This document shows, piece after piece, positions 1-64,000 of a DNA stretch of 64,000 nt. The notes under the pieces are model-generated. The model made no database searches. It saw nothing but the letters and a program-made list of their open reading frames with translations, and had not been told where the DNA came from. Position numbers and translations under genes: made by a program. The stretch spans positions 1 through 64,000 of the forward strand of contig NZ_FWFK01000003.1 of NCBI RefSeq assembly GCF_900172265.1, read 5' to 3'. Source of the DNA: Roseivivax jejudonensis (GTDB taxonomy: Bacteria; Pseudomonadota; Alphaproteobacteria; Rhodobacterales; Rhodobacteraceae). Position 1 is the stretch's first letter. Each line of letters begins with the position of its first letter.

Positions 1-370
1 CCGAGGCCCGCGGCTATCCCTGCATGGTGGTCAGCGACAACGGAACTGAACTGACCTCGAACGCCATCCTGAAGTGGCAGGAGGAGCGCCATGTCGAGTG
101 GCACTACATCGCGCCAGGCAAGCCCATGCAGAACGGCTTCGTGGAGAGCTTCAATGGCCGGCTCCGCGACGAATGCCTCAACGAGCACCTCTTCGCCAGC
201 CTGCGCCATGCCCGCCATTTGATTGCGACATGGCGCGAAGACTACAACCATCACCGCCCGCACACGAGCCTCGACGGGCTTACCCCGCGGGAATACTTCA
301 ACAGGTCAGAGAAGGACCAAACCCGGAACGGACTAAACTTCTGAACGAGGACAATCCGGGGAGCAGGTCA
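1..370 (+). mobile_element. Right end of an IS3-family insertion sequence
   Basis: Only the 3' part of the element lies in the window. The transposase reading frame stops at 344 and a terminal sequence runs to about 370. Read on the complementary strand it begins TGACCTGCTCCCCGGATT, which looks like the terminal inverted repeat of IS407-type IS3 elements (5'-TG...CA-3' ends). The right boundary at 370 is inferred from that similarity. The target-site duplication cannot be checked because the left end is outside the window. The element ends 11 bp before the tniQ start codon. Confidence 0.7.
3..344 (+). CDS. IS3-family transposase OrfB, C-terminal part (5' end outside window)
   Basis: The frame is open from the window edge and codes for the C-terminal part of an rve-type DDE integrase core. 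It shows the second catalytic Asp in SDNGTEL, then the [16 protein letters not shown] block holding the catalytic Glu, and ends with the [19 protein letters not shown] segment typical of IS3/IS407 OrfB. It would catalyse copy-out-paste-in transposition together with OrfA. The first Met in the frame, at 24, is internal and not a true start. Whether the whole element is intact cannot be judged here. Confidence 0.88.
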
Positions 371-381
371 ACGGCCAATAC

Positions 382-2214
382 ATGCTGCGAACGCCATTGC
401 CGTTGCGTGTCGACCTCGCAGATAGGGAGACTGCCTTTTCATTCATGGCGTGTCTCGCCGCGATGAATGGGACCGATGCGCAAGGCTTCGGCCTGGAACA
501 GGACATCGCGTTCCAGCGCGTTCTCGATGGTGAGCCCCAGGCGGTCGCTGAACTGGCCGTGCTGGGAGGCACTGATGCGTTTCAACTGGCGGCTTGGACG
601 GCGCGGAAACGGGAGGGGCGGCGCCACGTTCTGTGCGGCGAACCGTTCCCCGGCAAACTCATCCGTGAGCCCGTGATCCGAGGGTGTCCGGTCTGCTTGC
701 GGCAGGATGCGGCCGCCTCCCTTCTGCCACCCGAACAGGCGATGGCTCTACGCGGCATCTGGACGGTGCCGAACCTGACGATCTGCCTGAAGCACGATCA
801 CCCGCTCGTTCCCCTTTGGCGCCACGTGCGGCCGACCGAGCGGTACGACACGGTCGTGCGCTTTCGGTCCATCGCGCCGGACATCGTATCTGGAGTGTTC
901 GACCGCGAGACACGGGAGCCGACCGAGTTCGACGAATGGATCGAGGCACGCCTGACAGACGGACCAGGCTCGTCCTGGCTTGACCAGCACCCCCTGCATG
1001 CAGCTGCTACGTTCTGCTACCTGCTCGGCAGCGCGCTAATGCGCCACGAGACCGCCGCGCCGTCGGATGTTCACCCCGACGACCGCTGGGCGCTTCTGCA
1101 GATGGGTTTCGCCGTGGCGCGACACGGTCCGACGCGCATCCGCGAGGCCTTGCAGCGCCTCCAGGATCTGCCTGGTGAACCACATCGGGGTCCGAAAGCG
1201 ATCTATCCGGTCCTCTATGATCGCCTGTCCCGAGATTACCGGCACGCTCCCGAGTTCATTCCGTTTCGCGAGGTGTTGCGCACCCATCTCATCGAGACCT
1301 GGCCGTTCGGGACCGGCGACGACCTGCTGGGCGAACCGGTCGAGCAACGCAAGCTCCACTCCGTCCAGTCGGCATCCCGAGAAACCGGTATCGATCCTCG
1401 GCGGCTCCGAAAGATGCTGAGAAGCAGAGGACTGATCGCCGATCAGCGACCCGATGCCTGGGAGGTCTTCGATGCAGCAGCAGCCGAGCCGCTCCTGAAC
1501 GCGATGACCCGCCTTGTGCCAGCCACGCACTTCGCCAGGTCCCTGGGCATGTCACGGTCTCAGTTCGACCGCCTGGTGGCCGACGGAATTCTCCAGCCTG
1601 CGCTCGATACATCCGGGACGAAATCGGTCTGGGACCCGCGGGCCGGCCAAGCAATGCTGACCGAGCTCTTCGCCGGCGCAGAACCGCTTCGCCAGGCGCA
1701 GCACGGCTGGGAGCACATCTCGAAATCGGCAAGCCGCTTGAAGATCGGTCCAGGCGTCATCATTGACGGCATCAGGGAGGGCCTGATCCGTCGCGTCGGC
1801 CGACACTCGGATTTTGATGGCTACGCGGCTCTCTATGTCTACCACGACGAGGTCGCATCGGCTGTCGCCGATGAGGCTCCTGAGGCCATGTCTCTTGAGC
1901 TCTTCGCGAAAACGGTCGGGATCGGCCGACCGGCACATCTGAGGCGGCTGGTCGCAAACGGGCATACGACCGCCACAAGGCTCCGCAATCCGCGCACGGG
2001 CGCTCTCCAGCCTTACATCACCGGCGAGGATGCGGACGCCTTCCACGCCACTTTCTACACGCTACGCACCGCATCGAGATCACACGGCTTCTCGTGGCAG
2101 AGCCTCGTTGCCCGCCTCAAGCGAGCCGGGGTGCAGCCGTTCAGCTCGGCGGACGAGGAATATGGTGACCTCTATCTGAAACGCGACGTCGACGAGGCCC
2201 TGGAGCAGCCCTAG
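382..2214 (+). CDS. tniQ: TniQ/TnsD-family transposon targeting protein
   Basis: A 610-residue protein with the TniQ N-terminal domain: the opening PLPLRVDLADRETAFSFMACLA and a zinc finger formed by C102/C105 (CPVC) and C135/H138 (CLKH). TniQ/TnsD proteins select the target site for Tn7- and Tn5053-like transposons. The C-terminal half has several helix-turn-helix-like blocks (around residues 335-352, 383-402 and 510-530), as expected for a long, site-reading TnsD-type protein. No TniA, TniB or TnsABC gene is visible. An IS3 end stops 11 bp upstream, so the native promoter and perhaps a few codons may be lost. Codon use is less GC-biased than in neighbouring genes, which suggests transfer. 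The family call is firm; activity is unknown. Confidence 0.8.
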   Translation: MLRTPLPLRVDLADRETAFSFMACLAAMNGTDAQGFGLEQDIAFQRVLDGEPQAVAELAVLGGTDAFQLAAWTARKREGRRHVLCGEPFPGKLIREPVIRGCPVCLRQDAAASLLPPEQAMALRGIWTVPNLTICLKHDHPLVPLWRHVRPTERYDTVVRFRSIAPDIVSGVFDRETREPTEFDEWIEARLTDGPGSSWLDQHPLHAAATFCYLLGSALMRHETAAPSDVHPDDRWALLQMGFAVARHGPTRIREALQRLQDLPGEPHRGPKAIYPVLYDRLSRDYRHAPEFIPFREVLRTHLIETWPFGTGDDLLGEPVEQRKLHSVQSASRETGIDPRRLRKMLRSRGLIADQRPDAWEVFDAAAAEPLLNAMTRLVPATHFARSLGMSRSQFDRLVADGILQPALDTSGTKSVWDPRAGQAMLTELFAGAEPLRQAQHGWEHISKSASRLKIGPGVIIDGIREGLIRRVGRHSDFDGYAALYVYHDEVASAVADEAPEAMSLELFAKTVGIGRPAHLRRLVANGHTTATRLRNPRTGALQPYITGEDADAFHATFYTLRTASRSHGFSWQSLVARLKRAGVQPFSSADEEYGDLYLKRDVDEALEQP

Positions 2215-2328
2215 AGGGCGGCGCTGGACGGAGCCGAGCGAATTGTCCATTCAAGTCGGGAGCTTAGACCTTCGGACGTGGTGTTGTGCGAGCCTAGAAC
2301 AAACGCTGACAAAACGGCTTGACAGAGC

Positions 2329-2364
2329 TTGCGCATTCTTTTCGCGTCGTTTGCGCACTCTTTT
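2329..2364. repeat. Two near-identical 14-bp direct repeats between tniQ and nrdJ
   Basis: TTGCGCATTCTTTT (2329-2342) and TTGCGCACTCTTTT (2351-2364) differ at one base and are offset by 22 bp, about two helical turns. They lie in a relatively AT-rich gap between the tniQ stop and the 3' end of the RNR gene. Terminal transposase-binding sites of Tn7/Tn5053-like elements are short repeats arranged in this way, so these may mark the transposon end. That role is inferred. Confidence 0.5.
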
Positions 2365-2395
2365 GGTTTTTCTGGCTACGCCTCGCACCCGCGCG

Positions 2396-4681
2396 TCAGC
2401 CGCACTTGGAATGGCCGCAACTCGCGCAGGTCATGCAGCCCTCGACCATGCGCATCTCGAATTGACCGCAGGAGGGACAGGCCTTTCCGCGCGGCGCGTC
2501 GAGGCCGACGACACGGGCCTGCGGATCGGACTTGAGCCCCATGCCCTCGCTTTCGAGAAAGCCGGTTGCGACGAGATGCTGTTCGATCACGCCGCCGATC
2601 GCGGCAAGGATCGAGGGGATGTACTTTCCCTTCACCCACGCGCCGCCGCGCGGGTCGAACACCGCCTTGAGCTCCTCGACGACGAACGACACGTCGCCGC
2701 CGCGCCGGAACACCGCCGAGATCATCCGCGTGAGCGCCACCGTCCAGGCGAAATGCTCCATGTTCTTGGAGTTGATGAACACCTCGAAAGGCCGCCGGCG
2801 CCCGCCCACGACGATATCGTTGATCGTCAGGTAGATCGCGTGCTCGCTGTCGGGCCACTTGAGCTTGTAGGTGTTGCCCTCGAGCGCCTGCGGACGGTCG
2901 AGCGGCTCGGACATGTAGACCACCTCGGCGCCGTCCTCGGCCTCCTTCACGAGGACCGGCGTGTCGCCCTGCCCGGCCGTGTCGCCCTCCGACACGCTCA
3001 GCACCGAGCCCGTCACCTCGTTCGGCCGATAGGTGGTGCAGCCCTTGCAGCCGGTCTCGTAGGCCTGAAGGTAGACATCCTTGAACGCCTCGAACGAGAT
3101 GTCCTCCGGGCAGTTGATCGTCTTGGAGATCGAACTGTCGATCCAGCGTTGCGCCGCCGCCTGCATCCGCACGTGATCCTCGGGCGGCAGGGTCTGGGCG
3201 TTGACGAAGTACTCCGGGAACGGCGCGTCGCCCTGGGTTTCGCGCCACATCTGCACCGCGTAGTCGACGACCTCTTCCTCGGTGCGCGAGCCGTCGTTCT
3301 GCAACACCTTCCGTGTGTAGGCATAGGCGAAGACGGGTTCGATCCCCGACGACACATTGCCGGCATAAAGCGAGATCGTGCCCGTGGGCGCGATCGAGGT
3401 GAGAAGCGCGTTGCGGATCCCGTGGGCGCGCACGGCGTCGCGCACCTCGTCGTCCATCGCCTGCATCATCGGCGTGGCGAGGTAGGCCTCGGCATCGAAG
3501 AGCGGGAACGCGCCCTTTTCCTTGGCCAGCTCGGCGCTGGCAAGGTAGGAGGCGCGCGCGATGCGGCGCAGCCAGTCCTCGGTCTGGGCGGCGGCGGCCT
3601 CCGAGCCGTAGCGCAGGCCGAGCATGAGAAGCGCATCGGCGAGACCGGTGACACCGAGACCGATCCGGCGCTTGGCCGCCGCCTCGCGCGCCTGCGCCTC
3701 GAGCGGAAAGCGCGAGGCGTCGACGACGTTGTCCATCATCCGCACGGCCATGCGTACGAGATCCTCGAGCGCGGCATCGTCGATGCGCGCTTCGGGCGTG
3801 AACGGATCGGTGACCAGCCGTGCCAGGTTGACCGAACCGAGCAGGCACGCGCCGTAGGGGGGCAACGGCTGTTCGCCGCAGGGATTGGTCGCCGCGATCG
3901 TCTCGCAGTAACTCAGGTTGTTGGTCTCGTTGATGCGGTCGATGAAGATCACGCCCGGTTCGGCGTAGTCGTAGGTTGCGCGCATGATCCGGTTCCAGAG
4001 CTCGCGCGCCGGCAGCGTGTGGTAGACGCGACCGTCGAAGACGAGATCCCAGGACCCGTCGGCCTTGACCGCCTCCATGAAGGCGTCGGACACGAGAACC
4101 GAGAGGTTGAACATCCGCAGCCGCGCACTGTCGGCCTTGGCGCCGATGAACTCCTCGATGTCGGGATGATCGCAGCGCATCGTCGCCATCATCGCGCCGC
4201 GGCGGCTGCCGGCGGACATGATGGTGCGGCACATCGCGTCCCACACATCCATGAAGCTGAGCGGGCCCGACGCATCGGCGGCCACGCCGGTCACCGCCGC
4301 GCCGCGCGGGCGGATCGTCGAGAAATCGTAGCCGATGCCGCCGCCCTGCTGCATCGTCAGCGCGGCCTCCTTCAGCATGTCGAAGATCCCGGCCATCGTG
4401 TCGGGTATCGTGCCCATGACGAAGCAGTTGAAGAGCGTCACGGACCGCGCGGTGCCCGCCCCCGCGACGATGCGGCCGGCCGGCAGGAAGCGGAAATCCT
4501 CCAGCGCCGCGTAGAACCGAGGCTCCCATTCCTCGGGATCCGCCTCGGTCTCCGCGAGCGCGCGGGCGATCCGACGCCACGTCTCCTCGACGCTGCGGTC
4601 CACCGGGGTGCCGTCCGCCTCTTTCAGACGATACTTCATGTCCCAGATCTGTTCGGCGATGGGAGCGGCGAAACGGCTCAT
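2396..4681 (-). CDS. nrdJ: Adenosylcobalamin-dependent (class II) ribonucleoside-diphosphate reductase, short form
   Basis: A 761-residue class II ribonucleotide reductase that makes deoxynucleotides using a coenzyme-B12-derived thiyl radical. Visible signatures are the NPCGEQPLPPYGACLLGSVNL block with NPCGE at 266-270, the LFNCFVM segment around C86, the IAPTGTISLYAGNVSSGIEP loop and a C-terminal zinc-ribbon-like tail with CxxC at 735/738 and further Cys at 749, 752, 755 and 760 that can re-reduce the active site. The ATG at 4681 is preceded by AGGAG. A second, longer class II enzyme lies about 11 kb away, so this copy is redundant or specialised. It diverges from the DUF1489 gene across a short shared promoter region. 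Its 3' end faces the tniQ region. Confidence 0.95.
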   Translation of the reverse strand: MSRFAAPIAEQIWDMKYRLKEADGTPVDRSVEETWRRIARALAETEADPEEWEPRFYAALEDFRFLPAGRIVAGAGTARSVTLFNCFVMGTIPDTMAGIFDMLKEAALTMQQGGGIGYDFSTIRPRGAAVTGVAADASGPLSFMDVWDAMCRTIMSAGSRRGAMMATMRCDHPDIEEFIGAKADSARLRMFNLSVLVSDAFMEAVKADGSWDLVFDGRVYHTLPARELWNRIMRATYDYAEPGVIFIDRINETNNLSYCETIAATNPCGEQPLPPYGACLLGSVNLARLVTDPFTPEARIDDAALEDLVRMAVRMMDNVVDASRFPLEAQAREAAAKRRIGLGVTGLADALLMLGLRYGSEAAAAQTEDWLRRIARASYLASAELAKEKGAFPLFDAEAYLATPMMQAMDDEVRDAVRAHGIRNALLTSIAPTGTISLYAGNVSSGIEPVFAYAYTRKVLQNDGSRTEEEVVDYAVQMWRETQGDAPFPEYFVNAQTLPPEDHVRMQAAAQRWIDSSISKTINCPEDISFEAFKDVYLQAYETGCKGCTTYRPNEVTGSVLSVSEGDTAGQGDTPVLVKEAEDGAEVVYMSEPLDRPQALEGNTYKLKWPDSEHAIYLTINDIVVGGRRRPFEVFINSKNMEHFAWTVALTRMISAVFRRGGDVSFVVEELKAVFDPRGGAWVKGKYIPSILAAIGGVIEQHLVATGFLESEGMGLKSDPQARVVGLDAPRGKACPSCGQFEMRMVEGCMTCASCGHSKCG

Positions 4682-4741
4682 GGGGGCGGCTCCTGTGGCT
4701 GGCGCGACGTCCGCTAGGGTTTGCCCCGAGCGACGGAAGGA

Positions 4742-4757
4742 CTACAATATAGAGCGT
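4742..4757. promoter_or_regulatory. Candidate NrdR box in the nrdJ/DUF1489 divergent promoter
   Basis: CTACAATATAGAGCGT matches the NrdR consensus ACACWATATATWGTGT at 12 of 16 positions and lies about 60 bp upstream of the short nrdJ start. NrdR is the universal bacterial RNR repressor. The site also contains -10-like TATATT/TACAAT sequences, so binding would cover a promoter. It was matched by eye. Confidence 0.5.
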
Positions 4758-4773
4758 GGTGAGTGGAGATTCC

Positions 4774-5205
4774 ATGACAGATGTCGTGCATCTGGTAAAA
4801 CTGAGCGCGGGCACCGAAAGCGTCGAGCAATTGCAGCGCTGGCAGGCCTCGCGCGCGGCGCAGGGCCCCGACGGCCACCCGCGCCACGTGACGCGGATGT
4901 GGCCCAAACGCGAGCAGGCGATCCTGGCCGGGGGCTCGATCTTCTGGGTGATCAAGGGCCTGATCCAGTGTCGCCAGCGGATTCTGCGCCTCGACGAGGT
5001 CACCGGTCAGGACGGCATCCGCCGCTGCGCCATCGTGCTCGAGCCCGAGATCGTGCGCGTGACCCCGGCCCCGCGCCGGCCGTTCCAGGGCTGGCGCTAC
5101 CTCGCCGCCCAGGACGCGCCCGCCGACCTGAGATCGGCGCGCGCCGACGACGACGCGCTGCCGCCCGAACTCGCCGGCGCCCTGGCGGAGATCGGCGTGA
5201 TCTGA
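4774..5205 (+). CDS. DUF1489 family protein
   Basis: A 143-residue protein of unknown function, widely conserved in Alphaproteobacteria. It begins MTDVVHLVKLSAGTESVEQL and contains the family's TRMWPKR and GGSIFWVIKGLIQCRQ segments. The ATG at 4774 is chosen because GGAG lies 5 bases upstream; a GTG at 4756 would add six residues without a good ribosome binding site. No catalytic motif is recognisable. It is divergent from the short nrdJ. Small and soluble; the function should not be guessed. Confidence 0.8.
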   Translation: MTDVVHLVKLSAGTESVEQLQRWQASRAAQGPDGHPRHVTRMWPKREQAILAGGSIFWVIKGLIQCRQRILRLDEVTGQDGIRRCAIVLEPEIVRVTPAPRRPFQGWRYLAAQDAPADLRSARADDDALPPELAGALAEIGVI

Positions 5206-5559
5206 GCGACCGCCGACTTGCTGGGTGCGCAGGGTATGAGGACCGGACCGGGGGCGCTGCCCCCGGACCCCCGGAGTATTTGTCCAAGGAGAACGGGCTG
5301 GGGCGGGCGTCGCTGCCGGTGTGTGCGCCTGACGGGGCGAGCGCGGGGTCATGTCGATGCGCGCACACGCCGCGCGGGGGCCGGCGCGCGGGCAAGGGAT
5401 CGTCGAAGGGTCTTGAAGCCGGAGAGAGCCCGGGCGCGGCGGGGTGCCGGGCGGGGGGCTGTGCGGTGCCGCAGATGTGGTGTGTCCGGCGGAGGCGGCT
5501 CTGGCGTTCCGGGCGCACGACGTTAGCTTCGCCGTGACCGCAGCCGACAGGAGGCCGAC
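5206..5559. other. Intergenic stretch with a palindromic GC-rich repeat
   Basis: About 350 bp without a convincing gene. It holds the dispersed repeat at 5245-5281. Towards its end, AGGAGG followed by CCGAC forms the ribosome binding site of the GSH oxidoreductase gene. The remainder is GC-rich sequence with no coding signature. Confidence 0.6.
5245..5281 (+). repeat. Dispersed palindromic GC-rich repeat, copy 1
   Basis: The unit contains the hairpin GGGGGCGCTGCCCCC followed by GGACCCCCGG and an AT-rich end (AGTATTT). An almost identical copy in opposite orientation lies at 23829-23863, with 30 consecutive bases shared. Its position between genes and its palindromic core resemble REP/BIME-type repeats. 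It lies 3' of the DUF1489 gene and could act as a transcription terminator or mRNA stabiliser. Confidence 0.75.
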
Positions 5560-6417
5560 ATGAGCTACACCCCGCCCGAGATCTGGACCTGGGACGCCGA
5601 GAGCGGCGGCACCTGGGCGAGCCTCAACCGGCCGATCGCCGGACCGACGCACCAGCGCGACCTTCCCGTCGGCGCGCACCCCTTCCAGCTCTATTCGCTG
5701 GCGACGCCGAACGGCGTGAAGGTGACCGTTCTCTTCGAGGAACTGCTGGCGGCGGGCCACGAGGGCGCGGAGTACGATGCGTGGCTGATCCGGATCCAAG
5801 AGGGCGACCAGTTCGGATCGGGCTTCGTCGAGGTCAATCCGAACTCGAAGATCCCGGCTCTTGTGGATCGCAGCGGATCCGAGCCGGTGCGGGTGTTCGA
5901 ATCGGGCGCGATCATGCTGCACCTCGCCGAACGGTTCGATGCGTTCCTCGGACCGAAAGAGAGCCGGCCGGAGATGCTGTCATGGCTGTTCTGGCAGATG
6001 GGATCCGCGCCCTATCTTGGTGGCGGGTTCGGGCATTTCTACGCCTATGCGCCCGAGCCGATGGAATACCCGATCAATCGCTACGCGATGGAGGTGAAGC
6101 GGCAGCTCGACGTGCTCGACCGCACGCTAGCCGATCGCCGCTTCCTGACCGGCGAAAGCTACACGATCGCCGACATGGCCAACTGGGCCTGGTACGGACA
6201 GCTCGCGCTGGGGCGGCAATACAACGCCGCGACCTTCCTGCAGGTGGAGAGCTACGAAAACGTGCAGCGCTGGGCGACGGAGATAGACGCCCGGCCGGCG
6301 GTGCAGCGCGGGCGCATGGTCAACCGGACCTTCGGCGAACCGCAGATGCAGCTGCACGAGCGCCACGCGGCGGAAGATTTCGAGACGCGCACCGAAGACA
6401 AGCGCGCGTCCGAGTGA
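5560..6417 (+). CDS. yghU: Glutathione-dependent disulfide-bond oxidoreductase (YghU type)
   Basis: A 285-residue glutathione transferase-superfamily protein of the Nu/YghU class, which reduces disulfides such as 2-hydroxyethyl disulfide using two bound glutathiones. The N-terminal thioredoxin-like domain has the TPNGVKVTVLFEELL motif, where Thr/Asn replaces the usual Tyr/Ser/Cys, followed by GSGFVEVNPNSKIPALVD and the ESGAIMLHLAERF segment. The all-helical C-terminal domain carries DRTLADRRFLTGE and YTIADMANW. Length matches E. coli YghU. AGGAGG precedes the ATG. It faces choX across a strong hairpin. Confidence 0.9.
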   Translation: MSYTPPEIWTWDAESGGTWASLNRPIAGPTHQRDLPVGAHPFQLYSLATPNGVKVTVLFEELLAAGHEGAEYDAWLIRIQEGDQFGSGFVEVNPNSKIPALVDRSGSEPVRVFESGAIMLHLAERFDAFLGPKESRPEMLSWLFWQMGSAPYLGGGFGHFYAYAPEPMEYPINRYAMEVKRQLDVLDRTLADRRFLTGESYTIADMANWAWYGQLALGRQYNAATFLQVESYENVQRWATEIDARPAVQRGRMVNRTFGEPQMQLHERHAAEDFETRTEDKRASE

Positions 6418-6428
6418 CCGGACGTTCC

Positions 6429-6466
6429 GCGGGCGGCGGGGCCCCGTGCGGCACCCCGCCGCCCGC
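6429..6466. terminator. 13-bp GC hairpin between convergent yghU and choX
   Basis: GCGGGCGGCGGGG (6429-6441) pairs perfectly with CCCCGCCGCCCGC (6454-6466) around a 12-base loop. There is no T tract on either side, so this is either a bidirectional hairpin terminator of the high-GC type or an RNA-stabilising element for both convergent genes. Confidence 0.5.
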
Positions 6467-6474
6467 AGGCGGTG

Positions 6475-7404
6475 TCAGCCGAGCTCGGCCATGACCGCCT
6501 CGACGCCGTCTTCGCCGTCGACGGTCGTCACGCCGTCCAGCCAGCCTTCGACCATGTCGGTGTTCTCCGACAGCCAGGTGCGCGCGGCCTCGGTCGGGTC
6601 GGTGCCGTCGTTGAGGATCGCGCCCATGATCTCGTTCTCCATCTCCAGCGTGAAGGAGAGGTTCTCGAGCAGCGCCTGCACGTTCGGGCAATCCTCGGCG
6701 AAGCCTGCGCGGGTGTTGGTGTAGACCGTCGCGCCGCCGAGATTCGGCCCGAAATAGTCGTCCCCGCCCTCGAGATAGGTGAGATCGAAGTTGGCGTTCA
6801 TCGGGTGCGGCTCCCAGCCGAGGAACACGATCGGCTCGTCGCGGTCGCTGGCGCGGCCGACCTGGGCCAGCATGCCCTGCTCGGAGCTCTCGCGGATGTC
6901 GAACTCGCCGAGGCCGAAGGCGTCCTCCTCGATCATCGACAGAATCAGCCGGTTGCCGTCGTTGCCGGGCTCGATGCCGTAGATCGTCTGGTCGAGCGCA
7001 TCCGCGTTCTCGGCGATGGCGTCGAAGCTGTCGATGCCGAGCTCCGCCCCGGCGGCGTTGGTGGCCAGCGTGTACTTGGCGCCCTCGAGGTTGGCGCGCA
7101 CGGTTTCGACCGTGCCGTCCTCGCGATAGGGCGCGATGTCGTTCTCCATCGTCGGCATCCAGTTGCCGAGGAACACGTCGACATCGCCGTCCGACATCGC
7201 CGTGTAGGTCACCGGCACCGAGAGCACCCGCGTTTCGGTGTCGTAGCCGAGCGCCTCGAGCACCACCGTCGTCGCGGCGGTCGTCGCGGTGATGTCGGTC
7301 CAGCCGACATCGGCGAAGACGACCTCGGAGCAGGTCTCCTGGGCCTGCGCGGCGCCGCCGGCCGCGAGCGCAAGCGCGAGGCTCGCCGTGAACGTGCGTG
7401 TCAT
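6475..7404 (-). CDS. choX: Choline ABC transporter substrate-binding protein
   Basis: A 309-residue periplasmic binding protein of the OpuAC/ChoX type. It has a signal peptide (cleavage near AQAQ, residue 22), then VVFADVGWTDITATTA, which forms part of the quaternary-ammonium binding cage, VFLGNWMPTM, and FLGWEPHPMN with aromatic residues expected to contact choline. It would capture choline for glycine betaine synthesis or catabolism. The permease and ATPase genes (choWV) are not adjacent, so it is an orphan here. The family call is strong; ligand specificity is inferred from similarity to ChoX. Confidence 0.88.
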   Translation of the reverse strand: MTRTFTASLALALAAGGAAQAQETCSEVVFADVGWTDITATTAATTVVLEALGYDTETRVLSVPVTYTAMSDGDVDVFLGNWMPTMENDIAPYREDGTVETVRANLEGAKYTLATNAAGAELGIDSFDAIAENADALDQTIYGIEPGNDGNRLILSMIEEDAFGLGEFDIRESSEQGMLAQVGRASDRDEPIVFLGWEPHPMNANFDLTYLEGGDDYFGPNLGGATVYTNTRAGFAEDCPNVQALLENLSFTLEMENEIMGAILNDGTDPTEAARTWLSENTDMVEGWLDGVTTVDGEDGVEAVMAELG

Positions 7405-7640
7405 GTTCGTCTCCCCTGTCGATGTGATGATGGGCGCATCATGGCCAAATTGACTCGTGAATCAACCGTTGCGGCCCCGGCGGTTTCCACTGCGTCGTCC
7501 AGGGGCGCTCCCCAACGATCTTCCCGAGCCCACAAGCGAGGGCGACGCCGCATATTTTCAAGGTCGGGCCGCTGTCCTGCCACAAAGCTCTGCCAGCGTC
7601 CCGCGCGAGGACATCACAGAGCAGCAGGGGGACACCCGCG

Positions 7641-8945
7641 ATGAACATGCAGACCTCGGTCATGGCGCCGCCGCCGCCGAAGCGGCTGGAGGACATGCAG
7701 CTGCCTCGGGTGATGATGCGCGACATCGTCCTCAAGACCATGTTCCGCAAGAACGCGAGCACGGCGAGCGAGCTCGCCGCGGCGATCTGCCTGCCGGTGC
7801 CGATCACCCAGGAGCTGATCGACCTGGCGCGCTCGCAGCTCCTCCTCGAGGCGATGGGCACGATGAGCGCCGGCGCCAGCACCGAGATGGGCTATCAGCT
7901 GACCGACACCGGCAAGGCCCGGGCGATGGACGCGCTGCAGCAGTCGGAATATTACGGCGCGATGCCGGTGCCGCTGCCGGTCTACCGCGAGCAGGTCGCC
8001 CGACAGTCGATCCGCAATGTGCAGATCACCCGCGATCAGCTGATGGGCGCAATGGGTCACCTGATCCTGCCGCCGTCGCTTCTGGACAATCTCGGCCCCG
8101 CCGTGGGCGCGGGCCGCTCGATCCTGATGTACGGCCCCCCGGGCAACGGCAAGTCGTCGATCTCGAACGGGATCCGCGACGCGATGGGCGACAAGATCTA
8201 CGTGCCGCGCGCGCTCGAATACGCCGGCCAGGTCATCACGGTCTACGACCCGATCGTGCACTCGGCCGCCGAAGAGCAATCCGAGGATCCCACGCAGCTG
8301 CGCCGCCGGATCCTGTTCGACACGCGCTACGTTCTGTGTGACCGGCCGACGGTGATCACCGGGGGCGAGCTGTCGCTCGACATGCTCGACCTCGTCTACA
8401 ACCCGACCGCGCGCACCTACCAGGCGCCGTTGCAGCTCAAGTCGACCGGCGGCATCTTCATCGTCGACGACCTCGGCCGGCAGGCGGAGCCGCCGCAGAA
8501 GCTCGTGAACCGCTGGATCGTGCCGCTGGAGGAATCCAAGGACATCCTCGCGCTGCAATCGGGCGAGAAGTTCGAGGTGCCGTTCGACACGCTGGTGATC
8601 TTCTCGACGAACTTCCACCCCAACGAGATCTTCGACAAGGCGGCGCTGCGGCGGATCTTCTTCAAGATCAAGATCGACGGCCCGGACCAGGAAAACTTTC
8701 TCAAGATCTTCGCGCTGGTGGCCCGCAAGAAGAAGATGCAGCTCTGCGAGAAGAGCCTCGTGCACCTGCTGAAGACGAAGTACCCGACGATCGACAACGT
8801 CTATGCCAACTACCAGCCGGTGTTCCTCATCGACCAGATGATCGCCGTCTGCGACTTCGAAGGCATCCCCTACAAGATGACTCCCGAACTGGTGGACCGG
8901 GCCTGGGCGAACATGTTCGTGAAGGACGAGACAATCGTGAAATGA
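7641..8945 (+). CDS. AAA+ family ATPase with N-terminal winged-helix-like region
   Basis: A 434-residue ATPase. Residues 30-100 look like a winged helix (STASELAAAICLPVPITQELIDLA). The AAA core has Walker A GPPGNGKS at 165-172, a Walker B-like stretch in GGIFIVDDLGRQ, sensor-1-like IFSTN and the arginine-finger region AALRRIFFKIKI. Homologues are common in Alphaproteobacteria and other Proteobacteria and are usually annotated only as ATP-binding proteins. A proline-rich start precedes the helix. It stands alone between choX (divergent) and tRNA-Met, so context does not reveal a client. It could be a remodelling ATPase or a DNA-bound regulator; no specific function can be claimed. Confidence 0.8.
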   Translation: MNMQTSVMAPPPPKRLEDMQLPRVMMRDIVLKTMFRKNASTASELAAAICLPVPITQELIDLARSQLLLEAMGTMSAGASTEMGYQLTDTGKARAMDALQQSEYYGAMPVPLPVYREQVARQSIRNVQITRDQLMGAMGHLILPPSLLDNLGPAVGAGRSILMYGPPGNGKSSISNGIRDAMGDKIYVPRALEYAGQVITVYDPIVHSAAEEQSEDPTQLRRRILFDTRYVLCDRPTVITGGELSLDMLDLVYNPTARTYQAPLQLKSTGGIFIVDDLGRQAEPPQKLVNRWIVPLEESKDILALQSGEKFEVPFDTLVIFSTNFHPNEIFDKAALRRIFFKIKIDGPDQENFLKIFALVARKKKMQLCEKSLVHLLKTKYPTIDNVYANYQPVFLIDQMIAVCDFEGIPYKMTPELVDRAWANMFVKDETIVK

Positions 8946-9047
8946 CGGCCCGGCAGAGCCGTCCGGGCCGCCGCGATTTTTTCGCCGCGGCGCCCGGAAA
9001 ATCGGCTTGACCGTCGCGGGGGCGCCCGATACTCAGCGCCACGCTCT

Positions 9048-9124
9048 GGCGGAGTAGCTCAGTTGGTTAGAGCAGAGGAATCATAATCCTTGTGTCGGGG
9101 GTTCAAGTCCCTCCTCCGCTACCA
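9048..9124 (+). tRNA. tRNA-Met (CAT), elongator type
   Basis: A full cloverleaf. The acceptor stem GGCGGAG pairs with CTCCGCT (G1-U72 wobble), the D arm contains AGCTCAGTTGGTTAGAGC, the anticodon arm reads AGGAATCATAATCCT with anticodon CAT, the T arm is GGGGGTTCAAGTCCCTC, and CCA is encoded at 9122-9124. The G1-U72 pair, not a C1-A mismatch, and the stem sequence fit elongator Met; tRNA-Ile2 with a modified CAT is the alternative. Confidence 0.93.
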
Positions 9125-9619
9125 TCCCCCACCTCGACCGCGATGCGGATTGGCGCGACGGCGTGCCGATTGTGATTGGTGGCGGCTTTGCCTCATCCGT
9201 GTGCATCGCTTTGAAGCGATCCGACGGGGTCAGAGCGTCAGCCTTCCGGCATCTGAGCCGCACCTTCCGCGCTGGCGCCTGGTCCGACGCGGGAGAGCGT
9301 GTTGCACCGCTTTGTCCGCAGGCGGCGCGCAAACCTGCGGCAGCCACATGACCCTGCAGACGCCGCGCCTGTAACCTCCCAAAAGATCCCAAGACGTTGC
9401 CAAGCGGCGCAGTCGCTCGGCACGCCCCTGTGCGTTTGATCACCGCCACAGGCGGCGGCTCGTCTCCATTCGCCCCGCGCCAGGGACAATGCCCGCGTCG
9501 GCGAAGCGCCCGCGAAATGGGCATCGGCCGCGATGACCGCCCGTTCCACGTGCAGATCGGCCCGATCCGCGCGGCGCCGCGGTGCAACGATTGAAGCGTC
9601 GCGGCCCGCGATGCTCCGG
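9125..9619. other. Non-coding gap between tRNA-Met and the riboswitch
   Basis: Roughly 500 bp with no supported gene. Open frames exist on both strands, but their translations are low-complexity and one simply reads through the tRNA on the opposite strand. The region should contain the promoter of the guanidine operon towards its end; no unambiguous -35/-10 pair was picked out. Confidence 0.5.
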
Positions 9620-9745
9620 TGAAACTGCAGGGCTCTTAGGGTTCCGCTGCCGGTGTGTCCGGCAGGACCGGTCCGAGAAGAGCCACCCCGCCGGCAAATT
9701 CCGGCCGGGGCACACGGCGGGCCAAAATCCCGGGAGAGTACTGCG
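9620..9745 (+). ncRNA. Guanidine-I (ykkC) riboswitch
   Basis: Three blocks match the ykkC/guanidine-I aptamer in order and spacing: CTTAGGGTTCCG (9635-9646), GGACCGGTCCGAGA (9665-9678) and ACACGGCGGGCC-AAAA-TCCCGGGAGAG (about 9712-9738). The CCGGTGTGTCCGG stretch between the first two blocks forms a local hairpin. The aptamer binds free guanidinium and switches on downstream genes in known cases. Here it lies about 90 nt upstream of an ABC transporter and a guanidine-hydrolase-type ureohydrolase, which fits exactly. Boundaries are approximate, and the expression platform (9745-9834) was not resolved. Confidence 0.88.
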
Positions 9746-9834
9746 CAGGTCCGGCCCGCGCTCAGTGTTCTTGTTCCGCCGGCGGCCGGATCCGTTCGAC
9801 GAGGGATGGCGGGACGTCGACAACGGGGAAGACC

Positions 9835-10902
9835 ATGACAAAATCGATGATCACGTCCGCCGGTGTGGTGTCCTTGGCGGCTCTCGCGGCGCTCGGCGCG
9901 CCCGCAGCCGCGCAGGAAAAGACCGAGTTCCGGGTCGCCTGGTCGATCTACGTGGGATGGATGCCCTGGGGCTATCTCGAGGATTCGGGCATCATGGACA
10001 CGTGGGCCGAGAAATACGGCATCGACGTCGAGATCGTTCAGATCAACGACTACGTCGAATCGATCAACCAGTACACGTCCGGCGCCTTCGACGGAGTTTC
10101 GGCGACCAACATGGACACGCTGTCGATCCCGGCCGGCGGGGGCGTGGACACGACCGCGCTCATCATCGGCGACTATTCCGACGGCAACGACGCGGTCATC
10201 ACCAAGGGCGACACGACGCTCGAGGGGCTGGCCGGCACGCGGGTGAACCTCGTTGAACTCTCGGTGTCGCACTACCTGCTCGCTCGGGCGCTCGACAGCG
10301 TCGGTCTGGCCGAGCGCGACCTCGACGGTGTGGTGAACACCTCCGACGCCGACATGGTCGCGGCCTTCTCCAGCGAGGACGTGCAGACGGTGGTGACGTG
10401 GAACCCGCTCGTGTCGGCGATCCTCGACGGCAACCCGGACGCGCAGACGCTCTTCGACAGCTCGGCCATCCCGGGCGAGATCCTCGACCTGATGGTCGTG
10501 AACACCGAAACGCTCGAGGCGAACCCGGATTTCGGCCGGGCGCTCGTCGGCGCGTGGTACGAGGTGATGGGCCTGATGGCCGAGGGCGACGAGGCGGCAC
10601 TGACCGCGATGGCCGAAGCGGCGGGCACCGACCTCGAGGGCTACCGCGCGCAGCTCGAGGCGACCGCGATGTTCTACGACCCGGCCGAGGCCGTGGCACA
10701 GGCCGAAAGCGACTCGCTTCCCGAGACAATGACGACCGTGGCGGAGTTCCTGTTCGAGCAGGGCATCCTCGGCGTCGATGCGCCCTCGCCCGATTTCGTC
10801 GGCATCGAGTATCCCGACGGCACGATCACCGGCAGCGACCAGAACGTGCAATTCCGGTTCGACTCCTCGTTCATGCAAATGGCCGCCGACGGCGCGCTCT
10901 GA
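9835..10902 (+). CDS. Guanidine-operon ABC transporter, periplasmic substrate-binding protein
   Basis: A 355-residue binding protein of the NMT1/TauA-like type seen in urea-carboxylase/guanidine gene regions. The signal peptide ends near APAAAQ (residue 25). The mature part starts KTEFRVAWSIYVGWMPWGYLEDSGI and carries INDYVESINQYTSGAFDGVSATNMDTL, as in the family once named for urea carboxylase loci. The ATG at 9835 follows GGGGAAGACC; an upstream extension of the frame would run into the riboswitch. It is the first gene after the guanidine-I riboswitch, so guanidinium is the likely ligand. This is inference from regulation and family, not from binding-site residues. Confidence 0.88.
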   Translation: MTKSMITSAGVVSLAALAALGAPAAAQEKTEFRVAWSIYVGWMPWGYLEDSGIMDTWAEKYGIDVEIVQINDYVESINQYTSGAFDGVSATNMDTLSIPAGGGVDTTALIIGDYSDGNDAVITKGDTTLEGLAGTRVNLVELSVSHYLLARALDSVGLAERDLDGVVNTSDADMVAAFSSEDVQTVVTWNPLVSAILDGNPDAQTLFDSSAIPGEILDLMVVNTETLEANPDFGRALVGAWYEVMGLMAEGDEAALTAMAEAAGTDLEGYRAQLEATAMFYDPAEAVAQAESDSLPETMTTVAEFLFEQGILGVDAPSPDFVGIEYPDGTITGSDQNVQFRFDSSFMQMAADGAL

Positions 10903-10977
10903 GCCGTCGCGGCGCGCCCGTGGCCCGGCCGCGTCCCGGCCGGGCCCGTTCCTTCCGGACGAGACAGGCCGACACTC

Positions 10978-11790
10978 ATGCGCCTCATCAACAGACGTCC
11001 CGCGCGGCCCGCCGCGGTCCTTCTGACCGCCCTGCCCTTTGTCGCGGTGGCGATCGCCTACGCGATCGCGTCCGAGATCCGGCTCGCCGCCAACCCGCAG
11101 GACAAGCTCCTGCCGGCACCGGCGACGATCTGGGACACGGCGGTCCGGCTCTTTTCCGAACCCGACCGGCGCACCGGCGAGATCCTGTTGTGGCGCGATA
11201 CGGCCGCCAGTCTGCGCCGGCTGGCCGTCGGTGTCGGCGCCGGCGCACTGGTTTCGCTCCTGCTCGGCGTGCTGATCGGCCTGCTGCCCTATGTCCGGCG
11301 CACGCTGTCGGATTTCGTGGCGGTGATCTCGATGGTTCCGCCTTTGGCCCTGCTGCCGATCCTCTTCATCGTCTTCGGACTGGGCGAGATGTCGAAAATC
11401 GTGCTGATCGCCATCGGGATCACGCCGCTGATGATCCGCGACCTCGCGCAGCGCGTCCTCGACATCCCGCACGAAGAGATCGTCAAGGCGCAGACGCTCG
11501 GCGCCTCGACCCCGGTGATCGCGCTCCGCGTCGTGCTGCCGCAGATCCTGCCGCGCCTCATCTCCGCCGTGCGGCTTCAACTCGGGCCGGCCTGGCTTTT
11601 CCTCATCGCGGCCGAGGCCGTGGCAGCCGAAGTCGGGCTCGGTTACCGGATCTTCCTCGTCCGGCGCTACCTCGCGATGGACATCATCCTGACCTACGTC
11701 ATCTGGATCACGCTGTTGGCGTTCGTCATCGACTGGGCGCTGAAGCAGCTGTCGCGGCGCGCCTTCCCGTGGAAGGAGGCCGGGCTGTGA
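10978..11790 (+). CDS. Guanidine-operon ABC transporter, permease
   Basis: A 270-residue inner-membrane permease of the SsuC/TauC class. It has about six hydrophobic segments, including residues 16-36, 83-105 and 228-250, and the conserved cytoplasmic EAA loop (EIVKAQTLGASTPVIALRVVLPQILPRLI) that contacts the ATPase. ISMVPPLALLPILFIVFGLGE is typical of this permease family. It lies 75 bp after the binding-protein gene and overlaps the ATPase gene by 4 bp (GTGA), so the three are co-translated components of one importer. Confidence 0.9.
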   Translation: MRLINRRPARPAAVLLTALPFVAVAIAYAIASEIRLAANPQDKLLPAPATIWDTAVRLFSEPDRRTGEILLWRDTAASLRRLAVGVGAGALVSLLLGVLIGLLPYVRRTLSDFVAVISMVPPLALLPILFIVFGLGEMSKIVLIAIGITPLMIRDLAQRVLDIPHEEIVKAQTLGASTPVIALRVVLPQILPRLISAVRLQLGPAWLFLIAAEAVAAEVGLGYRIFLVRRYLAMDIILTYVIWITLLAFVIDWALKQLSRRAFPWKEAGL

Positions 11791-12572
11791 GCTTCGTGAC
11801 CGTCCGGGACGTCTGGCAAAGCTACGGCGCGCGATCGATCCTCGAGCGCGTAACCCTCGACGTGTCCGAGGGCGACTTCGTGTCGATCGTCGGCGCGTCC
11901 GGCTGCGGCAAGTCGACCTTCCTGCGGCTGCTTCTGGCCGACGAACGCCCGGTCCGCGGCGAGATCCGGGTCGACGGCGCCGAACCGGCGACAGAGCCCG
12001 GCCGATCCCGCGGCGTCGTCTTTCAGCGCTACTCGGTCTTTCCGCACATGACCGTGCGCGAGAACATCGTCGCGGCGGAAACCTTCTCGCGGCCGTTGGG
12101 CCGGGTCTGGGGCCGGGCGCGGCGGGAGGCCCGGGAACGGGCCGACGCGACGCTGGAGCGGGTGGGCCTCGCGCATGTGGCCGACGCCTACCCGGCGACG
12201 CTCTCGGGCGGGATGCAGCAGCGGCTGGCGATCGCGCAGGCGCTGACGGCGCGTCCGCGGATCCTGCTTCTCGACGAGCCCTTCGGCGCGCTCGATCCCG
12301 GCACGCGGCTGTCGATGCACGCGTTCCTGCAGGACCTGCGCGCCGAGACCGGCATGACCGTCTTCATGGTGACCCACGACCTCGAGGAAGGCTTCAAGCT
12401 CGGCGACCGCGTTCTCGTGTTCGACAAGCCCCGCTGGGACACGCAGGCGCCCGAGCGCTTCGGCGCCACGATCACCTACGATTTCGATGCGCGCGACGGC
12501 GGCGTGCCGTTCCAGCGCATCCTCGACCGGTATCCATCGCTCGCGCCGCGTCCGCCCGCGGCGACGGGCTGA
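11787..12572 (+). CDS. Guanidine-operon ABC transporter, ATP-binding protein
   Basis: A 261-residue ABC ATPase. It has Walker A GASGCGKST, the Q-loop VVFQRYSVFPHMTVREN, the signature LSGGMQQRLAIAQAL, Walker B ILLLDEPFGALD and the H-loop VTHDLEEGFKLGD. The GTG start at 11787 overlaps the permease stop codon (GTGA). The open frame extends much further upstream, but that part is a shadow of the preceding genes. The C-terminal tail RYPSLAPRP is typical of the group that accompanies NMT1-like binding proteins. It energises the importer. Confidence 0.92.
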   Translation: MSFVTVRDVWQSYGARSILERVTLDVSEGDFVSIVGASGCGKSTFLRLLLADERPVRGEIRVDGAEPATEPGRSRGVVFQRYSVFPHMTVRENIVAAETFSRPLGRVWGRARREARERADATLERVGLAHVADAYPATLSGGMQQRLAIAQALTARPRILLLDEPFGALDPGTRLSMHAFLQDLRAETGMTVFMVTHDLEEGFKLGDRVLVFDKPRWDTQAPERFGATITYDFDARDGGVPFQRILDRYPSLAPRPPAATG

Positions 12573-12680
12573 CCCCGACCCCCATGCGCGCCGCCGGACC
12601 CCGCGCATGGGCCGTGCCAAGGTCCGGAAAGCCGTGCCCCGCGCGACGCTGCCGCCGGGGCCAGTGAATGGGAGACAGCG

Positions 12681-13940
12681 ATGTTGTCCGAACCGCCCCG
12701 CGCCGGCCGCCGCGCACATCATCCGCGCGACCTCGCCGCGCGCCTCGCCGCCCGAGAGCGCCGGAACCACCACCCGGATCTGACCAGGCTCGCCGGCTGG
12801 AAAGCCATGCAGAAAGAGGGCGAGATCCCCGAAGGCCGGTGGGATCAGGAGCGCCGCTGGGCGCTGCGCATGGGTCTGACCGGCGCGGACACGATCGAGG
12901 ATCGCTCGATCCCCACCTTCGCGCGCGGCGAACTGCCCCACTACGCGGGCATCAACACCTTCCTCAAGGCGCCCTATGCCGAGGACGTGCTGGAGGTCGC
13001 CAACTACGATGCGACGGTGCTGGGCATCCCGTTCGACGGCGGCACGACATACCGTCCGGGCACGCGCTTCGGGCCGCAGGGCGTGCGCAAGATCTCGGCG
13101 CTCTACACGCCCTACAATTACGAGATCGGCGTCGATCTGCGCGAGCAGATGACGCTCTGCGATGCGGGCGACGTCTTCACCATCCCGGCCAACATCGAAA
13201 AGAGCTTCGATCAGATCAGCCGGGCGGTCAGTCACGTGTTCTCGTCGGGGTCCCTGCCGATCATGATCGGCGGCGATCACTCGATCGGCTTTCCCTGCGT
13301 GCGCGGCATCGCCGAGTGCACGTCCAGGAAGATCGGCATCGTGCATTTCGACCGTCACGCCGACATCCAGGAAAAGGACCTGGATGAACGCATGCACACA
13401 ACACCCTGGTTTCACTCCACGAACCTGCCCAACGTGCCGGCGCGCAACCTCGTGCAAGTGGGCATCGGCGGCTGGCAGGTCCCGCGCGAGGCGGTCAAGG
13501 TCGCGCGCGAGCGCGAAACCAACATCATCACCATGGGCGACATGGAGAAGATGGGCATCGACCGCACCATCGAGATGGCGCTCGAAATGGCGTGGGACGG
13601 CGCCGACATGGTCTACATGTCCTTCGACATCGACTCGATCGACTGCGGCTTCGTGCCCGGCACCGGCTGGCCGGAGCCCGGCGGCTTTCTCCCGCGCGAG
13701 GCGCTGGCGCTTGCCGCCGGCGTCGCGGCCGAGGGGATCTGCGGGCTCGAACTCGTCGAGGTCTCGCCGCCCTACGACCAGTCCGAGATCACCGCGCTCA
13801 TGGGCACGCGCGTCATCGTCGACGTGCTCGGATCGCTGGTGGCGCACGGCAAGCTCGGCACCCACAAGCCGCACATCGACAAGCCCGTGCAGATCCCGCA
13901 TGGCGAGTTCGAAGGCAAGAGGTGGTCCAATGCCACATGA
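12681..13940 (+). CDS. gdmH: Guanidine hydrolase-type ureohydrolase (arginase/agmatinase superfamily)
   Basis: A 419-residue ureohydrolase. Metal ligands are visible in GGDHS (H200), HFDRHADIQ (D224, H226, D228) and SFDIDSID (D316, D318). It is about 90 residues longer at the N terminus than agmatinases. The SALYTPYNYE segment and long N-terminal arm resemble cyanobacterial guanidine hydrolase GdmH, a nickel enzyme producing urea and ammonia from guanidinium. Position behind a guanidine-I riboswitch and its importer supports this over agmatinase or guanidinobutyrase activity. GGGAGAC precedes the ATG. The last 11 bp overlap the next gene. Activity is inferred. Confidence 0.85.
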   Translation: MLSEPPRAGRRAHHPRDLAARLAARERRNHHPDLTRLAGWKAMQKEGEIPEGRWDQERRWALRMGLTGADTIEDRSIPTFARGELPHYAGINTFLKAPYAEDVLEVANYDATVLGIPFDGGTTYRPGTRFGPQGVRKISALYTPYNYEIGVDLREQMTLCDAGDVFTIPANIEKSFDQISRAVSHVFSSGSLPIMIGGDHSIGFPCVRGIAECTSRKIGIVHFDRHADIQEKDLDERMHTTPWFHSTNLPNVPARNLVQVGIGGWQVPREAVKVARERETNIITMGDMEKMGIDRTIEMALEMAWDGADMVYMSFDIDSIDCGFVPGTGWPEPGGFLPREALALAAGVAAEGICGLELVEVSPPYDQSEITALMGTRVIVDVLGSLVAHGKLGTHKPHIDKPVQIPHGEFEGKRWSNAT

Positions 13941-14352
13941 CCACGCGGGCCCCGGCCACAACCACGCGCATGGCACGGACCACCTGCACAGCCACGTTGA
14001 CGGCGGCGACGCCGCCGAAGACCTGCAGGTCCTCGCGACGCAGTTCATCGACGGCTTCGTCGCGGCGCGGGACAAGACCAGCTACCTGCGGCTGGCCGGT
14101 GTCCCGTTCGAGCGCCCCGGGCGCGACGGTGCCGCCGCGCTCAAGCTCGTTGACGTGGACCTCCGGACCGAGTGGCAGGTCGGCACCGCCTCGCCGAGCT
14201 TCGGCTCGCGCGAGCTGAGCTACCTGCCCTTTCCGGGCGAGATGGTCCGCGAACGCACGAACATGGGCTTCGTCTACGTGTCGCTCGACGAGAAGGTGAC
14301 GGTCGATTTGCGCGATGTGCTCGCCGAGCGGCAGGCGCACGGCGCGATGTGA
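13930..14352 (+). CDS. His-rich small protein of the guanidine operon
   Basis: A 140-residue protein starting MPHDHAGPGHNHAHGTDHLHSH, with eight His in the first 22 residues; the rest is a compact acidic domain (residues about 28-135). The ATG overlaps the ureohydrolase gene by 11 bp, so translation is probably coupled. I do not recognise a named family. A His-rich N terminus next to a nickel-dependent hydrolase suggests nickel storage or delivery, a job done by HypA/HypB-like proteins in other guanidine operons. That is inference; a structural subunit is also possible. Confidence 0.75.
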   Translation: MPHDHAGPGHNHAHGTDHLHSHVDGGDAAEDLQVLATQFIDGFVAARDKTSYLRLAGVPFERPGRDGAAALKLVDVDLRTEWQVGTASPSFGSRELSYLPFPGEMVRERTNMGFVYVSLDEKVTVDLRDVLAERQAHGAM

Positions 14353-14357
14353 CCGGG

Positions 14358-14379
14358 CCGGCGGCGCCCGCGCCGCCGG
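14358..14379. terminator. Hairpin between convergent guanidine operon and tauE/safE
   Basis: CCGGCGGCG (14358-14366) pairs with CGCCGCCGG (14371-14379) around a CCCG loop, exactly in the 30-bp gap between two convergent stop codons. No T tract follows, so it is only a likely bidirectional terminator. Confidence 0.5.
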
Positions 14380-14382
14380 ATC

Positions 14383-15207
14383 TCAGCCGCCGAAGACGAG
14401 GTCGCGCGCCATGTTCAGCGCGGTCGCGATCAGGAACAGCCCGAACAGCAGTCGCAGCCGCCGCTGCGGGATCGCGTGCGCGATCCGCACACCCACCCGC
14501 GCAAAGGTCATGGTCAGCGGCACGAGGCAGACGAGCGACAGAAGGTTCACGTACCCCAGCGAAAACGGGGGCAGATTCTCCTGCCCGAGCCCGGTCAGCG
14601 CGTAGGTGATCGCCCCCGGCACGCCGATGACGAATCCGATCGCGGCCGAGGTGCCGACCGCGCGCCGGATGTCGTAGCCGAGGAAGTTCAGCGTCGGCAC
14701 GCAGACGGTCCCGCCGCCGATCCCCATCATCGCCGAGATCGCGCCCGCGCCGAGGCCCGACGCCGCCCAGACCGGCGCCGAGAAACTGCGTGGCGTGTCG
14801 GACGGCGTGGCCGTCCGGAAGATCATGTCGAGCGCCACCGCCAGCGCAACGACGACGAACACGGCGATCAGCACCTTGCCCGATACCAGCCCGCCGATCA
14901 GCCCGCCGAGGATCGTCCCGACAAGGATCCACGGCCCCCAGCGCTTCAGCAATGCCACGTCGATCGCCCCCTTGCGCCAGTGCCCGTAGGACGACGAGGC
15001 GGAGGTGAAGATGATCGAGGCCAGCGACGTGCCCACCGCGACCTGCATCATCAGGCCCGGGTTCATGTCGGTCAGAGACAGCGCCCAGTACAGCGCCGGA
15101 ACGATGACGATGCCGCCGCCCACCCCGAGAAGCCCGGCCAGCGTGCCGCCGAAGATGCCGGCCGCCACCGCGATGCCCACGAACAGGGCGATCGTCCCGC
15201 CGTCCAT
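14383..15207 (-). CDS. TauE/SafE family sulfite/organosulfonate exporter-like permease
   Basis: A 274-residue integral membrane protein with about eight hydrophobic segments and the family's two pseudo-repeats, each with a glycine-rich loop: GTLAGLLGVGGGIVIVPAL near the start and GAISAMMGIGGGTVCVPTL in the second half. Family members move sulfite, sulfoacetate or other small anions across the inner membrane. The ATG at 15207 has GGGAGG eight bases upstream; the open frame upstream is not needed. It is convergent with the guanidine operon, and nothing nearby identifies the substrate. Confidence 0.85.
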   Translation of the reverse strand: MDGGTIALFVGIAVAAGIFGGTLAGLLGVGGGIVIVPALYWALSLTDMNPGLMMQVAVGTSLASIIFTSASSSYGHWRKGAIDVALLKRWGPWILVGTILGGLIGGLVSGKVLIAVFVVVALAVALDMIFRTATPSDTPRSFSAPVWAASGLGAGAISAMMGIGGGTVCVPTLNFLGYDIRRAVGTSAAIGFVIGVPGAITYALTGLGQENLPPFSLGYVNLLSLVCLVPLTMTFARVGVRIAHAIPQRRLRLLFGLFLIATALNMARDLVFGG

Positions 15208-15395
15208 CACGTGGCCTCCCGCTGGCGTCGCGTCTCGGTTTTCGCTGTCGGTGCAGTCACCTGCGGATCTCCCGGTTGTCTTCGGTGAACTGGCGCCCGC
15301 GCCCGCGGGGCCGCCGTCGCGCCAGCCGGTCGGACATTCCACACCCCCGCCGCGGCGTCAACGCGAGCGCCCCGGACCCACGTCCCCCACGCACG

Positions 15396-15420
15396 AAAAA
15401 GGGGCGCCCGAAGGCGCCCC
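15396..15420 (-). terminator. Rho-independent terminator of the long nrdJ
   Basis: On the minus strand GGGGCGCC-TTCG-GGCGCCCC is followed by TTTTT, about 100 bp downstream of the nrdJ stop codon. The UUCG tetraloop and T tract make this a textbook terminator. Confidence 0.88.
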
Positions 15421-15523
15421 GCAGTCGATCCGGCTGGGCTCATCGTTACACTGCCCTGATGTGTTCTGCCTGCGGCCCGGGCGGCCGGCGCCGTGGCGCC
15501 GCCCGTCCCGACCTCTGGCCCTC

Positions 15524-18500
15524 TCAGCTACATCCCGACGTGCCGCCGCAGGTGTTGCACTTCATGCAGGTGCCGTTGCGCACCAGCGTGTAGTTGCCGC
15601 ACTCGCCGCAGGGATCGCCCTCGTAGCCCTGCATCCGCGCCTTTGTGGCGGCGTCGACCTTGGGGGTCGCGCGGGTTGCCACGGCGACGGTGCTCTCGGC
15701 CTCGCCCACGACCGCCGACAGCGCCGAGGACGGATCCTGCGGGCTGGCGAAGCCGGTAACCTGGCCGCCACCCTGCAGCACCACCAGTTCCTGCGGCACG
15801 CGCTTGCGCAGATACCCCGAGGAGCTGATCTGCTTGAGCACTTCGAGCGACTTCGACGCGGCGCTCTCGGAGATTTCCTTGACGTTGGACACGCCCTCTT
15901 CCTCGCCGCGGCCGATGTCGTCGAAGGTCGCGCCCTCGGGCTTGACGTGCGCGAGGTCCGTCCGGTCGAGGTAGCTGACCGCCAGTTCGCGGAAGATGTA
16001 GTCGAGGATCGAGGTCGCGTTCTTGATGCTGTCGTTGCCCTGCACCATGCCCGCGGGCTCGAACTTGGTGAAGGTGAAGGCGTCGACGAACTCCTCCAGC
16101 GGCACGCCGTATTGCAGGCCGACGGACACCGCGATGGCGAAGTTGTTCATCATCGCCCGGAAGCCCGCGCCTTCCTTGTGCATGTCGATGAAGATCTCGC
16201 CCAGGCTGCCGTCGGCGTATTCGCCCGTGCGCAGGTAGACCTTGTGACCGCCGACGATCGCCTTCTGGGTATAGCCCTTGCGGCGCTCCGGCATCTTGGT
16301 GCGGGCGGTGGCGCGCTCGACCTCCTTGACGATGATCTTCTCGACCACCTTCTCGGCCAGCACGGCGGCCTTTTCCTGCATCGAGCCCGTCTCCAGCACC
16401 TCGGCCGCTTCGTCGTCATCCTCGACGAGCGCCGCGGCGAGCGGCTGGCTGAGCTTGGAGCCGTCGCGGTAGAGCGCGTTTGCCTTCACCCCGAGCGACC
16501 AAGACAGCTCGTAGGCCGCCTGGCAGTCCTCGATCGTGGCGTCGTTGGGCATGTTGATCGTCTTGGAGATCGCCCCCGAGATGAAGCTCTGTGCCGCCGC
16601 CATCATGTGAATGTGGCTCTCGACGGACAGGTAGCGCTTGCCCTTCTTGCCGCAGGGGTTGGCACAATCGAAGACCGACAGATGCTCGTCCTTCAGGTGC
16701 GGCGCCCCCTCGAGGGTCATCGTCCCGCAGACATGGTCGTTCGCCGCCTCGATGTCGGCCTTGGAATAGCCGAGATGCCGCAGCAGGTCGAAGGACGGAT
16801 CCACGAGCTTCTCGGCGGGGACGCCGAGAACGCCGGTGCAGAACTCCTCGCCCAGCGTCCACTGGTTGAAGACGAAGCGGATGTCGAAGGCCGAGGCCAG
16901 CGCGCTTTCCACCTTCTCGATCTGCGCCGGGCCGAAGCCGTGACCGATCAGCGAGGTGTGGTTGATGCCGGGCGCGTTCCCGAGGCTGCCGTGACCGACC
17001 GCGTAGCTGACGATCTCCTCGATCTGGTTCGACGCGTAGCCGAGCTTTTCGAGAGCCGCCGGAACGGATTGGTTGATGATCTTGAAGTAGCCGCCGCCGG
17101 CCAGTTTCTTGAACTTCACCAGCGCGAAGTCGGGCTCGATGCCGGTGGTGTCGCAATCCATCACCAGGCCGATCGTGCCCGTGGGCGCGATCACCGTGGC
17201 CTGCGCGTTGCGATAGCCGTGCGTCTCGCCCAGCCGCAGCGCCTCGTCCCACGAGGTGACCGCGAGATCGATCAGGCGGCTGTCCGGGCAGTTGGCGTGA
17301 TCGAGCGGCACCGGCGGAACCGCCAGCCCCTCGTACCCCTGCGTCGCGCCCTGCGCGGCGTTGCGATGGTTGCGGACGACCCGCAGCATGTGCTCGCGGT
17401 TGCGCTCGTAGCCGGCGAACGGGCCAAGCTCGCCCGCCACCTCGGCCGAGGTCGCGTAGGCCACGCCGGTCATGATCGCGGTCAGCGCACCGCAGAGCGC
17501 GCGGCCCTCGTCGGAATCGTAGCTGAGGCCCATGTTCATCAGCAGGCCGCCGATGTTGGCGTAGCCGAGACCCAGCGTCCGGAAGTCGTAGCTGAGCTGC
17601 GCGATTTCCTTCGAGGGGAACTGCGCCATCGTCACCGAGATCTCGAGCGTCAGCGTCCAGAGCCGGGTGGCATGCATGTACGCCTCGGCGTCGAACCGGC
17701 CGTCACGGTAGAACGTCAAAAGGTTCATCGAGGCGAGGTTGCACGCCGTATCGTCGAGGAACATGTACTCCGAGCAAGGGTTCGAGCCGCGGATCGCACC
17801 GTCCTCCGGGCAGGTGTGCCACGCGTTCACGGTGTCGTGGAACTGGATGCCGGGGTCGGCGCAGGCCCACGCGGCGTGGCCCACCTGCTCCCACAGGTCG
17901 CGCGCCTTGATGGTCTTGGCGACCTTTCCGTCGGTGCGGCGGATCAGCTCCCAGTCGGCGTCATCCTTGACCGCCTGCAGGAATGCATCGGTGACGCGGA
18001 TCGAGTTGTTGGAGTTCTGGCCCGACACCGACGCGTAGGCCTCGCTGTCCCAGTCGGTGTTGTAGGTCGGGAACTCGATCGAGGCGTAGCCCTGCCGCGC
18101 GTAGTCGAGCACGCGCTTCACGTAGGTCTCGGGGATCTGCACGCGCTTGGCGGCGCGGACCGCCTGCTTCAGCGCCTCGTTCTTGGCGGGATCGTGGGCG
18201 TCGGCCTCGGCACCGTCCCAGCCGCGGATGGCGGCGAAGATGCCGTTCAGCATCTTCTCGTGCATCTTGGAGCCGGCCACGATCGACGCGACCTTCTGCT
18301 CCTCGCGCACCTTCCAGTTGATGAATTCCTCGATGTCCGGGTGGTCGGCGTCGCAGATCACCATCTTGGCCGCGCGCCGCGTGGTGCCGCCGGACTTGAT
18401 CGCGCCCGCCGCGCGGTCGCCGATCTTGAGGAAGCCCATCAGGCCGGAGCTGCGGCCCCCGCCCGACAGGGCTTCCCCTTCGGCACGAAGGGAGGAGAAA

Positions 18501-19180
18501 TTCGTGCCGGTTCCGGATCCGTATTTGAACAGGCGCGCCTCGCGCACCCACAGATCCATGATGCCACCCTCGTTCACCAGGTCATCCCCGACCGACTGGA
18601 TGAAGCAGGCATGAGGCTGCGGATGCTCATAAGCCGACTTCGACTTGGTGAGTTTGCCGGTTTTGTGGTCGACGTAGAAATGGCCCTGGCCCGGACCGTC
18701 GATGCCGTAGGCCCAGTGCAGGCCGGTGTTGAACCATTGCGGGCTGTTCGGCGCGGCGGTCTGGGTCGCCAGCATGTGCCGCATCTCGTCGTAGTAGGCG
18801 CGCGCATCCTCTTCGGTCGAGAAGTAGCCGCCCTTCCAGCCCCAATAGGCCCAGGCGCCGGCGAGACGGTCGAAGACCTGCTTGGCCGAGGTCTCGCCGC
18901 GCGTCTCGGTGTCCTTTTCGGCGGGCACGGAGCGCCACAGGAACTCCGGCACGTCCTTTTCGGCCACGCGCTTCAGCGCGCCGGGCACGCCGGCCTTGCG
19001 GAAATATTTCTGCGCGATGACGTCGGACGCGACCTGGCTCCACGCCGCGGGGACCTCGACCTCGTCGAGGCGGAACACGATCGTCCCGTCGGGGTTTCGG
19101 ATCTCCGACGCGGTGGTGACGAAATCAATGCCCGCATATGCGTCTTCGCCGGCCTGCGTGTAATGTCTCTCGATCTTCAT
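15524..19180 (-). CDS. nrdJ: Vitamin B12-dependent (class II) ribonucleotide reductase, long form
   Basis: A 1218-residue adenosylcobalamin-dependent RNR. The catalytic barrel contains [24 protein letters not shown], with the active-site Cys, and [20 protein letters not shown]. The Cys-rich C terminus [23 protein letters not shown] carries the swinging thiols or zinc site. Length and N terminus ([20 protein letters not shown]) match the long alphaproteobacterial NrdJ, usually the main RNR in Rhodobacterales. It requires coenzyme B12 but no oxygen. It is monocistronic, with its own terminator. NrdR-box-like and DnaA-box-like sites lie upstream. It coexists with a 761-residue class II enzyme at 2396-4681. 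Confidence 0.97.
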
Positions 19181-19319
19181 TTTATGCCCCGTGTCAGATC
19201 GTCTTCGTTCGCCATCCGACCCCGCCGCGCCGCGCGCAGAGACACCTCCGCCGCCGCCGGTTCCGCACCGGGGCGCCCTTGGATCGGATGCTCGTGTCTC
19301 TGTTCGCCGTGCCGCGGCC

Positions 19320-19408
19320 CACTACATCTTGTGCGACTTGGGGCCAGCCCGCACAACCTGACGCGACTCGCGGGTCTGAGTCAAAGAGTTTTTAACCAAA
19401 TGTTGTGC
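19320..19408 (-). promoter_or_regulatory. Pair of candidate NrdR boxes upstream of long nrdJ
   Basis: On the minus strand, CACAAGATGTAGTG (within 19320-19334) matches the inner NrdR consensus CACWATATATWGTG at 12 of 14 positions. CACAACATTTGGTT (within 19394-19408) matches at 10 of 14. Their centres are 74 bp apart, close to seven helical turns, which suits cooperative NrdR binding. A TTGACT -35-like sequence lies between them. Found by eye; the second box is weaker. Confidence 0.55.
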
Positions 19409-19450
19409 GTATTGGAGAGTGCCCCACCACCCCTGCGATACGGCGCCGAG

Positions 19451-19515
19451 TTACCCACATGGCGCGAAGGCGCGGAACCCGCAGGCACCACCGCCTTCCG
19501 CACAGCTTTTCCACA
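19451..19515 (+). promoter_or_regulatory. Two DnaA-box-like 9-mers upstream of long nrdJ
   Basis: TTACCCACA (19451-19459) and TTTTCCACA (19507-19515) each differ by one base from the DnaA box TTATCCACA and share orientation. They lie 270-335 bp upstream of the nrdJ start, in a gap of about 400 bp (19199-19595) with no gene. DnaA control of RNR genes is known in E. coli (nrdAB). Two near-matches in this spot are suggestive only. Confidence 0.35.
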
Positions 19516-19595
19516 GAGCTTTCCGGCCGAAGGTCGGGACAATCCGCACACCCGAACGTGGCGCTTCGGACACGCCCGGCGGCGCGCTTGGACAA

Positions 19596-19748
19596 TCAGC
19601 GCGTCTCGGCCTCCGTCAGCATCGCCTCGAAAAGGAATCGCAGGCGCTCGAATTCGCGGCGCTGGTCGTCGAGGCCATGCAGCGCGCAATAGCGTTCGAG
19701 ATCGCGTAGCGTCTCGAGCATCGCGTGATCGTCGCCGCTGTCCTGCAT
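19596..19748 (-). CDS. Small conserved-looking protein of unknown function
   Basis: A 50-residue acidic protein ([21 protein letters not shown]...), predicted almost entirely helical, with a heptad-like [19 protein letters not shown] pattern that could form a short coiled coil. The ATG at 19748 is chosen because GAGGAG lies about 8 bases upstream; an upstream in-frame start lacks this. Codon bias matches real genes of the region. No family is recognised. It sits between tRNA-Pro and the upstream region of nrdJ and is transcribed towards nrdJ. Confidence 0.5.
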
Positions 19749-19874
19749 GACCCGGTCTCCTCGGTCGAGCGCGCGCGCACTCGTACGCACGCGCACGCGG
19801 CCGCAGGAGTTTCAACCTTTCAGGAAAATTGGAAGGCGTAACGCAACGTCCACACGAGCCATCGCGCCGTGCCT

Positions 19875-19952
<78 letters not shown>

Positions 19953-19997
19953 AACGGCGCGTGTGTAGCCGCAGCGATGCACTTTGAAAAGGCCCGA

Positions 19998-20480
19998 TCA
20001 GCCCTCGTCGCAAGGCCAGGCGGCATCGTCGATCGCCGGGTGGCGCAGCTCCGCCCCGGCCTCGATCCCGAGCTCGGCAGCCAGCCCGCCGTTGATCTCC
20101 AGAACGTACTGGATCCCGTCGCCGCCGGGGATGCCCGACAGGTCGCCCGGCTGCGCCTCGGGATGGACGCGCTGCACCACGCCGGCCGCGTCGGCAAAGA
20201 TCATGTCCAGAGGAATCAGCGTGTTCTTCATCCAGAAGCGGACCGGCTGCGGTCGCTCGTAGACAAAGAGCATGCCGGCAAAGCGCGGCATCTCCTCGAC
20301 GAACATCAGCCCCTGCGCGCGTTCCTCGGCATCGTCGGCGACATCCGCGCGGAAGCTGACGCTCCCGAAATCGCCCCGGATCTCGACCTTGTCGGTCGCG
20401 CACTGCGCGATGGCCGCCATCGGCGCCATCATCGCCATTCCGCCCGCGATCACTGCCCGGCGGACACCGCGTATTCCCAT
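19998..20480 (-). CDS. DUF192 family secreted protein
   Basis: A 160-residue protein with an N-terminal signal peptide (cleavage near AAIAQ, residue 26) and a DUF192 domain. The family blocks RAQGLMFVEEMPRFAGMLFVY, FWMKNTLIPLDMIFAD and YVLEINGGLAAELGI are all present. The biochemical function of DUF192 is unknown; the fold is a small beta structure, probably periplasmic. Its start codon lies inside the 3' end of the cold-shock-domain gene (31-bp overlap), a conserved-looking arrangement in this group that implies translational coupling. Confidence 0.88.
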   Translation of the reverse strand: MGIRGVRRAVIAGGMAMMAPMAAIAQCATDKVEIRGDFGSVSFRADVADDAEERAQGLMFVEEMPRFAGMLFVYERPQPVRFWMKNTLIPLDMIFADAAGVVQRVHPEAQPGDLSGIPGGDGIQYVLEINGGLAAELGIEAGAELRHPAIDDAAWPCDEG

Positions 20481-20986
20481 GCGCTCACCTCGGTCGCCAT
20501 GCGGCCCCTCTTGCCGTCCACCACCCGGATGGCGAGCGCCTCGCCGGGCTGAAGCTCCGCCAGACCGGACCGGCGCAAGACTTCGATGTGGATGAACACG
20601 TCTTCGGCACGTCCGAACACGTTGGCAAAGCCGAACCCTTTCGCCTTATCGAACCACTTGACCCGCGCAGGTTCAAGCGGTGCGGCACGCAGGACGTCCG
20701 GATCCATGTCCTCGAAATCCACGAGCGGCGCGGCCTCCGACGGCTCCGGCGGCGAGATCTCGAAAACCTGAACGGCCTGGACGCCGCGTTCGGTGCGCTG
20801 CGTGGCGATGTCGATGCGCGCGCCGTCGGCCACCGAACTCTGCCCGAAGTTGCGCAGGACATTGGCGTGCAGCAGGATATCGGGTCCGCCGTCCTGCGAC
20901 AGCACGAAGCCAAACCCCTTGTTGGGGTCGAACCACTTCACCCGGCCCTGAACCCGTTCCATCTGATCGTCGCGTTGATCGCGCAT
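20450..20986 (-). CDS. Tandem cold-shock domain protein
   Basis: A 178-residue protein with two cold-shock domains joined by an acidic linker. The first (about residues 12-75) has GRVKWFDPNKGFGFV and DILLHANVLR; the second (about 107-170) has ARVKWFDKAKGFGFA and DVFIHIEVLR. Both keep the RNP1-like KGFGF motif, but the second motif has HANVLR/HIEVLR in place of the canonical FVHFS. It should bind single-stranded nucleic acid, mostly RNA, and act as a chaperone. Double-CSD proteins of this size are typical of Alphaproteobacteria. The gene overlaps the DUF192 gene downstream. Confidence 0.9.
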   Translation of the reverse strand: MRDQRDDQMERVQGRVKWFDPNKGFGFVLSQDGGPDILLHANVLRNFGQSSVADGARIDIATQRTERGVQAVQVFEISPPEPSEAAPLVDFEDMDPDVLRAAPLEPARVKWFDKAKGFGFANVFGRAEDVFIHIEVLRRSGLAELQPGEALAIRVVDGKRGRMATEVSAWEYAVSAGQ

Positions 20987-21138
20987 CTCGTTCCACCCGA
21001 TATGCCGTTTTCCGCACGCAAATCCTGATTCACACGTGCAAAGAAGGTAGGGCGCTTATGGACACATTCAAAAAGTGAGTTCAACTCCGCCGTTTCATTC
21101 GACTATTCGCAGCAAGAACCCGCCGACCCGACACTCAA

Positions 21139-21744
21139 TCAGGGGCTGAGCCGCTCGACCGACCACACCCCGTCCGTCGCATCACGACGCCACACGAACC
21201 GGTCGTGCAGGCGGTAGGCGCCGTCGGCCCAGAACTCGATCTCCAGCGGCCGAATCCGGATGCCGCCCCAGAACGGCGGGCGCGGCGGATTGACACCCTT
21301 CTCGGCGGTGACCTTCGCGACCTTCGCCATCAGCGCCGCGCGGCTCTCGAGCGGCGAGGATTGAGCAGAGGCCCAGGCGCCCAGCCGGCTCTTGAGCGAG
21401 CGCGACGCGAAATAGGCGTCCGCCTGCTCTCCGTCCTCGATCTCGGTCAGCCCCCGCACCCGGATCTGCCGGCGCAGGCTCTTGGCGTGCCAGACGAAGG
21501 CGGCCCGGCCTGCGGCCGCGATCTCGCGGCCCTTCGCGCTGCCGTAATTGGTGTAGAAGACGAATCCCGCGTCCTCGATATCCTTCAGAAGCACCATGCG
21601 CGCGTTCGGCAGGCCCTCCGCGTCCACCGTCGACAGCGCGATGGCGTTGGGGTCGTTGACCTCGCTCTGCTCGGCCGCGGCGAGCCAGTTCCGGGCGATC
21701 TCGAACGGGTCGTCGCCGGCAAAAACCCCTGTCCTCTCCGTCAT
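21139..21744 (-). CDS. pdxH: Pyridoxamine 5'-phosphate oxidase
   Basis: A 201-residue flavoprotein that oxidises pyridoxamine/pyridoxine phosphate to pyridoxal phosphate with FMN and oxygen. Family signatures are [29 protein letters not shown], the FMN contacts in RQIRVRG, QSSPL and the C-terminal [17 protein letters not shown] with the conserved RL.P end. Length is slightly shorter than E. coli PdxH (218). It is divergent from fabI. PLP made here would serve PLP enzymes such as BhcA, BhcB and BhcC. Confidence 0.95.
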
Positions 21745-21849
21745 CTCCGTCTCCGTCGCTGGGGATCCGCCGTCCGGGGCGCAGCCCTTGATGGCCGCAG
21801 GTCCTTCGCCTAAAGGACGGCATCACGCAATGTCGGCTGGAGGGCGCGG

Positions 21850-22656
21850 ATGTCAAACACTCTGATGGCGGGGAAGCGCGGGCTCATCATGGGGCTCGCC
21901 AACGACAAGTCCATCGCCTGGGGCATCGCGCGCGCCTGTGCCGATGCCGGCGCCGAGCTCGCCTTCTCCTACCAGGGCGACGCGCTGAAAAAACGCGTGG
22001 CGCCGCTCGCCGAAAGCCTCGGCTCGTCGGTGGTGCTGCCCTGCGACGTCGGCGACGAGGCCTCGATCGACGCGCTCTTCGACGAGCTGAAAAAGAGCTG
22101 GGACAGCCTCGACTTCATCGTTCACGCCATCGGCTATTCCGACAAGTCCGAGCTGCGCGGCCGCTACGTCGACACCTCTCGCACCAACTTCCTCAACTCG
22201 ATGGACATCTCGGTCTATTCGTTCACCGCGGTCACGCAGCGCGCCGCGGCGATGATGAATGCCGGCGGCTCCTGCCTGACGCTGACCTATTACGGCGCCG
22301 AACGCGTGATGCCGCACTACAACGTCATGGGCGTTGCCAAGGCCGCGCTCGAGGCCTCGGTGCGATACATGGCCGAGGACCTCGGCCGCGACGGTATCCG
22401 CGTCAACGCGCTCTCGGCGGGCCCGATCCGAACCCTCGCGGCCTCGGGCATCGGCGATTTCCGCTACATCATGAAGTGGAACGAGCTGAACTCGCCGCTG
22501 CGGCGCAACGTGACCACCGACGATGTCGGCAAATCGGCGCTGTACCTGCTGTCGGATCTCGGTTCCGGCGTGACCGGCGAGACCCATCACGTCGATTGCG
22601 GCTATCACATCGTCGGCATGAAGGCGCCCGACGCTCCCGACATCGAAAAGGCCTGA
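21850..22656 (+). CDS. fabI: Enoyl-[acyl-carrier-protein] reductase (NADH)
   Basis: A 268-residue short-chain dehydrogenase-type enoyl-ACP reductase, the last step of each fatty acid elongation round. It has the FabI-specific glycine motif [16 protein letters not shown], the substrate-pocket Tyr in [24 protein letters not shown] with the catalytic Lys in VAKAA, and [13 protein letters not shown], where triclosan-type inhibitors bind in homologues. It starts ATG at 21850 after TGGAGGGCGCGG. Two small genes follow within 12 bp and 6 bp, so fabI heads a tight cluster with the LysE-type exporter and gpt. Confidence 0.95.
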
Positions 22657-22668
22657 GCGGCCGCCCGC

Positions 22669-23283
22669 ATGGACTGGCCGCACCTGATCGCCTTCAACCT
22701 CACCCTGCTCGCGGCGATGGCGAGCCCGGGGCCCGCGCTGCTTCTGGCGCTGCGCACCTCGCTCGCCCAGGGCCGCGCCGCCGGCATCGCCGCCGGGTTC
22801 GGCCTCGGTCTCGTGGCGGCGGGCTGGACCGCGGCGGCGCTCCTGGGGCTCGAGGCGGTCTTCGCCCTCGTGCCGGTCGCCTACACCGCGCTCAGGATCG
22901 CCGGCGCGCTCTACCTGCTGTGGCTCGCGGTCGGCATGTGGCGCGACGCGCGGCGCCCGGCGCCGCCGGCACGCGCCCCGGCCCCGCGCGCGATCGCCCG
23001 CGCGTTCCGCACGGGGCTTCTCGTCAATCTCGCCAACCCCAAATCCGTGCTCTTCGCCTCGGCGGTGCTCCTTGTCGTCTTCCCGCCCGGCCTCTCGGGC
23101 GCGGACAGGGCGCTGATCGTCGCCAACCACCTCGCGGTCGAATGGGCGGTCTACACGCTCTTCGCCCTCCTCCTCGCCACCCGCCCCGCGCGCGACGGCT
23201 ACCTCGCGCTCAAGCCCATGCTCGACCGCGTCGCCGCGGTCGTCCTCGGCGCGCTCGGGCTCAAGCTTCTCATCGACAGGTGA
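22669..23283 (+). CDS. LysE/RhtB family translocator
   Basis: A 204-residue membrane protein with the LysE-family start ([38 protein letters not shown]) and five to six hydrophobic segments, including [22 protein letters not shown]. Family members export amino acids such as lysine, threonine or homoserine lactone. The substrate cannot be read from the sequence. It lies 12 bp after fabI and 5 bp before gpt and is probably co-transcribed with both, though no functional link is obvious. Confidence 0.88.
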
Positions 23284-23288
23284 CCGCC

Positions 23289-23792
23289 ATGGACCGACTG
23301 CCGCACGAAAAAGGCTTCCACGTCAGCTGGGACCAGCTCCACCGCGACGCGCGCGCGCTCGCCTGGCGGCTGCAGGACACCGGCCCGGGCGAGACCGGCT
23401 GGCGCGCCGTGGTCGCCATCACCCGCGGCGGGATGGCCCCGGCGATGATCGTCAGCCGCGAGCTCGATATCCGCACCGTCGACACGATCTCGGTCAAGTC
23501 CTACAACCACCAGACCCAGGCCGAGCCGCAGGTGATCAAGGCCCCGGACATGGATCTCGTGGGCGACGGGACCGGCGTGCTCATCGTCGACGATCTCGTC
23601 GATACCGGCCGCACGCTCGAGGTCGTCCGCGCCGCCATGCCACGGGCGCATGTCGCCACGGTCTACGCCAAGCCGCAGGGCAAGCCCCAGGTCGACACCT
23701 TCGTGACCGAGGTCAGCCAGGACACCTGGATCTTCTTTCCCTGGGACATGGCCCTGCAATACGTCAAACCCTACCACGGCGCCGACGACTGA
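23289..23792 (+). CDS. gpt: Xanthine phosphoribosyltransferase
   Basis: A 167-residue type I phosphoribosyltransferase that salvages xanthine and guanine to XMP and GMP. The PRPP-binding motif [18 protein letters not shown] and the ITRGGMAPA and [10 protein letters not shown] segments are those of Gpt. The C-terminal [12 protein letters not shown] is the purine-specific end that stacks on the base. The ATG at 23289 is used; the longer open frame upstream is a shadow of fabI and lysE. It gives a purine salvage route that competes with the urate degradation genes at 39-53 kb. Confidence 0.93.
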
Positions 23793-23828
23793 CCGCGCGC
23801 GCGGCGCGTCCCTCTTCATCTTGCCGGG

Positions 23829-23863
23829 AAACCCCGGGGGTCCGGGGGCAGCGCCCCCGGTCC
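23829..23863 (-). repeat. Dispersed palindromic GC-rich repeat, copy 2
   Basis: The inverted counterpart of the repeat at 5245-5281. Thirty consecutive bases are identical on the minus strand, and only the AT-rich end differs (GGTTT instead of AGTATTT). It sits in the 99-bp gap between gpt and the aminotransferase gene, and the palindromic core could form a stable hairpin. Confidence 0.75.
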
Positions 23864-23891
23864 CGCAGCCTGCCACAGGACGGACCGCCCG

Positions 23892-25085
23892 ATGCCGAGC
23901 CGCACCGAAGCCACCTTCGCCCCGCCGGTCATGGAAGCGCGCCGCTGGCTCGCGGAGGCGACGCTGCCGCCGACCCTGCCGCTCCTGAACGTGAGCCAGG
24001 CCGCCCCGGTCGCGCCGCCGCCCGAAGCCCTGCGCGACGCGATGGCCCGCGCGCTCGCGGCGCCCGAGACGCATCTCTACGGCCCCGTGCTCGGGCGGCC
24101 CGAGCTGCGCGCGGCACTCGCGGCGGACTGGGCGCGGCACTACGGCGGGCCCGTCGCCGCAGACGAGGTGGCGATCACCGCCGGCTGTAACCAGGCCTTC
24201 GCGGCTACCATCGCGGCGCTGACGACCGAGGGCGACGAGGTCGTCGTCCCCGTCCCGTGGTACTTCAATCACAAGATGTGGCTCGACATGGCCGGCGTCC
24301 GCGCGGTGTCGCTGGCGACCGGCCCAGACCTTCTGCCGTCGGCGGACGCGGCGCGCGCACTGGTCGGCCCGCGCACCCGCGCCATCGCGCTCGTGTCGCC
24401 CAACAATCCCGCCGGCGTCGAATACCCGGCCGCGACCCTCCGCGCGTTCCGCGACCTCGCGGCCGCGGCCGGCATCACGCTGATCGTCGACGAGACCTAC
24501 CGCGACTTCGACAGCCGCGCCGGTGCGCCGCACGATTTGCGCGCCGGCGGCCCGGATCCGCATCTCGTGCAGCTCTACTCGTTCTCCAAGGCCTACCGGC
24601 TCACCGGTCACCGCGTCGGCGCGATCGTCGGGCCGCCGTCGCTGATGCCCGAGGTCGAGAAGTTCCTCGACACCGTCGCGATTTGCGCGCCGCAACTGGG
24701 CCAGATCGCGGCCGCGCACGGGCTGGCGCATCTCGGCGACTGGGTCGCCGGGGAACGCGCCGAGATCCTCGGCCGCCGCGCCGCGATCGAGGCGCAGATG
24801 CCCGCGCTCGCCGCGAAAGGCTGGCAGTGTCTCGGGCTCGGCGCCTATTTCGCCTATCTCGCGCATCCCTTTGCGGAGCCGTCCGACACGCTCGCCCGCG
24901 CGCTCGTCTCCGACGCCGGCATCCTCTGCCTGCCGGGCACGATGTTCCGCGCCGCGGACGACCCCCTTGGCGCGCGCGAGCTGCGCATCGCCTTCGCCAA
25001 TATCGATGCAGACGGCATCGCCACGCTCTTCGGCCGGCTCGCCGCGCTCGACCGGCCCCTTGCGAGCCGGGCCGCCCGCGCATAG
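23892..25085 (+). CDS. PLP-dependent aminotransferase, class I/II
   Basis: A 397-residue fold-type I aminotransferase. Visible elements are ITAGCNQAF for cofactor phosphate binding, SPNNPAGVEYP with the conserved Asn-Pro, VDETYRDF with the Asp that contacts the pyridine nitrogen, and the Schiff-base lysine in YSFSKAYRLTGHRVG. The C-terminal arm ELRIAFANID has the substrate-carboxylate Arg. The substrate pair cannot be assigned from sequence alone. It lies 99 bp after gpt, beyond the palindromic repeat, and 47 bp before the PpiD-like gene. Confidence 0.88.
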   Translation: MPSRTEATFAPPVMEARRWLAEATLPPTLPLLNVSQAAPVAPPPEALRDAMARALAAPETHLYGPVLGRPELRAALAADWARHYGGPVAADEVAITAGCNQAFAATIAALTTEGDEVVVPVPWYFNHKMWLDMAGVRAVSLATGPDLLPSADAARALVGPRTRAIALVSPNNPAGVEYPAATLRAFRDLAAAAGITLIVDETYRDFDSRAGAPHDLRAGGPDPHLVQLYSFSKAYRLTGHRVGAIVGPPSLMPEVEKFLDTVAICAPQLGQIAAAHGLAHLGDWVAGERAEILGRRAAIEAQMPALAAKGWQCLGLGAYFAYLAHPFAEPSDTLARALVSDAGILCLPGTMFRAADDPLGARELRIAFANIDADGIATLFGRLAALDRPLASRAARA

Positions 25086-25132
25086 AGATCGCGCGATTTC
25101 GCAGACAATCCTCGGGCAGGAAGGATATCCGC

Positions 25133-26983
25133 ATGGCATTGAAGGCCAAGGGCCTGTCGAAGGCCTTCGTCTGGGCGCTGATGGGGCTTCTGTTCCTCGG
25201 CCTCATCGGCTTCGGCGCGACCAACCTCTCGGGCACCGTGCGCAGTGTCGGCAGCGTCGGCGACGAGGACATCCCGGTCGACGCCTATTCCCGCGCGCTG
25301 CAGAACCGTATCTCGCAGATGCAGCAGCAGAGCGGCCAGCCGGTGACCCTGGCGCAGCTTCAGGCCGCCGGCATAGACCGACAGATCCTCGGCCAGCTCG
25401 TGCGCGAAACAGCGCTCGACTGGGAGGCCGGCCGCATCGGCATATCGGCGGGCGATTCCGTGCTCGCCGAGGAACTCGCGCGCATCGGCGCGTTCCAGGG
25501 GCCCGACGGGTCGTTCGACCGCGACGCCTACAGCTTTGCGCTGCAGAATGCCGGACTGACCGAATCCGAGTTCGAGGAGGACCTGCGCGACGAGGTCGCC
25601 CGCTCCGTGCTGCAGGCCGCCGTGTCGCAGGGCAATCGCCTGCCCGACGCCTATACCGACACGATCGTCGCCTTCGCCGCCGAGACGCGCGATTTCACCT
25701 GGGCGATCCTCGACCGCGCCGATCTCGAGACCGACATCGCCGAACCGTCCGAGGACGACCTGCAGGCGTGGTACGACGCGAACGTCGACAGCTATACCCG
25801 CCCCGAGACGAAGCGCATGACCTATGCCTGGCTCACGCCCGACATGATCGCCGAGGAGGTCGAGGTGTCAGAGGCGCGCCTGCGCGAGGCCTACGAGGAG
25901 CGCGAGTCGGAGTTCAACCTGCCCGAGCGCCGGATGGTCGAACGGCTCGTGTTTTCGTCCGAAGACGCCGCGGAGGACGCCGCCGCGCGCCTGGCCTCCG
26001 GCGAGACCGATTTCGAGAGCCTCGTCGCCGCGCGCGGGCTGGCGCTCGCCGATATCGACATGGGTGTTGTCACCGAGGATCAGCTCGACGACGCGGCCGC
26101 CGAGGCGGTGTTCGACACTGCCACCGGTGAGGTCGCGGGCCCTGCGCCCTCTCCGCTCGGTCCCGCGCTCTACCGCGTCAACGCCCAGCTCTCGGCGCAG
26201 TCCACGCCCTTCGAGGAGGCCGTGCCGGCGCTGCGCGACTCGCTGGTGCTCGACGAGGCGCGCCGGGTGATCGATTCCCAGATCGAGGATCTGGACAATC
26301 GTCTCGCCGGCGGCGCCACGCTCGAGGATCTCGCGGCCGAGACCGACATGCAGTTGGGCGAGATCGACTACGCCGGCCAGAACGGCGACGGCATCGCCGG
26401 CTATCCGGCCTTCGCCGAACTGGCCGACGACCTGACGCCGAACGACTATCCCGAGATCGCCGAAACCGGCGACGGCGGCATCTTTGCCGCCCGCGTCGAC
26501 GAGGTGCTCCCCGAGGCGCCGCGCCCGTTCGACGAGGTGCGCGACCGCGTGCGCACCGGATGGGAACGCGCGCAGGTGACCGAGGCGCTGTCCGAGCGCG
26601 CCGAGCGGCTCGCCGGGGAGCTGCGTGACGGCGCGGGGTTCGAGGCTGCGGGCCTCGAGCCGACCACGCTCGAGGCGGTGGGCCGCTCGACCCCGCTCGA
26701 CGCCCTGCCCTCCGGCGCGGTGGAACGGATCTTCGAACTGGAGGAAGGTGAGGTCGCGATCATCCGCGGCCAGGGCCGCGTCGCACTGGTGCGTCTCGAC
26801 GCCGTCGTTCCGGCCGATCTCGAAAGCCCCGAGGCGCAGCAGATCGTGGAGCGCCTGCGCCAGCAGGCATCGGGCGACATCGCCGCCGATCTCGTGCAGG
26901 CGCTGACCGCCGACATCCAGACGCGGGCCGGCGTCCAGATCGACCAGCAGGCGCTGAACGCCGTCCACAGCCAGATGCAGTGA
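25133..26983 (+). CDS. ppiD: PpiD/SurA-like peptidylprolyl isomerase, membrane-anchored periplasmic chaperone
   Basis: A 616-residue protein with one N-terminal membrane anchor (FVWALMGLLFLGLIGFGATNL, about residues 12-32), a SurA_N-like chaperone domain (residues about 40-180) and a parvulin-like region (about 255-360) with weak rotamase motifs. The C-terminal half repeats the chaperone-like helical pattern. PpiD homologues help newly translocated proteins fold near SecYEG. The start at 25133 (GGAAGGATATCCGC before ATG) removes a long upstream shadow. A strong terminator follows. The parvulin active-site residues are poorly conserved, so it may be chiefly a chaperone, as for E. coli PpiD. 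Confidence 0.88.
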   Translation: MALKAKGLSKAFVWALMGLLFLGLIGFGATNLSGTVRSVGSVGDEDIPVDAYSRALQNRISQMQQQSGQPVTLAQLQAAGIDRQILGQLVRETALDWEAGRIGISAGDSVLAEELARIGAFQGPDGSFDRDAYSFALQNAGLTESEFEEDLRDEVARSVLQAAVSQGNRLPDAYTDTIVAFAAETRDFTWAILDRADLETDIAEPSEDDLQAWYDANVDSYTRPETKRMTYAWLTPDMIAEEVEVSEARLREAYEERESEFNLPERRMVERLVFSSEDAAEDAAARLASGETDFESLVAARGLALADIDMGVVTEDQLDDAAAEAVFDTATGEVAGPAPSPLGPALYRVNAQLSAQSTPFEEAVPALRDSLVLDEARRVIDSQIEDLDNRLAGGATLEDLAAETDMQLGEIDYAGQNGDGIAGYPAFAELADDLTPNDYPEIAETGDGGIFAARVDEVLPEAPRPFDEVRDRVRTGWERAQVTEALSERAERLAGELRDGAGFEAAGLEPTTLEAVGRSTPLDALPSGAVERIFELEEGEVAIIRGQGRVALVRLDAVVPADLESPEAQQIVERLRQQASGDIAADLVQALTADIQTRAGVQIDQQALNAVHSQMQ

Positions 26984-27032
26984 ACCTGCGGGTGGCGTAC
27001 CGGCGCCGCCCGTCCCCGCACATCGGGACATG

Positions 27033-27075
27033 AAAAAGCCGCCGCGCGAGGTTTCGTCTCGCGCGGCGGCTTTGG
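27033..27075. terminator. Bidirectional terminator between ppiD and dctD
   Basis: AAAAA-GCCGCCGCGCGAG (27038-27050), a 7-base loop and CTCGCGCGGCGGC (27058-27070)-TTT form a perfect 13-bp stem with A and T tracts on the two sides. It therefore serves both convergent genes. Confidence 0.9.
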
Positions 27076-27084
27076 TTTGTGAGG

Positions 27085-28419
27085 TCAGATGTAGTCGGCG
27101 CGCTGCAGGCCGTACTTGGCCATCTTCTCGTTCAGCGTCCGGCGCGGCAGGCAGAGTTCTTCCATCACCGAAGAGATCGAGCCCTTGTGCCGCCGCATCG
27201 TGTTGTCGATGAGCATCCGCTCGAACGCCTCCACGTATTCCTTCAGCGGCTTGCCCTCGGTGGTCATCACCGGGCGCATTTCCTCGTGGTCGTTCATCAG
27301 CAGCGACGCGATCGTGCCGGTGCCGCGGCGCGACTGCAGCGTCGCGCGCTCGGCGAGGTTGATGAGCTGCCGCACGTTCCCGGGCCACGGCGCCTGCAGT
27401 AGCTGCGCCGCCTCCTGCGCCGACACTTCCGGTGCGTCGCAGCCATACTCGTCGGCGTATTGCTCGGACAGCCGCGTGAAGAGCGTCAGGATGTCCTCGC
27501 CCCGCTGGCGGAGTGGCGGCACGGTAATCCGCAACGCTGCCAGCCGATAGAACAGGTCCGACCGCAGCGCCGTCTCGCAGGTCTTGCCCTCGTCCTGCAG
27601 GTTGCAGATCGCGACGATGCGCGTCTCGGGCGGATTGCCCTGCTCGTTGATGATCGATTGCAGGCGCGCCTGCGCATGGTCCGACAGCGCCTCGATATCC
27701 TCGAGCACCAGCGTGCCGCCGCGTGCGTCCTCGATCGCCGGAAGCTGCGTGTCGCCGTCCTCCATCGGGCCGAACAGCCGCTTCAGCAGCGTGGCTTCGT
27801 CCATCGCGGCGCAGGGCAGCAGCACGAACTTCTTGCCCGCACGGCTGCCCACCGCGTGAAGCGCGTGCGCCACGAGGGTCTTGCCCGTCCCGGTCTCGCC
27901 GTCGATCAGCACGTGACCGTCGGCCTGGCCGAGATCGAGGATATCCTCGCGCAGCCGTTCCATCGCCGGCGACGAGCCGATCAGCTTCTGCATGATCTGC
28001 GTGCCGTCGGACAGTTCGCGCCGCAGTTGCCGGTTGTCGAGCGTCAGCCGCCGCGCGGCCGTCGCCTTCTTCGCCAGCTCCGACATGCGGTCGGGATTGA
28101 ACGGCTTTTCCAGGAAGTCGAAGGCGCCGATGCGCATCGCCTCCACCGCCATCGGCACGTCGCCGTGCCCGGTGATCATGATGACCGGCAGCGCGCTGTC
28201 GACCCCCATGAGCTTTTTCAGGAAGGCGATCCCGTCCATGCCGGGCATCTTGATGTCGGAGATGACGATGCCGGGATAATCCGTGCCGAGGCTCGACAGC
28301 GCCTCCTCGGCGCTCGCGAAGCTTTCGGTGTCGTATCCCGACAGGGCCAGCCACTGGCTGATCGACTGGCGCATGTCCTTTTCGTCATCGACGATCGCAA
28401 TCTTCATGGCCTTGGCCAT
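27085..28419 (-). CDS. dctD: DctD-like response regulator with degenerate sigma-54 activator domain
   Basis: A 444-residue response regulator: receiver domain (1-120) with phospho-acceptor D55 in VISDIKMPGMDG, AAA+ domain with Walker A GETGTGKT (174-181) and GGTLVLEDIE in place of the usual Walker B LDEI, and a Fis-type HTH at the C terminus (SSVMEELCLPRRTLNEKM). The sigma-54 contact motif GAFTGA, expected between residues about 215 and 230, is missing: LFGPMEDGDTQLPAIED replaces it. It may therefore not activate sigma-54 holoenzyme in the normal way. It forms an operon with dctB 6 bp upstream and probably senses C4-dicarboxylates. No dctPQM genes are in the window. Confidence 0.88.
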   Translation of the reverse strand: MAKAMKIAIVDDEKDMRQSISQWLALSGYDTESFASAEEALSSLGTDYPGIVISDIKMPGMDGIAFLKKLMGVDSALPVIMITGHGDVPMAVEAMRIGAFDFLEKPFNPDRMSELAKKATAARRLTLDNRQLRRELSDGTQIMQKLIGSSPAMERLREDILDLGQADGHVLIDGETGTGKTLVAHALHAVGSRAGKKFVLLPCAAMDEATLLKRLFGPMEDGDTQLPAIEDARGGTLVLEDIEALSDHAQARLQSIINEQGNPPETRIVAICNLQDEGKTCETALRSDLFYRLAALRITVPPLRQRGEDILTLFTRLSEQYADEYGCDAPEVSAQEAAQLLQAPWPGNVRQLINLAERATLQSRRGTGTIASLLMNDHEEMRPVMTTEGKPLKEYVEAFERMLIDNTMRRHKGSISSVMEELCLPRRTLNEKMAKYGLQRADYI

Positions 28420-28425
28420 CGCGTT

Positions 28426-30192
28426 TCACTCCGCGGCTTGTTGGTCTTGTTCCCTCAGGATCGGCAGCTGCATCTCGAAAACCGCCCCGCCCCCTTCCGC
28501 GTTCCGCGCAGTGAGGCGACCGCCGAGGTCGGCGACGATCCCGGAGGAGATGGCGAGGCCGAGGCCGGTGCCGTCTCCGGGTTGCTTGGTGGTGTAGAAC
28601 GGCTCGAACAGCGCATCGAGATCCTCGATCCCGTGGCCGTTGTCGCGAACCGACAGGGTCGCTGTCTCGCCCTCGGCCAGCAGCACTTCGATTTCGGGAT
28701 TGCGCACGCCCTTCGTCGCGTCGAGCGCGTTGCGCAGAAGGTTCACGAGCACCTGCTCGATGCGCACCCGGTCGCCCAGCACACGGACGGGATGCTCGGG
28801 CGCGATCCGGCTGATGCGGACCTTTCGGCTCTTGAGTTGCGGCTCCATCATCGACAGGGCAGACCCCAGCGCCTCGCCCATGTCCACCGGGCTCAGCCGG
28901 TCGGCGCCCTTGCGTGCATAGGACTTGAGTTGCCGGGTGATCGCCCCCATGCGCTCGATCAGGTCGTCGATGCGATGGAACGCGGTCTGCGCCTCTTCGG
29001 GCCGGTTCCGCCGCAGCAGAAGGCGCGCACCGGCCAGGTAGGTCTTCATCGCCGCGAGCGGCTGGTTCAGCTCGTGGCTCACCGCTGCCGACATCTCGCC
29101 GAGCGCGGCGAGCTTCGAGCTCTGCTCGAGCGTCTGCTCGGCGACGGCGAGGTTCTCCTGCACGCGCTCGCGCTCCGCGATCTCGCGCTGGAGCCGCACG
29201 TTCAGCCGCCGCAGCTCCGCGCTCTCGCGCTGGAACAGCGCCATGCGCAGCGCGGTCTTGCGGCTGAGCGCGTAGAACGCCAGTGCCGCCAGCAGCGCGA
29301 AGACCATGATCTCGAGCGCCAGGACCGCGTTCACGCGCTCGCGCACGCTCGCATAGGTCGTGAAGGACGAGATCGACCAGCCCCGGAATGCCAGGTTGCT
29401 GTCGACGCGCATCACAGCTTCGCCGCGCAGGTAGGCATCGGCCGACACCGCGGTCCAGTCCGCCGTGGCCTGGATCGCGCGTTCGATCGCGGTGTCCGGC
29501 GGCTGCCGCTCGAGCGCCTCGGCCACTTGCAGTCCGCGCCAGCGTGGTTCGGTGGCGAGGATGATCTGTCCCTCGCTGTTCGTCACAAGAACCGCGTCGG
29601 TGACGCCCGACCACGCCCGTTCGAACTTGCCGAGGTCGAGCTCGACGAGGATCACGCCGAGGATCGTGCCGCCCGCCGACACGCGGCTCGAGTAGTAGAA
29701 ACTGAAATCGCCGGTCTCGCGCTGGCGCGTGGTGAACACCTTGGCGTTGGAACGCAGCGCGTCCACGAAATACGGCGCCTGCCGGTGGTTCTCGCCCAGC
29801 CGGTTGCGGTCGGTCGCCGCGACGGTCCGCCCGTCGCGATCGAGAAGCATCAGCGACGCCCCGCCGATCTGCTCCGCGTAGAACATCAGCCGCTGCGAAC
29901 TCTGCACGAACTCGTCGGCCTGCAGCGCATTGATCAGCGTCTGATCGAGGGCCAGAAGCTCCGGCACGATGGCGTTCCGCCGGATCTCGGCCAGCAGGTT
30001 GCCGGAATAGAGCGCGAGCCGCAGCTCGGCGCGGTTGCGCGTCGTTTCGGTGAATCGCTGGGTCAGCAGGTGGTTCGTCACCCACACGGTCGCGACCGCC
30101 GCCGCGAAGAGCACCAGCAGCGCGGCCCTGACCCGCCAGCTCAGCGGGCCCGGCCCCGCCTGCTCGTCGCTCGTGTCTTCAGCGTCCGACAT
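28426..30192 (-). CDS. dctB: DctB-like sensor histidine kinase
   Basis: A 588-residue kinase with two membrane segments (about residues 22-40 and 292-312) flanking a periplasmic double-Cache/PAS-like sensor region. YYSSRV and LGENHRQAPYF resemble the DctB ligand domain for C4-dicarboxylates. After a coiled-coil linker (residues 320-370) comes HisKA with H-box AAVSHELNQPLAAMKTYLAGARLL, then the N-box LVNLLRNALDA and G-boxes DNGHGI and GTGLGLAIS. It would autophosphorylate and pass phosphate to the DctD-like regulator 6 bp downstream. Confidence 0.9.
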   Translation of the reverse strand: MSDAEDTSDEQAGPGPLSWRVRAALLVLFAAAVATVWVTNHLLTQRFTETTRNRAELRLALYSGNLLAEIRRNAIVPELLALDQTLINALQADEFVQSSQRLMFYAEQIGGASLMLLDRDGRTVAATDRNRLGENHRQAPYFVDALRSNAKVFTTRQRETGDFSFYYSSRVSAGGTILGVILVELDLGKFERAWSGVTDAVLVTNSEGQIILATEPRWRGLQVAEALERQPPDTAIERAIQATADWTAVSADAYLRGEAVMRVDSNLAFRGWSISSFTTYASVRERVNAVLALEIMVFALLAALAFYALSRKTALRMALFQRESAELRRLNVRLQREIAERERVQENLAVAEQTLEQSSKLAALGEMSAAVSHELNQPLAAMKTYLAGARLLLRRNRPEEAQTAFHRIDDLIERMGAITRQLKSYARKGADRLSPVDMGEALGSALSMMEPQLKSRKVRISRIAPEHPVRVLGDRVRIEQVLVNLLRNALDATKGVRNPEIEVLLAEGETATLSVRDNGHGIEDLDALFEPFYTTKQPGDGTGLGLAISSGIVADLGGRLTARNAEGGGAVFEMQLPILREQDQQAAE

Positions 30193-30228
30193 GCACAGAT
30201 GCTACGCGGCGCCCGGCACGCTCACAAG

Positions 30229-30897
30229 TCAAGCGGGATCCATCGCGGCGGTCAGATGGGCGAAAAGCCGCTGCCCGTCGGTCCCGCCATGCCCCCTGTC
30301 CGCGGCGCGCTCGGGATGCGGCATCATTCCCAGCACGCGCCGGTTCTCCGACAGGATCCCGGCGATGTCGCGCACCGACCCGTTGGGATTGTCGCCGTAG
30401 CGGAACGCGACACGGTCCTCGCCCTCCAGCCGGTCGAGCGTGCCGGCATCCGCGATGTAGTTGCCGTCGTGATGCGCGATCGGCACGTCGATCCGCTCGC
30501 CCGCGGCGTAGCCGGCGGTGAACACGCTGTCGGCGGTCCCGACGGTCAGCGGCACGGTCCGGCAGATGTATTTCAGACCCGCGTTGCGCAGCAGAGCGCC
30601 CGGCAGAAGCCCGGTCTCGGTCAGGATCTGGAAACCGTTGCACACCCCGAGGACGTAGCCGCCGCGCTCGGCATGGCGGATGACGGCGCCGATCACCGGC
30701 GATGTCGCGGCGATCGCGCCGCAGCGCAGGTAGTCGCCGTAGGAGAACCCGCCCGGTACGCCCACGAGGTCGGTACCCTCGGGAAGCGCGGTATCCTTGT
30801 GCCAGACCATCGTGGTCTCGATGCCGGCGGCCTCGAGCGCGACGGCGAGGTCGCGGTCGCAGTTGGAGCCCGGGAAGACGATGACGGCCGCGCGCAT
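30229..30897 (-). CDS. purQ: Phosphoribosylformylglycinamidine synthase, glutaminase subunit
   Basis: A 222-residue class I glutaminase subunit of FGAM synthase, the fourth step of purine synthesis. The start is [17 protein letters not shown]. The nucleophile Cys is in GVCNGFQIL and the His/Glu pair is in [10 protein letters not shown]. The ATG at 30897 overlaps the purS stop codon (TGATG), so PurS and PurQ are coupled. The third component, PurL, is not in the window. Confidence 0.95.
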
Positions 30898-31127
30898 CAC
30901 AGGGTCTCGATCCGGTAGCTTTCGATCACCGTGTTCGCGAGAAGCCGCTCGCACATCTCGGCGATCCGCGCCTCCGACGTTCCATCGGCGAGGTCGAGCT
31001 CGATCACCTTGCCCTGCCGCACGCCGTCGACGCCGTCGAACCCCATCGCCCCGAGCGCGTGGCGCACCGCCTCGCCCTGCGGGTCGAGCACACCGTCCTT
31101 CAGCATCACGTGCACCCGTGCCTTCAT
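30897..31127 (-). CDS. purS: Phosphoribosylformylglycinamidine synthase subunit PurS
   Basis: A 76-residue PurS, the small dimeric subunit that bridges PurQ and PurL. It shows the typical pattern [36 protein letters not shown] and [17 protein letters not shown]. It ends by overlapping the purQ start by one base. purC lies 136 bp upstream on the same strand, giving the order purC-purS-purQ. Confidence 0.95.
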
Positions 31128-31263
31128 GCTTCGTCTCCTTCGATCCGGCGCGGGCCGCGGACCGGGGCGGCATCCCTCGCCGCCGCCGTCACGTGCGACC
31201 CGGCCCCCGCGTCTTCTTGGCTGAAGTGGTCAGTACCCGGACGTTGCCGCCGGTCTTTCGCTT

Positions 31264-32025
31264 TCAATTGATCAGCGTGGGCTTCGTGATCGGCGCGGCG
31301 TTCTTGGGCATCACGCCAAGACGACGCGCCACTTCGGTATAGGCATCGGCCAGGTCGCCCAGGTCGCGGCGGAACACGTCCTTGTCGAGCTTCTGGCCGG
31401 TCTCGGCATCCCACAGCCGACAGCTGTCGGGCGAGATCTCGTCAGCCACGATCAGGCGCTGGAAATCGCCGTCGAAGACCCGCCCGATCTCGATCTTGAA
31501 ATCCACGAGCCGGATGCCGACCGCGATCATCACGCCGGACAGGAAATCGTTGACCCGGAGCGCGAGGCTCAGGATGTCGTCCATGTCCTGCTGGCTGGCC
31601 CAGCCGAACGCGGCGATGTGTTCCTCGGTGACCAACGGATCGCCGAGCTTGTCGTCCTTGTAGTAGTATTCGACGATCGGGCGCGGCAACGCGGAGCCTT
31701 CCTCGAGCCCGAGCCGCTTGGCCAGCGAGCCCGCCGCGACGTTGCGCACGACCACCTCGAGCGGGATGATCTCGCACGAGCGCACCAGCTGCTCGCGCAT
31801 GTTCAGTCGCCGGATGAAGTGGGTCGGGATGCCGACGTTGTTCAGCCCGGTCATGAAGAACTCGGACAGGCGGTTGTTCAGCACGCCCTTGCCGTCGATC
31901 ACGTCACGTTTCTCGGCGTTGAAGGCGGTGGCGTCGTCCTTGAAGTACTGGACGATCGTCCCGGGCTCCGGGCCCTCGTAGAGAATCTTCGCCTTGCCTT
32001 CGTAGATCTTCTTGCGACGCGCCAT
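31264..32025 (-). CDS. purC: SAICAR synthetase (phosphoribosylaminoimidazole-succinocarboxamide synthase)
   Basis: A 253-residue ATP-dependent ligase joining CAIR and aspartate. It starts [18 protein letters not shown], the family's nucleotide-binding start, and has [28 protein letters not shown] and [10 protein letters not shown]. The start at 32025 is taken because homologues begin at [11 protein letters not shown]; a longer open frame upstream is not supported. The aspartate it uses is also the product of the beta-hydroxyaspartate cycle encoded at 41-46 kb. Confidence 0.95.
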
Positions 32026-32186
32026 GACGGCCCTTTCGATGATGGGTTGCAACAGGCATGCCCCCGCACGCGTCCCTTTAGTCCAAGCCCCGTGCACTCG
32101 CAAGCGGCGTAGGCCGCGCATGACTTGCGCCGGACGCGGCAGAGCGGCATACCCGGAACGGGATCCAACAGGCCAGGACCGGGACA

Positions 32187-32501
32187 ATGAGTACCTTCGA
32201 CGATCGCGAAAGCGCCTTCGAGAACAAGTTTGCCCATGACGAGGAGATGAAGTTCCGCGCAGAGGCGCGTCGCAACAAGCTGCTCGGGCTGTGGGCCGCG
32301 GAGAAGCTCGGCCTTTCGGGCGCCGACGCCGACGCCTACGCCAAGGAAGTGGTGAAGGCCGATTTCGAGGAGGCCGGCCACGAGGACGTCGTGCGCAAGG
32401 TCGCGGGCGATCTCGGCGACAAGTCGTCGCCGGACGAGATCCGCGCGCGGATGGCCGAGTGCCTGCTCGAGGCCAAGAAGCAGCTCACCGAGGAACACTG
32501 A
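32187..32501 (+). CDS. F1-ATPase inhibitor subunit zeta (DUF1476)
   Basis: A 104-residue helical protein with the DUF1476 pattern: an N-terminal inhibitory region ([42 protein letters not shown]) and a four-helix domain behind it. In Paracoccus denitrificans this protein, the zeta subunit, blocks the hydrolytic direction of the F1Fo-ATP synthase. It is restricted to Alphaproteobacteria and is one of the taxonomic clues in this window. It is divergent from purC. Confidence 0.92.
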
Positions 32502-32661
32502 GCCGGCGGCGGCGCGCGACCGGGGAGCCTACGCGCCCCGGCCCCGCCCAGCCTATCGGGGGCGGCGGCAGACCTAAGACCTTTCGGCAAGTGACCAGGG
32601 CGCGCGAAGTCGATAGCGTTCGAGGACCGCAAGACGTCACGACCCAGCCCCGGACCCACCG

Positions 32662-33345
32662 ATGACCCGGACCGCCGAAGCGCAGATCTCCACCGTGCCG
32701 ACCTCGGCGCTCGTCGTCGACGACCATCCGCTGTTTTGCGATGCGCTGACGCTCACGCTCAATTCCATCGCCGACTTCGAACGGATCGAGACAGCCGGCA
32801 CGCTCGAGGCCGCGCTGGCGGTTCTGCAGTCGGACCCGGTCGATTTCGTCGTGCTCGACCTCAACCTGCCGGACGTGAACGGGCTCGACGGGCTGGTGCG
32901 GCTGCGCCGGGCCGCGCCACGCGCCGCGATCCTGGTCGCCTCGTCGATGGCCGACAACCGCATGATCTGCCAGGCGCTGAAGGCCGGGGCCAACGGCTTC
33001 GTGCCCAAGCACTCCCAGCGCGGCGTCTTCCGCCGCGCGTTCGAGGCCGTGGTCGCGGGCCAGTCCTTCGTGCCCGAAAGCTACATCGATCCCGAGGGCG
33101 GCGCCGACGGGTCGGACACGCTCGCGCGCCTCGCGACGCTCACCAACCAGCAGGCCCGCATCCTCGCACTGATCTGCGAGGGCAAGCTCAACAAGCAGAT
33201 CGCCTACGAACTTTCTATTGCCGAGACCACGGTCAAGGCGCACGTGACCGCGATCATGCGCAAGCTCGGCGTCCAGAGCCGGACGCAAGCGGTGCTGATC
33301 GCAAACGACGCCAGCTTCGCGCGGGTCTTGCCAACCGAAGAATGA
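32662..33345 (+). CDS. LuxR/NarL-family response regulator next to FIST protein
   Basis: A 227-residue two-domain regulator: receiver (about residues 15-130) with D66 in VVLDLNLPDVNG, and a LuxR-type HTH at the end (LTNQQARILALICEGKLNKQIAYELSIAETTVKAHVTAIMRKL). Its stop overlaps the frame of the FIST gene, and a hybrid kinase follows. In Pseudomonas a similar set of a FIST protein (NosP), its kinase NahK and a LuxR-family regulator acts together in nitric-oxide and ethanol-oxidation signalling. That parallel supports the assignment as partner of the hybrid kinase; the target genes are unknown. Confidence 0.9.
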   Translation: MTRTAEAQISTVPTSALVVDDHPLFCDALTLTLNSIADFERIETAGTLEAALAVLQSDPVDFVVLDLNLPDVNGLDGLVRLRRAAPRAAILVASSMADNRMICQALKAGANGFVPKHSQRGVFRRAFEAVVAGQSFVPESYIDPEGGADGSDTLARLATLTNQQARILALICEGKLNKQIAYELSIAETTVKAHVTAIMRKLGVQSRTQAVLIANDASFARVLPTEE

Positions 33346-33389
33346 CACGCCTATCCTGCATCCCAGCTTTTGGGAGGAAAGGCGACATA

Positions 33390-34562
33390 TTGGACGGAGG
33401 CCGGCACGGCGGTGCGCCGGGGGCCGATGCCGTGGACGAGATCCTGCGCGTGGCGCAGGCCTCGGCGTCAGCCCCCAGCCCTCTTGACGATGTGGTCCGT
33501 GGACTGGGTCCGGGACCGTTCGCGCTCGTGTGCCTCTTCGTGTCGCCCGACGCCGATTTCGTCGCCCTTTCGGCGGACGCGCCTGCCCGCTTCGGCGACG
33601 CCGACGTCATCGCCTGCACCACGGCCGGTGAGATCGGGCGCGACGGCTACGAAGACGGCCAGATCATCGCCATCGCCTTCCCGTCCGACCTCTTCGCCGT
33701 CGACACCTACACGGTCGAGGGACTCGACACGCTCGACGAAAGCCGCATCACGGACGAGCTGATCCAGAGGCGCATCGCGCTGGCCAATGCGGCCGCGCCC
33801 GAGATGGAATCCGAGTTCGCCTTCCTGCTCGTCGACGGTCTGTCGATGCGCGAGGAATACCTCGCTGCGATGCTGTCTCGGGGGCTGGGCTCGATGCCGC
33901 TCTTCGGCGGATCGGCCGGCGACGGAGAGCGCTTCGGCGCGACGTGGCTGATGCGGAACGGCCGCGTCCTGCGGAACGCCGCGCTGGTGTCGCTCGTCCG
34001 CTCGCGATGCCCGGTGCGGGTCTTCACGCTCGATCACCTGACCCCCACCGCGACGCGGATGGTCGTGACCGCCGCCGACCCGGCGCGCCGCGTGGTGCGT
34101 GAGATCAACGCCGAACCGGCCGCGCGCGAATACGCGCGCCTTCTGGGCAAGGATCCAGCACAGCTCGATCCCTTCACGTTCGCGGCCTATCCCGTCGCCG
34201 TGCGCCTTGGCGACACGCACCATGTGCGCGCCATCCGGCAGGTGGGCGACAACGAAGAGCTCGTCTTCTTCTCGGCGATCGAGGAAGGCATGGTGCTGAC
34301 CCTCGCCCATCCCGAGGACATGGCCGAGCATCTGGACCGCAGCCTTGCGGCGCTGGCCGAAGAGCGGGCCCCCGCGCACGTCCTTGCCTGCGATTGCATC
34401 CTGCGCAGGATCGCCGCCGGTCAGAGCCAGCAGACCCGCGCGATCAGCCGCATCCTCGCCCTGCACAACGTCAGCGGCTTCTCCACCTACGGAGAGCAAT
34501 ACGGCGGGCTGCACGTCAACCAGACCCTGACAGGCGTCGCCATCTATCCGCCGGAGCGATGA
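33390..34562 (+). CDS. FIST domain sensor protein (NosP-like)
   Basis: A 390-residue soluble protein with FIST_N (about residues 25-215) and FIST_C (about 225-365) domains. The GGSAGDGERFGATWLM and CDCILRRIA segments are typical. FIST proteins bind small ligands; NosP of Pseudomonas is a haem-based NO sensor that inhibits its neighbour kinase NahK. The TTG at 33390 follows GGGAGGAAAGG and is preferred. An ATG at 33342 overlapping the previous stop codon would add 16 residues written in rare codons (CTA, AGG, ATA). The hybrid kinase gene begins 4 bp after the stop. The ligand here is not shown by the sequence. Confidence 0.83.
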   Translation: MDGGRHGGAPGADAVDEILRVAQASASAPSPLDDVVRGLGPGPFALVCLFVSPDADFVALSADAPARFGDADVIACTTAGEIGRDGYEDGQIIAIAFPSDLFAVDTYTVEGLDTLDESRITDELIQRRIALANAAAPEMESEFAFLLVDGLSMREEYLAAMLSRGLGSMPLFGGSAGDGERFGATWLMRNGRVLRNAALVSLVRSRCPVRVFTLDHLTPTATRMVVTAADPARRVVREINAEPAAREYARLLGKDPAQLDPFTFAAYPVAVRLGDTHHVRAIRQVGDNEELVFFSAIEEGMVLTLAHPEDMAEHLDRSLAALAEERAPAHVLACDCILRRIAAGQSQQTRAISRILALHNVSGFSTYGEQYGGLHVNQTLTGVAIYPPER

Positions 34563-34566
34563 GCCG

Positions 34567-36774
34567 ATGTCGCTGATCGATCCCGCCGATACGCTCGAGC
34601 GTCAGAACGACAAGCTGGTCAAGATCGCCGAGGCGCTCATGCGCCGCGTCGAGCACCAGATCGCGGAGGAAGGCGCCGCCTACGCCCAATTCGAGCGCGC
34701 CGCGCTCCTCGAGCAGCGGGTGCGAGAGCGCACGCGCGAGCTCGAGCGCACGCTCGACCTGCTGCACCAGTCCAACGCGCAGCTCGCACAGGCGACGAAC
34801 GAGGCCGAAGCCGCGCGCCGCAACCTCGCCGACGCGATCGGCACGCTGAGCGAGGGGTTCGCGCTGTTCGATCCCGACGAGCGGATGGTGATGTGCAACG
34901 CCCGCTTCTGCCGCGACTTCCGCGATGCGGCGCTGGACCTGTCGCCCGGCCTCGCCTTCACCGAGTACGTGCGCCAGATCAGCCGGTCGCGCGCGCTCGC
35001 CCTGCCCCCGGGCACCGATCCGGAGACCTGGGCGCAGGAGCGTCTGCAGCGGCACCGCGACCGGCACGTCATGTTCAACGTCGAACTGACCGGCAATCGC
35101 TGGCTGCAGGTGTCCGAGCACCGCACCGCGAACGGCGGGACCGTGGTCGTCCAGACCGACGTCACCGATATCGTTCAGATCGAACGGCAGGAACGCGCCC
35201 GCCTCAAGGACAGCCAGGCGCGGATGATCCGCGCCACGCTCGACCACCTGAACCAGGGCGTCGCGATCTTCGACGATGGCGGGCGCCTGGTGGGCTGGAA
35301 CCGCAAGGTCGGCGCGCTGCTGTCCGTCTCTGCGCGCTACCTGCGGATCGGCGCGGGCTTTGACACCCTGCTCGGGCGCCTGTCGACCGACTTCCGCTTC
35401 TCCAGCGCCGCGACCCGCGCTGATTTTGCCCGCTGGGCGGCCGAGCGCGGCCGCGCCGGTCCGATCCGCTTCGAGGTGCGGCGTGGCTCCGGTCAGATCC
35501 TCGACGTGTTCGGCCAGGGCATTCCCGACGGCGGTTTCGTGGTGTCCGTCACCGACGTCACGCAGGAGCGCGAGGCGGCGGAACGGCTCGCCGATCTGAA
35601 CGAGGCGCTCGAAAGCCGGGTCATGGAACGCACGCTCGATCTCGAGGATGCGCTGGCCACCGCCGAGCGCGCCAACGCGTCCAAGAACCGCTTCGTCGCG
35701 GCGGCCTCGCACGACCTCCTCCAGCCCCTGTCGGCGGCCAAGCTCTTCATCTCCGCGCTGTCCGACCGGCTCGAGACGCTGCGCGACCGCGAGACGCTGG
35801 CCAAGGCCGAAAGCGCGCTCACCTCCGCCGAGGGGCTCATCGAGGCCCTTCTCGACATCTCGAAACTCGAAAGCGACCGGCTCAGCTTCGACATCCGCCC
35901 CATCGCGCTCGAGGAATTGCTGGCCCCGCTCCGCGACGAGATGGAGGTCCTGGCCGACCGCAAGGGCCTCGGTCTGACCATCGTGCCCTCCAGCCTGTGG
36001 GTCGAGAGCGATCCCACCTACCTGCGCCGGGTCGTGCAGAACCTGATATCGAACGCCGTGCGCTACACGCAGACCGGCCGCGTCCTCGTCGGCGCGCGCC
36101 GCGCGGCAGGCTGTGCCCGGATCGAGGTCTGGGACACCGGCCCCGGCATCGCCGAGGCCGACCAGAGCGCGATCTTCGAGGAGTTCCGCCGCCTCGATTC
36201 GCGCGCCAGCCGCAACGACGGGCTCGGGCTCGGCCTCGCCATCGTGGAGCGGGCCTGCGCGCGTCTCGGGCATCCGGTCGGCCTGCACTCCGAGGTCGGG
36301 CGCGGCTCGTGCTTCATGGTCTCGGTGCCGGTCGCAGGCGCCGATGCCAGCCCCCGGGTGGTGCGCGGCCGACCGGTCCGACCGGCCGGCCTGTCGGAAT
36401 CGGGGCTCATCGTCCTGCTCGTGGAAAACGACGCCGAGTTGCGGCGCGCGCTCACGCAGCTCGTCGAAAGCTGGGGCGTCAGCGTGATCGAGGCCGCCGA
36501 CGCGGTCGGCGCCATCGGGCTGCTGGAGGATCTCGAGCTCGTGCCGGATGCGGCGCTTCTCGATCAGCAGCTGGGCGACGGCGCGAGCGGCACCGAGCTC
36601 TACCGCCAGATCCGCAACCGCTGGGGCGTGGTGCCCACCGCGATCATCACCGCCGACCGGTCCGAAAGCGTCCGGCGCGACTGCGCCAATCTCGGGCTTC
36701 TGCGCCTGCTGAAGCCGATCGATGGCGCCGCGCTCGGCGAGTTTCTGAAGGAAGCGGCGGCGCCGCCGGTCTGA
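34567..36774 (+). CDS. PAS-domain hybrid histidine kinase (NahK-like)
   Basis: A 735-residue cytoplasmic hybrid kinase without membrane segments. An N-terminal coiled coil (residues 10-85) is followed by two PAS_7-type domains (about 88-200 and 222-335), HisKA with FVAAASHDLLQPLSAAKLF, an HATPase with DTGPGI and GLGLGLAIVERA, and a C-terminal receiver (about 615-730) with the phospho-Asp in ALLDQQLGDG. The domain order equals that of Pseudomonas NahK/ErcS'. It lies 4 bp after the FIST gene, so a sensor-kinase complex is likely, with phosphorelay output either to the LuxR-type regulator upstream or to a separate Hpt. Confidence 0.88.
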   Translation: MSLIDPADTLERQNDKLVKIAEALMRRVEHQIAEEGAAYAQFERAALLEQRVRERTRELERTLDLLHQSNAQLAQATNEAEAARRNLADAIGTLSEGFALFDPDERMVMCNARFCRDFRDAALDLSPGLAFTEYVRQISRSRALALPPGTDPETWAQERLQRHRDRHVMFNVELTGNRWLQVSEHRTANGGTVVVQTDVTDIVQIERQERARLKDSQARMIRATLDHLNQGVAIFDDGGRLVGWNRKVGALLSVSARYLRIGAGFDTLLGRLSTDFRFSSAATRADFARWAAERGRAGPIRFEVRRGSGQILDVFGQGIPDGGFVVSVTDVTQEREAAERLADLNEALESRVMERTLDLEDALATAERANASKNRFVAAASHDLLQPLSAAKLFISALSDRLETLRDRETLAKAESALTSAEGLIEALLDISKLESDRLSFDIRPIALEELLAPLRDEMEVLADRKGLGLTIVPSSLWVESDPTYLRRVVQNLISNAVRYTQTGRVLVGARRAAGCARIEVWDTGPGIAEADQSAIFEEFRRLDSRASRNDGLGLGLAIVERACARLGHPVGLHSEVGRGSCFMVSVPVAGADASPRVVRGRPVRPAGLSESGLIVLLVENDAELRRALTQLVESWGVSVIEAADAVGAIGLLEDLELVPDAALLDQQLGDGASGTELYRQIRNRWGVVPTAIITADRSESVRRDCANLGLLRLLKPIDGAALGEFLKEAAAPPV

Positions 36775-36802
36775 CGCCGCGCAGCCCCAAGCCCGCCAGC
36801 CG

Positions 36803-38089
36803 TCAGCGCGCGATCACGATATCGGCGCAGAGCCCGCCCAGCCGCTCGCTGTCGCCCAGCCGCAGAACGCCGCCATGTGCCCGCGCGATGTCCGCCGCGA
36901 TGGCAAGGCCGAGGCCCACGCCGCTGCCGCGATCCTGGTTGCGCGCCGGATCCAGCCGCATGAACGGGCGCATCGCATCCTCGCGCCGGTCGGCGGCGAT
37001 CCCGGGGCCGTCATCCTCGATCCGGATCCGAAGCGAACGTTCGGACAGGCGGACGCTCGCCTCGCAGCGCGTGCCGTAGCGCACCGCATTCCCGATCAGG
37101 TTCTCGACCGCGCGCCGGATCGCCACCGGCTTCAGCGGCACCTCGCCCGTGCCCTCGACCCGGCCGAGCGCGACCGCGTGCCCCGCGCGGGCCGCATCCT
37201 CCACCGCGGCGCGCACCAGCGCGGCGGGGTCCGTCGGCTCCGCCTGCCCGCTCTCGGCGTTGTCCCGGGCGAAGTCGAGGAACGCGTCGACGAGCTTCTG
37301 CATGTCGTCCACGTCGCGCAGCAGCGGCTCGGCTTCCGCGTCGTCCAGCATCGACAGCCCCAATCGAAGCCGGGTCAGCGGCGTGCGCAGGTCGTGGCTC
37401 ACGCCCGAGAGCATCAGCGTGCGCTGCTCGATCTGGCGCTCGATCCGGGCGCGCATGTCGACGAAGGCCGCGCCGGCCGCCCGCACCTCGACCGCGCCCG
37501 ACGGCGCATAGGGCTCGTGCCGGCCGCGGCCGAACGCCTCCGCCGCCCGGGCAAGCCGGGTGATCGGGCGCAGCTGGTTGCGCAGGTAGAGATACGCGAT
37601 CGCCGTCATCAGGATCCCGAAGACCAGCATGTTGACCAGAAGCTGGTGCGGATTCGACGCCGACACCCGGTCCCGCGCGAAGGCAAAGCGCGTGATCCCC
37701 TCTTCGCGGCGCACGTAGATCACCGCTTCCTGGTCGCTCGGGAGGATCACCCGCTCGAGCCCCGGGATGCGCGCGCGCAGTTCCCGGATGACGACCGCCC
37801 CGGCGAAATCCCACCAGCGGCGGAAGTCCTCGTCGGGCAGATCCGCCGCCGCCACCGCTTCGGCGTCGAGGTCGAGCATCCCGCTCAACCACGGCGCGTC
37901 CGCCGCCAGCGTCGCGTTGACCTGCTGCGAAAGCTGCCCGGTCAGCTGTTCCGTCACCCCCTCGAAATGGCGCTGGATGAACACCACCGACACCACGAGC
38001 TGCAGCGTTACCACCGGCAGCACCAGGATGAGGAAGGCCCGGGCATAGATGCCGCGAGGCACGTAGTGTTTGAGCCATCGAAACCACAT
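36803..38089 (-). CDS. EnvZ-type sensor histidine kinase
   Basis: A 428-residue membrane kinase. It has a first transmembrane segment (about residues 19-40), a periplasmic domain, a second segment (about 146-168), HAMP, HisKA with LSGVSHDLRTPLTRLRLGLSML, and HATPase with NAVRYG, DDGPGI and GVGLGLAIAADI. The MWFRWLKHYVPRGIYARAFLILV start is like that of alphaproteobacterial EnvZ. No OmpR-like partner gene is beside it in the window, and the signal is unknown. It is convergent with the hybrid kinase and divergent from the MBL-fold hydrolase gene. Confidence 0.88.
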   Translation of the reverse strand: MWFRWLKHYVPRGIYARAFLILVLPVVTLQLVVSVVFIQRHFEGVTEQLTGQLSQQVNATLAADAPWLSGMLDLDAEAVAAADLPDEDFRRWWDFAGAVVIRELRARIPGLERVILPSDQEAVIYVRREEGITRFAFARDRVSASNPHQLLVNMLVFGILMTAIAYLYLRNQLRPITRLARAAEAFGRGRHEPYAPSGAVEVRAAGAAFVDMRARIERQIEQRTLMLSGVSHDLRTPLTRLRLGLSMLDDAEAEPLLRDVDDMQKLVDAFLDFARDNAESGQAEPTDPAALVRAAVEDAARAGHAVALGRVEGTGEVPLKPVAIRRAVENLIGNAVRYGTRCEASVRLSERSLRIRIEDDGPGIAADRREDAMRPFMRLDPARNQDRGSGVGLGLAIAADIARAHGGVLRLGDSERLGGLCADIVIAR

Positions 38090-38167
38090 GCGCTAGGTCT
38101 AGGGCCAAGCGCGTCCGGGGGAAACGCCCGGCCGGCCAGTTTTGCGCGATTGCCGGGGCACCCAGTG

Positions 38168-39082
38168 ATGCACGACCCAGAGCCAGAGTTCCGGCCCGTT
38201 GCCGGCGTGGCCGAGCCGCTCGCGCCCGGACTGCGTCGCGTGCTCGCGCCCAACCCCTCGCCGATGACCTTCCGCGGCACCAACACCTACCTCGTTGGCG
38301 ACGCCGAGATCGCGGTGATCGATCCCGGGCCCGCGGACGACGCGCACCGCGACGCGATCCTGCGCGCGGTCGGCCCCTCGGCGCGGGTCGCGGCGATCCT
38401 CGTGACGCACGCGCATCTCGATCATTCTCCGCTGGCGCGCGCGCTGGCGTCAGAGACCGGCGCCCCGGTCCTGGCCTACGGCGACGCCCGCGCGGGACGC
38501 AGCCCGGCCATGCAGCGCCTCGCCGCCGCCGGCGCGCTCGGCGGCGGCGAGGGCGTGGATCTCGGCTTCGTGCCCGACCGAGAACTGGGGGACGGCGCCG
38601 TGGTCGAGACCGCAGAGTGGCGGATCGAGGCGCACCACACCCCCGGTCATTTCGGCAACCACCTATCCTTTTCTTGGGGCGACATCCTGTTCACCGGCGA
38701 CCTGGTGATGGGCTGGGCCAGCTCGCTCGTCTCGCCGCCCGACGGCGACGTGACCGACTTCATGGCCTCGCTCGAACGTCTCGCGGCGCGGCGCTGGTCG
38801 GTCTTTCATCCCGGCCACGGCGCGCCGGTCGCCGAGCCCGGAGCGCGCCTCGCCGCGCTCGCGGCGCACCGCCGGGCCCGCGAGGCCCAGATCCTCCAGG
38901 CCCTGACCTCCGGTCCCGCCGACGCGTCCGGCCTGGCCGCGGCCATATACACCGACACGCCTGCCGCCCTGCACCCGGCCGCCGCACGCAACGTGCTCGC
39001 GCACCTCATTGACCTTGCGGGAAAAAACCGGATCGAAGCGCTCGACCCCCTCGGCCCCGACGCGCGCTTCGTCCGCCTCTGA
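38168..39082 (+). CDS. MBL-fold metallohydrolase (LACTB2-like)
   Basis: A 304-residue metallo-beta-lactamase-fold hydrolase. The dinuclear zinc motif THAHLDH (HxHxDH type), HHTPGHFGNHLSF, LFTGDLVMGW and VFHPGHGAPV supply the metal ligands. A C-terminal winged-helix segment (residues about 240-300) matches the LACTB2 subfamily, whose human member is an endoribonuclease; bacterial substrates are mostly unknown. The ATG at 38168 is chosen; the upstream open frame is a shadow of envZ. tRNA-Asn follows downstream. Confidence 0.87.
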   Translation: MHDPEPEFRPVAGVAEPLAPGLRRVLAPNPSPMTFRGTNTYLVGDAEIAVIDPGPADDAHRDAILRAVGPSARVAAILVTHAHLDHSPLARALASETGAPVLAYGDARAGRSPAMQRLAAAGALGGGEGVDLGFVPDRELGDGAVVETAEWRIEAHHTPGHFGNHLSFSWGDILFTGDLVMGWASSLVSPPDGDVTDFMASLERLAARRWSVFHPGHGAPVAEPGARLAALAAHRRAREAQILQALTSGPADASGLAAAIYTDTPAALHPAAARNVLAHLIDLAGKNRIEALDPLGPDARFVRL

Positions 39083-39162
39083 CCCGGCCGTCATCTTTCG
39101 GTGATTTTTCTGCTCCCCCCTCTGGACGCCCCCGACCCGCCTTGCTATACGCCACGCCGTGT

Positions 39163-39237
39163 TCCGGCGTAGCTCAGCGGTAGAGCAGTTGACTGTTAAT
39201 CAATTGGTCGTAGGTTCGATCCCTACCGCCGGAGCCA
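39163..39237 (+). tRNA. tRNA-Asn (GTT)
   Basis: The acceptor stem TCCGGCG pairs with CGCCGGA, the D arm contains AGCTCAGCGGTAGAGC, the anticodon stem-loop TTGACTGTTAATCAA has anticodon GTT, the T arm is GTAGGTTCGATCCCTAC, discriminator G, and CCA is encoded at 39235-39237. Confidence 0.95.
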
Positions 39238-39663
39238 AAACTTCCTCAGTCGTTTGAGATTGAAAGATTTCGGAGATCGGCTCGAACGATGTCCGACTTC
39301 TTGAGTGCCCATATCCACACGTCAGCCGAAGCCGACGCGGTGTGATCTTCGGCCGCGCGACGGCAGCGGGATTGCATCATGTCAGCCCCGTGGCGGCCCT
39401 GGTCTCGGGGCACGCCTCCTGAACGAATGACGTCGCTCCGTTCCGCCGACGTTACGGCTGTGTCGGCGACCGGAACCCGGACCGTGCGCGCCTCGGGATG
39501 CCGGTGATACGCGCGCCGCGCTCGTGGACGATTTCAAACGCGGGCAGCAGACCATTGGCGTCTTTCAAAAAATGCCGAAGGGTGCTGTCGGGCCGCGACC
39601 GGTGGCGGCACGTTTCGGCCTGCCCCATACTCCGGCAGAACCGTCAGCACGTTCGGAGCCACC
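39238..39663. other. Gene-free stretch after tRNA-Asn
   Basis: About 425 bp with lower GC than the surroundings at its start and no supported gene. tRNA 3' ends are frequent integration sites, but no second copy of the tRNA end was seen here. The ureidoglycine aminohydrolase promoter should lie near the right end of this stretch. Confidence 0.45.
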
Positions 39664-40533
39664 ATGACCGCCAAGTACTACGCGCCGCACGGCGGCCACC
39701 CGGGCCAGGAGACGCTTCTCACGGATCGCGCCGTCTTTACCGAGGCCTACGCGGTGCTGCCACGCGGCACCATGCGCGACATCGTGACGAGCTTCCTGCC
39801 TGGCTGGGACGGCACACGCCTGTGGGTGCTCGCGCGGCCGATGACCGGCTTCGCCGAGACGTTCTCGCAGTACATCATGGAGGTCGCGCCGGGCGGCGGA
39901 TCGGAGCATCCCGAAACCGACCCGGAGGCCGAGGGCGTGCTCTTCGTCGTCGAGGGACGGGCGACGCTGACGGTGAACGGCGACATGCACGAGATGACGC
40001 CCGGCGGCTACGCCTACCTGCCACCGTCGGCGCACTGGACCCTGCGCAACGCGGGCGATGACGCCCTGCGGTTCCACTGGATCCGCAAGGCCTACGAGCC
40101 GGTGGACGGGCTCGACGAGCCCGATCCGCTGGTGCTCAACGAGAACGACATCGCGCCGACGCCGATGCCCGGCACCGACGGCAAATGGGCCACCACCCGC
40201 TTTGTCGATCCTGCGGATCTGCGCCACGACATGCACGTGACTGTGGTCACGTTCGAGCCCGGCGCCGTCATCCCGTTTCTCGAGACCCACGTCATGGAGC
40301 ACGGGCTCTACGTGCTCGAGGGCAAGGCCGCCTATCGGCTCAACACCGACTGGGTCGAGGTCGAGGCCGGTGACTTCATGTGGCTGCGCGCCTTCTGCCC
40401 GCAGGCCTGCTATGCCGGCGGGCCGGGGCGCTTCCGCTACCTGCTCTACAAGGACGTGAACCGGCACATGGCGCTGCGCCCGGCCGCCGCCGCGCGCCCG
40501 GCCGCGCGTCGCCTCAGGTCCGCGGCGGAGTGA
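39664..40533 (+). CDS. (S)-ureidoglycine aminohydrolase
   Basis: A 289-residue bicupin that releases ammonia from (S)-ureidoglycine to give (S)-ureidoglycolate, a late step of urate catabolism. The first cupin has GGGSEHPETDPEAEGVLFVVEGRATLTV and the second has PGAVIPFLETHVMEHGLYVLEGKAAYRL, which holds the manganese ligands (Glu, His, His, Gln region; CPQACYAGG follows). Length and layout agree with AllE/UGlyAH. It is convergent with bhcR (20-bp overlap). The product is cleaved by ureidoglycolate lyase, encoded at 48401-48886, to glyoxylate and urea. Confidence 0.92.
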   Translation: MTAKYYAPHGGHPGQETLLTDRAVFTEAYAVLPRGTMRDIVTSFLPGWDGTRLWVLARPMTGFAETFSQYIMEVAPGGGSEHPETDPEAEGVLFVVEGRATLTVNGDMHEMTPGGYAYLPPSAHWTLRNAGDDALRFHWIRKAYEPVDGLDEPDPLVLNENDIAPTPMPGTDGKWATTRFVDPADLRHDMHVTVVTFEPGAVIPFLETHVMEHGLYVLEGKAAYRLNTDWVEVEAGDFMWLRAFCPQACYAGGPGRFRYLLYKDVNRHMALRPAAAARPAARRLRSAAE

Positions 40534-41362
40534 CCGGCCCGCCGATCGCGGCGGTGAGGGCCCGCGCGGCAGCAATGACGCGCCCGCTCAGGGCGGGTAT
40601 CTGGTCGCGGTCGATCCGGCTCGTCGGGCCGGACACCGACAGGCCCGCCACGATCTCTCCGCTCAGGTCGAAGACCGGCGCCGCGATACAGCGCATCCCG
40701 GCGGTCTTTTCCTCGTTGTCGACGGCGTAGCCGCGCGCACGGATCTGCTGCAGATCGTCCCGCAGCAGCTGCAGATCGGTCAGCGTGTGCTCGGTGAACG
40801 CGGCCAGCCCTGCCACGCCGAGCAACCGGTCGCGCCGGGCGTCGTCCATGTGCGCGAGGATGGCCTTGCCGATCCCCGACGCGTGCAGCGGCGACAGCGT
40901 TCCGGGCGGAAAGAACGCCCGGATGCTCGCCTCGGTCTCGACCTGGCTCAGGAACAGGACGGCGGCCTCCTTCGCGATCCCGAGGTTGGCGGTCTCCCCG
41001 GTCTCTTCCATCAGCGTGCGCAGCACCGGGCGGGCGCGTTCCACGAGGCTCGTGCGGCGCAGGAAACGCGCCCCGATGACGAAGGCCCCGGCACCCACGT
41101 GCCACAGCTGCTCGTCGGGTTCGAACTCGACGAGGCCGCGCCCCTCCAGCGTGACGAGAACGCGGTAGACCGTGGCCGGAGACTGCCCCATCTGCCCCGC
41201 GATCGCGGTGAGCGCCATGCCGCGCGACTCGCTCAGGAACTCGAGGATCTCCATCGCGCGGTCGAGCGACTTGATCGTGTTCTGCTCGGTCTTGTCGTGC
41301 CAGTCGCGGGGCCGGCCGCGCGCCCGGCGTGGCCCCGTCTCGTCGATTTCCTTGGGTTTCAC
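40514..41362 (-). CDS. bhcR: IclR-family regulator of the beta-hydroxyaspartate cycle
   Basis: A 282-residue IclR-type regulator. The winged-helix domain (about residues 25-90, KSLDRAMEILEFLSESRGMALTAIAGQMG) binds DNA, and the C-terminal effector domain (about 105-270) has the IclR signature around GKAILAHM and NEEKTAGMRCIAAPVF. In Paracoccus denitrificans BhcR sits divergent to bhcABCD and controls it in response to glyoxylate; the same arrangement is present here. The GTG start at 41362 has AAGGA upstream. The 3' end overlaps the ureidoglycine aminohydrolase gene tail to tail. Confidence 0.93.
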   Translation of the reverse strand: MKPKEIDETGPRRARGRPRDWHDKTEQNTIKSLDRAMEILEFLSESRGMALTAIAGQMGQSPATVYRVLVTLEGRGLVEFEPDEQLWHVGAGAFVIGARFLRRTSLVERARPVLRTLMEETGETANLGIAKEAAVLFLSQVETEASIRAFFPPGTLSPLHASGIGKAILAHMDDARRDRLLGVAGLAAFTEHTLTDLQLLRDDLQQIRARGYAVDNEEKTAGMRCIAAPVFDLSGEIVAGLSVSGPTSRIDRDQIPALSGRVIAAARALTAAIGGPVTPPRT

Positions 41363-41382
41363 GACAGTCCTTCACGCTTCAT

Positions 41383-41461
41383 TGAAAAACGCGCTCACGA
41401 TATGAAAAACACAAGACGCTGACAATCCTGCGTTTTCAGAGACCGCGCCATTCTGAAAAAC
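41383..41461. promoter_or_regulatory. Repeated TGAAAAAC operator candidate between bhcR and bhcA
   Basis: The 8-mer TGAAAAAC occurs three times in one orientation (41383-41390, 41403-41410, 41454-41461), offset by 20 and 51 bp, near whole helical turns. An inverted GTTTTCA lies at 41432-41438. The last copy also forms AAAAACATTTTT, a short palindrome. The region separates the divergent regulator and operon, where BhcR should bind. Assignment as the BhcR operator is inferred from position and repetition. Confidence 0.55.
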
Positions 41462-41528
41462 ATTTTTAAAAAACTCTGCCGACGCGCGGCGACGCGCTAT
41501 CGTGCCGCCATCGACGGAGGAGACACCG

Positions 41529-42719
41529 ATGAGCTTTCAGAACCCCGTTTTCATTCCCGGCCCCACGAACATCCCCGAACGCCTGCGCAAGGCCTGCGAC
41601 ATGCCGACGATCGATCACCGGTCGCCGCTCTTCGGCCAGATTCTCCATCCGGCGCGCGAGGGCGTGCGCCGGGTCTTCAAGAGCGAAAGCGCGGAGGTCT
41701 TCATCTTCCCGTCCACCGGCACCGGCGGCTGGGAAACCGCGCTGACCAACACGCTGTCGCCGGGCGACCGCGTGCTCGCGGCGCGCAACGGCATGTTCTC
41801 GCACCGCTGGATCGACATGTGCCAGCGCCACGGGCTCGACGTCACGGTGGTCGACACGCCCTGGGGCCACGGGATCCCGGCCGAGCGCTACGAGGAGATC
41901 CTGACCGCCGACAGCGCCCACGAGATCAAGGCCGTCCTCGCCACGCACAACGAGACCGCGACCGGCGTGACATCCGACATCGCCGCGATCCGCCGCGCGC
42001 TCGACGCCGCCGCGCATCCCGCCATGCTGTTCGTGGACGGGGTCAGTTCCATCGGCTCGATGGACTTCCGGTTCGACGCGTGGGGCGTCGACGTCGCCGT
42101 GACCGGCTCGCAGAAGGGCTTCATGCTGCCCGCCGGCCTCGCCATCGTCGGCTTCAGCGACACGGCGATGCAGGCGACGAAAACGGCCACCCTGCCCCGC
42201 ACCTTCTTTGACGTGCACGACATGGCGGCGGGCTATGCCAACAGCGCGTATCCCTACACGCCGGCCGTCGGCCTCATGAACGGGCTGAACGACGCCTGCG
42301 GGATGCTTCTGTCCGAGGGGCTCGACGCCGTCTTCGCCCGCCACCACCGCATCGCCGAGGGCGTGCGCGCCGCCGTCGGCGCGTGGGGCCTCGAGCTCTG
42401 CGCGGCGACACCGGCGGTCTATTCCGACACCGTCAGTGCGATCCGGACACCAGAAGGCTTCGACGCCACGCGCATCGTCACCCACGCCGCCGACACCTAC
42501 GGCGTCGCCTTCGGCGTCGGTCTCGGTGACGTGGCCGGCAAGGTGTTCCGCATCGGTCACCTGGGCAGCCTGACGGACGTCATGACCCTTTCGGGTCTCG
42601 CCACGGCCGAGATGTGCATGGCCGATCTCGGCCTCGACATCCGGCTCGGCTCCGGCGTCGCGGCGGCGCAGGACTATTACCGCGCGCATCCCGCGCTCGC
42701 ACGCAAGGACGCCGCCTGA
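41529..42719 (+). CDS. bhcA: Aspartate-glyoxylate aminotransferase of the beta-hydroxyaspartate cycle
   Basis: A 396-residue class V aminotransferase that passes the amino group of aspartate to glyoxylate, giving oxaloacetate and glycine. It opens MSFQNPVFIPGPTNIPERL, almost as in Paracoccus BhcA. The Schiff-base lysine is K196 in VTGSQKGFMLP, with FVDGVSSIGSMDF before it and STGTGGWE binding the cofactor phosphate. The ATG at 41529 follows GGAGGAGACACCG. It is the first gene of the bhcABCD operon. On its own it could be called serine-glyoxylate aminotransferase; context makes BhcA secure. Confidence 0.95.
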   Translation: MSFQNPVFIPGPTNIPERLRKACDMPTIDHRSPLFGQILHPAREGVRRVFKSESAEVFIFPSTGTGGWETALTNTLSPGDRVLAARNGMFSHRWIDMCQRHGLDVTVVDTPWGHGIPAERYEEILTADSAHEIKAVLATHNETATGVTSDIAAIRRALDAAAHPAMLFVDGVSSIGSMDFRFDAWGVDVAVTGSQKGFMLPAGLAIVGFSDTAMQATKTATLPRTFFDVHDMAAGYANSAYPYTPAVGLMNGLNDACGMLLSEGLDAVFARHHRIAEGVRAAVGAWGLELCAATPAVYSDTVSAIRTPEGFDATRIVTHAADTYGVAFGVGLGDVAGKVFRIGHLGSLTDVMTLSGLATAEMCMADLGLDIRLGSGVAAAQDYYRAHPALARKDAA

Positions 42720-42733
42720 TGAAGGACCATGCG

Positions 42734-43699
42734 ATGCAGATCCCGACCTACGAGGACATGCTGGCCGCGCACGAGCGCATCCGGCCGCACATCCGGCGCA
42801 CGCTTGTCTTGACCTCCGACTACCTCGACGAGATCACCGGCGCGCAGCTCTTCTTCAAGTGCGAGAACCTGCAGGAGCCCGGCGCCTTCAAGGTGCGCGG
42901 CGCCTCGAACGCGGTCTTCGGCCTGGACGACGACCAGGCAAAGCTCGGCGTGGCGACCCATTCCTCGGGCAACCACGCGCTGTGCCTCAGCTATGCCGCC
43001 GGCCGGCGCGGCATCCCGTGCAACGTGGTCATGCCGCGCACCGCGCCGCAGGCCAAGAAGGACGCCGTGCGCCGGTACGGCGGCCGCGTGACGGAATGCG
43101 AGCCCTCCACCACCTCGCGCGAGGAGGTGTTCGCCAAGGTCCAGGCCGAGACCGGCGGCGAGTTCGTGCACCCCTATAACGACCCCCGCGTGATTGCCGG
43201 TCAGGGCACGTGCTCCAAGGAACTGATGGAGCAGATCGCCGAGCGTGACGGCGGCGGGCTCGATATCGTCACCGCGCCCATCGGCGGCGGCGGCATGATC
43301 TCGGGCACCTGCCTGACGCTGTCGACGCTGGCGCCGGACACGCAGATCATCGCCGCCGAGCCCGAACAGGCCGACGACGCGATGCGCAGCTTCCGCGCCG
43401 GGCACATCATCGCCGACGACGCGCCCGACACCATCGCCGACGGGCTCAAGGTGCCGCTCAAGGATCTGACATGGCATTTCGTGTCGTCCCACGTGAGCGA
43501 CATCCTTACCGCCTCCGAGGACGAGATCGTCGAGGCGATGAAGATCACGTGGAAGTACCTGCGGATCGTGATGGAGCCGTCCTGCGCGGTGCCGCTCGCG
43601 ATCATTCTGAAGAACAAGGACCGGTTCGCGGGCAAGCGGGTCGGCGTGGTCGTCACGGGCGGCAACGTCGATCTCGACCGCCTGCCGTGGATCAAGTGA
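42734..43699 (+). CDS. bhcB: beta-Hydroxyaspartate dehydratase
   Basis: A 321-residue fold-type II PLP enzyme that dehydrates (2R,3S)-beta-hydroxyaspartate to iminosuccinate. The PLP lysine is K53 in EPGAFKVRGASNA; the cofactor loop is SSGNHAL and the phosphate cup is GGGGMISG. The ATG at 42734 (MQIPTYEDM) matches the start of homologues and has GAAGGA seven bases upstream. An ATG at 42719 overlapping the bhcA stop would add five residues. Alone it resembles threonine dehydratase or serine racemase. Confidence 0.94.
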   Translation: MQIPTYEDMLAAHERIRPHIRRTLVLTSDYLDEITGAQLFFKCENLQEPGAFKVRGASNAVFGLDDDQAKLGVATHSSGNHALCLSYAAGRRGIPCNVVMPRTAPQAKKDAVRRYGGRVTECEPSTTSREEVFAKVQAETGGEFVHPYNDPRVIAGQGTCSKELMEQIAERDGGGLDIVTAPIGGGGMISGTCLTLSTLAPDTQIIAAEPEQADDAMRSFRAGHIIADDAPDTIADGLKVPLKDLTWHFVSSHVSDILTASEDEIVEAMKITWKYLRIVMEPSCAVPLAIILKNKDRFAGKRVGVVVTGGNVDLDRLPWIK

Positions 43700-43713
43700 A
43701 GGGAGACCCAGCC

Positions 43714-44877
43714 ATGAACGCCCCCGTCAATCTCGAGACCCTCGAAGTCGGCTTCGACGTCCCCGCCCAGCCCGGCATGGACGAGGCCGACATCCAGACC
43801 CCCTGCCTCGTCCTCGAACTCGACGCACTCGAACGCAACATCCGCAAGATGGGCGACTACGCCCGCGCCCACGGCATGCGCCACCGCGTGCACGGCAAGA
43901 TGCACAAGTCCGTCGACGTGGCGAAGCTGCAGATGGACCTCGGCGGCGCCTGCGGCGTCTGCTGCCAGAAAGTGTCGGAGGCCGAGGTCTTCGCCCGCGG
44001 CGGCATCACCGACGTGCTGGTCTCCAACCAGGTGCGCGACCCGCAGAAAATCGACCGGCTGGCCCGCATGCCCAAGCTCGGTGCGCGCACCATCTGCTGC
44101 GTCGATGACGTGGCCAACGTGTCGGACCTGTCGGCCGCCGCGCAAAAGCACGGCACCGAGATCGAGTGCCTCGTCGAGATCGACTGCGGCGCCGGGCGCT
44201 GCGGCGTGACCACGACCGAGGCGGTCGTCGAGATCGCGAGGGCGATCGACGCCGCACCGGGCCTCAGGTTCGCCGGCATCCAGGCCTACCAGGGCGCGAT
44301 GCAGCACCTCGACTCCTACGACGACCGCAAGGCCAAGATCGACGTCGCCGTGGCGATGGTGAAGGACGCCGTGGACGGCCTGAAGGCCGAGGGGCTCGAC
44401 TGCGACATCGTCGGCGGCGGCGGCACCGGCTCCTACTATTTCGAGAGCACGTCCGGCGTCTACAACGAGCTTCAGTGCGGCTCGTACGCCTTCATGGACG
44501 CCGATTACGGCCGCATCCTCGACAAGGACGGCAACCGCATCGACCGCGGCGAGTGGGAAAACGCCTTCTTCATCCTCACCCAGGTGATGAGCCACGCCAA
44601 GGCGGACAAGGCGATCTGCGACGCAGGCCTCAAGGCGCAGTCGGTCGACAGCGGCCTGCCGGTCATCTTCGGACGCGACGACGTCGAATACGTGAAGTGC
44701 TCGGACGAGCATGGCGTGATCGCGGACCCCGGGGGGGTGCTCGCGGTCGGCGAAAAGCTCCGCCTCGTGCCGGGGCACTGCGACCCGACCGCCAACGTGC
44801 ACGACTGGTATGTCGGTGTGCGCGGCGGGAAGGTCGAAACGCTCTGGCCCGTCTCCGCGCGCGGCAAGGCCTACTGA
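43714..44877 (+). CDS. bhcC: beta-Hydroxyaspartate aldolase
   Basis: A 387-residue alanine-racemase-fold PLP enzyme of the D-threonine aldolase type. It condenses glycine with glyoxylate to beta-hydroxyaspartate, the carbon-fixing step of the cycle. The PLP lysine is probably K62 in RVHGKMHK; GGGGTGSYYFES provides phosphate binding, and the metal-binding segment near PGHCDPTANVHDWYV fits the Mg-dependent family. It follows bhcB by 14 bp with GGGAGACCCAGCC before the ATG. Confidence 0.95.
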   Translation: MNAPVNLETLEVGFDVPAQPGMDEADIQTPCLVLELDALERNIRKMGDYARAHGMRHRVHGKMHKSVDVAKLQMDLGGACGVCCQKVSEAEVFARGGITDVLVSNQVRDPQKIDRLARMPKLGARTICCVDDVANVSDLSAAAQKHGTEIECLVEIDCGAGRCGVTTTEAVVEIARAIDAAPGLRFAGIQAYQGAMQHLDSYDDRKAKIDVAVAMVKDAVDGLKAEGLDCDIVGGGGTGSYYFESTSGVYNELQCGSYAFMDADYGRILDKDGNRIDRGEWENAFFILTQVMSHAKADKAICDAGLKAQSVDSGLPVIFGRDDVEYVKCSDEHGVIADPGGVLAVGEKLRLVPGHCDPTANVHDWYVGVRGGKVETLWPVSARGKAY

Positions 44878-44988
44878 GCCAAGGGACGGGAAGGTCCGGT
44901 CCCGGAGGGGCCGGAAAGTCGTCCGCGTGTAGGCTCTCCTTCCGGCGGTGGCACGCGGACGCACGACCAAGAACCAGAGGACAGACCC

Positions 44989-45954
44989 ATGCTGATCGTG
45001 CCCGAGCGAGAGATCGCAGACCTGATGACCCGCGAGGCCGCCTTTGCCGCCGTCGAAAAGGTCTTCGCCGCCATGGCCGCCGGCGACGCCTACAACTTCC
45101 CCGTGGTGCGCGAGGCCATCGGTCACGAGGACGCGCTCTACGGCTTCAAGGGCGGATTCGACCGCGCGGGCCTCACGCTCGGCCTGAAGGCCGGCGGCTA
45201 CTGGCCGAACAACATTGCCAAACACGGGATCATCAACCACCAGTCCACGGTGATCCTGTTCGATCCCGACACCGGCAAGGCCAAGGCGATGGTGGGCGGC
45301 AATCTCCTCACTGCGCTGCGTACCGCGGCCGCCTCGTCGGTGTCGATCCGGCATCTCGCCCGCTCCGACGCCAGGGTGATCGGCATGATCGGCGCCGGCC
45401 ACCAGGCCAGGTTCCAGCTGCGCGCGGCGCTCGAGCAGCGCGACTTCGAAAAGGTCATCGGCTGGAACCTGCATCCCGAGATGCTGTCGAATCTCGAGGA
45501 GGTCGCGACAGAGGCCGGCCTGCCCTTCGAGGCCGTTCAGCTCGACGACATGACACGCGCCGACGTGATCATCTCGATCACCTCGTCCTTCGACGCGATC
45601 CTGTCGGCCGACCAGGTGGCGGCCGGCACGCACATCGCCTGCATGGGCACCGACACCAAGGGCAAGCAGGAGGTCGACCCCCGTCTCCTGACCCGCGCGC
45701 AGGTCTTTACGGACGAGGTGGCCCAATCGGTCACCATAGGCGAAGCGCAGCATGCCGTCGGCCAGTCGCTGGTCTCGGAGAGCGACATCGCGCAGCTTGG
45801 CGCGGTCATCAACGGCGCGCATCCCGGCCGGACCTCGGACGCCGACATCACGCTCTTCGATGGCACCGGAGTCGGCCTGCAGGATCTCGCCGTGGCCGCC
45901 GCGGTGGTCGATCTTGCCGTCGAGAGAGGCGTCGCGATCGAGGTCGACTTCTAG
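44989..45954 (+). CDS. bhcD: Iminosuccinate reductase
   Basis: A 321-residue member of the ornithine cyclodeaminase/mu-crystallin family. Here it reduces iminosuccinate to L-aspartate with NADH, regenerating the amino donor used by BhcA. The Rossmann motif GMIGAGHQARFQLRAAL, the substrate residues around KAGGYWPNN and the segment CMGTDTKGKQEVD are visible. It is separated from bhcC by 111 bp and followed by a terminator. With BhcA, B and C it completes the cycle. Confidence 0.95.
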   Translation: MLIVPEREIADLMTREAAFAAVEKVFAAMAAGDAYNFPVVREAIGHEDALYGFKGGFDRAGLTLGLKAGGYWPNNIAKHGIINHQSTVILFDPDTGKAKAMVGGNLLTALRTAAASSVSIRHLARSDARVIGMIGAGHQARFQLRAALEQRDFEKVIGWNLHPEMLSNLEEVATEAGLPFEAVQLDDMTRADVIISITSSFDAILSADQVAAGTHIACMGTDTKGKQEVDPRLLTRAQVFTDEVAQSVTIGEAQHAVGQSLVSESDIAQLGAVINGAHPGRTSDADITLFDGTGVGLQDLAVAAAVVDLAVERGVAIEVDF

Positions 45955-45980
45955 CGCGGCGCCCTTCTGCGACACGACAC

Positions 45981-46002
45981 CGGGCGGCCCATGGGCCGCC
46001 CG
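45981..46002 (+). terminator. Terminator after bhcD
   Basis: CGGGCGGCCC (45981-45990) and GGGCCGCCCG (45993-46002) form a perfect 10-bp stem, followed by TTTCGGTTT. It lies 26 bp after the bhcD stop and closes the bhcABCD operon. Confidence 0.85.
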
Positions 46003-46177
46003 TTTCGGTTTGGATGCGTGGATCCCGTGGCGCTCCGCACTATGCGCTCGGCGCACCGTAACCGGATTGCAGCGCGCCAGCCCCGGCGCCGCGGCCGACA
46101 TGGCTCCGCTTCACCCGACGCCGATGCGTCTTCGCGTGGCGGCGCCGGGCCCGTCGCGCGACAGGGCCGCGCAGCGC

Positions 46178-46795
46178 CTAGCTCAGCGGGATGGCTGAGC
46201 CGTCCTTCGCGCTTTGGTACGTTCCTGAGAACTCACCGTACAATTCGTACAGACGCGCGGCCCGATCCGACAACGCGGCGCGCTCCGCGTCGTCCAGGCG
46301 CGCGATCTCGTCCTTGATGCTCCAGCTCGTCCAGTATGCGTTGCTGCGGTTGTATTCCCCGTCCGTCAGCCCGAAGACCTCGCTCAGGATCTTCAGGTCA
46401 TGCGGGATCGAAAAGCTGTCGCGGCTGTCCTGGTGGCTGAAGAAATAGAAGAAGTTGTCGAACCCCGCCCACGTGATCGCCGACAGGCACAGCGAGCATG
46501 GCTCATGCGTCGACAGAAAAATCAGGTCGCGCGTGTCCGGCCGTTCACCCTGCTCGTAGAACCGCTTGAGACAGTGCATTTCTCCATGCCACAAGGGATT
46601 TTCCGTCTCGTTGTTCGTCTCGGCGAGGACCAGCGACAAGTCCGATTTCCGCAGCAGCGCGGCGCCGAAGACCTTGTTGCCGGCGGCCACGCCCTCGGCC
46701 GTCATCGGCGCGATGTCGTGCTCCATCGTGTCGAGCAGGCGCGACAGCAGCGCGGCGCGATCTGCGGGAAGGTCGAACGGAGTGCGGGTCGTCAT
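46178..46795 (-). CDS. Zinc-dependent nucleoside/nucleobase deaminase
   Basis: A 205-residue cytidine/deoxycytidylate-deaminase-fold protein with the zinc motifs WHGEMH (His and catalytic Glu) and PCSLC (two Cys). The C-terminal part (residues 120-205, with YFFSHQDSRDSFSIPHDL and GLTDGEYNRSNAYWTSWSI) is longer than in small tRNA or guanine deaminases. The ATG at 46795 is preceded by GAGGACATCAGA; an upstream extension is unlikely. It is the last gene of a purine-degradation operon, which makes a purine-type substrate such as guanine or an aminopurine likely. The substrate is not assignable from sequence. Confidence 0.8.
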   Translation of the reverse strand: MTTRTPFDLPADRAALLSRLLDTMEHDIAPMTAEGVAAGNKVFGAALLRKSDLSLVLAETNNETENPLWHGEMHCLKRFYEQGERPDTRDLIFLSTHEPCSLCLSAITWAGFDNFFYFFSHQDSRDSFSIPHDLKILSEVFGLTDGEYNRSNAYWTSWSIKDEIARLDDAERAALSDRAARLYELYGEFSGTYQSAKDGSAIPLS

Positions 46796-46924
46796 TCTGA
46801 TGTCCTCGTGACGGTATGATGCGAAGGGCGCCGCGCTGGCCTTCCTCGCGCGAACGATAAGAAAGCCAGCGCAACACATTGAAAAGACGGGCGGCGTCCG
46901 GCCAAACGCCGCCCGGAGCGAGCC

Positions 46925-48349
46925 TCAGGCCCGCCGGTCCTTGGCCAGGCTGCCCCGCGAATGCCCCGACATGCCGCCCGACACCTCCTCGGTCGACTCG
47001 TCGGACAGATCCTCGGGCAGAGCGAGGTTCAGCACGATCGCGATGAGCGCCGCCGGCAGGATCCCCGAGGTCGCCAGCACCTGCATCGTCTCCGGCAGGT
47101 ACTGCAGCGCGTTCGGCTCGAGTTGAAGCCCAAGCCCCAGCGACAGTGCGATGGCGAAGATCACCATGTTGCGGCGGTTCCAGTGGACGTCCGACAGCAT
47201 CGAGATGCCCGCCGCGACCACCATTCCGAACATGACGATCACGCCCCCGCCCAGCACCTCGATCGGAACCGACGAGATCACCGCACCGATCTTCGGCACG
47301 AGGCCGCAGGCGATCAGGAACAGCGCGCCGATGGTGACGACGCCACGGCTCATCACGCCGGTCATGGCGATCAGGCCGACGTTCTGGCTGAACGAGGTGT
47401 TCGGCAGCGCACCGAACAGGCCCGAGATCGCCGTCCCGATCCCGTCGGCGAAGGTCGCGCCCTGGATCTCGGTATCGGTCGCCTCGCGACCGGCGCCGCC
47501 CTTGGTGATGCCCGAAACGTCGCCCACGGTCTCGACCGCAGACACGAAGGACATCAGGCCGAAGCCGAGGACCGCGGCGACGCTGAACTCCAGCCCGAAG
47601 TGCAGCGGATCCGGCAGGGCGAACGGCGCGGCGGTCGCGACATTGCCGAGGCTGACCTGCCCCATCGCGAACGCGAAGACGTATCCTGCCAGCAGCCCGA
47701 GAAGGACGGCCGACAGCGACAGCATCCCGCGCGCGAAGAACTTCAGGCCCAGCGTGACGAGGATGACGATCCCCGCCATCGACCAGTTGAGCGCCGAGCC
47801 GTATTCCGGCGCGTCCATCGCAGGGACGCCACCCGCGGCGTACTGCACGCCGACCTTGACCAGCGCGAGGCCGATCATCGTGACCACGAGCCCTGTCACC
47901 AGCGGCGGCAACGCGAACCGGATCCGACCGATGAACAGCCCGAGAAACGCATGGAAGATGCCACCCACGAGGACACCACCCATCAGCACGCCGATGGCCT
48001 CCACGCCCTTGCCGGCGACGAGCGGGATCATGATCGGGATGAACGCGAAACTGGTGCCCTGCACGATCGGCAGGCGCGCGCCAACCGGTCCGATGCCGAT
48101 CGACTGGAACAGCGTCGCGACGCCGGCAAAGAACATCGACATCTGGATCATGTAGATCATGTCCGGAAAGTCCGGGCTGTCGGACCCGAAGCCGAACCCG
48201 GCCGCGCCGCAGACGATGATCGCGGGCGTGACGTTGGATACGAACATTGCCAGAACGTGCTGTATTCCCAGCGGGATCGCCTGTGCGATCGGCGGCGTGA
48301 AGTTGGGATCGCGGAGTTGTTCCGGCGACCCGATAGACCCGTCGGCCAT
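46925..48349 (-). CDS. NCS2-family xanthine/urate permease
   Basis: A 474-residue nucleobase:cation symporter-2 protein with 12-14 hydrophobic segments. Family features are QHVLAMFVSNVTPAIIV, IVQGTSFAFIP, the substrate region SAVETVGDVSGITKG and PNTSFSQNVGLIAMTGV, which corresponds to the NCS2 signature. It imports xanthine, urate or related purines with protons or sodium. It lies 51 bp downstream of ureidoglycolate lyase in the same operon, so urate or xanthine for the pathway encoded around it is the natural substrate. Confidence 0.92.
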   Translation of the reverse strand: MADGSIGSPEQLRDPNFTPPIAQAIPLGIQHVLAMFVSNVTPAIIVCGAAGFGFGSDSPDFPDMIYMIQMSMFFAGVATLFQSIGIGPVGARLPIVQGTSFAFIPIMIPLVAGKGVEAIGVLMGGVLVGGIFHAFLGLFIGRIRFALPPLVTGLVVTMIGLALVKVGVQYAAGGVPAMDAPEYGSALNWSMAGIVILVTLGLKFFARGMLSLSAVLLGLLAGYVFAFAMGQVSLGNVATAAPFALPDPLHFGLEFSVAAVLGFGLMSFVSAVETVGDVSGITKGGAGREATDTEIQGATFADGIGTAISGLFGALPNTSFSQNVGLIAMTGVMSRGVVTIGALFLIACGLVPKIGAVISSVPIEVLGGGVIVMFGMVVAAGISMLSDVHWNRRNMVIFAIALSLGLGLQLEPNALQYLPETMQVLATSGILPAALIAIVLNLALPEDLSDESTEEVSGGMSGHSRGSLAKDRRA

Positions 48350-48374
48350 GGTGGTTCCTCCCTCTTGAGATACA

Positions 48375-48394
48375 CGCCCGCTCCTCCGCGGGCG
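48375..48394 (-). other. Intercistronic hairpin between allA and the purine permease gene
   Basis: CGCCCGC (48375-48381) pairs with GCGGGCG (48388-48394) around a six-base loop, in the 51-bp gap upstream of the permease ATG. No T tract follows, so processing or mRNA stability is more likely than termination. Confidence 0.3.
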
Positions 48395-48400
48395 GTCGGT

Positions 48401-48886
48401 TCACGTCACGATGTCGTAGGGCTCCTCGAACCAGTGCTCTTCGAGGTTCGCGCCCGCGCCGATCCGGTCCACGACCGCGAACAGCCCCGGCGCAGCCAGC
48501 GGCGTCAGCACGCCGTGCCAGACACCGCGGTGGTAGTTCACGCCCTGTCCCGGCGCCGTTCGGAAAGCGCGCGGCACGCCCGGCACGCCCGCCTCGTCGG
48601 GCGCCACGATCACCAGGAACGGCTCGCTGCTCATCGGCAGGAAGGCCTGGCTTCCATCGGGGTGGCGCTCGACCATCTCGAGCCGCAGCGGCAGATCGCG
48701 CGGCACCGCGTCGAAAATGCTGATGCCGGCGCGCCCGTCCGAGACATCGATCCGCGCCCGGTCGTGGTAGCGGCCGCACAAACCCTGATTGATGAGCTTG
48801 TCCGGCGCGCCGGCGGCGTCGAGCACGTCGCCGAACGGCGCGAACGCCTCGGCGACGAGCGGCTCTATGCGGATCGCCCGGCTCAT
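48401..48886 (-). CDS. allA: Ureidoglycolate lyase
   Basis: A 161-residue cupin-like lyase that splits (S)-ureidoglycolate into glyoxylate and urea. It shows the AllA start IRIEPLVAEAFAPFGDVLD, MVERHPDGSQAFLPM and YHRGVWHGVLTPL. The ATG at 48886 overlaps the stop of the allantoinase fusion gene (ATGA), so the two are translationally coupled. Glyoxylate produced here is the substrate of the bhc genes a few kilobases away. Confidence 0.94.
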   Translation of the reverse strand: MSRAIRIEPLVAEAFAPFGDVLDAAGAPDKLINQGLCGRYHDRARIDVSDGRAGISIFDAVPRDLPLRLEMVERHPDGSQAFLPMSSEPFLVIVAPDEAGVPGVPRAFRTAPGQGVNYHRGVWHGVLTPLAAPGLFAVVDRIGAGANLEEHWFEEPYDIVT

Positions 48887-50295
48887 GTTGCGAACTTGTC
48901 CCTCAGGCGCAGCTCCGCGATGCGCTCGACCTGGCGGCAGGCCGTGGCGAATTCCGTCGCACGGTCGTTTTCGAGCCGGTCGCGGAACGCCTGCATGATC
49001 GACGCCTTGTCGTGGTCGCGCACCGCGATGATGAACGGAAAACCGAACTTGGCGGTGTAGGCGTCGTTCAACTCGGTGAAGGTCGCACGCTCCTCGTCGG
49101 TGAGCGCATCGAGGCCGGCGGAGGACTGTTCCGCCGTCGACTCCGCGGTCAGCCGTTTCGCCGCGGCGAGCTTGCCGGCGAGATCGGGATGCGCCGTCAG
49201 GACGCCCAGCCGGCTCGCGTCCGGGGCTGTGCGGAACACGCGCGCCAGCGCGGAATGAACGCCCGTCGCCGTGTCGTGCGTGGGGCCGAGCTCGAGCGCG
49301 TGCGCGCCTTCGGCGATCCACGGGCTGTGCTCGAACACGCCGCCGAACTCGGCCACGAAGGTGTCGCGATCCATCTCGGACGGGCGCAGGCCCCTCCGCA
49401 CCGGGTGTTCCCGCGCCCAATGGTCGGCGATCTCTTCGCGCGTTGCGAACCAGACGCCCTCATGCGCGCGCATGTGATCGAGAACCCGCTTCAGCGCCAT
49501 CGCCCGGCCGGGCCGCCCGATCAGCCGGCAATGCAGGCCGATCGACAGCATCTTCGGCGCCCCTGCGTCGCCCTCGGCGTAGAGCATGTCGAAGCTGTCC
49601 TTCAGGTAGCTCTCGAACTGGTCGCCCGCCGTGAAGCCCGCTTGGATCGCGAAGCGCATGTCGTTGCAATCCATCGTGTAGGGCACGATCAGCTGATCCT
49701 TGCCCCCGGCCTTCGTCCAGTACGGCAGGTCGTCGGCATAACTGTCTGCGATATAGGCGAATTCGCCTTCTTCCGCAGCAAGGTCGATGGTGTTCATCGA
49801 GCATCGGCCGGTGTACCAGCCGCGCGGCGGCGCTCCGGTCACCTCCGTGTGCAGGCGGATCGCCTCGCGGATCTGCGCGCGCTCCTCGTCAGGGCTCATG
49901 TCCTTGTGTTCGATCCACTTGAGCCCGTGGCTCGCAATCTCCCATCCGGCCGCCTGCATCGCTGAAAGCTGCTCGGGCGCCCGCGCCAGCGCGGTCGCGA
50001 CGCCGTAGACGGTGACCGGCAGATCCGAAAGAAGCCGATGGACACGCCAGAACCCGGCGCGCGCGCCGTATTCGTAGATCGTCTCCATGTTCCAGTGCCG
50101 CTGGCCCGGCCAGGGCTGCGCGCCGGTGATCTCCGACAGGAACGCCTCGGAGGCAGCGTCGCCGTGCAGGATATTGTTCTCGCCGCCTTCTTCGTAGTTC
50201 AGCACGATCTGAACGGCGATCTTCGCGTCACCCGGCCAGTTCGGCCGGGGCGGATGCGCACCGTGGCCGGTCATGTCTCGCGGATAGCGTGTCAA
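48883..50295 (-). CDS. puuE: Bifunctional allantoinase (PuuE) - OHCU decarboxylase (UraD)
   Basis: A 470-residue fusion. Residues about 1-298 are a polysaccharide-deacetylase-type allantoinase (VLNYEEGGENNILHGD, EIASHGLKW, GWYTGRCS), which opens allantoin to allantoate without zinc. Residues about 306-470 are UraD, which decarboxylates OHCU to (S)-allantoin, with the catalytic His in FEHSPWIAEGA and a long helical tail. The TTG at 50295 is chosen because GGAGG lies eight bases upstream and homologues start at TRYPRDM. The fusion joins two consecutive steps of urate degradation. Confidence 0.93.
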   Translation of the reverse strand: MTRYPRDMTGHGAHPPRPNWPGDAKIAVQIVLNYEEGGENNILHGDAASEAFLSEITGAQPWPGQRHWNMETIYEYGARAGFWRVHRLLSDLPVTVYGVATALARAPEQLSAMQAAGWEIASHGLKWIEHKDMSPDEERAQIREAIRLHTEVTGAPPRGWYTGRCSMNTIDLAAEEGEFAYIADSYADDLPYWTKAGGKDQLIVPYTMDCNDMRFAIQAGFTAGDQFESYLKDSFDMLYAEGDAGAPKMLSIGLHCRLIGRPGRAMALKRVLDHMRAHEGVWFATREEIADHWAREHPVRRGLRPSEMDRDTFVAEFGGVFEHSPWIAEGAHALELGPTHDTATGVHSALARVFRTAPDASRLGVLTAHPDLAGKLAAAKRLTAESTAEQSSAGLDALTDEERATFTELNDAYTAKFGFPFIIAVRDHDKASIMQAFRDRLENDRATEFATACRQVERIAELRLRDKFAT

Positions 50296-50442
50296 AGCAT
50301 CGGTCCTCCAGTTTCCCGGTGGATAAACCGAAAAGTGAGGAACGATTATCAAAAACTTCAGAAAGGAGCCTTCTGCGCGCGCCGCTTTGCGTGTCCGGCA
50401 CCCCGGGCCTAGAACCTCTCAACGGATCGAGGAGACGCTGCC

Positions 50443-50796
50443 ATGACCGGATACCTGACGACCCACGTGCTCGACACCGCGCGCGGATTGCCCGCCGCAG
50501 GCCTCGAGATCGAGCTCTATCGGATCGAGGGCGACAATCGCACCAAGCTCAAGACGGTGCGGACGAACGCGGACGGGCGCACCGACGCGCAGATCCTGCC
50601 CGAGGCCGAATTCGCCACGGGCGTGTACGAGCTCGTCTTTCACGCCGGCGCGTATCTCGACGCGACCGGCACGCCGGCGGAGGATCCGCGTTTTCTCGAC
50701 GTGATCCCGATCCGGTTCGGCATGTCGCAGGCGGCGCACTACCACGTGCCGCTGCTGCTGTCGCCGTTCGGCTACTCCACATACCGGGGCAGCTGA
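50443..50796 (+). CDS. uraH: 5-Hydroxyisourate hydrolase
   Basis: A 117-residue transthyretin-related protein that hydrolyses 5-hydroxyisourate to OHCU. It has the N-terminal [16 protein letters not shown] motif with the catalytic His, the conserved Arg in NADGRT, and ends with the diagnostic YRGS tetrapeptide. It diverges from the puuE-uraD operon; the 147-bp gap between them (50296-50442) holds both promoters. GGAGACGCTGCC precedes the ATG. It is convergent with the LysR-type gene, one base apart. Confidence 0.96.
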
Positions 50797-50797
50797 G

Positions 50798-51721
50798 TCA
50801 CCGCGTTTTCGACTCGGTGTCGCGGACGGTTGCGCCGATCCGCTCGATGACGAACTCCATGAAGAGCCGGGTCTTCGGATCCTGCCGTCGTCGATGCGTG
50901 AACAGGCACGCCATCTGGATCGGCTCGGGCGGGGTTTCCGCGGCGACCGGCACCAGCGTGCCGGCGCGCAGATGATCGGCGATCTCGAACACCGGCTTGA
51001 GCGCGATGCCGTGCCCCGCGACCGCCCAGTCGGTCAGCACGTCGCCGTCGTCGGATTCGTAGCGGCCGGCGACGCGAAACCGCTTCGGCCCCTCGGGCGT
51101 CGACAGGCGCCACTGGAACTCGGTCGCGCCGGGAAACCGAAGGTTCAGGCATTCGTGCGCGCCCGTTACAAGGTCGGCGCCGCGTCGCGGCATGCCGCGC
51201 GCCGCGACGTAGGCCGGCGCGGCGCACAGCACCCGCTTCACGTCGGCGATCTTGCGGATCCGCAGGTTGCTATCTTCCGGCTGACCGAGGAAGAACGCGA
51301 GATCGAGTCCTTCGGTCGTCAGGTCGACCTTTCGGTCGGTCAGCCGCAGGCGGACGCTGACCTCGGGATATTCCTTCAGGAATTCAGGCACCTGCGGTGC
51401 GATCAGGCGGCGACCGACGCCAAGCGGCGCGGCCACGTAGAGCGAGCCCTTCGGGTTCTCGGTGATGCTGACGATCTGCGCCTCGGCGCTTTCCACCGCC
51501 TCGAGGATGTCCATGGCACCGCGATAGAAGGCGTTGCCCTGCTCGGTCGGGGTCAGGCTGCGTGTCGTGCGCTGGAACAGCCGCACGCCGAGATGCTCCT
51601 CGAGCTGGGAGATGCGCGCCGAGGTCACCGCCGGCGAGATTCTCAGGTCGCGTCCCGCGGCCGACATGCTGCCGAGTTCGTAGACACGGACAAAGGTGCG
51701 GACATTGTCGAGATAGGACAT
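50798..51721 (-). CDS. LysR-family transcriptional regulator (candidate urate pathway regulator)
   Basis: A 307-residue LysR regulator: winged HTH (residues about 1-60, MSAAGRDLRISPAVTSARISQLEEHLGVRLFQRTTRS) and a periplasmic-binding-protein-like effector domain (about 90-295). It is divergent from puuD and convergent with uraH, so control of urate oxidation is plausible, with a purine or an intermediate as effector. The 100-bp gap to puuD (51722-51821) should hold its operator. Confidence 0.88.
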   Translation of the reverse strand: MSYLDNVRTFVRVYELGSMSAAGRDLRISPAVTSARISQLEEHLGVRLFQRTTRSLTPTEQGNAFYRGAMDILEAVESAEAQIVSITENPKGSLYVAAPLGVGRRLIAPQVPEFLKEYPEVSVRLRLTDRKVDLTTEGLDLAFFLGQPEDSNLRIRKIADVKRVLCAAPAYVAARGMPRRGADLVTGAHECLNLRFPGATEFQWRLSTPEGPKRFRVAGRYESDDGDVLTDWAVAGHGIALKPVFEIADHLRAGTLVPVAAETPPEPIQMACLFTHRRRQDPKTRLFMEFVIERIGATVRDTESKTR

Positions 51722-51821
51722 TATTCGGCAATTTTTGATGCTGCTTGGCGCTCATCGCAAATACCAGAACAAACAGGGATGGAATAGGGTCGGCCCGAGT
51801 TCTGATCTTTGGAGGCCTGCC

Positions 51822-53054
51822 ATGTACGATCTGGCGATCATCTGGGACTGGATCGCGTTCTCGGTCCGCTGGCTGCACGTCATCACCGCGATGGCGTGGA
51901 TCGGCGCATCTTTCTACTTCATCGCGCTCGACCTGATGCTGAAGCCCAACCCCGATCTGCCGGACGGCGCCCACGGCGAGGAGTGGGAGGTTCACGGCGG
52001 CGGCTTCTACCACACCGTGAAGTACACGGTCGCGCCGGCGCGCATGCCCGAGCACCTGACCTGGCACAAGTGGCAGAGCTACACGACATGGCTGTCCGGG
52101 GCGGCGCTGCTGATGATCCTCTACTGGGTCAGCGGCGAGCTTTACCTGCTCGATCCCACGAAGGCCGATCTGACGCTCTGGCAGGGCATCGTCATCTCCG
52201 GCGGCTCGCTGACAATCGGCTGGCTCGCCTACGACCAACTGTGCAAGTCGAAACTGGGCGAGACGCCGACCGTCCTCATGCTCGTCCTTTTCGGCATTCT
52301 GGTCGTGATGTCATGGGGCTATCACCAGATCTTCACGGGCCGTGCGGCGCTTTTGCATCTCGGCGCCTTCACCGCCACGATCATGACGGCGAACGTGTTC
52401 TTCCAGATCATGCCGAACCAGCGCATCGTCGTGGAGGACCTGAAGGCCGGGCGCACGCCCGACGCAAAATACGGCAAGATCGCCAAGCTGCGCTCGACGC
52501 ACAACAACTACCTGACGCTGCCGGTCGTGTTCCTGATGCTGTCGAACCACTACCCGCTCGCCTTCGCGACCGAGTACGCGTGGATCATCGCGGCCCTGAT
52601 CTTCCTGACGGGCGTGACCATCCGGCATTACTTCAACACCATGCACCGCACCGGAACGGGGCCGCACTGGACCTGGGCGGTCACCGTCCTGATCATGGTG
52701 GTGATCGCGTGGCTCTCGACCGTGCCGGGGGGCGAAAGCTACGAGCAGGCCGAAGCCCGCAGCATGACCGCCCACGAGACGCGGTTCGCCTCGGCCGACG
52801 GCTTCGACGACGCGTACTATGCCGTGGTCGGAAACTGCTCCATGTGCCACGCGCGCGAGCCCTCGTGGGACGGCATCCGCTGGGCGCCGCGCAACGTGGT
52901 TCTCGAAACCGAGGCGGATGTCGCGCGGCACGCCGAGCAGATCTATCTGCAGGCGGGCCGCAGCCACGCCATGCCGCCGCCGAACGCGATCCAGATGGAC
53001 CCCGAGGCGCGCGCCGACATCGTCGCATGGTTCCGAAGCGCGACCGCGAACTAG
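51822..53054 (+). CDS. puuD: Membrane urate hydroxylase/oxidase with C-terminal cytochrome c
   Basis: A 410-residue protein: about eight transmembrane segments of the PuuD (DUF989) type over residues 10-310, starting YDLAIIWDWIAFSVRWLHVITAMAWIG, then a periplasmic cytochrome c domain with haem motif CSMCH at 339-343 and an axial Met in HAMPPPNAI. It converts urate to 5-hydroxyisourate and passes electrons to the respiratory chain rather than forming hydrogen peroxide as soluble uricase does. The ATG at 51822 follows TTTGGAGGCCTGCC. It is divergent from the LysR-type gene. Confidence 0.94.
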   Translation: MYDLAIIWDWIAFSVRWLHVITAMAWIGASFYFIALDLMLKPNPDLPDGAHGEEWEVHGGGFYHTVKYTVAPARMPEHLTWHKWQSYTTWLSGAALLMILYWVSGELYLLDPTKADLTLWQGIVISGGSLTIGWLAYDQLCKSKLGETPTVLMLVLFGILVVMSWGYHQIFTGRAALLHLGAFTATIMTANVFFQIMPNQRIVVEDLKAGRTPDAKYGKIAKLRSTHNNYLTLPVVFLMLSNHYPLAFATEYAWIIAALIFLTGVTIRHYFNTMHRTGTGPHWTWAVTVLIMVVIAWLSTVPGGESYEQAEARSMTAHETRFASADGFDDAYYAVVGNCSMCHAREPSWDGIRWAPRNVVLETEADVARHAEQIYLQAGRSHAMPPPNAIQMDPEARADIVAWFRSATAN

Positions 53055-53396
53055 GCGTGCGCTGCGATCTGCCGCCCTGGCGTTTGCGTCCCGCACGCCC
53101 TCGGGTGCCGAAGACACCGCCTTCGGACCGCGGTCTTTCGACCGCACGGTCTGCGTCGACGGGCGGCACCCGTCCGAGACCGGCAAGCGCTCTCACCCAT
53201 GCCGCGCCCACGTCTCCCGACGCCGCAACGGCAAACGTTCCGGCTCGACCGCGCCGAGCCCTAGCCGACCGTCGCAAACACACACCGGCGAGCCCGAATT
53301 CTCGCAGCGTCCGCGTGACAGCTTTTGACGCCCCTGTGCGTCATTCATAAACCAGCGGTCAGGCCCGACCGCGGGACTCAGTCATTGGAGAGGCAC
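53055..53396. other. Gene-free stretch between puuD and the nuclease gene
   Basis: About 340 bp. No supported gene, RNA or repeat was found; short open frames on both strands have poor composition. The right end carries GGAGAGGCAC, the ribosome binding site of the downstream gene. Confidence 0.45.
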
Positions 53397-54527
53397 ATGG
53401 CGCTTCGTTTCATCCACGCCTCCGATCTGCATATCGGCCGGAAATTCTCCAACATCCCCGAACCGCCCGACGGCAACGTGCGCGGCCGGCTGATGGAGGC
53501 GCGGCACGGTGCGATCGGCAAACTGGCGGCGGCGGCGCGTGCGCACGGCGCGGGCCACATCCTTCTGGCGGGCGACACCTTCGACACCGCCACGCCCTCG
53601 CCCTCGGTGATCCGCCAGGCGCTCGCCGCCATGAAGGACGCCGCCGACGTGACGTGGTGGCTCCTGCCCGGCAACCACGACAACCTGCGCGACGCCGAAC
53701 CGCTCTGGGACCAAATCGGGCGCGATGCCCCGGCCAACGTCGTGGCGCTGACCGAGGCGCGGCCGCATGACCTGGGCGAGAGCGCGTGTCTGCTGCCCTG
53801 CCCGGTCGCGTTCCGCGCCGGCGCGAGCGACCCGTCCGAGCCCTTGGTCAACATGGACAGCGACGCGGACAAGCTGCGGATCGGCCTGGCCCATGGCGGC
53901 GTGACCGACTTCACCGAAAGCGGCGATGCCATCGCGCCGGACCGCGATCGCACCGCGCGGCTCGACTACCTTGCGCTGGGCGACTGGCACGGCCGGATGT
54001 CCGTGTCCGACCGCGTGCAGTATTCCGGCACGCCCGAACAGGACCGGTTCAAGCATGGCCGCCGCGGCGTCTGCCTGGCCGTGTCGCTGGAGGGGCCCGG
54101 AGCGACGCCGCAGGTGACCGAGGTGGAGACCGGCACCTTCCTGTGGTCCGACGTGGCGCTGCTGCTGCACGCGCGCCAGGACGCCGCCGCGGCGCTGACC
54201 GCCGTCCTGCCCGACGGCGGCCGCCGCGATATCCTGCTCAGGGTCACGGCCTCCGGCTGGGCGGCGCTTCCCGACCAGGTCGAATTGCGCCGTGCGGCAG
54301 AGGCTTGCGCGCCGGACTTTGCGCATTTCGACCTCGTGACCGGGGCGCTCGGCACGCAGTACGACTCCACCGATCTCGACGCGATCGACCGGGGCGGCGC
54401 GCTGCGCCTCGCCGCGCGCGGGCTGATGGACGAAGCGGGGTCCGAAACCCTGTCCCGGCACCAGCGCGACGTCGCGGCAGACGCGCTCGCGCGCCTCTAT
54501 GCCTATGTCCGGGAGAGCGAGGCATGA
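53397..54527 (+). CDS. Metallophosphoesterase, SbcD/YhaO-like DNA repair exonuclease
   Basis: A 376-residue calcineurin-like phosphoesterase of the Mre11/SbcD group. The five metal-binding blocks are present: [31 protein letters not shown] and LGDWHGR. The C-terminal cap domain (about residues 270-370) is typical of YhaO-like proteins. The ATG at 53397 has GGAGAGG upstream. It overlaps the SMC-like ATPase gene by 4 bp (ATGA), so the two proteins are made together and should form a Mre11-Rad50-like complex acting on DNA ends. Confidence 0.9.
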
Positions 54528-57142
54528 AGATCCGCGCCATCACGCTCAACAACGTGCGCCGTTTCACCGCGCCCGCCCGGGTCGACGCCATCGGCGACGG
54601 GCTGAACGTGTTGTGCGAGCCCAACGAGCACGGCAAGTCGACGCTGTTCGACTCGATACAAGCCGCATTCTTCAAGCCGTACGGATCGCGCGACCAGGAG
54701 GTCCGGTCCCTACGGCCCCATGCCGGGGGCGCGCCCGAAGTGACCGTGGAGCTGGAGATCGACGCCGGCCGCTTCATGATCACCAAGCGCTGGCTGCAGA
54801 AGCCCGCGGCGACGGTGCACCGCGACGGCACGCTCATCGCACAGGCGGACGCCGCCGAGGCGTGGATCGCCGATGCGCTGGGCGGCGATGCCGGCGGCCC
54901 GTCGGGCCTGATCTGGGTGCGGCAGGGCGTGACGCGCCTGACCGGCGGATCGCCCAAGGAGGAACAGGCGGCGCTCGACGCCCGGCGCGACCTGATGACC
55001 TCGGTCGGCGAAGAGGTCGAGGCGATGACCGGCGGGCGCCGGATGGATGCCGCGCTGGCGCGCTGCCGCGCCGAGCTCGAAATCTACGCCACCGGCAAGA
55101 ACCGCGCCCCGCGCAAGAACGGCCCGTGGAAAGAGGCGCAAGAAGAGGTCGAAAGTCTCGAAGCCCGGCGCGAGGCCCTGGCCGCCACGGCGCAGGATCT
55201 TCACGAGTCGCTGGCCGCCCGCAAACGCGCCCGCCGGGATCTTCGCGGCTGGGAGGCGCCGGACGCCGTCGAGGACCGGCGGACGAAACTCGCCGCGGCG
55301 CGCGCGGCCCATGCCGCGGCCGAGCGCCATGCCGAAAAGGTCGAGACCGCCACGCGCGCGCTCGAGATGGCCCAGCTCACCGCCGACAACGCGCGCGCAC
55401 GCCGTGACAGCTTTCGCGAGGCGCTGGCCGAGCGGGCCGCCGCCGCGGAAAAGGTCAGCGCCGCCGACACCGAGGCCGCAGACAAACGCGCCGCGCAGGA
55501 CGAGGCCCGCCAGCGTCGCGACGCGGCGGCGCGCAAACTCGAAGAGGCGCAGGCCGCCCTCAAGGCTGCGGAGCGGGCCCGCGCGCTGGCGCTTCGGGCA
55601 CGAACCGCGCGCGACGGCGCCGCGCGGCGCAAGGAGTTCGAGGACCGGATCGCGCGGGCCGAGGGCGCGCGCCGCGAGATGGAAACGGCCGCAGCCGCGG
55701 CCCGGACCGGTCCGGACGCCGCCACGCTGCGCCGGATCGAGGCGCTGGCCGCCGCCCACACGGCCGCGATCGCCGCCCGCGAGGCCACCGCCGCACAGGT
55801 CGTCGCGCACTACGACGCGGGCCGGGACGGCACGATCCGGGCCGACGGCACGGCGCTCGCCGACGGCCAGCCCCTGCCCCTGCCGCGCGCGACACGCCTG
55901 ACGATCGAAGGCATCGGCCAGTTGGAGATCCGCCCCGGCGAGGCCGGCCAGAACGACCGGTCCGTCGAGGACGCGGCGGCGGCCCTGGCCAAGGCGCTCG
56001 CCGCCGTGGGCGCAGAGGACCTCTCCGGCGCGCGCGCCGGTACCGATGCGCGGGCCGACGCCGAGCGCCGCCACAGCGAGGCCAAGGCGGTGTTGGCGAG
56101 CCTCGCCCCCGACGGGATCGACCGCCTGCGCGAGGCGTTGGCCGCCATCCCGCAGCTGGACGAGGTCGTTGACGCGCCAGATCCGGACACGGCCGAGGCC
56201 GCGTTCGACGCGGCGCGGGCCGCGCACGAGGCCGCGCGCCTTGCCTCCGACACCGCGACCGAGCGCCTTTCGGACCTGCGGAACGACGCGACCCGCGCCG
56301 ACACCACGCTCGCATCGCTGCGCGACCGCCTGAAACGCGCCGAGGAGGCGCTGGCAAAGGGCGGCGACACGTCCGAAGCCGATCTTGCCGCCACGGCGGA
56401 CGCGGCGGCTGTCGCGCTGGAGGCGGCCCGCGCCGCCCACGCAGAGGCGACGAAGGACGCGCCCGATCTCGTCAGCACGCAGGCTGCGCTGTCCCGCGCG
56501 GAATCGGTCGAGACCCGCGCGCAGGAAGAAATCGCGCGCCTCAAGCCGCAGCTCGCACAGCTCGACGAGCGGATCCGCCGCTCGTCGGGAGAGGCCGTCG
56601 AGGAGCAGCTGGCCGAGACCGAGCAGGAGCTTGAGACCGCCCGCGCCCGCCTCGACCGGATCGAGCACGAGGTGGCCGTCCTCGTCCGCCTGGAGCAGGC
56701 GCTCGAGGCCGCGCGTGCCGAGGCGCGAGAGCGGTATTTCGAACCGATCGCCAAGGAGTTGAAGCCGCTTCTTCATCTCCTCTGGCCGGATGCCGAACTG
56801 ACCTGGCGCGAGGACACGCTGCTGCCTGACGCGCTGATCCGCGACGGCCGGGAAGAGCCGATCTCCATTCTCTCCGGCGGCACGCAGGAACAGGTGGCGC
56901 TGCTCGTGCGCCTGGCCTTCGCGCGGATGCTGGGACAGGCCGGCCGGACCACGCCGGTCATCCTCGACGACGCGCTCATCTTCACCGACGACGACCGGAT
57001 CGAGCGCATGTTCGACGCGCTGCACCGTCAGGCCGGCGATCTGCAGATCATCGTCCTGACCTGCCGCCAGCGTGCGTTCCGCGAGCTCGGCGGCAAGGCG
57101 CTTCGGCTCTCGACCGCCGCCGAGTTGGAGGCGCCTGGCTGA
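54524..57142 (+). CDS. SMC-like ATPase, SbcC/YhaN-like partner of the nuclease
   Basis: An 872-residue ATPase. The N-terminal half-site has Walker A EPNEHGKSTLF (about residues 31-41). Two long alanine-rich coiled coils (about 190-400 and 520-750) flank a short non-coiled centre. The C-terminal half-site has the signature ILSGGTQEQ and Walker B PVILDDALIFTDD. This is the Rad50/SbcC/YhaN plan. No zinc-hook CxxC is visible in the centre, which separates it from SbcC and agrees with YhaN-like proteins. Co-translated with the nuclease gene. A convergent hairpin follows. Confidence 0.88.
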   Translation: MKIRAITLNNVRRFTAPARVDAIGDGLNVLCEPNEHGKSTLFDSIQAAFFKPYGSRDQEVRSLRPHAGGAPEVTVELEIDAGRFMITKRWLQKPAATVHRDGTLIAQADAAEAWIADALGGDAGGPSGLIWVRQGVTRLTGGSPKEEQAALDARRDLMTSVGEEVEAMTGGRRMDAALARCRAELEIYATGKNRAPRKNGPWKEAQEEVESLEARREALAATAQDLHESLAARKRARRDLRGWEAPDAVEDRRTKLAAARAAHAAAERHAEKVETATRALEMAQLTADNARARRDSFREALAERAAAAEKVSAADTEAADKRAAQDEARQRRDAAARKLEEAQAALKAAERARALALRARTARDGAARRKEFEDRIARAEGARREMETAAAAARTGPDAATLRRIEALAAAHTAAIAAREATAAQVVAHYDAGRDGTIRADGTALADGQPLPLPRATRLTIEGIGQLEIRPGEAGQNDRSVEDAAAALAKALAAVGAEDLSGARAGTDARADAERRHSEAKAVLASLAPDGIDRLREALAAIPQLDEVVDAPDPDTAEAAFDAARAAHEAARLASDTATERLSDLRNDATRADTTLASLRDRLKRAEEALAKGGDTSEADLAATADAAAVALEAARAAHAEATKDAPDLVSTQAALSRAESVETRAQEEIARLKPQLAQLDERIRRSSGEAVEEQLAETEQELETARARLDRIEHEVAVLVRLEQALEAARAEARERYFEPIAKELKPLLHLLWPDAELTWREDTLLPDALIRDGREEPISILSGGTQEQVALLVRLAFARMLGQAGRTTPVILDDALIFTDDDRIERMFDALHRQAGDLQIIVLTCRQRAFRELGGKALRLSTAAELEAPG

Positions 57143-57164
57143 GCCTGCAGCCAGGCCGCTGGGG

Positions 57165-57186
57165 GCCGCCGGCGAACTCCGGCGGC
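57165..57186. terminator. Hairpin between convergent SMC-like ATPase and SDR genes
   Basis: GCCGCCGG (57165-57172) and CCGGCGGC (57179-57186) form an 8-bp GC stem around a six-base loop, within the 53-bp gap between two convergent stop codons. No T tract follows, so it is only a probable terminator. Confidence 0.45.
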
Positions 57187-57195
57187 TCGCGCCGG

Positions 57196-57939
57196 TCAGA
57201 CGGTGTAGTTCAGACCCAGGCGTCCGCCGTCGATGTAGATCGTCTCGCCGGTGACGTAGCTGGCGCGCTCGCTGGCCAGGAAGGCCACGACCTGTGCCAC
57301 CTCGTCGGCCCGGCCGACGCGGCCAAGAGGGGTCCGCGACATCACCCGCGCCATCGCTTCCGGGTTCGCGTTCACGCCCGCCATCATGTCCGTATCGATG
57401 GATCCGGGCCCGACCGCGTTGACGCGGATGCCGTGCGGCGCGAGCGCCAGCGCCGCCGCCTTCGTCAGCTGCATCACCCCGCCCTTCGACGCGCAGTACG
57501 AGGCGATCGCCGGGATCGCGACCTGCGCGTTGACCGAGGACATGTTCACGATCGCACCCCGGATCCCCTCGGCGACCATGCCACGGGCCGCGGCCTGGGT
57601 CGCCAGGAACGTTCCGGTCAGATTCACGTCGAGGACCTTGCGCCAATCCTCGAGCGACAGGTCGAGGAAATCGCCCGGCACCGCGATGCCGGCGTTGTTC
57701 ACCAGAACCGACAGCGCACCGTGATCGGCCTCGATCCGCTCGAAGAGGTCGGTCACGGCGTCCGGCGCGCCCATGTCGCACGCCAGCCCGGTGCCGCCCA
57801 GCCGTTCGGCCGCCTCGGCGACCGCGTCGCCCTTGATGTCGGCGAGGATGACCTCCGCGCCATCCGCCGCCAGCGCCTCGGCGCAGGCATATCCGATTCC
57901 CTGGGCGGCGCCGGTGATGAGTGCGAGCCGTCTGGCCAT
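57196..57939 (-). CDS. Short-chain dehydrogenase/reductase
   Basis: A 247-residue classical SDR. It has the cofactor motif TGAAQGIGYA, LADIKGD suggesting NAD preference (Asp after the second strand), the NNAG motif, catalytic Ser in NMSSVNAQ and Tyr/Lys in SYCASKGG. The C-terminal segment SYVTGETIYIDGG is standard. The substrate is a sugar, polyol or hydroxy acid in many relatives and cannot be fixed here. The next gene on the same strand is a DAO-family oxidoreductase 69 bp upstream. Confidence 0.88.
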   Translation of the reverse strand: MARRLALITGAAQGIGYACAEALAADGAEVILADIKGDAVAEAAERLGGTGLACDMGAPDAVTDLFERIEADHGALSVLVNNAGIAVPGDFLDLSLEDWRKVLDVNLTGTFLATQAAARGMVAEGIRGAIVNMSSVNAQVAIPAIASYCASKGGVMQLTKAAALALAPHGIRVNAVGPGSIDTDMMAGVNANPEAMARVMSRTPLGRVGRADEVAQVVAFLASERASYVTGETIYIDGGRLGLNYTV

Positions 57940-58008
57940 ATCTGTCGTCCCTTTTTCGATGTGTCTTCGTCTTCGTAGGCAAGGCCGGACCGCGCCGCCA
58001 GTCCGCGA

Positions 58009-59286
58009 TCAGAGCGCGCGCAGCGCCTGGTGCGCCGACAGCGCGGCGTCGAGCAGCCGCGCGGTCAGCCGTCCGCGCGGCGCCGTCGCCGGCGACCCGA
58101 GCGGCAACGGCAGGTCGTCCGGATCGCCGCCGGTCAGCAGCCGCGCCATCGCCGCGCCGAACACCGTGCCGGTGGTGATCCCCCGCCCGTTGTAGCCGAT
58201 CGGCGTGTAGAGCCCGTCCGCCAGCTGATGGATCCGCGGCAGGTGATCCGGCGTCATCGCGATCACGCCGTCCCACGCGCTCTCGATCCGCACCGGCGGA
58301 AGGTCGGGATAGAGACGCCCGATCTGCCGCATCGCCCACCTGCGGGTGAGGCCGGCGTCGGCGTCGCCGTGAAGCCGGCCCATCGTGCCGAGGATCAGCC
58401 GCCCCTCCGCATCGCGTCGCAGCGCGCGCATGACCCGGCCGGTGTCCCACAATCCCTGCCCGTCCGGCAGGATGTCCGCCCCCGCAGTCCCGAGAGGCTC
58501 GGTCGCGACCTGTACGAAGCGAAGCGGCACGAGGCTGTCCGCCAGTCCCGGCCAGAGCGTATCGGTATACGCGTTCGTGGCGAGAACCACATCGCGCGCG
58601 GCGACCGGGCCGCGCGGCGTGTCGACCTGCCATGCGCCGCCATCGTGCCGGAGACCGGTGACGCGGCAGCCGGTCGTGATCGCGGCGCCGGCACCGCGCG
58701 CGGCGCGCGCCAGCCCGCGGCAATAGGCCATTGGGTTGATCGTGCCGGCCCGCGCATCGACCAGCCCGCCGTGAAAGGCCCGCGATCCGGTCAGCCGCGA
58801 CACCTCCGCGGCATCGAGCAGCGTGACCGGCGCGCCCCGCGCCTCCCACGCGTCATGGCGTCCGCGGAGGTCCGCCATCGCCCGCGGCGCATGCGCGGCG
58901 TGGATCGTGCCGGTGCGCGTGGCGGCACACCGGATCTGGTGTCGTTCGATCAGGTCGAACACCGCCCGGGGCGCGTCGCCGAACAGATCGAGAAACCGCT
59001 CGCCGCGGTCCTGCCCCAGCGCGGCGCGCACGGCTGCTGGCGGCATCCACACTCCGGCATTGACCAGTCCCACGTTGCGGCCCGATCCGCCCTCGCCCAG
59101 CCTGCCGGCCTCGATCACCTGCACCGACAGACCGGCCTGCGCCGCATGAAGCGCGGTCGACAGTCCGGTGATCCCGCCGCCCACGATCGCGAGGTCGACG
59201 CGCGGCTCGGGCGCGGTGTCCTGCGCCCCGGGCGCGGACTCGAGCGCGGTGACGTCCCACAGCGACACGGGCGCGTGATCTGGCAA
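58009..59286 (-). CDS. DAO-family FAD-dependent oxidoreductase
   Basis: A 425-residue flavoprotein of the D-amino-acid oxidase/PuuB type. The FAD-binding dinucleotide motif DLAIVGGGITGLSTALHAAQAGLSVQVIEA is near the N terminus; GEGGSGRNVGLVNAGVW follows, and GYNGRGITTGTVFGAAMARLL is the C-terminal FAD motif. Family members oxidise amines or N-methyl amino acids. The TTG at 59286 is preferred because GGAGGGG lies just upstream; an ATG at 59358 would add a residue stretch without family similarity. The start is uncertain. The substrate is unknown. Confidence 0.83.
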   Translation of the reverse strand: MPDHAPVSLWDVTALESAPGAQDTAPEPRVDLAIVGGGITGLSTALHAAQAGLSVQVIEAGRLGEGGSGRNVGLVNAGVWMPPAAVRAALGQDRGERFLDLFGDAPRAVFDLIERHQIRCAATRTGTIHAAHAPRAMADLRGRHDAWEARGAPVTLLDAAEVSRLTGSRAFHGGLVDARAGTINPMAYCRGLARAARGAGAAITTGCRVTGLRHDGGAWQVDTPRGPVAARDVVLATNAYTDTLWPGLADSLVPLRFVQVATEPLGTAGADILPDGQGLWDTGRVMRALRRDAEGRLILGTMGRLHGDADAGLTRRWAMRQIGRLYPDLPPVRIESAWDGVIAMTPDHLPRIHQLADGLYTPIGYNGRGITTGTVFGAAMARLLTGGDPDDLPLPLGSPATAPRGRLTARLLDAALSAHQALRAL

Positions 59287-59375
59287 GGCGACCCCTCCGG
59301 AGATGCGCGGCTTGCACGCCGCGCGCAGTGCCATCACCATCGACCCGAACGCGCGCACCGGACAAGGGTCATCGC

Positions 59376-59774
59376 ATGAAATCCTCCGCCCAGATGGTCG
59401 CCGAGGCGCGTGCCCGCATCCACGAACTGGACACCGCCGAGGTGATGGACCTGCACGGCCGCGACGACGTGGTGATCGTCGATATCCGCGACGTGCGCGA
59501 ACGCCAGAAAACCGGCTGGATTCCGGGCTCGGTCCATGCGCCGCGCGGCATGCTGGAATTCTGGGTCGATCCCGACAGCCCCTACCACCGCCCCGTCTTC
59601 GCCCGCCCGGACGCGCGATACATCCTGCATTGCGCCAGTGGATGGCGCTCCGCGCTGGCGACCGCGACGCTGGCCGACATGGGCTTCGAGGCGGCGCATC
59701 TGCGCGATGGCTTCACCGACTGGCTGGCGCAAGACGGCCCGGTCGAGATGCCGGACGACGACGAGCGGCGATAA
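59376..59774 (+). CDS. Rhodanese-like domain protein
   Basis: A 132-residue single-domain rhodanese. It has the DVVIVDIRDVRERQKTG block and the active-site loop HCASGWRS with the persulfide Cys at residue 86. Such proteins carry sulfane sulfur or detoxify thiosulfate and cyanide. The ATG at 59376 follows AAGGG; an upstream ATG in frame has no good ribosome site. It is divergent from the DAO-family gene and about 140 bp upstream of katG on the same strand. Confidence 0.88.
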   Translation: MKSSAQMVAEARARIHELDTAEVMDLHGRDDVVIVDIRDVRERQKTGWIPGSVHAPRGMLEFWVDPDSPYHRPVFARPDARYILHCASGWRSALATATLADMGFEAAHLRDGFTDWLAQDGPVEMPDDDERR

Positions 59775-59833
59775 CCTTTTGCAATCGATGCGATCCAAAG
59801 ATCAAAATTCTACCTATCGGCGAGGGTTGATAA

Positions 59834-62134
<2,301 letters not shown>

Positions 62135-62159
62135 CCCGGCACCCGGGACCGCCCGAAAC

Positions 62160-62190
62160 GGCGCGCGGGGGATACCCCGCGCGCCTTTTT
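62160..62190 (+). terminator. Rho-independent terminator of katG
   Basis: GGCGCGCGGGG (62160-62170), loop GATA, CCCCGCGCGCC (62175-62185) and TTTTT form an 11-bp perfect stem with a T tract, 26 bp after the katG stop. Confidence 0.95.
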
Positions 62191-62213
62191 CGTTTGCGAC
62201 GCACGGCCCCGGG

Positions 62214-62519
62214 TCAGAGGCGGCAGAGGTAGCCGGTATAGACGTAGCCATTCGGCTGATCGCGCAGGACGGTGCGGCCGCCCGTTTGCTGCACCGCGAC
62301 GGCCAGCCAGCCGTTCTGCACGTCGCCGCGGCTCTCGACGACGTCGCCGGGCCCGAGCTTCATGATCATCCGGTTGGATGACCCGGGGCCCGTGCGAAGC
62401 GCGAGGAAGTTGTCGCCGTTGGGATCGAGTTTGCACACCGCGTAGCCGTCGCCGGAATAGGCGTGGACCGCGGTCGCAATCGTCAGGGCCAGGCCGAGGC
62501 CTGCAACGCCGGAACGCAT
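62214..62519 (-). CDS. Secreted small SH3-like domain protein
   Basis: A 101-residue protein with a signal peptide (MRSGVAGLGLALTIATAVHA, cleavage near residue 20) and a short SH3-like beta domain containing FLALRTGPGSSNRMIMKLGPGDVVE and GYLCRL at the end. Two Cys (in AVCKLD and YLCRL) could form a disulfide. Such domains are found in periplasmic proteins that bind peptidoglycan or other polymers; the ligand is unknown. AGGAGA lies about 9 bases before the ATG. Convergent with katG. Confidence 0.75.
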   Translation of the reverse strand: MRSGVAGLGLALTIATAVHAYSGDGYAVCKLDPNGDNFLALRTGPGSSNRMIMKLGPGDVVESRGDVQNGWLAVAVQQTGGRTVLRDQPNGYVYTGYLCRL

Positions 62520-62587
62520 GATCGAAAATCTCCTGAAGGAATGTCGCCGCCGGACGATAGCACGGTGGCGCCCCCCGCGGGAGAGGC

Positions 62588-63862
62588 TTAGACCTTCTCG
62601 AACTGCGCCGCTTCCTTCGCCGTCCAGCGCACGTGCAGGTCGTAGCCGTCCTCGGTCTGGGCCTCGTCCTCGACAAGGCCGCGCTCGAACAGCCACGCGC
62701 GCTTGCGCCCGTCCTCGAAACCGAGATGCAGTGCTTCGCGCGTCTTCTCGCCCTCGATGGCGCGGGCGATACCGGCCAGCAGCGGCGCCATGCCCTCGCC
62801 CGTCCATGCCGACAGCGCGAAGATCGAGGGCACGCGCTCGGCGCGGGTCATCGCGGCCTCGCGCGCCTCGGGCCCCAGCTGGTCGATCTTGTTCCACACC
62901 TCGATCTGCGGCGTCGTCTCGGCCACGCCGAGCGACGCGAGGATCGCGTGCACGTCGTCCGCCTGCTCCTGTGCGTTCGGATGCGAGATGTCGCGCACAT
63001 GCACGATCAGGTCCGCCTCAAGCACCTCTTCGAGCGTCGCGCGGAACGCTGCGACGAGCTCGGTCGGCAGGTCCGAGATGAAGCCCACGGTATCCGACAG
63101 GATGACCTCGGGCCCATCCTCCAGCTTCACGCCGCGCATCGTCGGATCGAGCGTGGCGAACAGCATGTCCTTGGCCATCACCTCGGCGCCGGTGAGCCGG
63201 TTGAACAGCGTCGACTTGCCCGCGTTCGTGTAACCCACGAGCGCGACGATCGGATACGGCACCTTGGCGCGCGCCTTGCGGTGAAGCGAGCGGGTCTTCA
63301 CCACCTTGTCGAGCTGTCGGCGCAGGCGCACCAGCTGTTCGTCGATGGCCCGGCGGTCCGCCTCGATCTGCGTCTCGCCCGGGCCGCCGACGAAGCCGAG
63401 CCCGCCGCGCTGCCGTTCGAGGTGCGTCCAGGCCCGCACGAGGCGGGTGCGCTGATACGACAGATGCGCCATCTCGACCTGCAGAACGCCCTCACGCGTG
63501 GCCGCGCGGTCCGAGAAGATCTCGAGGATCAGGCCGGTCCGGTCGAGCAGCTTGACCTTCCACGCCTTCTCCAGATTGCGCTGCTGCACCGGCGTGACCG
63601 GCCCGTCGACCAGAACCAGTTCGATGCCCTCGGCGCTGATCCGCTCGCCCAGCTCGTCGATCTTGCCCGACCCGAACAGCGCGCGCGGATGCGGATCCGG
63701 CAGCGGCACGACCTCTTGGCCCACGACTTCGAGCCCCGGCAAGGCCGAGGCGAGCGCGACCGCTTCGTCGAGCGCCATCACCGGATCACGGCGTTGGCGG
63801 TCACTGCGGATGTCGGGATGCAGGACCCACGCGCGGGTCACATGCGGTGCGGTATCGTTCAA
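62588..63862 (-). CDS. hflX: GTPase HflX
   Basis: A 424-residue ribosome-associated GTPase that rescues or splits stalled 70S ribosomes under stress. The N-terminal domain has GSGKIDEL and [16 protein letters not shown]; the central helices contain [20 protein letters not shown]; the G domain has [22 protein letters not shown] and NKID. The TTG at 63862 overlaps the hfq stop codon (TTGA), so HflX translation is coupled to Hfq. hfq-hflX is a widespread bacterial pairing. Confidence 0.95.
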
Positions 63863-64000
63863 TTGCCCTCTTCGGCGTCGTAGAGATTGATCGGCTGCGC
63901 CGGCATGATGGTCGAGATCGCGTGCTTGTACACCAGCTGCGACTGTCCGTCGCGGCGCAGAAGCACGCAGAAATTGTCGAACCAGGTAATCACACCCTGC
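63859..64000 (-). CDS. hfq: RNA chaperone Hfq, C-terminal part (5' end outside window)
   Basis: The frame reads [18 protein letters not shown], then [19 protein letters not shown] and ends at NLYDAEEGN. This is the Sm2 half of Hfq with the YKHAIST motif that lines the uridine-binding pore. The start lies beyond the window end. The stop overlaps the hflX TTG by 4 bp. Hfq matches small RNAs with their targets. Confidence 0.95.

Follow-up and report, generated by a model that had tools for sequence, protein, structure and literature searches.

HisR, a His-rich candidate nickel supplier in a predicted guanidine-scavenging operon of Roseivivax jejudonensis

Introduction

In Roseivivax jejudonensis, a guanidine-I (ykkC) riboswitch precedes five plus-strand genes encoding a binding protein, a permease, an ATPase, a ureohydrolase, and a His-rich protein of 140 residues. 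These genes lie in a stretch of 64,000 nucleotides (contig NZ_FWFK01000003.1, positions 1 to 64,000), analyzed as a whole and hereafter called the window, and the locus raises the question of what the last gene contributes to such an operon. The protein is here named HisR, a name coined in this analysis; its gene is the unusual part of the operon and was listed without explanation in the earlier note on this DNA. The other parts are already known, as the combination of the riboswitch, an ABC importer, and a guanidine hydrolase (GdmH) has been published for Synechocystis and picocyanobacteria. Operons of this type were described between 2021 and 2023 (PMC8390497, PMC10119275) and reviewed in 2025 (PMC12186494), and the importer and hydrolase arrangement is thus not as little studied as the earlier note took it to be. 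HisR, on the other hand, is a new part of an otherwise known operon type.

Results and Discussion

Operon Layout and Guanidine-I Riboswitch

Table 1. Features of the riboswitch-associated locus in the window.
Feature	Position	Strand	Evidence or remark
Guanidine-I (ykkC) riboswitch aptamer	9625..9738	+	RF00442, 82.2 bits, model positions 1-107 of 107
Leader, aptamer to first start codon	9739..9834	+	Conserved sequence, two possible interleaved helices, no U-run terminator
Periplasmic substrate-binding protein, predicted guanidine importer	9835..10902	+	NCBIfam TIGR03427 (ABC_peri_uca), 496 bits, cut-off 334
ABC permease	10978..11790	+	Pfam PF00528, 68 bits
ABC ATPase	11787..12572	+	Pfam PF00005, 120 bits; GTG start, 4-base overlap with permease
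GdmH-type guanidine hydrolase (predicted), 419 aa	12681..13940	+	PDB scores, marker residues, metal ligands
HisR, 140 aa, candidate nickel-delivery protein for GdmH	13930..14352	+	No family match; 3' of GdmH
TauE/SafE-type protein, next gene after the operon	14383-15342	opposite	

The covariance-model search bears out the riboswitch that had been proposed from the letters alone, with a match to RF00442 at 82.2 bits, above the gathering score of 63 bits (E 4.1e-13 over the whole window). The gene order suggested at the same time, an importer followed by the ureohydrolase and the His-rich protein with short spacing or overlaps, also holds, as the gaps between the five genes in order are 75, -4, 108, and -11 bases, that is, two overlaps and two short spacers. 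The permease is nearest to the NCBIfam models TauC, SaoP, and SsuC, all of which it matches below their cut-offs. Among 80 loci collected through their similarity to HisR, tblastn matched all five products in 76 and the aptamer was present in 77 (using a model built from six such matches), so the arrangement is not due to chance. A further conserved gene 3' of HisR was also sought and rejected, the commonest cluster within 4 kb occurring in only 9 of the 80 loci.

Together with the grouping of the ureohydrolase described below, the covariance-model match supports the predicted function that the earlier note had assigned to the operon, namely guanidine uptake and hydrolysis, and guanidine scavenging is almost certainly its role. 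The suggestion that the cell would gain a nitrogen source is consistent with a predicted pathway that is complete on paper, because the genome has urease genes at another location.

Leader Between Aptamer and First Gene

The leader ends in a Shine-Dalgarno-like GGGGAAG (9825-9831) and contains two possible helices, helix I (9748-9759 with 9782-9792) and helix II (9773-9780 with 9808-9815), which follow each other in the order of an H-type pseudoknot. Of 78 leaders, 62 could be anchored and were tested for pairing (the other 16 had no anchor motif), with sequence relatedness left in place; native partners gave -16.8 kcal/mol for helix I and -14.8 kcal/mol for helix II, compared to -13.3 and -14.5 kcal/mol for swapped partners (0/5000 permutations in both cases). 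RNAalifold, applied to 42 of 70 leaders picked by eye for a common type, also predicted helix II and placed a local hairpin (columns 6-9 with 23-26) instead of helix I. In the window alone, helix I was no better than shuffles (z -0.65, relatedness again left in place).

Several expression platforms were considered and rejected. The window leader has no terminator-like site that would indicate an intrinsic terminator, and a run of five Ts is present in only 5 of 76 leaders. Matches to other Rfam elements were weak and far under the gathering scores. An off state formed by pairing of the leader segment GUUCCGCC with GGCGGG of the aptamer is possible, but a change in helix II of one related locus (L025) is not matched in its aptamer. 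Sequestration of the Shine-Dalgarno sequence by the same leader segment, as suggested by the fold of the window leader, was not favored over swapped partners (-8.6 versus -8.9 kcal/mol), and 4599 of 5000 permutations were as good (57 of 78 leaders, sequence relatedness not removed).

Ureohydrolase of the GdmH Type

The ureohydrolase is 61% identical to the Nitrospira guanidinase and groups with the characterised guanidine hydrolases, the comparison by which the earlier note proposed to check its reading, at 545 bits against the solved Synechocystis chains (7esr/7oi1) and 525 bits against the Nitrospira chain (9fek) versus 173 bits for the next solved family. An N-terminal extension, also pointed out there, is present but not peculiar to this protein: although the Pfam arginase domain starts at residue 110, the alignment to GdmH chains begins well upstream, and the solved chains align from residues 17 and 26. 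Six candidate metal ligands were assigned by motif (H200, D224, H226, D228, D316, and D318). The guanidinase marker residues T123, H239, W330, and E360 are all kept and correspond to the positions described as Thr105, His222, Trp313, and Glu344 in Nitrospira and, for the first and third, Thr97 and Trp305 in Synechocystis (PMC11410670). Within L007-L086, all four positions are readable in 78 loci and are kept in every one of them, and the NCBIfam agmatinase cut-offs are missed by the window protein (168.7 against 174.3, and 202.5 against 302). A reading as agmatinase was rejected on these scores and residues, and the protein is, in its predicted activity, a GdmH-type guanidine hydrolase. GdmH is reportedly a discovery of Funck et al. 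in 2022.

The enzyme could in principle act mainly on another small guanidino compound, such as methylguanidine or agmatine, with guanidine serving only as the inducer, and three annotated plasmid relatives that were checked (H1, H8, and H10) are indeed labelled agmatinase family protein. This is very improbable, however, given the conserved marker positions, the GdmH scores far above those of other solved ureohydrolases, and the missed agmatinase cut-offs.

Sequence Features of HisR

HisR consists of a His-rich N-terminal tail, with eight His in the first 26 residues, and a conserved core that is modelled with confidence from about residue 27 onward. Relatives were aligned in a set of 79 rows (the window and 78 of 96 sequences), from which a further set (A4) retained 77; in the 79 rows, the core as well as the tail is conserved. 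Among 80 sequences, the tail has a median of 16 His and no Cys. The tail is nearly absent in some members, with one His in L126 and short tails in L122 and L123, and the L124 protein starts with MADI. An MPHD start was found in 72 of the 79 rows and a possible MH-x start in six of the other seven, where MPHD in an open frame was taken as the start and the start sites are therefore those chosen by the analyst. Removal of the initiator Met from MPHD would give a P-H-D N-terminus. By analogy, this tail start (MPHD, or MH-x in distant kin) may resemble the nickel-binding MHE of HypA, a site described as dependent on the free amine and His2 (PMC5557546).

Membership of a known family was rejected for HisR, as sequence searches of Pfam, NCBIfam, PHROGs, and the PDB gave nothing above chance. 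No Pfam or NCBIfam family was reached at E <= 0.1, the 79 relatives gave only chance-level matches at E <= 1 (PF01155 not among them), and the best PDB match was initiation factor 5A (E 0.037). HisR has no sequence similarity to any known metallochaperone, and the literature searched contained no description of it.

Linkage of HisR to GdmH

In a sample of 398 Pseudomonadota genomes, the seven genomes with GdmH are the same seven that encode a full HisR, always downstream of GdmH and at most about 0.35 kb away (G773). A class sample of 385 genomes contains 10 others with GdmH of at least 70% identity, each with HisR next downstream, and HisR follows gdmH in all 16 sampled alphaproteobacterial genomes at this identity. 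Searching with HisR instead gave 94 loci, of which 93 have GdmH upstream in the same orientation, and the remaining contig begins at HisR. Distances between HisR sequences correlate with those of GdmH at r 0.90, compared to 0.74-0.87 for the other three operon products (88 of 94 loci, shared ancestry not removed). Two loci do not count toward this linkage: L018 was rejected as a free-standing GdmH-HisR pair because its upstream region seems rearranged, and a weak HisR match in G629 is a 30-residue stretch in a genome without GdmH.

Among 14 genomes of the same genus or family, HisR occurs in five of the six with the riboswitch and in none of the eight without it. The exception, G030 (85% complete), is a natural control for the linkage: it has the riboswitch and importer but neither GdmH nor HisR, and in place of GdmH it encodes a carboxylase (TIGR02712, 1736 bits) and a UAAP1 protein, along with the start of an allophanate hydrolase. 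As G030 keeps the importer without HisR, a role of HisR as an importer part was rejected.

The tight linkage and the overlap of gdmH and hisR in the window would also fit HisR being a GdmH subunit or an allosteric partner, comparable to the beta subunit of metformin hydrolase, with the tail being secondary. Residues 85-104 of HisR are highly conserved yet have lower model confidence, as is sometimes the case for interaction surfaces. A stoichiometric subunit, however, needs no His-rich tail, and the available accounts of the Synechocystis and Nitrospira enzymes, characterised as guanidine hydrolases, name no such partner; we consider a subunit role improbable.

Outside this group, four actinobacterial GdmH records lack HisR. 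A tblastn search for nickel chaperones there, a weak test with three queries only (L095, L101, and L102; one HypA and two HypB proteins), found none within 7 kb. Scanning the genome collection with a pattern, a method that reaches close relatives only, yielded 159 HisR-encoding stretches, and the 80 that were fetched have titles of unnamed Rhodobacteraceae or Alphaproteobacteria or of genera that we take, from their names, to be of the Rhodobacterales type. The 159 stretches suggest, without proof, that the use of guanidine as a nitrogen source is common in this Rhodobacterales-type group. In all of the sampled alphaproteobacterial genomes with GdmH of at least 70% identity, gdmH is followed by HisR, which shares its riboswitch and has the appearance of a metal-binding protein; HisR could also mark genomes that use guanidine.

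Nickel Chaperones and Urease

Pfam and NCBIfam searches found no HypA/HypB-like nickel chaperones (GhaA and GhaB) in the operon. In genome-wide family searches, the window's genome had no PF01155 (HypA) match and only sub-threshold TIGR00073 (HypB) matches, the best of which, at a distance of about 2 kb from urease alpha, is probably UreG. Including this genome, 11 of the 16 genomes with GdmH and HisR have no HypA and 12 have no HypB over the cut-off; the other five match HypA, one of them partially. HypA is generally rare in relatives, occurring in 8 of 61 genomes, and its absence is therefore not special to GdmH carriers. Urease was found in all 16 genomes, and also in 12 of 12 genomes of one set, seven of them without HisR, indicating that urease is not special to HisR carriers.

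The Synechocystis GdmH is reported to require GhaAB (PMC11271267, PMC12186494), while comammox Nitrospira is described as having no evident nickel-loading protein (PMC11410670), and GdmH may therefore not always need one. In one study of metformin hydrolase, co-expression of chaperones had no effect in cell extracts, although the knockout failed to grow on metformin (PMC11271267).

HisR may alternatively store or buffer nickel, to protect the cell or to maintain a pool, while GdmH is loaded by the urease accessory proteins (UreE and UreG) or by simple equilibrium. A His-rich tail can serve as a store that is dispensable, as described for Klebsiella UreE (PMC7055735), and UreG-type loading is at hand because urease is present in all 16 genomes. 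On the other hand, a pure store would be expected alongside urease alone, while the 398-genome sample has no full HisR without GdmH even though urease is common without HisR; moreover, conservation covers the HisR core and not just the tail. A storage role is therefore unlikely.

Proposed Role of HisR

A role in nickel delivery to GdmH is somewhat probable for HisR, and the explanation as a whole, a guanidine-scavenging operon with HisR as the nickel supplier of GdmH, appears probable. In the proposed mechanism, guanidine bound by the aptamer would switch on the ABC importer, the nickel-dependent GdmH, and HisR. Imported guanidine would be converted by GdmH to urea and ammonium, and the urease encoded elsewhere would split urea to give three ammonia in all. 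HisR may collect Ni2+ with its His-rich tail, and its free N-terminus (P-H-D after Met removal, M-H-x in distant relatives) could hold one Ni2+ in the manner of the HypA M-H-E. The conserved core might then dock on either GdmH or a shared GTPase (for example, UreG), and HisR would fill the place of the HypA/HypB-like pair GhaA/GhaB of cyanobacteria. The riboswitch, the gene order, the families of the known parts, the GdmH-HisR linkage, the HypA and HypB search results, and the presence of urease are shown here, and we infer the ligand response, guanidine transport, and catalysis, as well as the binding of nickel by HisR, its transfer, and the partner on which HisR docks.

More tentatively, HisR may be the founder of a new alphaproteobacterial nickel-insertion family dedicated to GdmH, in which one protein does the job of HypA and HypB (GhaA/GhaB) and a HypA-like N-terminal site was reached independently, one branch losing the Met of MPHD and another starting with MH-x, while the riboswitch acts via a conserved leader that lacks a terminator and is possibly pseudoknotted.

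Comparison With Known Systems

HisR may resemble HypA in the N-terminal M-H-E nickel site described for the latter (PMC5557546), and it is reminiscent of UreE through the His-rich tail of the Klebsiella protein (PMC7055735), but it matches neither of these nor other nickel chaperones in sequence, and HisR tails have no Cys. At the operon level, the guanidine carboxylase operons of enterobacteria, and here of genome G030 (locus L133), have the guanidine riboswitch and ABC importer in common with the window (PMC12186494) but encode carboxylase, UAAP/deiminase-type, and allophanate hydrolase genes, with L133 lacking both GdmH and HisR. The guanidinase locus of comammox Nitrospira shares the guanidine-I riboswitch and GdmH, and nickel chaperones are likewise reported absent from the region; it differs in having an APC permease instead of an ABC importer, and no dedicated nickel-loading protein is reported in the account available (PMC11410670). 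The picocyanobacterial guanidinase cluster (speB2, hypA, hypB, and a TauABC-like importer) represents the pathway predicted here and the same riboswitch class; it differs in its hypA/hypB homologues, with no HisR-like gene in the description available (PMC10119275). The sll1077-1082 operon of Synechocystis PCC 6803 (GdmH, GhaA, GhaB, and importer) is described with the guanidine-I riboswitch, an SsuA/NrtD-type ABC importer, and a nickel-dependent guanidine hydrolase, as predicted for the window operon (PMC8390497, PMC10094980, PMC12186494). However, the Synechocystis operon has two HypA/HypB-type nickel-delivery proteins, whereas the window operon has none and ends instead with a single, unrelated His-rich protein.

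Operon organization and guanidine uptake

Searched in full with a covariance model, the window yields a complete guanidine-I riboswitch aptamer, which bears out the switch proposed in the earlier note. Behind it lie the parts that the note had also described, namely a three-gene ABC importer, a ureohydrolase, and a His-rich protein (here HisR), all five genes being on the forward strand with short spacing or overlaps (75, −4, 108, and −11 bases). The gene next after HisR is of the TauE/SafE type and lies on the opposite strand. Both the observation and its interpretation stand up, and the operon almost certainly serves guanidine scavenging.

Features of the guanidine operon and of other genes in the window
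Feature	Position	Strand	Remark
Integrase-core (rve) fragment of insertion sequence	24-344		left end of window
Ribonucleotide reductase type	2396-4681	-	above B12-dependent NrdJ_Z model cut-off
Guanidine-I riboswitch aptamer	9625-9738	+	complete; 82.2 bits, gathering score 63
Binding protein	9835-10902	+	NCBIfam TIGR03427, 496 vs 334 bits
Permease	10978-11790	+	ordinary ABC part
ATPase	11787-12572	+	ordinary ABC part
Ureohydrolase (GdmH)	12681-13940	+	nearest solved relatives are guanidine hydrolases
HisR	13930-14352	+	140 residues, His-rich; no Pfam or NCBIfam match
Second, separate ribonucleotide reductase-type gene	15524-19180	-	1218 aa; resembles long B12-dependent form by eye
Cupin protein	39664-40533		ureide/urate set (39664-53054)
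Class-V aminotransferase	41502-42719		ureide/urate set
Deaminase	46178-46879		ureide/urate set
HIUase/transthyretin	50443-50796		ureide/urate set
Urate oxidase	51735-53054		ureide/urate set

The binding protein exceeds the cut-off of TIGR03427, a model whose name denotes a putative urea transporter. Many enzymes called urea carboxylases are now known to favor guanidine (PMC12186494), and we infer that the model name is tied to the guanidine-preferring carboxylases that such transporters accompany.

Guanidine hydrolase

Among solved structures, the ureohydrolase scores highest against two guanidine hydrolases, that of Synechocystis (7esr/7oi1, 545 bits) and that of Nitrospira inopinata (9fek, 525 bits; identical at 217 of 357 aligned columns), and reaches 173 bits against the next family. 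Both are deposited under agmatinase-type names, and their source organisms are taken from PMC11410670. In the comammox Nitrospira enzyme, Thr105, His222, Trp313, and Glu344 may matter for guanidine catalysis (PMC11410670), and they align with T123, H239, W330, and E360 of the window protein. These similarities point to a guanidine hydrolase (GdmH), as the earlier note supposed, rather than a member of the agmatinase cluster.

A pattern scan of a genome collection with one genome per species (84,980 species), which detects close relatives only, found 159 HisR-encoding stretches, and the best 80 were fetched (L007-L086). GdmH is encoded in 79 of these 80 loci, the remaining contig starting at HisR. 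All four marker residues and all six metal ligands are kept in 78 of the 79 enzymes; in the last, the six ligands and two marker residues are readable, and all of these are kept. Outside this set, two GdmH-like proteins, one from genome G115 (L131) and one from Embleya (L138), carry Thr at the Trp position, and no HisR adjoins either. A guanidinase-type gene on a Rubrobacter indicoceani plasmid (L135) lies beside a sodium:solute symporter, a possible further route of guanidine import, and a urease cluster; that stretch has neither HisR nor a related ABC importer.

Linkage of HisR to the guanidine hydrolase

HisR matches no Pfam or NCBIfam family, and 79 HisR sequences including the window's own gave only weak family matches. 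Among the best 80 of the 159 stretches, all five operon products were matched in 76 and the aptamer in 77; two of the three loci without an aptamer are truncated by contig ends and the third is L018. Some loci look decayed or rearranged: L018 lacks importer and aptamer matches, L061 lacks a binding protein match, the importer and hydrolase matches of L081 are broken into several pieces and its aptamer is weak (33.6 bits), and in L086 about 2.2 kb separates the ATPase gene and gdmH.

Searches from the GdmH side are free of selection on HisR. In 385 sampled alphaproteobacterial genomes, 14 had GdmH matches at E ≤ 1e-60, and a HisR homologue lay next downstream in 10 of the 10 with GdmH of at least 70% identity, the window's own genome excluded. 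HisR was not found genome-wide in the other three, whose GdmH-like genes are at 55-58% (completeness 68, 96, and 93%); a contig end truncates two of these genes, and in the third the guanidinase Trp is missing. Of 398 sampled Pseudomonadota genomes, seven carry GdmH, each with HisR downstream, and eight have a HisR match, including those same seven. The eighth, in a genome without GdmH, is a 30-residue stretch like the HisR C-terminus (L149; G629 contig 1, ~405274-405375), perhaps left over from an operon since lost. Among plasmids, 11 records match GdmH (E ≤ 1e-80) and seven match HisR (E ≤ 0.01), the latter being the alphaproteobacterial GdmH records; the four actinobacterial GdmH records have no HisR on them. 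Together, the searches in both directions and the plasmid records link HisR to GdmH of the alphaproteobacterial type rather than to GdmH in general.

Of 14 genomes of the same genus or family, six have the riboswitch, and five of these also have HisR; the eight without the riboswitch all lack HisR. The sixth riboswitch genome (G030, only 85% complete) acts as a natural control. It has the riboswitch and three importer genes, behind which lie a UAAP1-type protein, a carboxylase (TIGR02712, 1736 vs 1304 bits), and the beginning of an allophanate hydrolase, and neither protein nor profile search found HisR there. Since this genome keeps switch and importer without HisR, HisR follows the hydrolase rather than the importer or the switch.

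HisR structure and putative role in nickel supply

The HisR tail spans 31-62 residues in 80 sequences; it contains 6-28 His (median 16) and lacks Cys. The predicted structure (mean pLDDT 81, pTM 0.66) is mostly of high confidence in the core from about residue 27 (block mean pLDDT 71-98, lowest at 81-110), with helices at 27-45, 49-55, and 127-137 and strands at 61-64, 67-84, 106-117, and 122-126. Core residues F39, D48, L53, L73, G85, P89, Y98, P102, and Y116 are the same in all 79 sequences compared. Some members nearly lack the tail, so it may be less important than the N-terminus and core.

With the start set at MPHD wherever it lies in the open frame, 72 of 79 sequences begin with this motif. 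For six of the other seven an MH-x start is possible (one as MHDD, two as MHGG, one as MHDAD from GTG, and two via a second possible start codon only), the last starts MADI, and three further distant members can also start MH-x. Methionine ahead of proline is normally removed, so an MPHD start would leave P-H-D. In HypA, the invariant MHE start binds nickel through the free amine of its N-terminus and through His2, and a one-residue shift of the His breaks the site (PMC5557546, PMC7055735). The His of P-H-D or MH-x would stand in the same register, a match that is suggestive of a nickel site; it is not proof, because HisR tails are His-rich anyway.

GdmH is reported to require nickel, and the Synechocystis enzyme to require the HypA/HypB-like chaperones GhaA and GhaB (PMC11271267, PMC12186494, PMC10094980). 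No HypA match was obtained in the window's genome (99.98% complete), and its HypB-type matches all fall below the cut-off; the best is probably UreG because it lies about 2 kb from urease alpha. Among 16 genomes with GdmH and HisR, HypA is absent in 11 and HypB over the cut-off in 12. HypA occurs in only 8 of 61 genomes of a wider set, so its absence does not mark GdmH carriers. Most of these organisms would nonetheless need another way of loading GdmH, if any is needed, and the best explanation, which we consider somewhat favored, is that HisR is a putative nickel-delivery protein.

Leader region

The leader between aptamer and start codon (9739-9834) is a well-conserved expression platform that is covered by no Rfam family. 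No terminator-like hairpin was found there, and control of the operon may be translational or Rho-dependent. Two possible helices (I, 9748-9759 with 9782-9792; II, 9773-9780 with 9808-9815) are interleaved in H-type pseudoknot order, helix II ending 9 bases 5' of the GGGGAAG Shine-Dalgarno. For each helix, over the 62 of 78 leaders compared, native arms beat swapped partners in all 5000 permutations, a result inflated by relatedness. Helix I against shuffled partners gave a mean z of −2.24 (5% level reached in 36 of 62 leaders), the window's own being unremarkable (z −0.65). RNAalifold on 42 leaders predicted helix II, with one pair changed on both sides, and replaced helix I by a local hairpin of its 5' arm; the tool cannot draw pseudoknots. 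The pairing comparison did not support a leader that masks the Shine-Dalgarno directly.

Urea step and nitrogen scavenging

A urease alpha gene lies elsewhere in the window's genome and in all 15 other GdmH and HisR genomes tested, so guanidine could yield three ammonia. Urease also occurs in all seven HisR-lacking genomes of the urease search and is thus no specific partner. In G132 (contig 17, L125) and G363 (contig 51, L122), urease alpha lies about 2 kb and 8 kb, respectively, from the guanidine operon on the same contig, linking the two pathway steps. The urate-degradation genes of the window are in keeping with nitrogen scavenging.

Comparison with known guanidine operons

The earlier note called the importer-plus-hydrolase arrangement less studied, but it is of a known kind. 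Wang et al. (2021, PMC8390497) describe genes of the Sll1077 type controlled by guanidine riboswitches as frequent neighbors of hypA, hypB, and an SsuA/NrtD-type transporter, the same set is reported in picocyanobacteria (PMC10119275), and a 2025 review depicts it (PMC12186494); the arrangement is therefore known. The part worth attention is HisR, an unannotated gene family that follows GdmH behind a guanidine riboswitch; the window operon carries it as the last gene instead of hypA and hypB.
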